Assembly: GCA_005883085.1 (NCBI GenBank)
Contig: VBAY01000047.1
Coordinates: forward strand, 1 to 40,588
Reading direction: 5' to 3'
Length of the DNA stretch: 40,588 bases
Source of the DNA: Candidatus Bathyarchaeota archaeon
GTDB taxonomy: Archaea; Thermoproteota; Bathyarchaeia; 40CM-2-53-6
In this document: piece by piece, positions 1 through 40,588 of the stretch
Layout of the letters: each line of letters starts with the position of its first letter
Numbering within the stretch: position 1 is the stretch's first letter
Notes under the pieces: model-generated
Seen by the model: the letters and a program-made list of their open reading frames with translations, nothing else
Database searches by the model: none
Told to the model about the DNA's origin: nothing
Made by a program: the position numbers and the translations under genes

Positions 1-1
1 G

Positions 2-727
2 AAAAATGTCACAAGGGTACTTTTGGAATTGGGCGGGAAGAATCCTCACATTGTCTTCCCTGACGCAGACTTAGCGAAGGCCGCTAAAAGTGTGAGGGAG
101 GGCATTTTCACCAATGCCGGACAGATGTGCTGGGCTGGATCTAGAGCATTCATTCACGAGAGCGTATACGATGCTTTCGTAAAGGACCTCGTCGCCAAGA
201 CCCGAACGATAAAAATCGGGCCCGGCACGGATGAAACCAGCGAGATGGGACCCTTAGCCTCAAAGTCTCGCCAAGATGTAGTTCTGGGGTTTGTCAAGGA
301 CGGCCTCGAGGAAGGGGCGACTCTTCTCTGCGGGGGGAAGAAACCATCTGACCCGAGACTGCAGAAGGGAAATTTCGTCGAGCCCACCGTTTTCGAGAAC
401 GTCAACGGAAAGATGAAAATCGGATGCGACGAGATCTTCGGACCGGTCCTAGGCATTACCAAGTTCAAGACTCTCGACGAGGTTGTTGCCATGGCCAATG
501 AGACAGATTACGGGCTTTACGGGGGAGTCTGGACGAGCAACTTGAAAGTCGCTCATGAACTCGCTGCTCGTCTCCAAGTTGGGGGACTGGCGGTGAACGA
601 GTATCTGGTGACTTTTCCCCAGACTCCGTTCGGTGGCTACAAGGACAGCGGAATAGGACATGAAAATGGTATACGCTCAATAGAGTTCTACACACGAACC
701 AAGAATGTCTCGATAAACCTCTCTTAG
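2..727 (+). CDS. Aldehyde dehydrogenase family protein (C-terminal part; 5' end outside window)
   Basis: Frame is open to the window edge (KNVTRVLLELGGKNPHIVF). ALDH motifs LELGGKNP, GQMCWAGSR (catalytic Cys), EIFGPVLGI, PFGGYKDSGIGHENG. Confidence 0.93.
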   Translation, partial: KNVTRVLLELGGKNPHIVFPDADLAKAAKSVREGIFTNAGQMCWAGSRAFIHESVYDAFVKDLVAKTRTIKIGPGTDETSEMGPLASKSRQDVVLGFVKDGLEEGATLLCGGKKPSDPRLQKGNFVEPTVFENVNGKMKIGCDEIFGPVLGITKFKTLDEVVAMANETDYGLYGGVWTSNLKVAHELAARLQVGGLAVNEYLVTFPQTPFGGYKDSGIGHENGIRSIEFYTRTKNVSINLS

Positions 728-1059
728 ACACGGTAGCCGGCTCCGGTTCATTGCACCTTGAGGAGGTATGCGAACAGAACTATCGCGAAGAATCGCTCAT
801 TTTCAGCCCTGATCTTGAAAATGGGAGGGGGTTTCTAGATTTCCCTCTAATCATTCGGGGATGACCCGTTAAAATCCTTAGATTTGCCTCCCCATCTAAG
901 CCTGAATCGTGCTCTGACCGGCTTGTCTCGCCCAAAATCATTGCCAGACAAGGAATCGTTCCCGGGGGAGGGGGTCTTGCACAGAGCATCTCGTGACGCA
1001 AGAGTGGTGGAGTCCTCGAAGTCCCTGGCTAATCAAAGGAGAGTAGAGATTCTTTCGAG

Positions 1060-1986
1060 CTAGGTAAGCTCGTCCAGCAACGGCGTAATATCACGGTTGT
1101 AGATATCTTGCTCGACGAAAGGCTTGTCCTTCAAGGCGGGCATTCTGAGAGCCAGTTGATCCTCGAAAGTAGGTACCTCCATCTTGAAGAATACGCCGAT
1201 CGGTATCTTGTCGCCCCACTCGAAAGATTTCAATAGAGCATTTCCCTTCTTAGTGTTAACCTCGTCAGTCGAGGGATCCGCAACCACACCATTGTATCCT
1301 GAGTCCTCCAGCTTGTAGAGCCTTGGTGCCTTGACCGGAAGATCTTCGCCCCCATACCACTCCTTCGTGTTGATGTCGTTATAGGTCGGGCATGTTTGCA
1401 GAACATCTACGAACGCGCTTCCTCGATGTTCTATTGCTGCTCGGAGAGTCTGCTTCAAGTGGCGAACGTCCAGAGCATAGCTTCGCGCAACGAAGGTGTA
1501 GCCCGAGGCGACAGCCATGGCGATCGGGTTCACACGTTCAATAATAGCAGGTGCAGGCATGGACTTTGTCTTGACCCCCTTCGGCAGCGTAGGAGACGCC
1601 TGACCTTTCGTCAACCCATAGACGCCGTTGTCGTAGAGTACGTATGTGAAGTCTAGGTTCCTTCTACCCGTATTAACGAAGTGGCCTGCTCCTATTCCTA
1701 GGCCGTCTCCATCGCCACCCACAGCGACAACGGTCAGTCCAGGATTAGAAAGACGGGCACCGGTAGCGATCGGAAGCACACGACCGTGAAGTGTATGGAA
1801 CCCGTAGGCATTAACAAAGTGCGGAGTCTTGCCTGAACATCCGATACCGGAGAAGATTGCAACCCTGTGAGGTTCCAGCTGCATCTCCAGGAGAGTCATT
1901 TGGATCGCGTTGACGATTCCAAAGTCTCCGCAACCTGGGCACCAATCGTTGTGAACCTGTGTCCGGTATGTTTTCAGCTCAAGCAT
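1060..1986 (-). CDS. 2-oxoacid:ferredoxin oxidoreductase, beta subunit
   Basis: 308 aa; WCPGCGDFGI, GIGCSGKTPHF and GGDGDGLGIG TPP-binding motifs. Overlaps the upstream alpha ORF by 8 nt. Confidence 0.93.
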   Translation of the reverse strand: MLELKTYRTQVHNDWCPGCGDFGIVNAIQMTLLEMQLEPHRVAIFSGIGCSGKTPHFVNAYGFHTLHGRVLPIATGARLSNPGLTVVAVGGDGDGLGIGAGHFVNTGRRNLDFTYVLYDNGVYGLTKGQASPTLPKGVKTKSMPAPAIIERVNPIAMAVASGYTFVARSYALDVRHLKQTLRAAIEHRGSAFVDVLQTCPTYNDINTKEWYGGEDLPVKAPRLYKLEDSGYNGVVADPSTDEVNTKKGNALLKSFEWGDKIPIGVFFKMEVPTFEDQLALRMPALKDKPFVEQDIYNRDITPLLDELT

Positions 1987-3835
1987 GAGATACAGTAACC
2001 TCTTTGATTCCGTTCTTTATTATCTCTTTGACACCCTCGTAGATTTCGTTCTGGGAAAACGGTCTTCCATCAAACTTCACAATATTGTTGTCCATTGCAA
2101 TACCAGTTTTCTCACGGATCAGTCCTGCCATCTGTGCCGAGTAATTGTTTTCGATCGCGATTTTTCTCCGGGCTGGGCCGAGTGCCTGCTGGACGAAGTT
2201 TGTTGGGAAAGGGTTGACATATCGCACCTGTAGAAAGTTTGTCTCTATCCCGTCGCTCATGAGGTCTTCCATTCCGTCAAGGATCGCGCCCTTGGATGAT
2301 CCCCAACCGACAAGCGTAATTGGAGCAGACTTGGATCCGTATAGAGTTGCCTTTTTTGAGTCGGGAATTACTTGTCCTGCAAGCTCGATTTTTCTCATTC
2401 TCTTCCTCATCATCTTGATTCGGATATCCGGCGCCTCTGTGATATGACCATACTCGTCATGCTCGTCTCCGGTCGTCCAGAAGATTCCACCTTTCTGACC
2501 CGGAATTGCTCGAGGTGAAATGCCCATTTCTGTCCAGCGATAGCGCCGATAATCGGTGCTTGTGGCCAGATCTGATTCTCGAACCATATCTCCCCGGTCG
2601 ACCTTCAAGTTGTCGCCGTTGAAAGGAGGTATATCCTGGTACGTGCTCGCCAGGAATTTGTCGGTTAGAAGTATTACAGGTACTTGGTAGTGTTCGGCGT
2701 AGTTGAAAGCGTCGAACGTGTCGTAGTAAGTTTCGACCACATCACCCGGTGCAATTATTATCCGGGGAAATTCTCCGTGTGCAGCGTGGAGTGCAAATCT
2801 CAGGTCTGCTTGCTCCGTCCGAGTCGGTAGCCCAGTTGCAGGACCTGCCCGCTGATATAGCACGACAACTGGTCCAGGAGCTTCCGTTATTCCAGCCCAT
2901 CCCAACCCTTCGGCCATAAGAGAAAAGCCCGGGCCAGAGGTAGAGGTAGAAGATCTTAGACCAGCGTGAGCCGCACCGGTGGCCATGTTAATGGCGGAAA
3001 TCTCATCTTCTGCTTGGACGACTATCATGTTGTAGTCTTTCTGGTGGGACTCCAGGTACTCGCTTTCGTCCGTTGCTGGTGTGATGGGGTAGTAGGTTTG
3101 AAATCCACATCCCGCCTTGAGTTTCGCAATAGCCACCGCTTGTACACCTCTGATCATCATTCTCTTTCCAGAGAGCGGTTGCTTTCGCAGCTTTATCGGA
3201 AAAGCATCTTCGCCGAAACTCGTCTTTACATATTCATATCCGCGTTTTGCGGCGCTGACGTTTAGGTCTCCGAGAGCTGCTTTGCGTCCCGTGAATCCTT
3301 CCCTGATCGCCTCGGTTGCGAGGTCAAAGTCGTAATCGGCGAGGCCGAGGGAAGCGCCTAGAGCAATCGTGTTGACCATCACCTGGTATTTGCTAAGTTC
3401 CTTGTCTTTTCCGAACTCTTTCAGAGCCTCGACGAGAAGATCCATGTAGGGAATCGGAAAGAGTCTGATATCATCACGCCCGAAAGAGTCGGGTGTTAGG
3501 TTCAAGCTGCGGTCGTAGATTATTCCACCTCCAGGGCTGACCTCGTGTCTGTGCCCTCGATGGGTAGGGTGAGCCTTGTTCATGTCGCCAAAGAGTGTTT
3601 CCCGGTCGAGGGCCACGAGTAAGTCTACCCAGTCCACATGGGATCGGGGCGCTTTTGACTCTACCCTGAGCCTGTAGTAGCTGTGTTCCCCCTTGATGTT
3701 AGAATGATACTCGATGTTAGCAAAGATATGGAGTCCTCCCCGAATGCATGCTTTTGCAAAGTTCTCGGCAACCGAGTTGATCCCGCTGCCCTGAGGACCG
3801 CCTATCATCCAGGTGAAACTGTTGGTTACTGTCAA
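1979..3835 (-). CDS. 2-oxoacid:ferredoxin oxidoreductase, fused gamma-alpha subunit
   Basis: 618 aa; N-terminal gamma-like domain (GGPQGSGINSVAENFAKA) followed by alpha domain (YYPITPATDESEYLE, TSTSGPGFSLMAEGLGWAGITEAPGPVV). Confidence 0.93.
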   Translation of the reverse strand: MTVTNSFTWMIGGPQGSGINSVAENFAKACIRGGLHIFANIEYHSNIKGEHSYYRLRVESKAPRSHVDWVDLLVALDRETLFGDMNKAHPTHRGHRHEVSPGGGIIYDRSLNLTPDSFGRDDIRLFPIPYMDLLVEALKEFGKDKELSKYQVMVNTIALGASLGLADYDFDLATEAIREGFTGRKAALGDLNVSAAKRGYEYVKTSFGEDAFPIKLRKQPLSGKRMMIRGVQAVAIAKLKAGCGFQTYYPITPATDESEYLESHQKDYNMIVVQAEDEISAINMATGAAHAGLRSSTSTSGPGFSLMAEGLGWAGITEAPGPVVVLYQRAGPATGLPTRTEQADLRFALHAAHGEFPRIIIAPGDVVETYYDTFDAFNYAEHYQVPVILLTDKFLASTYQDIPPFNGDNLKVDRGDMVRESDLATSTDYRRYRWTEMGISPRAIPGQKGGIFWTTGDEHDEYGHITEAPDIRIKMMRKRMRKIELAGQVIPDSKKATLYGSKSAPITLVGWGSSKGAILDGMEDLMSDGIETNFLQVRYVNPFPTNFVQQALGPARRKIAIENNYSAQMAGLIREKTGIAMDNNIVKFDGRPFSQNEIYEGVKEIIKNGIKEVTVSHA

Positions 3836-3995
3836 CTTCCCGCATAATAGGGATCGTCTAGCATAGAAAATTCTTTGCCCTTCGAGGGTTCGCGGTCTTA
3901 AGGCTGATAGCGAACATTGGTCTATGTTAGACAGCGAGCAGGCCGCTTGAAAACAAGCGCTATATAGGCATAGTCAACCGAGACTTCGTTTCGCC

Positions 3996-4703
3996 ATGAA
4001 TAGGATGGGACGAGCGGCACTGGCTGAGGCCTATGGGACCTTTCTTCTCACCATGATTGGGCCAGGGACAATTATGGCTGTCACGTTGCTCGATGTCGGG
4101 GGAACGAGTGCAGGACTCGGCTTTATCGGGCTCGCCCACGGAGTAGCTCTCTTGTTGGCGGTGTACACTATAGGTCGCTTGACCGGTGCCCACATCAATC
4201 CCGCGGTGACAATAGCTCATTGGGCTACACGGAGGATGGAGACAAAGAAGGTGGCACCGTACGTTCTGGGACAGCTTGCAGGCGCGTCCGTTGCTGGTTT
4301 CATTCAGCTCGCATTGTGGACCTCTAGCAACAGCCCTAGACTCCTGCGGGCGGCTCATTCAACCTTCCTTGGAGATACCGTTCCAAGCCCTGAATTCGGA
4401 ATCGGAGCGGTGCTTCTAGCCGAAGTGATCGGTACTGCCATTCTCGTCTTCACCGTATTCGGGGCCACCGACAAGGCTGCCGACCCAAGCCGGGCAGGTG
4501 TCACCATAGGATTCGCTCTGGCAGCGATCATCTGGATGTTCGGCCCGGTTTCTGGGGCGTCCCTTAACCCTGCTAGAACGTGGGGGCCGACCCTCGCTTC
4601 AGCAGTGTTCAGCCTGACCCCGCTAGGGAATCTATGGATATATGTCGTTGGCCCGGTTCTGGGAGGGTTGCTTGGAGCCTTCCTATACGATGCGTTCAGG
4701 TAG
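3996..4703 (+). CDS. MIP family channel (aquaporin/glycerol facilitator-like)
   Basis: 235 aa; two NPA motifs (GAHINPAVTIAHW and GASLNPARTWGP), hydrophobic segments. Confidence 0.93.
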   Translation: MNRMGRAALAEAYGTFLLTMIGPGTIMAVTLLDVGGTSAGLGFIGLAHGVALLLAVYTIGRLTGAHINPAVTIAHWATRRMETKKVAPYVLGQLAGASVAGFIQLALWTSSNSPRLLRAAHSTFLGDTVPSPEFGIGAVLLAEVIGTAILVFTVFGATDKAADPSRAGVTIGFALAAIIWMFGPVSGASLNPARTWGPTLASAVFSLTPLGNLWIYVVGPVLGGLLGAFLYDAFR

Positions 4704-4785
4704 AGCCTAGAAGGAAGCATTCCAGAGATTCCTCACGAATATTTCCGGATCGAACATGAACCAGTACGTGGAGGCCTTGACTAGC

Positions 4786-5145
4786 TCAGGCCTTGGTCTG
4801 AGCTGGTGTTGCAGGCTGGACTGGGGGAGGAGTGTAGCCGGGGTTGACTCTCTGATTGATCTCGTTAGCGAGGGCGTGTCCGTGGAGAATAACCGTGACC
4901 TTCTTGACACCCTCAAGTTTCGACGTAAGGTTCCTAATGTTCATTCCAATGTCTTCCGCAAAGATGGGTGGACAGAACGGCGCAGTCAGATGATATTTGA
5001 TCAAAATCTCCCCGTTCTCTTGGATGTTTATCTCGTCAACTAGATGCATCTCGGTGATCGGAAGCCCGAGCTCCGGATCAACAACCTTCTCAAGCTCCTT
5101 TTCGACTGCGTCGACAGTGACCATACTCTTCGTATAGACAAGCAT
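4786..5145 (-). CDS. DUF59 / MIP18-like Fe-S assembly protein
   Basis: 119 aa; VEKELEKVVDPELGLPITEMHLVDEINIQENGEILIKYHLTAPFCPP is typical of DUF59. Confidence 0.85.
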   Translation of the reverse strand: MLVYTKSMVTVDAVEKELEKVVDPELGLPITEMHLVDEINIQENGEILIKYHLTAPFCPPIFAEDIGMNIRNLTSKLEGVKKVTVILHGHALANEINQRVNPGYTPPPVQPATPAQTKA

Positions 5146-5249
5146 GTCCGTTTTGATTTATAGGTTCCTTGGGGGGTAAGACTGAGTGCTTAGGCTGACT
5201 GCTAATTGTGAGCGATCTCGGACGGAAGGTAAGACTCTTCGGGATTATG

Positions 5250-5270
5250 ACATAAGTTATGTTTAAATAG
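5250..5270 (+). promoter_or_regulatory. Palindrome ACATAAGTTATGT abutting TATA-like TTTAAATAG upstream of the HTH gene
   Basis: 6-bp arms around a 1-nt centre (5250-5262), ~40 nt upstream of the 5302 start. Confidence 0.5.
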
Positions 5271-5301
5271 ATTTTACAAGCTATTTGTCCTCGTCGTCTT
5301 A

Positions 5302-5751
5302 TTGATTATTCCTTGTGAAGTTGCAGCGAAATCGGTCATTCCTGCATTACGAGCAATGATAGCTCGTGAACTGATAGAAGGCTATGGAATGAAGCAGGAA
5401 CTTGTCGCCCAACGGTTGGGAATTACACAAGCTGCAGTCAGCAAATACAGACACCAGGTTCGCGGAGAGGCTGTCGACCTGGGAACTGCGGCAGAAGTCC
5501 GTCAGATGAGCCGGGATATCGCCTCGACTCTTGTCGGTAACCCTGACCCGCTGGATGTGTCCAGAAAGTTCTGTCAAGCGTGTACGGACATTCGTGCCCT
5601 AGGCCTCATGTGCGAGACGTGCAGAAAGGTCGACCCCAGTTGGGACGTTGAGCACTGCACAATCTGTTTCGGCCACCACAGTTGCGCCGAGACTGTTACC
5701 ATCGAGCCGAGCAGCATAGCGAAGTACAGAAAAATCCCGATCCAACACTGA
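5302..5751 (+). CDS. HTH transcriptional regulator with Cys-rich C-terminus
   Basis: HTH MKQELVAQRLGITQAAVSKYRHQVRG; C-terminal CQAC..CETC..CTIC cluster. TTG start as given by the ORF track. Confidence 0.8.
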   Translation: MIIPCEVAAKSVIPALRAMIARELIEGYGMKQELVAQRLGITQAAVSKYRHQVRGEAVDLGTAAEVRQMSRDIASTLVGNPDPLDVSRKFCQACTDIRALGLMCETCRKVDPSWDVEHCTICFGHHSCAETVTIEPSSIAKYRKIPIQH

Positions 5752-6067
5752 CCACACAAAGGATCGAAGTCCCAGCGGGTCTTCTGGACCAACTACCCAA
5801 ACAAATGAGCCAAACGATGTTCACTCTTGCTACTCTATGTGACCGAAGGATCTCAGAATTTGATGACCCTTCCGCTGGAGGATTTTCTGTACGGTCCCCT
5901 CTTTCGTTTGCGAGCCTTATCTTTAGATTCTCTTCTGCGAATCATCTTGTCTTCAACGCTCATTAGTTCTGTTCACTCTGTTTCGCTCCTAGCTATGCTT
6001 CCTAGCAACTCAATCCCTTTAAATTGCTCACTAACGGGGATTGAGGAAGTAGGAGGCTCCGAACACC

Positions 6068-6493
6068 TTGAAGCTCGGCTTTGGAAGGCCGAAACAGAAA
6101 GACCCCTCAATCGAAGGCAGTGCTGAGTCCGCGGCGGGCAACAGATTGAAAGAGCTTTGCGGTGGGGATAGCGATCTATATGGAGCAATGTCCCGCCTCA
6201 TGTTCCTTGATCCGAAAAAAATCACGATGCCCCTAGAGCGGGTGGTAGGGGATGCTCAAGAATACGAGGCGCAGGGAAACAAGCTGAGAGCGGAGGTCGC
6301 TTACAGGATTGCCGGTGGGATCTCTCTCTACAGAAGCGACGTGGACAGCGTGAACAAGTTTTTTTCGAAAGCTGCCTCGTTGGCAGGCGACTCTCACCCC
6401 GAGTATCAAGTCATTCTCAAGCGGAGCAGTGAGGCGGTTGCTATAGCTCGAAAGTACTATGAGGAATTCAGACCCTCGGTGGCACAGACTTGA
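6068..6493 (+). CDS. Conserved-looking hypothetical protein
   Basis: 141 aa soluble ORF in a gene-sized gap; coding-like composition; no motif recognised. Confidence 0.6.
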   Translation: MKLGFGRPKQKDPSIEGSAESAAGNRLKELCGGDSDLYGAMSRLMFLDPKKITMPLERVVGDAQEYEAQGNKLRAEVAYRIAGGISLYRSDVDSVNKFFSKAASLAGDSHPEYQVILKRSSEAVAIARKYYEEFRPSVAQT

Positions 6494-6511
6494 ACAGAGA
6501 TACTAGACAGG

Positions 6512-6787
6512 CTATCGGGTTATCCTAAATCCTCGAAACTCGCCTTTGAACTCTAACCAGTCTACCGCAACGCCCCTTACCTTGGCTCCGAGCGGACCGA
6601 CATGACAGAACCTTATGAGCTCGTCTAGCCTTTCTTTGTCACCCTCCGCGACTGCTTCCACCCTTCCATCCGGAAGATTTCTCACCCAGCCTGTAAGTCC
6701 TAGTCGCCCGGCCCGTTCAGTGATCTCTCTTCGGAAGAAGACCCCCTGCACTGTGCCACTAATCAGAATTCGTGTGCGAACTAACAA
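6512..6787 (-). CDS. acyP: Acylphosphatase
   Basis: 91 aa; ISGTVQGVFFRREITERAGRLGLTGWVRNLPDGRVEAVAEGD. Confidence 0.95.
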   Translation of the reverse strand: MLVRTRILISGTVQGVFFRREITERAGRLGLTGWVRNLPDGRVEAVAEGDKERLDELIRFCHVGPLGAKVRGVAVDWLEFKGEFRGFRITR

Positions 6788-6854
6788 TGGTTAAACACGG
6801 TGATAGGCTCAGGTCAGTTGGCAAGTTCCCGAAAGCAGAGAAATCGTATTAGCT

Positions 6855-7301
6855 CTAGGTAGCTGGTGTCGAGGCAAGTTGTGGAACTGGAGGTTGAGGG
6901 ATGGGTTCCTTGGCCACTTCCACAATGTCCAGAACGAGTTTCTCAGTTTTCAGTCCGTTCATAGCGGAGAAGGCGTCGAGGGTCATGTAGATGTCTCCAG
7001 CGTCCTCTGCTTCCAGTCTCAGACCCATTCTGACGAGAACTTCTCTAGTTCGAGGAAATGTCACGAGGAGATCGCCAATTGCGGTGTCGCCCCGGATGGT
7101 TCCGATGGTGATCCTGGGACGTTCCGCAATTGGAGGTTCTAGGCGTGTGGGCGATCGGGTGATTTGTACGGGTGAGGCTGGAGGCCTCTTCGAGTCGACC
7201 TTTTTTGGAATATTTCTAGTCTTCGCGGGTTTGCCCGATTTAGTCCTCCTAGCTAGCCTCTTGGTTGCCTTCCTAGAGGCTCCCCGCTTCTTCGCCGCCA
7301 T
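6855..7301 (-). CDS. DUF1858-like domain protein with basic N-terminal extension
   Basis: 148 aa; Lys/Arg/Ser-rich N-terminus, then IRGDTAIGDLLVTFPRTREVLVRMGL, characteristic of DUF1858. Confidence 0.65.
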   Translation of the reverse strand: MAAKKRGASRKATKRLARRTKSGKPAKTRNIPKKVDSKRPPASPVQITRSPTRLEPPIAERPRITIGTIRGDTAIGDLLVTFPRTREVLVRMGLRLEAEDAGDIYMTLDAFSAMNGLKTEKLVLDIVEVAKEPIPQPPVPQLASTPAT

Positions 7302-7393
7302 GAAAACACTCCTCTATCTTAGGTAGTAGGTGGGGACCTGCGTTAAAAGATTCGCGAGAGCACCATAGCCTTGGGGAGGATATTGGAGTGAGG

Positions 7394-8545
7394 TCAAGGT
7401 GCGGGTTCGACGGACCAAGCAATTGGAAGGTTGTAGGGTACCTGTTGGATCTGTTTAGTAGCCCTTATTCGGAGTTCGTCCGCCATGCTGGTGATGATGG
7501 GACTGGAGTAATCCTCTATTCTCCCCTCGTCCGACAGATTGGCAATCCTTGGGTCCAGCGGGACCGCACCTAGAAAGGCTAATCCTAAACCTTGGGCCAG
7601 CTTTTGGCCTTTAGGGTCTCCGAATAGGCTGATTCTCTTACCGCAGTGAGGACAGTCTAGATAGCTCATATTCTCCACAAGTCCAAGGATCGGCGCTTCC
7701 ATCTTCTTGGCCATGTTCACTGCCTTGGACACGATCATGGAAGTAAGGTCCTGTGGGGAAGAAACGATTATGACGCCGTCCAGCGGAAGGGACTGAAAGA
7801 CCGTCAAGGGTGCATCACTGGTTCCAGGTGGAAGATCGACGAGTAAATAATGGAGGTCCCCCCAGTCAACGTCCCAATAGAGCTGGCGGATCACGCTGTT
7901 AACGATTGGACCGCGCCACACAACAGGCATGTTCGGATCCTCTAAGACTAAGTTGATTGACATGACCTTGATCCCGGTTTTCGTCTTGATTGGCACGATC
8001 CCTCCACTGGCCCCCTTGTAGGGCTTACCGGTCACACCAAGAACTTTGGCGATGCTTGGACCTGTGAGGTCGGCGTCCAATACTCCAACCTCATACCCGC
8101 GTCGCCTGAGCTCTGAGGCAAGCATACTTGTGACGAACGATTTTCCGACCCCCCCTTTTCCCGACATCACCGCAATTATGTTGCGAACGCCCCGTTTGCC
8201 CAACCGTTCAATCCCAGCGCCAACGGCGGACCCACTCTTCTGAAAGGTGGATGGGCTTGTCCCTCCTTTCATCATTGCCTTCAATTCTTCAAGCTCCTTC
8301 CGCGTCATGGTCGTCGTCTCAACCATGACGGACCGCACTCCCTCCAGCTTCTGCACGGCGCTCTCTACGTCAGCCTGAAGTGTCTTTGCCAGTGGACAGT
8401 GGGCCACTGTCAGGGCAATCTTGACGTTAACGCGTCCATCGTTTATAGAAATGTCGCGTACCATGTTCAGATCAACAATGCTTCGGCCGATCTCCGGGTC
8501 TAGCACGCTCTTCAGCCCTTCCATGACTAGCTTCTTATCAACCAA
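7394..8545 (-). CDS. Mrp/NBP35 (ApbC) Fe-S carrier ATPase with N-terminal DUF59 domain
   Basis: 383 aa; N-terminal VMEGLKSVLDPEIGRSIVDLNMV; deviant Walker A VMSGKGGVGKSFV; CPHC motif; DLPPGTSD. Confidence 0.95.
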   Translation of the reverse strand: MVDKKLVMEGLKSVLDPEIGRSIVDLNMVRDISINDGRVNVKIALTVAHCPLAKTLQADVESAVQKLEGVRSVMVETTTMTRKELEELKAMMKGGTSPSTFQKSGSAVGAGIERLGKRGVRNIIAVMSGKGGVGKSFVTSMLASELRRRGYEVGVLDADLTGPSIAKVLGVTGKPYKGASGGIVPIKTKTGIKVMSINLVLEDPNMPVVWRGPIVNSVIRQLYWDVDWGDLHYLLVDLPPGTSDAPLTVFQSLPLDGVIIVSSPQDLTSMIVSKAVNMAKKMEAPILGLVENMSYLDCPHCGKRISLFGDPKGQKLAQGLGLAFLGAVPLDPRIANLSDEGRIEDYSSPIITSMADELRIRATKQIQQVPYNLPIAWSVEPAP

Positions 8546-8651
8546 AGCACAAATCGCACTCCAAACAGTGATCAGTACGCCTCCGTCGCTATTTACAGTC
8601 TCCTTACGGTAGCCAACAAGGTTGTTATCCTAACTCGCTTGGTTAGATGCA

Positions 8652-9410
8652 ATGACCGTATCTGAGACGACGAAGAAGGCCCTGAAGCATTTTGGACTGA
8701 CTGAATACGAGGTCAAGGCCTACATTGCTCTCGTGGAGGCCGGGCCAGTGCCCGCCAGCCAACTCAGCACGACAGCAGGGATTCCATATTCTAAGATCTA
8801 CGAAATACTGGGAAATCTTGAGCGAAAGGGTTGGGTGGAGACAGAGCAAGGTAGGCCGAGTAAGTATTTTGCCAAACCTCCGTCCACCGCTCTTGAATCC
8901 TCCAGAGTTCGAATGGAGAATACGCTCAAGTCAAGCCAGAGCGATGCGCTGACCGAACTGCAACCTCTTTACGAGAAGAAAGAGGTCCAAGAGAGACCAG
9001 ACATATGGATCGTAAGGGGACAGAACAATATTCTAGACAGGATCAAAGAGACTCTGGGGAGAACGAGGAGGGAACTGCTGGTTGCCATGCCCGTACTTCC
9101 GGACTCACTGATTTCAGTGGCCGCCCCATTGCTCTCCAACATGAACAGTAGGGGGATAAAGGTCTCAATAATGGTTCCAAGTGTTACCGCCAAAGAGGCG
9201 ATCAGGAGGCTGAAGGGCTTGGCGGAGGTCCGAGTTCGAGAGCAAATGTTCGGTGGAGGGATGATCTCAGACAGCAACCAGATAATTATTCTTCTAGGAG
9301 AAGAACCTGAAAAGGGGCTCACCCTAGCGATATCCTCGGAACATGTGGGACTCGTGAAGTTCGGAAAAATATACTTCGAATTTCTTTGGGAGAACTCCAG
9401 GCTTGCTTAA
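8652..9410 (+). CDS. TrmB family transcriptional regulator
   Basis: 252 aa; KALKHFGLTEYEVKAYIALVEAGPVPASQLSTTAGIPYSKIYEILGNLERKGWVE. Confidence 0.9.
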   Translation: MTVSETTKKALKHFGLTEYEVKAYIALVEAGPVPASQLSTTAGIPYSKIYEILGNLERKGWVETEQGRPSKYFAKPPSTALESSRVRMENTLKSSQSDALTELQPLYEKKEVQERPDIWIVRGQNNILDRIKETLGRTRRELLVAMPVLPDSLISVAAPLLSNMNSRGIKVSIMVPSVTAKEAIRRLKGLAEVRVREQMFGGGMISDSNQIIILLGEEPEKGLTLAISSEHVGLVKFGKIYFEFLWENSRLA

Positions 9411-9462
9411 GCTGTGGACCGGACAAAAGGTAAAAGACCATGAGGAAGTAGCCACGGGCGAT

Positions 9463-9630
9463 GCTCCGGTGGTGTAGCCCGGTTTAGCATAGCGGCCTTA
9501 GCCCAAGAACGAAGGATGGGCGGCGAATCGAGCTCTGGCCGGGTGGCGGCGGAGAATCGAGAACTCCAGAGCCGTTGATCGCGGGTTCAAAAGCGGCCAG
9601 GAGCCGCGGAGAATCCCGCCCGGAGCACCA
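9463..9630 (+). tRNA. tRNA gene interrupted by multiple introns (isotype uncertain, tRNA-Glu favoured); encoded CCA
   Basis: Acceptor GCTCCGG (9463-9469) pairs CCGGAGC (9620-9626), then A+CCA. D arm GTGT..GCAT. Anticodon stem GCGGC (9492-9496)/GCCGT (9571-9575). T arm GCGGGTTCAAA (9581-9591) + TCCCGC (9614-9619), split by a ~22-nt insert (GCGGC/GCCGC hairpin). A further ~70 nt of insert lies in the anticodon loop. Confidence 0.8.
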
Positions 9631-9699
9631 CCAACGAGCTACCACAGGGCTTATTTCGAATCTGGATCCTCAAAACGGCATAGCGCCTCGACAATACGG

Positions 9700-9816
9700 G
9701 CGGGGGTACCATAGCCAGGTCAAATGGGCAGTGGACCTGGATGAGAGCGGGTCCGCCTATGGCTTAGGACCCTGTGGCGAAGGCCTTCGTGGGTTCGAAT
9801 CCCACCCCCCGCACCA
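9700..9816 (+). tRNA. tRNA-Leu(TAG) with a 29-nt intron at position 29/30 (intron 9732-9760); encoded CCA
   Basis: Acceptor GCGGGGG/CCCCCGC; D arm CCA..TGG. After splicing, anticodon arm CAGGG-CTTAGGA-CCCTG is perfectly paired. Long variable arm; T arm GTGGGTTCGAATCCCAC. Bulge-helix-bulge: core GGGC/GCCT, bulges AG|T and AT|G, intron helix GGACC/GGTCC. Confidence 0.9.
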
Positions 9817-10117
9817 GATTCAAAGTTTCTTTCTGATTACAAAGAGGATGTTTCATCAATCGGGTCTGACATGAATTTACGCGAGGGTTGCAATAGAAGA
9901 CAGGCTTCTCAAACTGACTGCCAATTCAAAAGGATTCATTGAATATTCACATAACTTACAAGAGACGATTATTCAACCGACCGCGTGAAATACGACCGGG
10001 CGCCAGGTCTTTGCGGAAGCCAGCAGATCGCACTATCGGCAATCCAGAGAGCGGCGGCCGCCGAAGAGCATTTCTATAACGGGCTACGCCCTGCTACTAT
10101 CAGAGCGGCCTCTCGTA

Positions 10118-11041
10118 ATGCAGCAACGAAAAATCTTCTTCCTCGTCCTTTTGTTACTAACCCTTTTCCCGGTCACCGTTGTTGCCGAGTCAAGGGCAGC
10201 TCCCGTAGACGTGACTGTGACCGCGACGGGGGCAACCTTGAACATGCACCTCTTGCTAATGGAGAATCTCACTTCGCTGCCAAAAATCAGCTTGTACCTG
10301 GGATCCACAAATTCTACAACCATCGCCGGACCAATCGCTAAGGGTATTCAGAAACTACTGCCAGATGCAAGGGTCACGAGCATTGAGCTGCACGCTAAAA
10401 CCCTGAACGCCACCGGAAGATGGGTCCTCCAAGAAAACTACACCATTCAGATCTCAGGCTCAAACGGAGGAACTGGAAGTTTCGTCAGATCAGACCTCAG
10501 TTATCTATCCATGAATGTCAACGACTCGATTAACATCGCTGGGGCAGAGCTGAACACCGTTGGCGCTGAATACCTCCTCGCGCCTCTTAACGCACAGGAC
10601 CCTTCGCAGACTCGGTATTTTATCGACAATACTGAAACCCTCAACACGGTTATCCCCGCTCTGACAACGAAAGTGTTTGCTCTGCTCGACTTTAGCTGGG
10701 TTCCACAAGTTGCCGCCTGGGATCGCCAGAATGATGTTCTCAAACAGACGACAAAATGGACAATAACCCCATCAAGTCCACGATACAACCTTACACTCGG
10801 TAAACGATCTCCGGAGGGTATCTTAAGGGGAGCCCTAGTAGCAGTTTATGATCCGTCCCTAGAGCTTACAGTCAGCCACAACGCATGGGCTCAGGGAACA
10901 CAGATCGTCTTTAGCCTTCCGAACCCCTTTGACGTGTGGATGCCAGGCATCATAGCAATTCCAATCGTAGTGTGGGCTGTCAGCTTCACCTTGGAGAGGA
11001 ACTTCACAGGACGCGCCCCTTCCAAGAGGAAAAAACGATAG
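10118..11041 (+). CDS. Secreted/membrane-anchored protein of unknown function
   Basis: 307 aa; N-terminal signal-like helix, extracellular beta-like body, C-terminal TM (IIAIPIVVWAVSFTL) then basic tail RAPSKRKKR. Confidence 0.75.
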   Translation: MQQRKIFFLVLLLLTLFPVTVVAESRAAPVDVTVTATGATLNMHLLLMENLTSLPKISLYLGSTNSTTIAGPIAKGIQKLLPDARVTSIELHAKTLNATGRWVLQENYTIQISGSNGGTGSFVRSDLSYLSMNVNDSINIAGAELNTVGAEYLLAPLNAQDPSQTRYFIDNTETLNTVIPALTTKVFALLDFSWVPQVAAWDRQNDVLKQTTKWTITPSSPRYNLTLGKRSPEGILRGALVAVYDPSLELTVSHNAWAQGTQIVFSLPNPFDVWMPGIIAIPIVVWAVSFTLERNFTGRAPSKRKKR

Positions 11042-11249
11042 ACGCCACACCATAGCCTATCTTTCCATGATCCCACGGCTCCGACGCGCAGCTCCCAGTT
11101 AGTAGTAGGAAAAAGGGCCTTGGTTATTGTCAGCCCAGCTCAGGCTCGCATCCATCTTAGATCTAACGGGTGTCGTCTGAGTATTCGGACATCAGAGGAC
11201 TCGATAGCGATTGGAAAGTACGCAGACTCTGGGTTTGAAGGGTTAACGT

Positions 11250-12290
11250 TCAGGTGTAGAGGTGACAGGCCACGAAGTGGTCCTTTTCGAGTTCGACTAG
11301 AGCAGGCTCCTCTTTCACGCATCTCTCGTGGGCGTAGGGACATCTAGTGTGGAACCTACAGCCTGTTGGAGGGTCAATTGGACTAGGAATTTCGCCACTG
11401 ATAACGTCGGTTGCGCGCTTGGATTCAGGGTCGGGAAGAGGTACAGCATCGATCAAGGCTTGTGTATACGGGTGAAGAGGTCGGTCAACAACCTCGGCAG
11501 CTGAGCTCATTTCCATCATCTTGCCGAGATATAGGACGGCAATGCGATCCGAGATGTGCTTCGCCAGGGCAATGTCGTGGGTGATGAAGAGAATCGAAGC
11601 CGAAGTTTTTCTTACGAGCTCGGCCATGAGCATGATGATTTCAGCCCTGATGGATACATCGAGCATGGAAACGGGCTCGTCCGCGACGACGAAGCTTGGG
11701 TTGAGAATGAAGGCTCTGGCCACCGCCACCCTCTGTCGCTGACCGCCGCTCAGTTCGTGAGGGAAGCGGTACATGAACTCCTCAGGTGGGACGAGTTGCA
11801 CTTCAACAAGCATCTTTTTCACCCACTCCTCCAGTTCGGCTTCTCCCTTGGCCATATGTTGGACTCTTAGCGGCTCGGCGATAATCTCTTTGATGATCAT
11901 TCGGGGGTTCAAGGACTCAAAAGGGTCCTGGAAGACGATCTGCATCTCACGTCGAAGTGGCTTGAGCTCTTTGTCTCCGAGTTGAGTAATGTCCCTACCC
12001 TGGAATAATATGCTACCACTGGACGGGCGCACGAGGCGAAGAACTACTTTGCCTAAGGTTGTCTTTCCGCTTCCGCTCTCTCCCGCCAGAGCCAAGATTT
12101 CGCCTTTCTTGAGAGTGAAGCTTACCCCGTCTACCGCCTTCACGTTTAGTTCACCTCTCGAAAGTAGGGTCTCAAAGAAACCTCTACGGAGCGGGTACCA
12201 CTTTCTCAGATTCTCCACGCGGAGAATCTCTTCAAGCCCGGCACCTTCAGGAACTGGCGGGCTTTCCTGACCAGCGGTTTGCGATTCCAT
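11250..12290 (-). CDS. Peptide/oligosaccharide ABC transporter ATP-binding protein (OppF/DppF-like)
   Basis: 346 aa; Walker A GESGSGKTT, signature LSGGQRQRVAVARA, Opp/Dpp C-terminal Cys motif CRFHTRCPYAHERC. Confidence 0.95.
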   Translation of the reverse strand: MESQTAGQESPPVPEGAGLEEILRVENLRKWYPLRRGFFETLLSRGELNVKAVDGVSFTLKKGEILALAGESGSGKTTLGKVVLRLVRPSSGSILFQGRDITQLGDKELKPLRREMQIVFQDPFESLNPRMIIKEIIAEPLRVQHMAKGEAELEEWVKKMLVEVQLVPPEEFMYRFPHELSGGQRQRVAVARAFILNPSFVVADEPVSMLDVSIRAEIIMLMAELVRKTSASILFITHDIALAKHISDRIAVLYLGKMMEMSSAAEVVDRPLHPYTQALIDAVPLPDPESKRATDVISGEIPSPIDPPTGCRFHTRCPYAHERCVKEEPALVELEKDHFVACHLYT

Positions 12291-12303
12291 CTTGAACCTC
12301 TCT

Positions 12304-13260
12304 TTAATATAGATGGCATGCGGCCCGGTGCAGTTTCTCTCCGTGCTCGAGGAGAAGAGGTTCTTCTATCTTGCATACGTCCATGATATAGGGGCATCTA
12401 GGATGAAATCTGCAAGCAGAGGGGGGATTGAGCAGATCGGGAGGCTGACCGGGTATTGAGGTAAGACGGACCTTCGGCCCCTTGATGCTCGGAAAGGCCT
12501 TGATCAGACCCTGAGTGTATGGATGAAGAGGATTCTTGAAGACAGAAACTGCGTCTCCGTATTCCACTATTTTTCCGGCATACATTATCGCAACCTTCTC
12601 ACACGTCTCTGCGATTATTGATAGGTCGTGACTGATGAGAATCATCGACAGCCCGAGCTTGTCCTTGAGCTCTTTCAGGAGTTTCAGGGTTTGGGCAGCC
12701 ACTATGACGTCGAGTGCTGTTCCCGGCTCGTCGCCTATGAGCAGGGTAGGATTCACCGCCAGAGCCATTGCGATCAGGGCTCGTTGTCTCATTCCTCCGC
12801 TATACTCATGTGGGTAGTTATCGGCACGCGACGGCTCGATCCCCACAGTCTCCAATAATTTCGCAACCCGATCCTTGACATCTGAACCAGAAACATCTTT
12901 CTCGTGTGTCTTGATTGCCTCAGCGATCTGTTCGCCCACCTTGATGACGGGGTTGAGGGCGTTCATAGCTCCTTGGAAGACTATTGAAATCCCCTTCCAG
13001 CGTATCTTTCTCATCTCCTCCTCTGAAAGAGGTACAAGATCTCGCCCTTCGAAGAGGATCTTGCCCTTTCGAATCACGCCTCCTTGAGGCAGGATCTTGA
13101 GAAGCGATAGAGCCACGGTACTTTTGCCGCAACCCGATTCCCCGGCAATGCCCAGGGCCTCACCCTCAGCGACGTCGAAGCTGACGTTCTCGGCGGCCTT
13201 GACCCAGCCCCGCATTGTGCGGTAGTGAGTGGTAAGGCCTTGAACTTGCAGAACTGGCAT
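12304..13260 (-). CDS. Peptide/oligosaccharide ABC transporter ATP-binding protein (OppD/DppD-like)
   Basis: 318 aa; GESGCGKST, YSGGMRQRALIAMAL, CRFHPRCPYIMDVC. Confidence 0.95.
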   Translation of the reverse strand: MPVLQVQGLTTHYRTMRGWVKAAENVSFDVAEGEALGIAGESGCGKSTVALSLLKILPQGGVIRKGKILFEGRDLVPLSEEEMRKIRWKGISIVFQGAMNALNPVIKVGEQIAEAIKTHEKDVSGSDVKDRVAKLLETVGIEPSRADNYPHEYSGGMRQRALIAMALAVNPTLLIGDEPGTALDVIVAAQTLKLLKELKDKLGLSMILISHDLSIIAETCEKVAIMYAGKIVEYGDAVSVFKNPLHPYTQGLIKAFPSIKGPKVRLTSIPGQPPDLLNPPSACRFHPRCPYIMDVCKIEEPLLLEHGEKLHRAACHLY

Positions 13261-13327
13261 ATATCGCGAGGCACTTAATTCTCGATGCTCACCCCGTGAA
13301 ATAAGCTTTGGGGCTTTGCGACTTCAT

Positions 13328-13930
13328 CTAAGCAAGTTGGACCGCTTGTTCCGAGTCGTAAAGAACAAACCCTGTCACTGGATCGAGAAAGGTTGACACG
13401 TCTACCGTGAGAGAACAATGGGCAATCAACGGATAGTTTGTTGCGTTGAAATCGGCTAATTGAGCGGCTTGTTCGGGCGGGGGGATTACCAGCACATCAC
13501 CGCTCATCTGCGAGTGTGGAGGTAGAGGTTTGTTGATAGACTGGGAGCCTGTGAGGGGATAGATTGTGAAAAGCGTTGTATTGGAGGATGACACTGAAGA
13601 TGAAAAATGGATCTTGAGGTCAAACAGCTTCACCGTAAAGCCCGAGTAGTCAGTTGGATTGTCCACGATGATATGTGAAACAATCGACGTCTGGTTTGAC
13701 ACTGCATCGCGCCGATAGACGACGCTTGAGATTTGTTGGTCGATACTGCCGAGAGACGGATAGTAATTCAAATAGTTCGCAGATGCAACAGAAATATAGA
13801 CGACCGAGACCATGCTGAGAATTGTGAATACTAAGACCAAGACTCGTCTGAAACTCCAACGAGGCCTCGCGATAGGTATCCTGAGCCCCGCTTTCTGAGG
13901 AGAAATAGAATTGGTGAAGTGTACAGCCAT
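13328..13930 (-). CDS. Membrane-anchored extracytoplasmic protein of unknown function
   Basis: Start probably at Met75 of the supplied 274-aa ORF (MAVHFTNSISPQ..); one N-terminal TM (VLVLVFTILSMVSVVYISVA) then a beta-rich ectodomain. Confidence 0.65.
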   Translation of the reverse strand: MAVHFTNSISPQKAGLRIPIARPRWSFRRVLVLVFTILSMVSVVYISVASANYLNYYPSLGSIDQQISSVVYRRDAVSNQTSIVSHIIVDNPTDYSGFTVKLFDLKIHFSSSVSSSNTTLFTIYPLTGSQSINKPLPPHSQMSGDVLVIPPPEQAAQLADFNATNYPLIAHCSLTVDVSTFLDPVTGFVLYDSEQAVQLA

Positions 13931-14378
13931 ACGACTTGGAGGACTTAGGACAGCACTTGGAACCGTGCTAGTGACACTAGGCTGGGCAACTTCTCTCGCC
14001 GCCATCACCTTGGTAGGCGTATTCAATGGGTTGCTACTCCCAAGGGAATTGGGGGGCCTTCTCCCGGAAGTATTAGGAGGCAGCCAATGGGCGCGATGGA
14101 TCCTATACTTAGCAATGCTCGGGACATCTATCCTCGCCGCGTTACTCATCAATAACCCCGGGATTGCATTTGGATCGTACTTTGTGTCCTACTGTGTTGC
14201 CGGAGCAATTACGTACTTGGTACTCATCCTTCCAGAACTCCTAGGCGCTTACGGTAGTCCCGGGGTTCTAGTGGAGGCGTCGATCAGATTCACTTTCGTA
14301 GCTCTCTTTCCGTTTCCCCTAATTGCGGGTCTTGTGGGGACGATCTTGGGGTCGGCACTCGGAGAGATGCACGGATAG
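13911..14378 (+). CDS. Small polytopic membrane protein of unknown function
   Basis: 155 aa with about four hydrophobic helices; divergent from 13328..13930. Confidence 0.6.
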   Translation: MVKCTAIRLGGLRTALGTVLVTLGWATSLAAITLVGVFNGLLLPRELGGLLPEVLGGSQWARWILYLAMLGTSILAALLINNPGIAFGSYFVSYCVAGAITYLVLILPELLGAYGSPGVLVEASIRFTFVALFPFPLIAGLVGTILGSALGEMHG

Positions 14379-14386
14379 TGCACTGA

Positions 14387-15889
14387 CTAGCGCCGGCTTC
14401 GAAGCTTCGGATTGAAAATCTCGTCGAGAGCGTAGCCGATCAGAATGAACGAAAGGGAGATGGCTGCTATGAGGATTCCCGGGGGAATGACCCACCACCA
14501 TGGTGGAGGGTTCAAGCTGAGAGCCCCGGAATGGTTCACGTCCTGGAAAATGTGTCCCCACGAGACTATCGATGCGTCCGAGAGTCCCAGAAAGGCCAAA
14601 GCGGCTTCTGACAAGATCGCGGCCGGAACAGACAAGGCGAGGTTGACGTATGTCAGGGAGACGATGTTTGGAAAGATGTGGCGCGACATTATTCGTAAGG
14701 GTCCGGCTCCTGCGGCTTTCGCAGCTTCAATATACGGTCGTTCTCTTAGGGTCAGTACCTGAGAGCGAATGACCCTAGCGAACCCCATCCATCCGAGAAA
14801 GCCTATGATGATTATCACGTTCCAAATGTTAGTTCCGAGGACCTCGACCAGAACTATCAGAAGGGGGAGCGATGGAATGACGAGCATCATGTCAGTGAAA
14901 CGCATCAAGACCTCATCCACGAACCTTCCGAGAAACCCTGCCATCAGACCTATCAAGAGACCTAGACTGATTCCGATCCCAGCAGCCAGGAGGCCCACCA
15001 GTAGCGAGATCCGAGACCCGTAAATGTTCTTGGACAGGAGATCGTTTCCTGCGTTGTCAGTACCAAGCAAGCCGAACGCTGTTCCATAGAGCTTTAGTTG
15101 CAAACTGTCGATGTTGACTTTCGCAGGCCCGTTGAAGGTCAATTCAATTCCATAGGAGTAGGACTGGATGCTGGAGAAAATAATGGTTGCCGGGTCGAAA
15201 CGCGAATTTTGCGTACCGAGGATCGTCTTTACGGGGACATTATTCCAAGAATCTGCGGTGGAATCCAGCGCGGTTGCACCACCCTGAGGAAGCCACTGTC
15301 CGTTGAACGTCATGTCCTGATCTATCAGATTGAATACCTGATCGCCTATCCTATCGATGAAAACCCTTACGTGAACTGGGCTGGCCTGAGATGCTCCTGA
15401 GATGAGCACTGCGAAGCTTGCGATGAACTTCTTAGGAGGACCATGGTAGGGGAACTGGAAGCTCTGGCTCAGTTTCACGGTTCCCGGAGACGCTCCAGAA
15501 TAAGCTAACTGAATACTTCCTTGAGAGGGTATGGATGAAAACACACCTGGCGCGTAAGACATTTGCACATTGCTAATTGTTGAGCTAGACGCGGTAAAAG
15601 CCCACGCTTGAACGGAAGCTGGCGAGCTGAGCAGTGGATCATTCACCACGACTACATTCTTGCTGAGGTAGTAGCCATCTGGAAAGTTCATGACCCACTC
15701 AGGTTGAGCTAGTGACCCGGAAACTATGTCGGACGTGCTATAAGGAGACAGCAGAGGTGCGGCGAGAGCCGTGGAAGAAAAAAGAATGAGTAGAATCATC
15801 CCTATGAGGGCCATCCTGTTTCTCACCAGAAGTCTGAGGAGGCCCCCCGCCCGTTTGAGCTGAAAGCGCGTCCCCGCCTTCGTAACCAT
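14387..15889 (-). CDS. ABC transporter permease (DppC/OppC-like) with large extracytoplasmic insertion
   Basis: 500 aa; EAA-type loop EAAKAAGAGPLRIMSRHIFPNI; ~200 aa of beta-like sequence between TM1 and the next TM. Confidence 0.92.
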   Translation of the reverse strand: MVTKAGTRFQLKRAGGLLRLLVRNRMALIGMILLILFSSTALAAPLLSPYSTSDIVSGSLAQPEWVMNFPDGYYLSKNVVVVNDPLLSSPASVQAWAFTASSSTISNVQMSYAPGVFSSIPSQGSIQLAYSGASPGTVKLSQSFQFPYHGPPKKFIASFAVLISGASQASPVHVRVFIDRIGDQVFNLIDQDMTFNGQWLPQGGATALDSTADSWNNVPVKTILGTQNSRFDPATIIFSSIQSYSYGIELTFNGPAKVNIDSLQLKLYGTAFGLLGTDNAGNDLLSKNIYGSRISLLVGLLAAGIGISLGLLIGLMAGFLGRFVDEVLMRFTDMMLVIPSLPLLIVLVEVLGTNIWNVIIIIGFLGWMGFARVIRSQVLTLRERPYIEAAKAAGAGPLRIMSRHIFPNIVSLTYVNLALSVPAAILSEAALAFLGLSDASIVSWGHIFQDVNHSGALSLNPPPWWWVIPPGILIAAISLSFILIGYALDEIFNPKLRSRR

Positions 15890-15917
15890 ATGTTAACCCG
15901 TCCCTTCTCGAAGGGCT

Positions 15918-16711
15918 CTACTCGTACCTGACACGAGGGTCCACAATACCATAGAGAATGTCAGAGACCAAGTTGGCCGCTATGACGCACAGAGCAATTA
16001 TGTAGAACATGGCTTGCATCACCGGAAAATCCTTGTACAGTACCGCAGTGTACAACCACAATCCCAGTCCATCCCAGTTGAAGACTGTCTCGGTGATAAT
16101 TGCTCCTCCGAGTATGGATCCGAAAGAAAGAGCGCTGGCCGTGATCAGAGGGAGAGAGGCATTCTTGAAAGCGCCCAGAGACTAGGAGTAACGCTACCAG
16201 GAGGAAACCAGTGAAACGTCAGAGCAAATGCAAAGATCAAGAGTATGCCCATGAAGAAAGTAGGAAGCGAGAACGTGGTGAGAGACCCTGTGACCATGAG
16301 ATTATCCAACGAGCTGCCACGTCTTCGAGAAACGACGATACCTAGTAGCGTTCCAATGACAATGGAAAGCACGGTTGAGGTTCCCAGCAATAGCAATGTG
16401 TTGAACAACCGGCCCGAAGAAACTATTAGCTCGCTTACCGGGAGGTTATCCTTATACGAATATCCAAACTGGAAAGTTAGCAAGTTCCGAACGTACGTCA
16501 CAAACCTCGTCCAAGGATCACCGGTTAGCCCGTACAAGGCGATCTGCTGATTACGTTGCTCCGTTGACAATCTTGGATTTGCAAGAACGGTATACAAGCT
16601 TCCTTGATACCCAGGCATGGCTTCGAAAATTACGAAGTTCAAGACAATCACAAAGAACACAAGGACGACTGTGTACACGATTCTCTTGGCCAGAAACCCA
16701 CGTAAAGTCAA
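15918..16711 (-). pseudogene. ABC transporter permease (DppB/OppB-like), frameshifted with internal deletion
   Basis: 188-aa ORF (MTLRGFLAKRIVYTVVLVFFVIVLNFVIFEAMPG..GSVTPSLWALS) changes frame near 16170-16190 into a second frame reading AFKNASLPLITASALSFGSILGGAIITETVFNWDGLGLWLYTAVL..DPRVRYE*. The usual central region and start of the EAA loop are missing. Confidence 0.85.
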
Positions 16712-16750
16712 AACCTTACAACCCGAAATGAAAATTTGTTTGGCACTTAT

Positions 16751-17296
16751 TTGAGGCTTGCCGTTGGGTTTAGCAGTCGTATCCGCCTAGCGGATAGGCT
16801 GAACCGCAGCCTGCTGTGCTAGCCGGTGTGAGAGTTGCTGAACCCTCGTGCAGTGTTGGTGGGAACGAGGCTATGCCTGTTGGTGGAGTAGTGGGCCAAG
16901 CGAACGGCTGGACCCAGTTGACGCCCACGAATCTCGACACGATGCCGATCTGTGGAACATCAACCTTTGTAGCTGCTCCGTTAACATCACCGCCTATACC
17001 CTGCTGCCAGTGACCGCAGCCCGTAGAGCCACCTGTCACCGCTTGCCCGACACACCGGGCGACAACGCTGAAGTTGATGAAGTCATGTGTGAAGTCGCCG
17101 TTGTTACCAGACCAGGCCCAGAGAGCCAGAGCACCGTTGCTGTGGAAGTACGAGTCGGTCAAAGACGAGCCCGGCGCATGACCTAGACCATACCGCGCCA
17201 GAGTGTAGCTGCCCCCAATATCAGGGTTCTGAGTTCCATCGGCCTTGGAATCGCATCCAACACCTCTAACTCCGGTGGAAGACTGGCACACCCAAG
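16751..17296. repeat. Direct repeat copy 1: 3' end of SBP gene plus flank
   Basis: Appears identical by eye to 19694-20239 (offset 2943). Confidence 0.9.
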
Positions 17297-19352
17297 GTCC
17301 CGAGCCTTTCACAATTCCGTTCAGCAGTGGATCATAGCCTGGCTGAATCTTAGCTGGGTCAGCAACATTGCAACTGTTAGGAACGTTACGAGCAGCCACA
17401 AAGCCATCCCAGATAGTGCCAGCGCAACTCGCAGACCAATATCGTCCAGGTATGACCGTTGGAGATGTAAGAGTCAACCTAGTGAACGGCCCCACAGCGT
17501 TGAGGTTGACGTCAAACTGTGTCGGACTCAACACGGTAACATCGGTCATGGGCGCTAGAACAGTACCTTGGAACGCGCCTGTATCTTTTAATGTCCGGAA
17601 GCTAAACTTGACATCCCAGCTTGTGACTTTCGTACCGTCATGCCAGAATAGATCATTTCGAAGACTGAAACGGAATGTCGAAACAGTTCCCGGAGGTGGC
17701 TGATAGGTGAGTTCCGAATTGCTCAATTGCAAACTGTTGACGGTCATCCACTCAATTAGCTGACCGTTTGACGAAGGGTTCGCAATGTTAATGCTGTCGT
17801 AGATGTTGGCGATGATGTAAAAGTCCCAGACCGTATTTGCACGGTAGGGATTGAGACTCTGGGTACTCTGTTTGAAGCCTTGCAAGATCGTGCCCGATTG
17901 TGCTGGGGTAGCCGAGTAGGCACTCAGCCAAGTGTTGAAGTTGGCTATCCCGTTACCTTGATGGTTGACGACTCTCTGCCAGTTGCTCAGATACCCGAAC
18001 TGACTCTTCGGAGTGAACAAGGGCACACTCAGTGCTTTGCTACCTGCTCTGTCTTCTGCTCTATAGCCTGCACTGGTTGACGATGGAGTAGTCGTGCCTG
18101 GACAGTTAGCGAACGTTGGAGTCACCTGACCTGGAGTAGGATCGCCAGGGGCGCTGACGCACGAAGCGAACTCCATCTGAGTAGCTAGAGAATCAAAAGT
18201 CGTATCGCAAATGTACTGATAGTTTCCGGCACCAAAGCTTGGAACAGCTAGGTTCGAACAAGGCCCGCTGGGAGGCTGGATGGAGGGAATTCCCGAAACG
18301 AATCGGCTCTGGTCTTGGAAATAGACGAAATCGAAAGGATAAGCGCCTTGGAAACCCGCGGTATACATGTTCCAGTTCTGATTTACACCCGTTGTGCTAG
18401 TAGTGAAACCGGTGAACCCAGTAATTGGACCAGAAGTCTCTGTAACATAGGGCGCGCAACCTCCGGTGAAAGCGCCTGTGAAGAGGGCACACAAAGCCTC
18501 GACGATACTCTGCCCTGCTTGGTACCGAGGCGGGTCATCTATTCTATCATACATATTCACTGTATGAGCGCTTACAGCAGCGTTGATTCCGGTAAGGATG
18601 CATGTGGTCGGGTTCTTACCTGTTGCAAGATTCGCGTGGATGAAGTGGTCTGCTGCAGCACAAAAGTCAGGTGTACCCAATCCTGGAGTCCAAGCGAAAG
18701 TCGGATGAGAAGGCCCAACTCCCGCGGTCGCAGCTGCAAGATGGTACGCTAGACCCCCAGCGGCACCAACCACACAGGCTGGACCAGACTGAGGAAACAG
18801 CGCATCCCAAGCACACGGATTAGGAGAGACAAGCCCGTCGCTAGGAGGAATACCCACGTCAAGTGGGATAGAAACACCTGCAATGTCAGCTTGAGTTGTG
18901 ACAAATGTGTTCTTGTCAATGAGATGGGCAATTCCTTGCCGAACATCGATACCGCAGGCAGAATTGGTAAAGCTGAAATCACAACCCCAGAAGTTGTTGC
19001 CATTGTGGAACTCTATCTCGTCAAAGTCATGGCTTGAAATCGGGGATGTAACAAAGAAGCCTGGATTACCGCTAAGAGAGGCTGTCAACGTGGGGGGAAG
19101 AGGCCAATCAGTCAGATCGATCGTCTTTGCCTGAATATTGTTGAACTCGGAAGCCTGGTCTGCAAAGATCACAGTTACCAGCGTGTCCATTGAAGGACCT
19201 GATGGATACCAAGGCTCGGTCGGCGCCGCGTTCGCATGCGCTAGCTGAACGGCCGGCAGGTGAAGGGTACTGGACGAGAAGGCTGAAAGCCCAGTTAGAG
19301 AGAACGCGACTGCGAAGAGCGTCAGTAGCCTAAAGGTGGACAAGCTTTTCAA
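16770..19352 (-). CDS. ABC transporter substrate-binding protein (SBP family 5), atypical domain order
   Basis: 860 aa with signal peptide. SBP_bac_5-like motifs STFRFSLRNDLFWHDGTKVTSWDVKFSFRTLKD and DVRQGIAHLIDKNTFV. Confidence 0.85.
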   Translation of the reverse strand: MKSLSTFRLLTLFAVAFSLTGLSAFSSSTLHLPAVQLAHANAAPTEPWYPSGPSMDTLVTVIFADQASEFNNIQAKTIDLTDWPLPPTLTASLSGNPGFFVTSPISSHDFDEIEFHNGNNFWGCDFSFTNSACGIDVRQGIAHLIDKNTFVTTQADIAGVSIPLDVGIPPSDGLVSPNPCAWDALFPQSGPACVVGAAGGLAYHLAAATAGVGPSHPTFAWTPGLGTPDFCAAADHFIHANLATGKNPTTCILTGINAAVSAHTVNMYDRIDDPPRYQAGQSIVEALCALFTGAFTGGCAPYVTETSGPITGFTGFTTSTTGVNQNWNMYTAGFQGAYPFDFVYFQDQSRFVSGIPSIQPPSGPCSNLAVPSFGAGNYQYICDTTFDSLATQMEFASCVSAPGDPTPGQVTPTFANCPGTTTPSSTSAGYRAEDRAGSKALSVPLFTPKSQFGYLSNWQRVVNHQGNGIANFNTWLSAYSATPAQSGTILQGFKQSTQSLNPYRANTVWDFYIIANIYDSINIANPSSNGQLIEWMTVNSLQLSNSELTYQPPPGTVSTFRFSLRNDLFWHDGTKVTSWDVKFSFRTLKDTGAFQGTVLAPMTDVTVLSPTQFDVNLNAVGPFTRLTLTSPTVIPGRYWSASCAGTIWDGFVAARNVPNSCNVADPAKIQPGYDPLLNGIVKGSGPWVCQSSTGVRGVGCDSKADGTQNPDIGGSYTLARYGLGHAPGSSLTDSYFHSNGALALWAWSGNNGDFTHDFINFSVVARCVGQAVTGGSTGCGHWQQGIGGDVNGAATKVDVPQIGIVSRFVGVNWVQPFAWPTTPPTGIASFPPTLHEGSATLTPASTAGCGSAYPLGGYDC

Positions 19353-19693
19353 GCTTATCAGCTAGCGACTCGCAACGTTTGACCGTAAAAAGCTATCTAC
19401 AATTTTCCGCCAGAAATGAATCCCCCGCATGATTGAGATATTCATGGAACGCTTCGAGATTCCATGTATGTCTCGCGGAATCGCTTCAAAATGGCAAGAA
19501 AGAAGGAGCAACCCCATCTGCGGACAAGCTATCTACTGCTCTCGGGGCAATCCTTTGATTCACATCCGCCCGGAAGTTTTGTCTGCCTGGCGTCTACCTT
19601 GAGTAAGTCGGCCGTCGGCAACATGTGAGCCTACAACGTTCGGATCATGCAAGGGCCGAGAGTTGAGTGGGTAAGAAAAATAAAAGGGGGTTT

Positions 19694-20239
19694 TTGAGGC
19701 TTGCCGTTGGGTTTAGCAGTCGTATCCGCCTAGCGGATAGGCTGAACCGCAGCCTGCTGTGCTAGCCGGTGTGAGAGTTGCTGAACCCTCGTGCAGTGTT
19801 GGTGGGAACGAGGCTATGCCTGTTGGTGGAGTAGTGGGCCAAGCGAACGGCTGGACCCAGTTGACGCCCACGAATCTCGACACGATGCCGATCTGTGGAA
19901 CATCAACCTTTGTAGCTGCTCCGTTAACATCACCGCCTATACCCTGCTGCCAGTGACCGCAGCCCGTAGAGCCACCTGTCACCGCTTGCCCGACACACCG
20001 GGCGACAACGCTGAAGTTGATGAAGTCATGTGTGAAGTCGCCGTTGTTACCAGACCAGGCCCAGAGAGCCAGAGCACCGTTGCTGTGGAAGTACGAGTCG
20101 GTCAAAGACGAGCCCGGCGCATGACCTAGACCATACCGCGCCAGAGTGTAGCTGCCCCCAATATCAGGGTTCTGAGTTCCATCGGCCTTGGAATCGCATC
20201 CAACACCTCTAACTCCGGTGGAAGACTGGCACACCCAAG
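19694..20239. repeat. Direct repeat copy 2: 3' end of SBP gene plus flank
   Basis: Appears identical by eye to 16751-17296; divergence begins right after GACTGGCACACCCAAG. Confidence 0.9.
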
Positions 20240-22304
20240 CGCTTGAGCCTATCACTAGACCGTTCAGTAGCGGGTCATAGCCTGGCTGAATCTTAGCATT
20301 GTCCGCGGTCATGCAGCTGTTCGGTACGCTGCCCGCAGCGATGTCATTGTCCCAGGCCGCGCCTGCACATGTCCCAGACCAATATCGTCCGGGGATGATT
20401 GTTGGTCCGGTGAGGGTCAGCTTGGTGAACGGTCCTACAGCGTTGAGGTTGATGTCGAACTGTGTCAGACTCAACACGGTAACGTCGACCATTGGGGCCA
20501 AGCCGCTACCCTGGAATGAGCCTGTGTCTTTCAATGTTCGATAGCTGAACTTGACGTCGTAGGAAGTCACCTTGCGACCATCTTGCCAGTACATGTCGTT
20601 CCGGAGAGTAAACCGGAATGTAGACACGGTACCAGCAGGAGGCGTGTAGCCTAGTGCGGAGTTGTCGAGCTGCAAGCTGTTCACGGTCATCCATTCGAGA
20701 AGCTGACTGTTGCTGAGCGGGTTGATGGCGTTTATGCTATCATAGACGTTGCCGATCATGAAGAAGTCCCAGATTGTACTGGCTATGTATGGGTTGAGAC
20801 TCCTTGTTGTCTCCTTGAAACCTTGTCGTATGGTTCCTGCCTGAGCAGGGTTCGGACTGTATGCGCTGAGCCAAGTGTAGAAGGTGGGGATGCCGTTACC
20901 TTGATGGTTGACGACTCCCTGCCAGTTGCTCAGATACCCGTACTGCGCCTTTGGCGAGAACCAAGGTATCGTGTACGCTCTACTACCTGCTCTGTCTTCT
21001 GCTCTATAGCCCGCACTGGTTGACGATGGAGTAGTCGTGCCTGGACAGTTCGCGAAGGTTGGAGTCACCTGACCTGGAGTAGGATCGCCTGGCGCACTGA
21101 CGCACGAAGCGAACTCCAGTTGTTGGCCGAAAGTGTCACCCACCGTGTCGCAGATGTACATGTAGTTGCCAGCGCTGAAACTTGGAACAGCTAGCGAGGA
21201 GCATGGTCCGTTGGGAGGCTGGATAGAAGGTACTCCCGAGACGAACTGGCCGTGGTGCTGGAAGTATAGGGCGTCGAATGGGAACACGCTACCGTAACCA
21301 GCAGTGTACTCGTTCCAGTTCTGGTTGACACCAGTTGGACTGGTAGTGAAACCAGTGAAACCAGTAATCGGACCTTGTGTCACTGAAACGAAGCCTGCGC
21401 AACCCTGGCTGAACGTGCCCGTAAAGAGGGCACACTGAGCCTCAGCTATGCTTAGGCCTCCTTGGTATCGGGGCGGGTCGTCGATTCTGGTGTACATGTT
21501 CACAACGTGAGCGCTAACAGCGCCACTGATGCCAGTGAGGACACATGTGGTCGGGTTCTTACCTGTTGCAAGATTCGCGTGGATGAAGTGGTCTGCTGCA
21601 GCACAAAAGTCAGGTGTACCCAATCCTGGAGTCCAAGCGAAAGTCGGATGAGAAGGCCCAACCCCCGCGGTCGCAGCTGCAAGATGGTACGCTAGACCCC
21701 CAGCGGCACCAACCACACAGGCTGGACCAGACTGAGGAAACAGCGCATCCCAAGCACACGGATTAGGAGTAGGCAGTCCGAGACTCGGAGGAAGAGCGTT
21801 GTCGATTGGGAGCGAGACTCCTGCAATGTCAGCTTGAGTGGTCGTCAGAATGTTCTTGTCGAGCAGATGAGCGATTCCCTGTCGAATGTCGATACCGCAG
21901 GCAGAATTGGTGAAGCTGAAATCGCAACCCCAGAAGTTGTTGCCATTGTGGAATTCTAGCTCGTCATAGTCGTGGCTTGCAATTTGCGGCGTGACGAAGA
22001 AGCCATTGTTACCGCCGAGTGATGTGATCAGAGCTGGAGTTAGTGGCCAGTCGCTTACGTCGACCAAACCGGCCTGCATCTGCGTGAACTCAGCGTTTTG
22101 GTCTGCATAGATCGTGCTTACGAGTGTGTCGAAAGCTGGACCTGCCGGTATCCATGGCACGTTCGGGGCCGTGGCTGCGTGGGCTAGCTGAACTGATGGA
22201 AGATGTACGTTGCTAGAAAGTGCACCTGGAAGACTTGCGAAAGAGAAAACGACAGCAAAGACTAGCGTTAGTTTGATTATAGATATGTCTTTCAATTTTT
22301 CCAA
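19713..22304 (-). CDS. ABC transporter substrate-binding protein (SBP family 5), paralog of 16770..19352
   Basis: 863 aa, collinear with the neighbour and identical in the C-terminal part. Confidence 0.85.
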   Translation of the reverse strand: MEKLKDISIIKLTLVFAVVFSFASLPGALSSNVHLPSVQLAHAATAPNVPWIPAGPAFDTLVSTIYADQNAEFTQMQAGLVDVSDWPLTPALITSLGGNNGFFVTPQIASHDYDELEFHNGNNFWGCDFSFTNSACGIDIRQGIAHLLDKNILTTTQADIAGVSLPIDNALPPSLGLPTPNPCAWDALFPQSGPACVVGAAGGLAYHLAAATAGVGPSHPTFAWTPGLGTPDFCAAADHFIHANLATGKNPTTCVLTGISGAVSAHVVNMYTRIDDPPRYQGGLSIAEAQCALFTGTFSQGCAGFVSVTQGPITGFTGFTTSPTGVNQNWNEYTAGYGSVFPFDALYFQHHGQFVSGVPSIQPPNGPCSSLAVPSFSAGNYMYICDTVGDTFGQQLEFASCVSAPGDPTPGQVTPTFANCPGTTTPSSTSAGYRAEDRAGSRAYTIPWFSPKAQYGYLSNWQGVVNHQGNGIPTFYTWLSAYSPNPAQAGTIRQGFKETTRSLNPYIASTIWDFFMIGNVYDSINAINPLSNSQLLEWMTVNSLQLDNSALGYTPPAGTVSTFRFTLRNDMYWQDGRKVTSYDVKFSYRTLKDTGSFQGSGLAPMVDVTVLSLTQFDINLNAVGPFTKLTLTGPTIIPGRYWSGTCAGAAWDNDIAAGSVPNSCMTADNAKIQPGYDPLLNGLVIGSSAWVCQSSTGVRGVGCDSKADGTQNPDIGGSYTLARYGLGHAPGSSLTDSYFHSNGALALWAWSGNNGDFTHDFINFSVVARCVGQAVTGGSTGCGHWQQGIGGDVNGAATKVDVPQIGIVSRFVGVNWVQPFAWPTTPPTGIASFPPTLHEGSATLTPASTAGCGSAYPLGGYDC

Positions 22305-22342
22305 AGGAGGCTTCGGGGTTTTTCCCTTAAAAGATTATCCCT

Positions 22343-22365
22343 GAAACGGTCTCCGAGACTGTTTC
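22343..22365. promoter_or_regulatory. Inverted repeat GAAACGGTCTC-C-GAGACTGTTTC in the SBP / cohesin-protein intergenic region
   Basis: 11-bp arms with one mismatch and 1-nt spacer, just upstream (minus strand) of an A/T-rich TATA-like stretch before the SBP start. Confidence 0.5.
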
Positions 22366-22444
22366 AAGGTACATCTAGAGCAGGACTGGGATATTTGTAG
22401 AATACCTTGACATTCCGTGTGTTAACAGCGGTATTCCTCGCCGG

Positions 22445-23806
22445 TTATGGCAGGTCGGTGTCCAAAGGGCGCTTTCTCAAGAAACGGGATCCCGCAATAC
22501 CGGCTCCAACTAAAACAAGAAGTGAGATCCCAGCAGACGGGAGGAGGCTCAAGCTTAGGCCCGCAGGCAACGGAGATACTAGCTGAACAAAGATTGATTT
22601 GAGATTATTAGTTAAGACATCTTCGATGATGTTGCTATAGTTCCCGGGCTTTCTCACGTAATCCACGAAAGCATCAATGCGATAGACTCTCGGGCTGTAT
22701 TTGTCTGTCTTCCACTGGGCCGTGAATTCCTTTCGGTTAGTCGGGAGCAGGCCGTGAAAAGTTGTGTTTCCAATGAGGCGCCCCTCCACGCTTATGGTCA
22801 AATTCGCCTCTTCAGTCCTTGTTCCGTTGTTCAAAACCCGCGCAGTGACCGAAATAATAGTGCCTGGTATGACTCCAGCGTCATCGTTAACTGTCGCCGA
22901 GTCAACGGCCAAATCAATCAGATTGTTGATTACAATGATACGCTTGGTCTTGGATGCTGAAACCCCGTAGCTGTCGTCTGCTCTGACAGTGACGTAATAC
23001 GGTTTCCCAATGCTGTAGACGTGGATTATCGTTGCGTTTGAACCCTGCTGGCTTGGATCCGGGTTTCCCCAAATCCAATAATAGTTACTAATAGATCCGC
23101 CCGAGTTCGTGGATCGAGCGGACGCGTTGAAGATGAGCACTCTACCTTGGAGCAGTTCGTTGCCGGTTATCGCAAGGTCAGCGGGAGTGGGGGATACTGT
23201 AAAGTCAACGATAGGTGGAGTGCATGGTGTGCCTGACGTAGGAGGGCAGTCGATATTGGTGAAATACCCGTCAGAGCTAACGGAAGGCAATTCTGTCTGG
23301 TCTAATCCAGCAGTCAAGGTTGCCGAGCGAAAGTGAATCTCGGAGAACCCGCTTCCGAGAATGTCGAATGTCACGTCGAAAAGTTTTCCGCTGGTTGGTG
23401 GCATTGTCGTTGCGGTGAGCAATACGAGCCCGAGAGCGACTACTCCTGCCTGGTCTTCCCCGCCGCATGCTGGCCCATGAGTATCTACGCAATCTCGCAC
23501 CACTGTTGGCTTGCATGAATCGGCTCCCGATGGGCAGAGAACGTTGCCACCATAATCGAGGCCACCAGGTGGCAGAACAGCGCGAAGCACGAGAATGTTG
23601 TATGTAAGCACGACCGCAAAACCATTGATTGCAGGGGCGTCCGTTACATTCACAGTGAACGTAACCTGTCCTGCGGTCTCTCCTAGGAGGAACTGGTTTG
23701 GAGGATTTATCGCGATTTTAGCAGAATCCGCAGCGTGCGCTTGCGGTGTCCCCGGAAACAAGTGGCCGAGGTATGGGTTGCTAGAGAGTGCTAGAATCAT
23801 GATCAT
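22445..23806 (-). CDS. Cell-surface protein: cohesin-like domain, PKD-like and CARDB-like domains, C-terminal TM anchor
   Basis: 453 aa; INGFAVVLTYNILVLRAV...GVVALGLVLLTATTMPPTSGKLFDVTFDILGSGFSEIHF is cohesin-like. PKD-like SGGSISNYYWIWGNPDPSQQGSNATIIHVYSIGKPYYVTVRADDSYG. C-terminal TM then RKRP. Confidence 0.75.
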   Translation of the reverse strand: MIMILALSSNPYLGHLFPGTPQAHAADSAKIAINPPNQFLLGETAGQVTFTVNVTDAPAINGFAVVLTYNILVLRAVLPPGGLDYGGNVLCPSGADSCKPTVVRDCVDTHGPACGGEDQAGVVALGLVLLTATTMPPTSGKLFDVTFDILGSGFSEIHFRSATLTAGLDQTELPSVSSDGYFTNIDCPPTSGTPCTPPIVDFTVSPTPADLAITGNELLQGRVLIFNASARSTNSGGSISNYYWIWGNPDPSQQGSNATIIHVYSIGKPYYVTVRADDSYGVSASKTKRIIVINNLIDLAVDSATVNDDAGVIPGTIISVTARVLNNGTRTEEANLTISVEGRLIGNTTFHGLLPTNRKEFTAQWKTDKYSPRVYRIDAFVDYVRKPGNYSNIIEDVLTNNLKSIFVQLVSPLPAGLSLSLLPSAGISLLVLVGAGIAGSRFLRKRPLDTDLP

Positions 23807-24043
23807 GAGGGTGATGGAGGCTAGCCTTAGCTCTCTTACGCCAACGCTCGTTTCTGGCTCTCCACCGTCAGCTTTGATGATTCAAGGTCTGCAACGGCCG
23901 GGGGTCTTAAAAGTTTATCCCGAAAGAAAACTAGACGGATGAAATATTTTGATGGAGGTTTTCGTTTGACACGGGATTTTTCACGAGTCAATCTTTCCCC
24001 ACGAACTTGTAAGAGCGATTTTTCACAGACTACGGGGCGAGCC

Positions 24044-25795
24044 CTATGTTGTGATTCCGTAGTTCCGAGCCGCGACGCCCGCGTCTACGATGTCAACTAT
24101 GCCGTTACCGTTCAGATCGGCGTACGGGTTCCACCTCGAGCATCCGCAATTATGGCTGAACCCGTAGTCATAGAAGATGACTGATACGTCTATCAGGCTG
24201 ACGAGACCATCCTGGTCTATATCACCCAGGGGCAGGATCCAAACCTGGTTCGTGACACCCAAGGGGTCGTCCCCTCGGTTACCGACACTTTCTATCGGTA
24301 CTGTTACAGTTGCCGATAACGCGTAGCGGCCGGGTTTGAAGCCTGTAGTGTTCCAGCTGAAGACGACGCTTGTCGAGCCGCCGATAGCAACATTCCCGGC
24401 CAGCGTGCCGATACTGGAACTGGTAGTATTCATAGCGGTGAGAGTAACTGAGAACGACTCCACAAAATCTCCGGGGTTGCTCACGGTGACTGTGATATTC
24501 ACAACAGGGTTGGCATACTGAGGTACAGGAGCGTACTTCAACGGTGTAGGATATTTCTTGCATGGCTGCGCGCAATTGAGAGGTGCGACGGTTGAGATCT
24601 TCACGTCATGGACCGGGGAGACAGGACTGGAATTCAGCGCCCAGATATCAAAGTCCACAGCGTTAGGACGATCTGAACGGATGAACACCCAGATAGACTT
24701 GTCAGTTGGGGTATTTGACTGAATCGCGGCGGGATTATCATCGTCAACAGGGTAGGCATCGTTCGTTATCTGTGATTCAGTGGACCAAGTACTGCCATTG
24801 TTAGTAGAAAACTTGCTGTAGATCGCCCAGGCCTCCTGATTCACTGGACCCTGAAGCCTCGCCCAGAACAGCCAGATAGTCCCGTTTCGATCCTGCATGA
24901 TCGACGGATGAGCATCAGGCATTGAAGAAGAGACGACCTGTGATTCCGTCCCCCATATTGCCCCATTGTAGGAGTTGTAGAACAGCTGAGAGTTGCTTTC
25001 CGCAGTCGCGCGCTCTTCCCAGACGAGCCTTAGAATCCCATCCTTGCCAACCATCACAGAGGAGCCGTCGTTCAAACTAGTATTAGTCGTCAGCTTCGTA
25101 TCCGGAGACCAAGCGCCATTCCTGACCGTCTTGTAGTACAGCTGATCTTTGAACGTACATGTTGTGGTGCAAGTTGTGTTCTGCCTACTCCAGAAGAGCC
25201 AGAGTGTACCATCTCTGGCCACAGTGGCTGATGGAGCCGTATCGTTGAGGTTGGTGGAAGTTAGCTGGATCCTATTCGACCAGAACTCGTTACCGTACTT
25301 GTCCACATGGTATTTTTCGTAGACGATCTTGTAGCTGTTCCCGATGAGTGAAGACCAGAACAAGATTACAGTGTCGTTGGCAAACTGGGCCAGCGCTGGG
25401 GAGGCATTGTTACCCGTCGAAAATAGATTCACGTTCGTTAAGTTAACTGGATTATTCCAGAGGCCCCCCGTTCGCGTCTTGTAGAAGATGTCGAATTTTG
25501 GAAAAGACTGGTTGAAACGACTTGACTGCCACGCCATCCAGAGGGTACCGTTCCTTGCTTGGAGAACGCTTGGAAGGAGATCCAGTCCAGGAGACTGATC
25601 GACCCGTGTCGGACCAGTCCACGTGTATGGTGGACTCGCACTAACCATATGGATAGACTCTGGAACAAGCGCTACTGAAAGGATTACGATGCTAATCGCT
25701 AGGAATGATGTCTTGCTGTTAGCTCCCATATTGTGATCACTTCTGTGGGGAAACCTCGCCGATAAGCGCAACCAGCTCAGGATTTCTTTACACAA
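24044..25795 (-). CDS. Secreted beta-propeller (BNR/sialidase-like) protein with CARDB-like domain and C-terminal dockerin
   Basis: 583 aa (start may be Met at ~25729). Repeated DGTLWLFWSR / NGTIWLFWAR blades; C-terminal GDIDQDGLVSLIDVSVIFYDYGF..ADLNGNGIVDIVDAGVAARNYG (two dockerin Ca-binding repeats). Confidence 0.85.
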   Translation of the reverse strand: MCKEILSWLRLSARFPHRSDHNMGANSKTSFLAISIVILSVALVPESIHMVSASPPYTWTGPTRVDQSPGLDLLPSVLQARNGTLWMAWQSSRFNQSFPKFDIFYKTRTGGLWNNPVNLTNVNLFSTGNNASPALAQFANDTVILFWSSLIGNSYKIVYEKYHVDKYGNEFWSNRIQLTSTNLNDTAPSATVARDGTLWLFWSRQNTTCTTTCTFKDQLYYKTVRNGAWSPDTKLTTNTSLNDGSSVMVGKDGILRLVWEERATAESNSQLFYNSYNGAIWGTESQVVSSSMPDAHPSIMQDRNGTIWLFWARLQGPVNQEAWAIYSKFSTNNGSTWSTESQITNDAYPVDDDNPAAIQSNTPTDKSIWVFIRSDRPNAVDFDIWALNSSPVSPVHDVKISTVAPLNCAQPCKKYPTPLKYAPVPQYANPVVNITVTVSNPGDFVESFSVTLTAMNTTSSSIGTLAGNVAIGGSTSVVFSWNTTGFKPGRYALSATVTVPIESVGNRGDDPLGVTNQVWILPLGDIDQDGLVSLIDVSVIFYDYGFSHNCGCSRWNPYADLNGNGIVDIVDAGVAARNYGITT

Positions 25796-25950
25796 CTTAT
25801 AAGACTTCCTTGAATTGGAGACGCGTCCGGATAGATGTCGTGCTCTCTGGCAGTATGTTTGTTGCTGGAGGTTGAACCGGTTATATCGTGCGGAAACAAC
25901 TCTGAGGAGAAGAAAAGAAAGAGGGGATTTGAAACTCGTTACGGGACTTG

Positions 25951-28458
25951 CTAACTCGTGACTGTAAGTGTGCCGCTGCTCGGGACGTTGCCTAGTACGC
26001 TAGAGGCTGTGAGTGCTGTGGCTGTCAAGCCGTACTGAATCATTGCAGAATAGCTGTATCTTGTGCCGAGGGTACTAGCAGGGAGCGCCGCGGAGAACGC
26101 GAGGTTACTGATGGACTGTCCTGGAAGCAACTGTACCACTATCGATGTAGCTGTGAAAGTCTTTGTGCCTGTAGAGTCGATTCCGATGACCTGGATGCTC
26201 ACGAACAGTGTTGTCGCAGTGTCGAAATTCGTGATTCCAGCTTTGGAGGTGTAGATGCCATTATCTCTGCTGAGTGATACCTTGTGCACTGGCACGAACT
26301 GGATGAACTGTGGTGACGCTGGTACGTGGACGGTCGCGGTCGTGGTGTGCGTTATAGGTCCCGCAATCCCAGTGACGCTAGCAATGTAGTCGCCGGCTGG
26401 GGTTTGAGGTGTTACCCGTACAGTGAGGGTCGTGTGGTTGGGGGTGAAGACGTCTATGAATGTTTGACGCACGGGCACTGAAGCGATAGGGCCGTAGACT
26501 CCACAGTCCGCACATGTACGGACACCGTTGGGGAAGATTATGGTCTGTGGTACCCGTGTTCCGTTGGGGAAGTACACTTGGACGAGGCGGAGCTGCGGGT
26601 TACCCGGAAGCTGTGGGACACGTGTTCTCTCTGGATTTGTGGCGCCGAGGTATGCAACTCCGTTGAACCCGATTTGGAAGTTGGTTGCCGCGAAGCCTCC
26701 GAGACTGGCCAAGTTGATCGTTGAGGTCGCGGGAGTTCCAGGTATGACCGTGAGAGCGGTAGTAACTAGGTGTATCGAAAAGTCGCCTAGTGCGATTGTC
26801 AAGAAGACTCGGTGGGTTATGCTACCGCTGGTAACGCTGATGACGACAGTATAGTTGCCTAGCGCTGAGTTGGCGGTCGTCTCGACCGATAATGTCGAGA
26901 ACACGACGCCGCCTGCGGTCAGCGTAGCTGTCGCGGGGTCGAACCTGGTTACAAGTACGGTTGAGCATGGCGAACAATTGGCCGGTGTATTGGTCCCAGT
27001 TGGAATGACTGTTGCGGAGAAGGTTAGTGGGCCTGCGAATGTTGTTGCGCTGGAGACTTTGATTCCGGAACTCGCGCTTAGACTGGCAAAGGTGATAATG
27101 TGATCTGGGATAGCAGCGAGGTTGAAGTCAGTGCCCGTGATGACAAACGTAACGTCAACGGTATTGGTCACGCCTGCGCTTGTGGCGGTGACTGTGATGT
27201 CATAGGCTGCAAAGTCGGCGGTTGTCGGGATGGTGATTGTCAGGGTGGCTGTGGTGGTTCCGTACGCCGAGAGGGTGACGGAGGCAGGGCTGACAGCGCT
27301 TGTGGGACCGTTAATGTTGACCGCAGTGCTGAATGATATAGTGTCTGCGAAAGCGCTTATGCTGGTGAGGGTAAGGGTGGATGTGCTTGATCCTCCGATG
27401 GGTATGATGAGACCGTTCGCGGGGCTCGCGCTAATGGAAAAGTCTTGTGGAGTGTCCTGGACAACGACGTTTTGGCTATGACTTACTCCAACGGAGCTGG
27501 TCCCGGTCGCCGTTATGACGAAGGTGGGGAATAATAGAATGTCGCCGCCGTTCACGTCAAAGCCGGGGGTCGGATCTGGGGCTGGGCCCGCGGTTAGAGT
27601 GGCCGTAGCCATTCCATTAGCGGGGAGGAAGAGGCTTGGCACGCTGAGCGATACTGCGATAGGTGGTACGGTGGTGCTGCCGATTGGATTGCCGTCCGCG
27701 TCGAAGCTTGGCGGATTGGCGCCTACGCCTGACACAGCGTTAAGGCCGATGGTGTCGGTGAAGCCAGCTTGACTAGTGAGTGTGATGGTGAAGGCGAAGC
27801 TGGAACCTGGCGCAACTGTGGTTGAGTCGGGGGTTACTGCAAAGTTGTAGTCCGCGCCGTGCATGAAGGTGGCCTCCTGAATCGAGACGGGAACTGGAGG
27901 GGCCCCGGGGACACCGTTCGCGATTGTCACACAGACATCTGGGCCTACGCTTGTGCCCGAGCAGCCTGTGTTGAAGAAGATCGGTGTACCGTCTGAGCCG
28001 GCTAGGACTTTGAACACTGCAGTGAACAGTAACCCGTTGGTTGGCGGTGTTGTAGTGGCACCTGCCGTATTGACGGCGGCAAGGTGTACTACTCCGTCAG
28101 CGTCTTGTGGAGCGCATGATGAGCCAGCTTGTAGCAAGCCGTTGATGCAAATGACCAGTGCGCTGAAAGGAATGATGCTGCCTGTGAGATCCGCGCTGAC
28201 CCCGGTGAGGATCGTGGGATCGCTTCTAACCTGAATGTCAAACCCGTTAAGGGCGTCTACTCCTGAAGCTCGAACAGCTATTCTGAGCAAGCCTCCAGGG
28301 GCTTGGTCTAGTGTTGGTGGAAGTGCAGGGCATCCGGTTGTTGATGGATCTGCGAGACATATTTGGCCCGCTGCGTGGGCGTTTGGTATTGCTGGTACGA
28401 CGAATAGGCTTGTAAGTAGCATCAATGGTATGAGGATTACTTTTTCAAGTTTTTTCAA
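25951..28458 (-). CDS. Secreted protein: N-terminal cohesin-like domain plus Ig-like repeats and C-terminal surface module
   Basis: 835 aa, signal peptide; LNGFDIQVRSDPTILTGV...DADGVVHLAAVNTAGATTTPPTNGLLFTAVFKV resembles cohesin; multiple Ig-like repeats (DFSISASPANGLIIPIGGSSTSTLTLTS). Confidence 0.75.
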   Translation of the reverse strand: MKKLEKVILIPLMLLTSLFVVPAIPNAHAAGQICLADPSTTGCPALPPTLDQAPGGLLRIAVRASGVDALNGFDIQVRSDPTILTGVSADLTGSIIPFSALVICINGLLQAGSSCAPQDADGVVHLAAVNTAGATTTPPTNGLLFTAVFKVLAGSDGTPIFFNTGCSGTSVGPDVCVTIANGVPGAPPVPVSIQEATFMHGADYNFAVTPDSTTVAPGSSFAFTITLTSQAGFTDTIGLNAVSGVGANPPSFDADGNPIGSTTVPPIAVSLSVPSLFLPANGMATATLTAGPAPDPTPGFDVNGGDILLFPTFVITATGTSSVGVSHSQNVVVQDTPQDFSISASPANGLIIPIGGSSTSTLTLTSISAFADTISFSTAVNINGPTSAVSPASVTLSAYGTTTATLTITIPTTADFAAYDITVTATSAGVTNTVDVTFVITGTDFNLAAIPDHIITFASLSASSGIKVSSATTFAGPLTFSATVIPTGTNTPANCSPCSTVLVTRFDPATATLTAGGVVFSTLSVETTANSALGNYTVVISVTSGSITHRVFLTIALGDFSIHLVTTALTVIPGTPATSTINLASLGGFAATNFQIGFNGVAYLGATNPERTRVPQLPGNPQLRLVQVYFPNGTRVPQTIIFPNGVRTCADCGVYGPIASVPVRQTFIDVFTPNHTTLTVRVTPQTPAGDYIASVTGIAGPITHTTTATVHVPASPQFIQFVPVHKVSLSRDNGIYTSKAGITNFDTATTLFVSIQVIGIDSTGTKTFTATSIVVQLLPGQSISNLAFSAALPASTLGTRYSYSAMIQYGLTATALTASSVLGNVPSSGTLTVTS

Positions 28459-28699
28459 TACGTATTACCCGTTTTTCCTGCGTGCTTATCGGCATCCACT
28501 CGATATAAGAGTTTTCGATATGTGTATCCTCGTTTATAGCCATGAGACACTTGAGATTGAGGTAGACTTCCCAAGTATTCTTGAAATATACGATCGGTAA
28601 ACAGGCCTGCCTCGAAACGGGCTTGGATGGGGAATCAAGATCGTTTCCGGTAAGATCGAACAGGGGCTTTGTATCGCCGATCTTTTCATGGTCTGGGGG

Positions 28700-30319
28700 C
28701 TAGGACTTGGTTCCAAATGCTCGGGCCGCTATACTGACGTCGATGATGTCGATGATGCCGTTGTTGTTGATGTCACAGTGAGGGTCCCATCGCGAAGGAG
28801 TGGCGGGTGTGAATCCGAAATCATAGAAGAACACTGCTACATCAATAATGGTGACTGAGCCGTCTTGGTCAATGTCCCCCAAGGGAATTACGTGGGTAAC
28901 CCTGGTGAATGTGACATTATTGTCAGCCTGGTTGGGGACTGTCTCGCCAGGAACTGGACTGACGTAGGCGGCGACCGAGTACCATGCGGGCTTCCAGTTG
29001 GTCGTATTCATGCTGAACGATAGATTGACTGTGCCTCCGGGTACTGCAAGGTTCTGCTTCGTTACAGAGTTGTAGGAGCTAGAGTTGTATACGGTGAGGG
29101 CAGCTGTTACTATTTCGCTCTGGTCGCCACGATTAAGGATGGTCGCGGTGAATGAGACGATGGCGCTTTGGCCGATTGACGCGAGCCCGCCTGGGTATTC
29201 GATCTGCGTCGACGGGGTAACCGATGTAATTGTTACATCGTGTATTGGCTGTATCGGGCTGGATATTAGCGCGTAAATGTCCTCGTTTGAGACGGGGTTC
29301 GTTGTGTAGAAGAGCCAGATGGACTTGTTGTAAGTGGACTGGACGCCATATGGCTGCATACTGTCAACACTGGTCGAAGTGTTTGTCATCTGGATTTCTG
29401 CGGACCAGGTTGTGCCGCTGTTGTAGGAGTATTTGGAGTAGAGGAGGTAGTAGAAGGAGAGGCCACTGTAGTAGTGCTTCCTCGACCAGAAGAGCCACAT
29501 TGTCCCGTTCCGATCCTGCATAATCGCGGCATGCTCGTCGGAATCAGTCGAGGCGACAACCTTGGTCTCCGCACTCCAGCCCGCTCCGTTGTATGTCCTG
29601 TAGTATACCTGGTAATTCTCGAGAGATCCTAATCCTTTCGACCAGACTACTCTTACAATGTTGTCTTTGCCAACCGTTATGCCGGAGCCCCAGTTCTGGT
29701 TCGTGTCCGAGGTCAGCTTCGTTTCTGTGGACCAGACTCCTGCTTTCAAGGTCTTGTAGTAGAGCTGTTTAGCAGGATCAGTACAAGAGCCGCTGCAGGT
29801 CGAGTTATTCCTTGTCCAGACGAGCCAGAGAGTCCCATCCCTACCAACAGCAGCGGAGGGATTCGTATCGTTGAGAGATGTGCTCGACGCTTGTAGAGGA
29901 TTTGACCATCCTCCAGGACTGTTGTACATCTTGTAGTAGATGAGATAGCTGGCTGCAGGCTTGTACGCCCAGAAAAGCAGGATAGTTCCGTTCGATAACT
30001 GCGCTAGCGCTGCACCCGCGTTTATCCCACCAGTTGTTAGCCGCGATACTGTCGACCAGACCCCGTTTGTGTACGTCTTGTAGGAGATATCGTACTGGGA
30101 GTCTCCTCTGTACCTGTTCGTTTGCCAAGCCAGCCACATGGTCCCGTTGCTGGCTTGGAGACCTGCGTTCAAAATATTGATTCCCGCGTTGTTCTCGATC
30201 GCCGTAGGGCTTCCCCAAAGGGTAGTGGCAGTGACAGGGTGGAACACCAGCGGGAGAAAGACTAGTCCGGCCACAGACAATAGGACTAGGCAAAGTCCCC
30301 GAAGCGATCGCTTCGTCAA
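28700..30319 (-). CDS. Secreted beta-propeller protein with CARDB-like domain and C-terminal dockerin (paralog of 24044..25795)
   Basis: 539 aa; signal peptide; NGTMWLFWSRK, DGTLWLVWTRN blades; C-terminal GDIDQDGSVTIIDVAVFFYDFGF..CDINNNGIIDIIDVSIAARAFG. Confidence 0.87.
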   Translation of the reverse strand: MTKRSLRGLCLVLLSVAGLVFLPLVFHPVTATTLWGSPTAIENNAGINILNAGLQASNGTMWLAWQTNRYRGDSQYDISYKTYTNGVWSTVSRLTTGGINAGAALAQLSNGTILLFWAYKPAASYLIYYKMYNSPGGWSNPLQASSTSLNDTNPSAAVGRDGTLWLVWTRNNSTCSGSCTDPAKQLYYKTLKAGVWSTETKLTSDTNQNWGSGITVGKDNIVRVVWSKGLGSLENYQVYYRTYNGAGWSAETKVVASTDSDEHAAIMQDRNGTMWLFWSRKHYYSGLSFYYLLYSKYSYNSGTTWSAEIQMTNTSTSVDSMQPYGVQSTYNKSIWLFYTTNPVSNEDIYALISSPIQPIHDVTITSVTPSTQIEYPGGLASIGQSAIVSFTATILNRGDQSEIVTAALTVYNSSSYNSVTKQNLAVPGGTVNLSFSMNTTNWKPAWYSVAAYVSPVPGETVPNQADNNVTFTRVTHVIPLGDIDQDGSVTIIDVAVFFYDFGFTPATPSRWDPHCDINNNGIIDIIDVSIAARAFGTKS

Positions 30320-30464
30320 GCCTTCGCTAGTCCCCTAGCAAATCTCGGATTGCTTCACTGTGGCAGAATGGAAAAGATCAATGATACGGAGATGGTGCGT
30401 GGAGTATGACATGATTCTAATAAAACAAAGAAGGGAGTTGGAGGGGGGTTTTGGCTTTGCCGTT

Positions 30465-32855
30465 CTACGCGAGTATGGTGAAGCTTCCGCTAGTTCGGAC
30501 GAAGCCGATGGCCGCTGTGCTCTGTTGTGTTAGCGATGTCGGGCTGGTGCCCCAGAGTATCACCATCTGGAAACTGAACGACCTGCCAATGTCCGCGTTG
30601 GTGAACGTCTTCGTCAGGATCAGGTTGGTCAGCAATTGATTTGGCGCGAGAGTGATCACTGATGATGTCAGGGTGAAGGGTACAAAGCCGGCTCCGTCGA
30701 CCACGTTGATCTGTACTTGGGCATAGACGGTTGTGCTGGGATCGGTGTTTTGCAGGCCGAATCTCCATTGCTGCTGGAAGTTATTCTTGGAAAGTTGCAG
30801 GCGCTGCTTCCAGTTGCTCTGGCCAAACGCTGGTGCTGACACCTGTGCACCGCTTACCGTCACATTGACGTTGGTGGAGTGCGTTATTGTCCCGCTCGTG
30901 CCTGTCACGGTCACGATGTAGGTGCCGTTTAGTGAACCCATTACGGTGAGGGTGCTTGAGCCAGACATCATTATACTTGTTGGGCTGAGGGAGGCTGTGA
31001 GTCCCGTGGATGGATTGACGGTGGCCGTTAGGCTGACTGTGCCGCTGAATCCGTTGATGGGGGTGATGGTGATCGTTGAGGTTCCGGTTCCGCCGACGGA
31101 TATGGTGAATGAGGCTGGGCTGGCTGTTATGGTGAAGTCGGGTGTCGTGACATGCAGTGTAATTACTGCGGTTGTGTGGGAGAGCAAGCCGCTAGTCCCT
31201 GTTACGGTGACGGTGTAGTCGCCGTTCGCCGCTGCACTGAGGGATAGGGTTGTGCTGTCGAACCCGCTTGAGAGGACGAGGACGCTCTTGCCGAGAGTGG
31301 CGGTTAGGCCGGCTGACGGGCTTGTCGTAAGCGAGACACTGCCTGCAAATCCGTTGACACTACTTGCGGATATCGGTGTCGTGCATGTTACACCTGGAGT
31401 ACAGTTGACTGTTACCGCCGCGGAGGGTGAAATTGTGAAGTCGTTGAAGTTGAACGTCGCCGTCGCGGAGTGGCTGAGGCTTCCACTGGTGGCCGTGATT
31501 GCAACACTGAACGTGCCGGCTGACGTCGACTTGCATGATACGGTCGAGGTCTGCGGGGACGGTGGCAGTGTTACGCTGGAAGGTGTTACTGAGCAGACAA
31601 GCGGTGCTAGAGCTGTGGCAGAGAGTGTTACAGCTCCTGCAAACCCATTGAGACCGGTGACGGTGACCGTGGAGGACGCGGTTGTGGTCCCATCGGCTGG
31701 AGCCGCGGCTGGCGCGGACGCGCTAATCGTGAAGTCGACCACATGGAATAGGATTGCGGAAGTGGTGTGGGTTAGACCGCCGCTTGTTCCTGTTACGGTG
31801 ACGGTGTAGTCACCAGCAGTTGCAGCGGAGCATGAGAGTGTCGAGGTCTGCGGAGATGTTCCGAAGGTCACACTGGTGGGTGTCAAACCGCATAGTAGAC
31901 CTGTTGGTGTTGAGGCGGACACGGAGAGGTTGACTGTTCCTGTGAAGCTTCCGATAGAAGTTACCGTTATTGTTGAGGTGCCAGAGGCGCCTGCAAGTAT
32001 CTGGGAGGGAGTGACTGCGCTAGCTGAGATGCTGAAGTCCTGTCCTCCGGGTGACACTGCGACGATGACCGTTCGGGTCAGAGTTCCGCTTGTGCCAGTG
32101 ATTGTGACGCTGAAGCTGACGGCACCCGTACATCCCGCAGTTAGGGTTGCGGCGTTAGGTGTTGGGAGAGTGACAGAGGCGGGGGATATGGTGGCTGTGC
32201 ATCCAGCTGGAACGACCGATGTGACGGCTAGCGAGATGCTTCCAGTGAATCCGTTGAGGGCGTTCGCGGATATCGTAGAGGTGCCCGTGTTAGGTGCAGT
32301 GTAGCTGATGCTGGAGGGACTTGAGGTTAGAGTGAAATCGGTTACATGGAAGAGAATTGTTGCCGTCATATGAGATAATGTTCCGTCAGTTCCGGTTACG
32401 ATGACAGTGTAGTCACCTGCTGTTGCTGCGGAGCAGCTCAAGGTTGCTGTTTGTGGGGATGTGCCGAAGGTTACGCTAGCTGGCAACGTGCATGTTAATC
32501 CTGCAGGGGTAGATGCGGATACCGCGAGATTGACGGTTCCGGTCAGGCCATTAATCGCCGTTACGGTGATCGTTGAGGTGCCAGACGCTCCGACCAGTAT
32601 CTGGGTTGGCGATACTGCGCCTGAGGCGATTGTGAAGTCAACGACGTGGAAGAGAATCGAGGCGGTGGTGTGACTCAAGGTTCCATCGGTACCAGTTACT
32701 GTAACGGTGTATTGGCCTGCTGTTGTTGCGGAGCAACTAAGCGTAGCAGTCTGAGGCGATGAGCCGAATGTCACACTCGCCGGGAGGGTGCATGTCAAAC
32801 CGGCCGGAGTGGATGCTGATACTGCAAGTATTGGCCTGCCGTTGTGGCGCTGCAT
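30465..32855 (-). CDS. C-terminal part of giant Ig-like repeat surface protein (frame-disrupted from 32795..40588)
   Basis: 796 aa of ~100-aa repeats plus a distinct C-terminal module. Its first residues (MQRHNGRPI) arise from an out-of-frame repeat junction. Confidence 0.8.
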   Translation of the reverse strand: MQRHNGRPILAVSASTPAGLTCTLPASVTFGSSPQTATLSCSATTAGQYTVTVTGTDGTLSHTTASILFHVVDFTIASGAVSPTQILVGASGTSTITVTAINGLTGTVNLAVSASTPAGLTCTLPASVTFGTSPQTATLSCSAATAGDYTVIVTGTDGTLSHMTATILFHVTDFTLTSSPSSISYTAPNTGTSTISANALNGFTGSISLAVTSVVPAGCTATISPASVTLPTPNAATLTAGCTGAVSFSVTITGTSGTLTRTVIVAVSPGGQDFSISASAVTPSQILAGASGTSTITVTSIGSFTGTVNLSVSASTPTGLLCGLTPTSVTFGTSPQTSTLSCSAATAGDYTVTVTGTSGGLTHTTSAILFHVVDFTISASAPAAAPADGTTTASSTVTVTGLNGFAGAVTLSATALAPLVCSVTPSSVTLPPSPQTSTVSCKSTSAGTFSVAITATSGSLSHSATATFNFNDFTISPSAAVTVNCTPGVTCTTPISASSVNGFAGSVSLTTSPSAGLTATLGKSVLVLSSGFDSTTLSLSAAANGDYTVTVTGTSGLLSHTTAVITLHVTTPDFTITASPASFTISVGGTGTSTITITPINGFSGTVSLTATVNPSTGLTASLSPTSIMMSGSSTLTVMGSLNGTYIVTVTGTSGTITHSTNVNVTVSGAQVSAPAFGQSNWKQRLQLSKNNFQQQWRFGLQNTDPSTTVYAQVQINVVDGAGFVPFTLTSSVITLAPNQLLTNLILTKTFTNADIGRSFSFQMVILWGTSPTSLTQQSTAAIGFVRTSGSFTILA
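32629..32827. repeat. 199-bp block matching 35748-35946 within the array
   Basis: No difference found by eye, offset 3119; both copies end in ATACTGCAA at an aberrant unit junction. Confidence 0.88.
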
Positions 32856-35800
32856 GATAGTGTCGCGGTCTGTGGCGAAGTGCCGAATGTTACGCTGGCG
32901 GGTAGAGTGCAGGTTAGACCCGCAGGTGTAGAAGCGGACACTGCAAGATTGACAGTGCCGGTTAGACCGTTGACCGCCGTTACGGTGATGGTTGAGGCGC
33001 CGGACCCGCCTGCGAGTATCTGTGTTGGGGATACGGCTCCTGCTGCGATTGCAAAGTCAACCACATGGAATAGGATTGCGAAAGTAGTCTGGGTTATGCT
33101 GCCGCTTGTTCCTGTTACGGTGACGGTGTAGTCACCAGCAGTTGCAGCGGAGCATGAGAGTGTCGAGGTCTGCGGAGATGTTCCGAAGGTCACACTGGTG
33201 GGTGTCAAACCGCATAGTAGACCTGCAGGTGTTGAGGCAGACACTGACAGATTGACCGTTCCTGTAAAGCCTCCTTGGGCGGTCAGCGTTATTGTCGATG
33301 TTCCAGACGCACCTGCCAGGATCTGGGAGGGAGTAACAGCACTGGCGGCGATAGTGAAGGTCTGTCCTCCGGGTGATACCGAGATAGTGACGGTTCGGGT
33401 CAGAGTTCCGCTTGTGCCAGTGATTGTGACGCTGAAGCTGATGGCACTCGTACATCCCGCAGTTAGGGTTGCAGTGTTAGGCGTTGGAAGGGTGACGGAG
33501 GCTGGCGAGATCGTGGCTGTGCATCCAGCTGGAACAACCGATGTAACGGCCAACGAGATGCTGCCGGTGAAGCCGTTGAGAGCGTTCGCGGTTATTGTGG
33601 AAGTGCTTGTGTTGGGCGCAGTGTAGGTTATACTGGCTGGACTCGAGGTTAGGTTGAAGTCGGTTACATGGAAGAGGATTGTTGCCGTTGTATGACTGAG
33701 CGTTCCGTCAGTTCCGGCTACGGTGACTGTGTAGTCTCCTGCCGCTGATGCCGTGCACGAGAGTGTCGCAGTCTGCGGAGAAGTTCCGAAGGTGACACTA
33801 GCTGGTAACGTGCATGTCAGACCCGCGGGTGTAGATGCGGACACTGCTAGGTTCACAGTACCAGTCAAACCATTGACCGCGGTTACTGTGACAGTTGAGG
33901 TTCCAGAAGATCCCACTAGGATCTGTGTTGGTGAAACCGCTCCCGCTGCGATCGTGAAGTCTACAACATGGAAGAGAATTGTTCCTGTTGTATGAGTAAG
34001 TGTTCCATCAGTTCCAGTCACTGTTACGGTGTAATCGCCCGCTGACGCTGCGGTGCAGGACAGTGTTGCTGTCTGTGGAGATGTTCCAAATGTGACGCTA
34101 GCCGGGAGGGTGCATGTCAAACCGGCCGGAGTGGATGCTGATACTGCGAGATTGACAGTTCCCGTTAGACCGTTGACTGCTGTGACTGTGATCGTTGAGG
34201 CTCCGGAGCCGCCTGCGAGTATCTGTGTTGGAGATACTGCGCCCGCTGCAATCGTAAAGTCGACAACATGGAACAGTATTGTTCCAGTTGTGTGACTCAA
34301 CGTACCGTCTGTTCCTGTAACAGTTACTGTGTAATCACCTGCGGAGGCCGCACTGCACGACAATGTTGCGGTTTGCGGCGAGGTTCCGAAAGTGACGCTT
34401 GCCGGGAGAGTGCAGGTTAGTCCAGCAGGTGTGGACGCAGATACTGCGAGGTTAACAGTTCCAGTCAGCCCGTTGAGGGCGGTGACGGTTATGGTCGATG
34501 TGCCGGATGCTCCAGCGAATATCTGGGCTGGCAGGACTGCGCCTGCGGCAATTGTGAAGTCGACGACATGGAAGAGTATGGCAGATGTAGTGTGGCTTAG
34601 AGCGCCGCTTGTTCCTGTTACGGTAACAGTGTAATCGCCAGCAGTAGCGCTGCATGATAGTGTCGCGGTCTGTGGAGAAGTTCCGAAAGTGACACTCGTC
34701 GGTGCTAGGGAGCATATTAGACCGGCAGGTGTCGACGCGGACACTGCGAGGTTCACGGTGCCGGTGAATCCGTTCAATGCAGTGAGGGTGATCGTGGAGG
34801 TTCCTGACGAGCCTGCGAGAATCTGGGTTGGGGTGACAGCACTTGCAGCGATGGTGAAGTCGGCTCCTGGACTGACCGGTACAGTTACGGTTCGGGTCAG
34901 AGTTCCGCTTGTGCCAGTGATTGTAACGCTGAAGCTGATGGCACTAGTGCAGCCCGCTGTCAGAGTCGCAGTGTTAGGTGTTGGAAGGGTGACGGAGGCT
35001 GGCGAGATCGTGGCTGTGCATCCAGCTGGAACGACCGATGTGACGGCTAGCGAGATGCTTCCAGTGAATCCGTTCTGAGCATTAGCAGTTATCGTGGAGG
35101 TCCCTGTGTTGGGTGGAGTGTAGGTAATGGTGGTTGGGCTCGCGGTAATGGTGAAGGCGGTCACGTGGAACAGAATCGATGCGGTCGTGTGCGATAATGT
35201 TCCATCTGTTCCTGTGACTGTTACGGTATAATCAGCTGCATTAGCAGCAGAGCAAGACAATGTTGCTGTCTGCGGCGAGGTTCCGAAAGTGACGCTGGCG
35301 GGTAGAGTGCAGGTTAGACCTGCGGGGGTGGAGGCGGAAACTGCGAGACTAACTGTGCCGGTCAAACCATTGACCGCAGTCACAGTGATAGTCGAGGTTC
35401 CGGAGGCCCCGGCGAGGATCTGGGCGGGACTAACAGCTCCGGCAGCAATGGTGAAGTCAACGACGTGGAAGAGAATTGTCGCTGTCGTGTGAGTGAGAGT
35501 TCCATCAGTACCAGTTACTGTGACAGTGTAGTCACCCGCAGCAGTTGCGCTGCATGACAATGTTGCGGTCTGTGGAGATGTTCCGAAGGTGACACTAGCT
35601 GGTAACGTGCATGTTAGACCTGCGGGTGTAGAGGCGGATACCGCAAGGTTGACAGTGCCTGTAAGACCGTTCACAGCGGTCACTGTTATCGTAGAGGTTC
35701 CGGAGGAACCGGCTAGTATCTGGGTTGGCGATACTGCGCCTGCGGCAATTGTGAAGTCAACGACGTGGAAGAGAATCGAGGCGGTGGTGTGACTCAAGGT

Positions 35801-38800
35801 TCCATCGGTACCAGTTACTGTAACGGTGTATTGGCCTGCTGTTGTTGCGGAGCAACTAAGCGTAGCAGTCTGAGGCGATGAGCCGAATGTCACACTCGCC
35901 GGGAGGGTGCATGTCAAACCGGCCGGAGTGGATGCTGATACTGCAACGGCGGTGCATGATAGTGTCGCGGTCTGTGGGGAAGTGCCGAATGTTACGCTGG
36001 CAGGGAGAGTGCAGGTTAGTCCCGCTGGGGTCGAAGCGGATACTGCTAGGTTCACGGTGCCTGTGAACCCGTTCACCGCTGTTACGGTAATTGTCGAGGT
36101 TCCTGATGCTCCGGCTAGAATCTGGGAAGGAGCAACTGCTCCAGCGGCGATGGTATAGTCTACTACATGGAATAGGATTGTGCCTGTAGTGTGGGTTAGA
36201 GTGCCGCTTGTACCCGTAGCAGTGACGGTATAGTCACCTGCTGCTGATGCACTGCACGATAGTGTCGAGGTTTGCGGGGAAGTTCCGAAAGTGACACTCG
36301 TCGGTGCTAGGGAGCATGTTAGACCGGCAGGTGTCGACGCGGACACTGCGAGGTTCACGGTGCCGGTGAATCCGTTCAGTGCGGTTAAGGTGATCGTGGA
36401 GGTTCCAGAAGATCCAGCAAGGATCTGGGCAGGGCTGACAGCGCCTGCAGCTATGCTAAAGTCGGCTTGCGGCGTGAACGTGACGGTGACTGTGCGGGTC
36501 AGACTGCCGCTCGTGCCGCTTACTGTGACCGTGAAGGTGACTGAGCAGCTTCCGGCTGTTAGTGTTGCGGTGTTGGGTGTTGGAAGAGTGACGGTTGACG
36601 GGGATATTGTATTCGTGCAACCAGAGGGTGGAGTCGAGGTGATTGTTAGGGCGATGCTTCCAGTGAAGCCGTTCTGAGCGTTCGCGGTTATAGTGGAAGT
36701 GGAGGTGCCTGGCGGAGTGAAGCTGACTGTTGAGGGGTTGGCAGTAAGGGTGAAGGCAACTACGTGGAATAGAATTGTTGTTGTAGTGTGTGTTAGGGTT
36801 CCATCGGTTCCAGTTACTGTGACAGTATAGTCGCCTGCGTTTGCAGCACTACACGACAGTGTAGCGGTCTGCGGTGAGGTTCCGAAGGTGACACTAGCGG
36901 GTAGAGTGCAGGTTAGTCCTGCGGGTGTGGATACTGATACCGCAAGATTGACAGTTCCTGTCAGGCCGTTGAGAGCTGTTACAGTGATTATCGAGGTTCC
37001 GGAGGCTCCTGCAAATATCTGCGCAGGAGATACCGCGCCTGCTGCAATCGTAAAGTCGACAACATGGAAGAGAATCGTCGCGGTGGTGTGGCTTAGGGTT
37101 CCATCAGTTCCGGTTACCGTAACCGTGTAGTCTCCTGCTGCTGCAGCTGTGCATGAGAGGGTTGCAGTCTGCGGAGAAGTTCCGAATGTGACACTGCCTG
37201 GGAGGGTGCATGTCAAGCCAGCTGGAGTGGAAGCAGATACTGCTAGGTTTACTGTCCCGGTTAGACCGTTCAGCGCGGTTACAGTGATTGTCGAGGTCCC
37301 GGAGCTGCCGGCGAATATCTGGGCTGGGCTAACTGCTCCGGCAGCAATCGAAAAGTCAACAACATGGAATAGTATATTGGCAGTAGTGTGAGAGCGAGTT
37401 CCGACACTCCCAGTGACTGTTACTGTGTAATCACCGGCGGTTGCGGCACTGCATGACAGTGTCGCGGTCTGGGGCGATGTACCGAATGTGACACTCGCGG
37501 GGAGGGTGCAGGTCAATCCGGCTGGAGTGGAGACGGAAACTGCGAGGTTGACAGCGCCAGTCAGTCCATTGACTGCTGTGACTGTGATAGTGGAGGTTCC
37601 AGAAGCACCAGCAAGTATCTGTGTCGGTGATACCGCTCCGGCTGCAATCGTAAAGTCGACAACATGGAAGAGAATCGTCGCGGTGGTGTGGCTTAGGGTT
37701 CCATCAGTTCCAGTTACGGTAACGGTGTAGTCACCCGCTGTCGCGGCGCTACAAGATAGTGTGGCTGTCTGTGGAGACGTGCCAAACGTCACACTTGCTG
37801 GAAGAGTGCATGTCAAACCGGCTGGAGTGGAGGCGGAAACTGCAAGGTTAACTGTACCGGTTAAGCCGTTGACAGCAGTTACTGTAATCGTTGAGGTTCC
37901 TGAAGCAGCCGCTAGTATCTGAGCCGGGGACACTGCTCCCGCAGCGATGGTGAAATCAACAACGTGGAAGAGAATCGTCGCAGTCGTATGAGTGAGAGTT
38001 CCATCGGTTCCAGTTACTGTGACAGTATAGTCGCCTGCAGCAGTTGCAGAGCAACTCAATGTCGCAGTCTGAGGCGAAGTTCCGAAAGTAACGCTAGCAG
38101 GTAAGGTGCACGTAAGACCTGCGGGTGTCGAGGCCGAGACCGCAAGATTCACAGTACCAGTCAGGCCGTTCAGCGCTGTTACGGTGATCGTGGACGTTCC
38201 GGAGCTGCCCGCGAAAATCTGCGCAGGCGAAACTGCTCCTGCGGCGATCGAGAAGTCTACCACGTGGAAGAGGATGGTTGCAGTGGTGTGACTGAGGGTT
38301 CCGTCGGTACCCGTGACAGTGACAGTGTAGTCAGCTGCTGTCGAGGCGCTGCATGATAGTGTCGCTGTTTGTGGGGATGTTCCGAATGTTACGCTGGCAG
38401 GGAGAGTGCAGGTTAGTCCCGCTGGGGTCGAAGCGGATACTGCTAGGTTGACGGTGCCAGTTAGACCGTTGAGAGCTGTAACAGTCACAGTTGAGGTCCC
38501 GGATGAACCAGCTAGTATCGTGGCAGGACTCACTGCACCGGCAGCGATGGTGAAGTCTACTACGTGGAAGAGAATCGCCGCGGTAGTGTGGGTGCGAGCG
38601 CCATCAGTGCCTGTTACAGTTACTGTATAGTCGCCTGCAGCAGTTGCAGAGCAACTCAATGTCGCAGTCTGAGGCGAAGTTCCGAAAGTAACACTGGCAG
38701 GCAGAGTGCATGTCAAGCCAGCTGGAGTGGAAGCTGACACCGACAATCCAACTGCTCCTGTCAGTCCATTGACTGCTGTGACTGTGATAGTGGAGGTTCC

Positions 38801-40588
38801 AGAAGCACCAGCAAGTATCTGTGTTGGTGATACCGCGCCTGCTGCAATCGTAAAGTCGACAACATGGAAGAGGATCGTCGCGGTGGTGTGGCTTAGGGTT
38901 CCATCAGTTCCAGTTACCGTTACGGTATAGTCGGCCGCGTTAGCGGCGCTGCAGCTGAGAGTCGCGGTCTGAGGCGATGTACCGAATGTCACACTCGCTG
39001 GAAGGGTGCAGGTTAGGCCTGCGGGTGTGGATGCAGATACTGCTAGGTTGACCGTACCAGTCAAGCCGTTCAACGCAGTTACAGTAATAGTTGACGTGCC
39101 TGAGGATCCTGCGAGAATCTGGGCCGGAGATACTGCTCCAGCAGCGATGCTGAAGTCTACAACATGGAAGAGGATCGTTGCTGTCGTATGACTGAGGGTC
39201 GCGTCTGTTCCCGTAACGGTTACGGTATAATCGGCCGCTGCTGCGGCGCTGCAGGATAATGTCGCTGTCTGTGGGGATGTTCCGAATGTTACGCTGGCAG
39301 GTAGAGTGCATGTCAAGCCAGCAGGGGTGGATGCTGATACCGCGAGATTGACCGTTCCGGTCAGACCATTCAACGCTGTTACAGTAATAGTTGACGTGCC
39401 TGAAGAGCCCGCTAGTATCTGAGTTGGTGATACTGCCCCGGCTGCGATCGTGAAGTCAACTACATGGAAGAGAATTGCTGCGGTCGTCTTAGTGCGAGCT
39501 CCATCTGTACCGGTGACAGTTACCGTGTAGTCGCCCGCGGTCGCCGCGCTACAGGATAGTGTAGCAGTCTGAGGCGAAGTGCCGAAGGTCACGTTGGGTA
39601 CGGTGCACGTTAGACCTGCAGGAGTGGAGGCAGAAGCCGCGAGGCTTACAGTTCCGGTCAATCCATTGACGGCTGTGACCGTGATCGTGGATGTTCCAGA
39701 TGCTCCAGCTAGTATCTGGGCTGGGGACACGGCGCCCGCAGCGATATTGAAGTCGACTACGTGGAAGAGGATTGTCGCGGTAGTGTGGCTTAGAGTTCCG
39801 TCAGTTCCAGTTACGGTTACGGTGTAGTCAGCTGCTGCGGCTGCACTGCATGACAATGTGGCAGTCTGTGGCGATGTCCCGAATGTAACGCTGGCAGGCA
39901 AGGTGCATGTCAAGCCGGCCGGAGTAGAGACAGACACCGCAAGGTTGACCGTGCCGGTCAAGCCGTTCAACGCTGTAACAGTTATTGTCGAAGTGCCAGA
40001 AGATCCGGCCAGTATCTGGGTAGGTGATACAGCTCCGGCGGAGATGCTGAAGTCTACAACATGGAAGAGAATCGTTGCTGTCGTATGACTAAGGGTCGCG
40101 TCTGTTCCTGTAACAGTCACGGTGTAGTCGCCTGCTGCCGCTGCAGAGCAGCTCAATGTGGCAGTCTGAGGTGAAGTTCCGAAGGTAACACTTGCTGGAA
40201 GAGTGCATGTTAGTCCTGCAGGTGTGGAAACTGATACTGCGAGATTGACAGTTCCGGTCAATCCGTTCAGCGCTGTGACGGTTATTGTGGACGTTCCAGA
40301 GCTGCCCGCGAAAATCTGGGTTGGACTAACCACTCCGGCTGCAATGCTGAAGTCTACAACATGGAACAGGATCGCGGCAGTAGTGTGAGACAACGCAGCA
40401 TTGGTGCCTGTAACCGTGACAGTGTAGTCACCCGCAACCGTCGCGCTGCAGGATAGTGTCGCAGTCTGGGGCGATGTTCCGAATGTTACGCTAGGAGGTA
40501 GAGTGCAGGTTAGACCCGCAGGCGTAGACGCGGAAACCGACAGGTTCACCGTGCCCGAGTAGCCAGTCGCACCCGCTGTAACTGTGAT
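32795..40588 (-). CDS. Giant tandem Ig-like repeat surface protein (N-terminus beyond window)
   Basis: 2584-aa ORF; repeats of VDFTIAAGAVSPTQILAGASGTSTITVTAVNGLTGTVNLAVSASTPAGLTCTLPASVTFGTSPQTATLSCSAATAGDYTVTVTGTDGTLSHTTATILFHV (100 aa). The frame is open upstream of the Met into the window edge. Confidence 0.88.
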   Translation of the reverse strand: MTVTAGATGYSGTVNLSVSASTPAGLTCTLPPSVTFGTSPQTATLSCSATVAGDYTVTVTGTNAALSHTTAAILFHVVDFSIAAGVVSPTQIFAGSSGTSTITVTALNGLTGTVNLAVSVSTPAGLTCTLPASVTFGTSPQTATLSCSAAAAGDYTVTVTGTDATLSHTTATILFHVVDFSISAGAVSPTQILAGSSGTSTITVTALNGLTGTVNLAVSVSTPAGLTCTLPASVTFGTSPQTATLSCSAAAAADYTVTVTGTDGTLSHTTATILFHVVDFNIAAGAVSPAQILAGASGTSTITVTAVNGLTGTVSLAASASTPAGLTCTVPNVTFGTSPQTATLSCSAATAGDYTVTVTGTDGARTKTTAAILFHVVDFTIAAGAVSPTQILAGSSGTSTITVTALNGLTGTVNLAVSASTPAGLTCTLPASVTFGTSPQTATLSCSAAAAADYTVTVTGTDATLSHTTATILFHVVDFSIAAGAVSPAQILAGSSGTSTITVTALNGLTGTVNLAVSASTPAGLTCTLPASVTFGTSPQTATLSCSAANAADYTVTVTGTDGTLSHTTATILFHVVDFTIAAGAVSPTQILAGASGTSTITVTAVNGLTGAVGLSVSASTPAGLTCTLPASVTFGTSPQTATLSCSATAAGDYTVTVTGTDGARTHTTAAILFHVVDFTIAAGAVSPATILAGSSGTSTVTVTALNGLTGTVNLAVSASTPAGLTCTLPASVTFGTSPQTATLSCSASTAADYTVTVTGTDGTLSHTTATILFHVVDFSIAAGAVSPAQIFAGSSGTSTITVTALNGLTGTVNLAVSASTPAGLTCTLPASVTFGTSPQTATLSCSATAAGDYTVTVTGTDGTLTHTTATILFHVVDFTIAAGAVSPAQILAAASGTSTITVTAVNGLTGTVNLAVSASTPAGLTCTLPASVTFGTSPQTATLSCSAATAGDYTVTVTGTDGTLSHTTATILFHVVDFTIAAGAVSPTQILAGASGTSTITVTAVNGLTGAVNLAVSVSTPAGLTCTLPASVTFGTSPQTATLSCSAATAGDYTVTVTGSVGTRSHTTANILFHVVDFSIAAGAVSPAQIFAGSSGTSTITVTALNGLTGTVNLAVSASTPAGLTCTLPGSVTFGTSPQTATLSCTAAAAGDYTVTVTGTDGTLSHTTATILFHVVDFTIAAGAVSPAQIFAGASGTSIITVTALNGLTGTVNLAVSVSTPAGLTCTLPASVTFGTSPQTATLSCSAANAGDYTVTVTGTDGTLTHTTTTILFHVVAFTLTANPSTVSFTPPGTSTSTITANAQNGFTGSIALTITSTPPSGCTNTISPSTVTLPTPNTATLTAGSCSVTFTVTVSGTSGSLTRTVTVTFTPQADFSIAAGAVSPAQILAGSSGTSTITLTALNGFTGTVNLAVSASTPAGLTCSLAPTSVTFGTSPQTSTLSCSASAAGDYTVTATGTSGTLTHTTGTILFHVVDYTIAAGAVAPSQILAGASGTSTITVTAVNGFTGTVNLAVSASTPAGLTCTLPASVTFGTSPQTATLSCTAVAVSASTPAGLTCTLPASVTFGSSPQTATLSCSATTAGQYTVTVTGTDGTLSHTTASILFHVVDFTIAAGAVSPTQILAGSSGTSTITVTAVNGLTGTVNLAVSASTPAGLTCTLPASVTFGTSPQTATLSCSATAAGDYTVTVTGTDGTLTHTTATILFHVVDFTIAAGAVSPAQILAGASGTSTITVTAVNGLTGTVSLAVSASTPAGLTCTLPASVTFGTSPQTATLSCSAANAADYTVTVTGTDGTLSHTTASILFHVTAFTITASPTTITYTPPNTGTSTITANAQNGFTGSISLAVTSVVPAGCTATISPASVTLPTPNTATLTAGCTSAISFSVTITGTSGTLTRTVTVPVSPGADFTIAASAVTPTQILAGSSGTSTITLTALNGFTGTVNLAVSASTPAGLICSLAPTSVTFGTSPQTATLSCSATAGDYTVTVTGTSGALSHTTSAILFHVVDFTIAAGAVLPAQIFAGASGTSTITVTALNGLTGTVNLAVSASTPAGLTCTLPASVTFGTSPQTATLSCSAASAGDYTVTVTGTDGTLSHTTGTILFHVVDFTIAAGAVSPTQILAGGSGASTITVTAVNGLTGTVNLAVSASTPAGLTCTLPASVTFGTSPQTATLSCTAASAGDYTVTVTGTDGTLTHTTGTILFHVVDFTIAAGAVSPTQILVGSSGTSTVTVTAVNGLTGTVNLAVSASTPAGLTCTLPASVTFGTSPQTATLSCTASAAGDYTVTVAGTDGTLSHTTATILFHVTDFNLTSSPASITYTAPNTSTSTITANALNGFTGSISLAVTSVVPAGCTATISPASVTLPTPNTATLTAGCTSAISFSVTITGTSGTLTRTVTISVSPGGQTFTIAASAVTPSQILAGASGTSTITLTAQGGFTGTVNLSVSASTPAGLLCGLTPTSVTFGTSPQTSTLSCSAATAGDYTVTVTGTSGSITQTTFAILFHVVDFAIAAGAVSPTQILAGGSGASTITVTAVNGLTGTVNLAVSASTPAGLTCTLPASVTFGTSPQTATLSCSATTAGQYLQYQHPLRPV
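35748..35946. repeat. 199-bp block matching 32629-32827 within the array
   Basis: No difference found by eye, offset 3119. Confidence 0.88.

Follow-up and report, generated by a model that had tools for sequence, protein, structure and literature searches.

According to PMC5244752, it is not known what cohesins and dockerins do outside cellulosomes. The non-cellulosomal cohesin and dockerin of Archaeoglobus fulgidus (2xdh) form a working binding pair (PMC9705933), and in ANME archaea dockerins are carried by binding proteins of the OppA and NikA types (PMC9012536). The window analyzed here, a stretch of 40,588 nucleotides that constitutes one contig (C87) of a draft genome (287 contigs, 1.7 Mb, ~78% complete), encodes cohesin and dockerin proteins together, with no cellulolytic partners found. 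It probably specifies a non-cellulosomal cohesin–dockerin surface system of a soil bathyarchaeon, tied to the adjacent oligopeptide-type (Opp) ABC transporter. Soil is the most likely habitat of this bathyarchaeal host, because the named relatives of its dockerin-bearing propellers are from the soil MAGs Candidatus Bathyarchaeota BA_3, BA_24 and BA_25, Crenarchaeota 13_1_40CM_3_52_17, and archaeon 13_1_40CM_2_52_13.

The A. fulgidus system is similar in that it is archaeal, is not cellulolytic, and has the same cohesin fold (2xdh is among the structural matches of the coh1 cohesin model, with a TM score of 0.75, normalized by target), but the bathyarchaeal genomes differ in having many of these domains each, membrane-anchored cohesins, and linkage to an ABC transporter and to proteases. 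The ANME archaea share the abundance of dockerins and cohesins, the dockerins on NikA/OppA-type binding proteins, and the multi-cohesin proteins (PMC9012536, PMC5244752); they differ in phylum and habitat from these soil Bathyarchaeota, in which an anchored cohesin lies within the transporter gene cluster beside a binding protein, and dockerins are present on S53 proteases and sialidase-fold propellers. The bathyarchaeal cohesin profiles best match clostridial type II cohesins (2b59, 4u3s, 5m0y), and at the profile level the Ig-like domain and dockerin of the propeller protein align with the X-module–dockerin dyads of cellulosomal scaffoldins. In contrast to the clostridial cellulosomes, no cellulase partners were found in the bathyarchaea, anchoring is by a transmembrane helix, and the cohesins have a conserved cysteine pair. 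No earlier report of such a system in Bathyarchaeota was found in the literature searched, in which subscription journals are thinly covered; as far as that literature shows, the kind of system is known from Archaeoglobus and ANME, and the combination and the host are new.

Cohesin and dockerin genes of the window

All of the main genes lie on the minus strand, from ~40.5 kb down to 11.2 kb, in the order of two Ig-repeat proteins, doc4, coh3, doc2, coh1, two family 5 solute-binding proteins, OppB (interrupted), OppC, a small protein, OppF and OppD. A preliminary description had identified four consecutive minus-strand genes in which dockerin-bearing propellers alternate with cohesins, and these open reading frames are indeed present: doc4 (28700..30319), coh3 (25951..28458), doc2 (24044..25795) and coh1 (22445..23806). 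The gene and strand of doc2 stand as described, although its start does not, and is probably an ATG within the frame, near 25729 and directly ahead of the signal peptide. NCBIfam yielded names for none of the four proteins. We note that the doc2 dockerin and the coh1 cohesin are in the same reading frame.

The 453-residue coh1 product has a signal peptide followed by a cohesin domain (23246..23731), a PKD domain (22940..23176; PKD_4 E 1.7e-4, below the cut-off), a CARDB domain (22661..22918; E 2.6e-4, just below the cut-off), and a C-terminal transmembrane helix (22496..22552; hydropathy 2.03) with the basic segment AGSRFLRKR after it, such that the PKD domain and membrane anchor ascribed to it earlier are both recovered. 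The Pfam Cohesin model PF00963, which is a detection aid rather than a definition of the fold, has no match in the whole genome at E values up to 10, and structure and profile searches were therefore used. A PDB cohesin is the best match of both the coh1-domain family profile (E 9e-5) and the coh3-domain family profile (E 2.6e-4), and the weaker PDB matches of the two profiles are nearly all cohesins. Modeled with AF2 from 43 sequences (pLDDT 93.6, pTM 0.88), the coh1 domain has cohesins exclusively as its best 50 matches in the PDB (best E 3e-8), and what had been termed cohesin-like from motif resemblance thus has a predicted cohesin fold.

The coh3 product is predicted to have a signal peptide, a cohesin domain (27856..28374), Ig-like repeats and a C-terminal surface domain, with no transmembrane helix at its C-terminus. 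Its N-terminal domain, also called cohesin-like previously, is assigned as a putative cohesin by profile homology to that of coh1 (hhalign 99.3%, E 2.5e-20). Almost every cohesin domain in the family contains a cysteine pair (C81 and C89 in coh1), to which the coh3 group adds other conserved cysteines.

Upstream of doc4 there are two genes for Ig-repeat surface proteins, one (30465..32855, minus strand) sharing its C-terminal domain with coh3 and probably associated with the system, and the other (32795..40549, minus strand) giant, located at the contig edge, and of uncertain association. The two open reading frames (796 and 2584 aa, together 30465-40549) overlap in different frames and have mutually similar repeats, and may belong to a single giant gene that a frameshift has divided. 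The shared C-terminal domain is ~140 aa long, has no Pfam name, and recurs at 25954-26409 and 30474-30926 in the window and in L036 (C58:2935-3348); of these three Ig-type surface proteins, two are cohesin proteins. It is possibly a surface-attachment module.

The doc2 and doc4 products are both predicted to be secreted and to consist of a propeller, an Ig-like domain and a C-terminal dockerin (24047..24241 in doc2, 28703..28894 in doc4). The paired calcium-binding loops on which the dockerin assignments were originally made are intact in each, with the sequences DIDQDGLVSLID and DLNGNGIVDIVD in doc2, and DIDQDGSVTIID and DINNNGIIDIID in doc4. The match of PF00404 to doc4 is weak (E 7e-4, 20.1 bits compared with a curated cut-off of 22.9, and 24.7 bits in the genome search), and several of the relatives' dockerins exceed the cut-off. 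Both domains match PDB dockerins, with E 4e-5 for the doc4 sequence alone and E 2e-12 for the dockerin family profile. Among the 1045 open reading frames of the loci analyzed, 16 have a strict two-loop pattern, which is absent from all 20 sets of shuffled sequences. Dockerins of the type I-like kind have two calcium-binding loops with a helix after each; the loops are present in doc2 and doc4, and in the AF2 model of doc4 (pLDDT 86.4) the two helices (residues 491-500 and 525-534) are preceded by the Ig-like domain and a sialidase-fold propeller. GH33 sialidases are recognized by a six-bladed fold, a catalytic arginine triad and a FRIP motif; the doc2 and doc4 propellers have the sialidase-like fold, and no FRIP motif was seen by eye.

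The Opp transporter and its association with cohesins

The gene following coh1 encodes a family 5 (OppA-like) solute-binding protein (19713..22304), and the next a second family 5 protein that is 80% identical to it (16770..19352). Over their last ~190 residues the two (16770-22304) are nearly identical, which suggests a recent duplication or gene conversion. Beyond these are the OppB permease (15921..16711), the OppC permease (14387..15889; the closest NCBIfam model is Opp4C), the OppF-type ATPase (12304..13260) and the OppD-type ATPase (11250..12290), all on the minus strand. The parts of an Opp/Dpp importer (a family 5 binding protein, two permeases and two oligo_HPY ATPases) are thus all encoded, with oppB interrupted: ~64 codons are missing and the frame changes near 16157-16172, residues 1-184 and 249-332 of the G010 homologue being matched in different frames. 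The interruption may be an assembly error or a real lesion, and the transporter copy in the window may therefore be non-functional or misassembled. A TrmB-family regulator is encoded near the transporter genes (8652-9407); regulators of this family are frequently linked to the uptake of sugars.

The preliminary description had suggested coupling to uptake, and the relatives strengthen this proposal. In 12 genomes a solute-binding-protein gene has a coh1-type cohesin gene immediately next to it on the same strand; the C-terminal hydrophobic stretch of these cohesins is clear except in G015, where its score is lower. In four of the 12 (G004, G011, G012 and G014) the neighboring binding protein itself carries a dockerin; those of G004, G012 and G014 belong to family 5, and that of G011 is a PBP_like_2 protein with a terminal dockerin, its gene lying next to those for an anchored cohesin and a transporter of its own. 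Neither solute-binding protein of the window has a dockerin; a paralogue elsewhere in the same genome (L091, contig C180) is a family 5 binding protein with 39% identity and a dockerin at its end. In G010 the Opp genes and a solute-binding protein share one contig with an anchored cohesin, further cohesins, two dockerin propellers, and a kumamolisin-like protease that bears a dockerin. Coupling to uptake is the best supported functional link of the system, because it is on the solute-binding protein itself that dockerins are found in relatives.

Distribution in related genomes

Within the family, dockerins are present in 15 of 21 genomes (up to 23 per genome) and cohesin-like domains in 19 of 21 (up to 17 per genome). 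The two are strongly associated, with p values that overstate the case because related genomes are not independent and shared ancestry is ignored: with cohesin positions from a listing of the stronger matches, 31 of 89 dockerins are within 4 kb of a cohesin compared with 2.7 expected (p ~1e-24, a count that takes in a few proteins bearing both domains); a C-terminal transmembrane helix is encoded by 32 of 70 cohesin genes versus 3 of 51 dockerin genes (p 7e-7); and the co-occurrence extends to the class, where 44 of 201 genomes have both domains and seven have cohesin only (odds ratio 27, p 4e-18). Membrane anchors belong to the cohesin side.

Mixed cohesin and dockerin clusters are also present in G004, G006, G009, G010, G012, G013 and G014, with arrangements such as doc-coh-doc in G006, coh-doc-coh-doc-coh in G013, and coh-doc-doc-coh in G010. 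Of the gene order that relatives had been expected to share, the mixed cluster and the cohesin–binding protein neighborhood are thus retained, but strict alternation is ruled out as a conserved rule by G010. Some proteins of the family have multiple cohesins (2 to 3 clear copies) and some combine a cohesin with a dockerin, and chains and branches are therefore possible in principle; there is no multi-cohesin protein in the window, and one with two cohesins is encoded on C53 of the same genome (L087).

Dockerins are also found on secreted S53 (kumamolisin-like) proteases in two relatives (L049:2624-4270 in G010 and L080:4843-6489 in G004). The body of the G010 protein matches kumamolisin (E 7e-26), and both proteins have the S53 catalytic motifs E...D and GTS. 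Other dockerin proteins (L079:2070-4235, L096:5859-10388, L049:5096-5998 and L084:3874-5178) are of phosphoesterase, sortilin/PA14, cupredoxin-like (by eye) and NHL/arylesterase-like propeller families, and many dockerin proteins bear PKD, Ig or propeller domains only.

Two relatives have cohesins with no dockerin detected. G016 (92% complete) encodes 13 cohesin-like domains, and neither of two independent models, of which PF00404 is one, detects a dockerin there; its propeller homologue ends short of the dockerin, a search downstream in three frames revealed no diverged or frameshifted remnant, and an anchored cohesin of the coh1 kind is kept beside a binding-protein gene. Either the dockerins were lost from G016 with the cohesins lingering, or the cohesins have a dockerin-independent role. 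At one G016 locus (L086, C45) two double-cohesin proteins flank the dockerin-less propeller, next to Opp ATPase genes. The second relative, G005, has nine cohesins.

Proposed assembly and alternative roles

From the sequences and single-chain models we infer cohesin–dockerin pairing in this genome, and to that extent the interpretation in the preliminary description is supported. In the assembly that we propose, coh1 would be a membrane socket beside the permease, and coh3, which is without the C-terminal helix, would be another socket, either soluble or part of the surface layer, with calcium-loaded dockerins plugging the propellers into these sockets. Dockerin-bearing solute-binding proteins, as in the relatives and the same-genome paralogue, would plug in too, as would the dockerin-bearing S53 proteases of relatives. 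Ligand-catching proteins, along with the proteases in relatives, would be held near the permease such that released peptides or glycans could be captured and imported. Archaeal Opp-type systems can carry either, and the cargo here may be peptides, given the S53 partners and the Opp-type transporter, or glycans, given the sialidase-fold propellers and TrmB-type regulator.

We consider it unlikely that what look like cohesins are beta-sandwiches of surface proteins with a general role in adhesion or glycan binding, not paired with dockerins as socket and plug, the dockerins binding otherwise or merely stabilizing the propellers. In favor of this reading, G016 and G005 keep many such domains with no dockerin detected, the domains are too divergent for PF00963, and they are set among PKD, CARDB and Ig adhesion modules; however, their class-wide co-occurrence and clustering with dockerins, the asymmetry of the anchors, and the natural proteins with both domains or with several cohesins all argue for pairing, and the A. 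fulgidus pair binds (PMC9705933). A surface adhesion or biofilm matrix, with Ig, PKD and propeller proteins cross-linked by cohesins and dockerins and the transporter a mere neighbor, strikes us as distinctly improbable. The giant Ig-repeat proteins at the contig end would fit such a matrix, as would the many dockerin proteins with PKD, Ig or propeller domains alone and the cell-contact role proposed for ANME (PMC5244752), but it accords poorly with anchored-type cohesins beside solute-binding-protein genes in 12 genomes and with the fusion of dockerins to two unrelated binding-protein families.

The components of a cellulosome-like architecture (cohesins, dockerins, and multi-cohesin and adaptor proteins) all exist, and the propeller has a sialidase-like fold, yet we give very little credence to a true polysaccharide-degrading complex. 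Cellulosomes are defined by their cellulase partners, which were looked for and not found, and this system is therefore not a cellulosome. As the preliminary description had indicated for the locus, recognizable glycoside hydrolases are missing: Pfam scanning of ~30 dockerin proteins revealed none, aside from the propellers with a predicted sialidase fold, and the catalytic partners identified are S53 proteases and a phosphoesterase-family protein. For the bathyarchaeal system the term cellulosome should stay an analogy only.

For a cohesin–dockerin surface system tied to the Opp transporter, the gene neighborhood, the anchor asymmetry, and the dockerins on two unrelated binding-protein families point to one candidate answer, that capture proteins are fixed beside the transporter, and this suggests that these archaea assemble surface capture complexes that feed uptake. 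More tentatively, there may be a general archaeal mode in which calcium-dependent cohesin–dockerin plugs fix ABC binding proteins and secreted proteases at the membrane, in lieu of separate lipid or membrane anchors on those proteins. The permease would then be surrounded by a capture complex with exchangeable parts, through which digestion outside the cell is coupled to import. The compact plug-and-socket pairs of these archaea are on offer for biochemistry, and the system would account for the potential of an uncultured lineage of soil archaea to live on protein or glycan debris.
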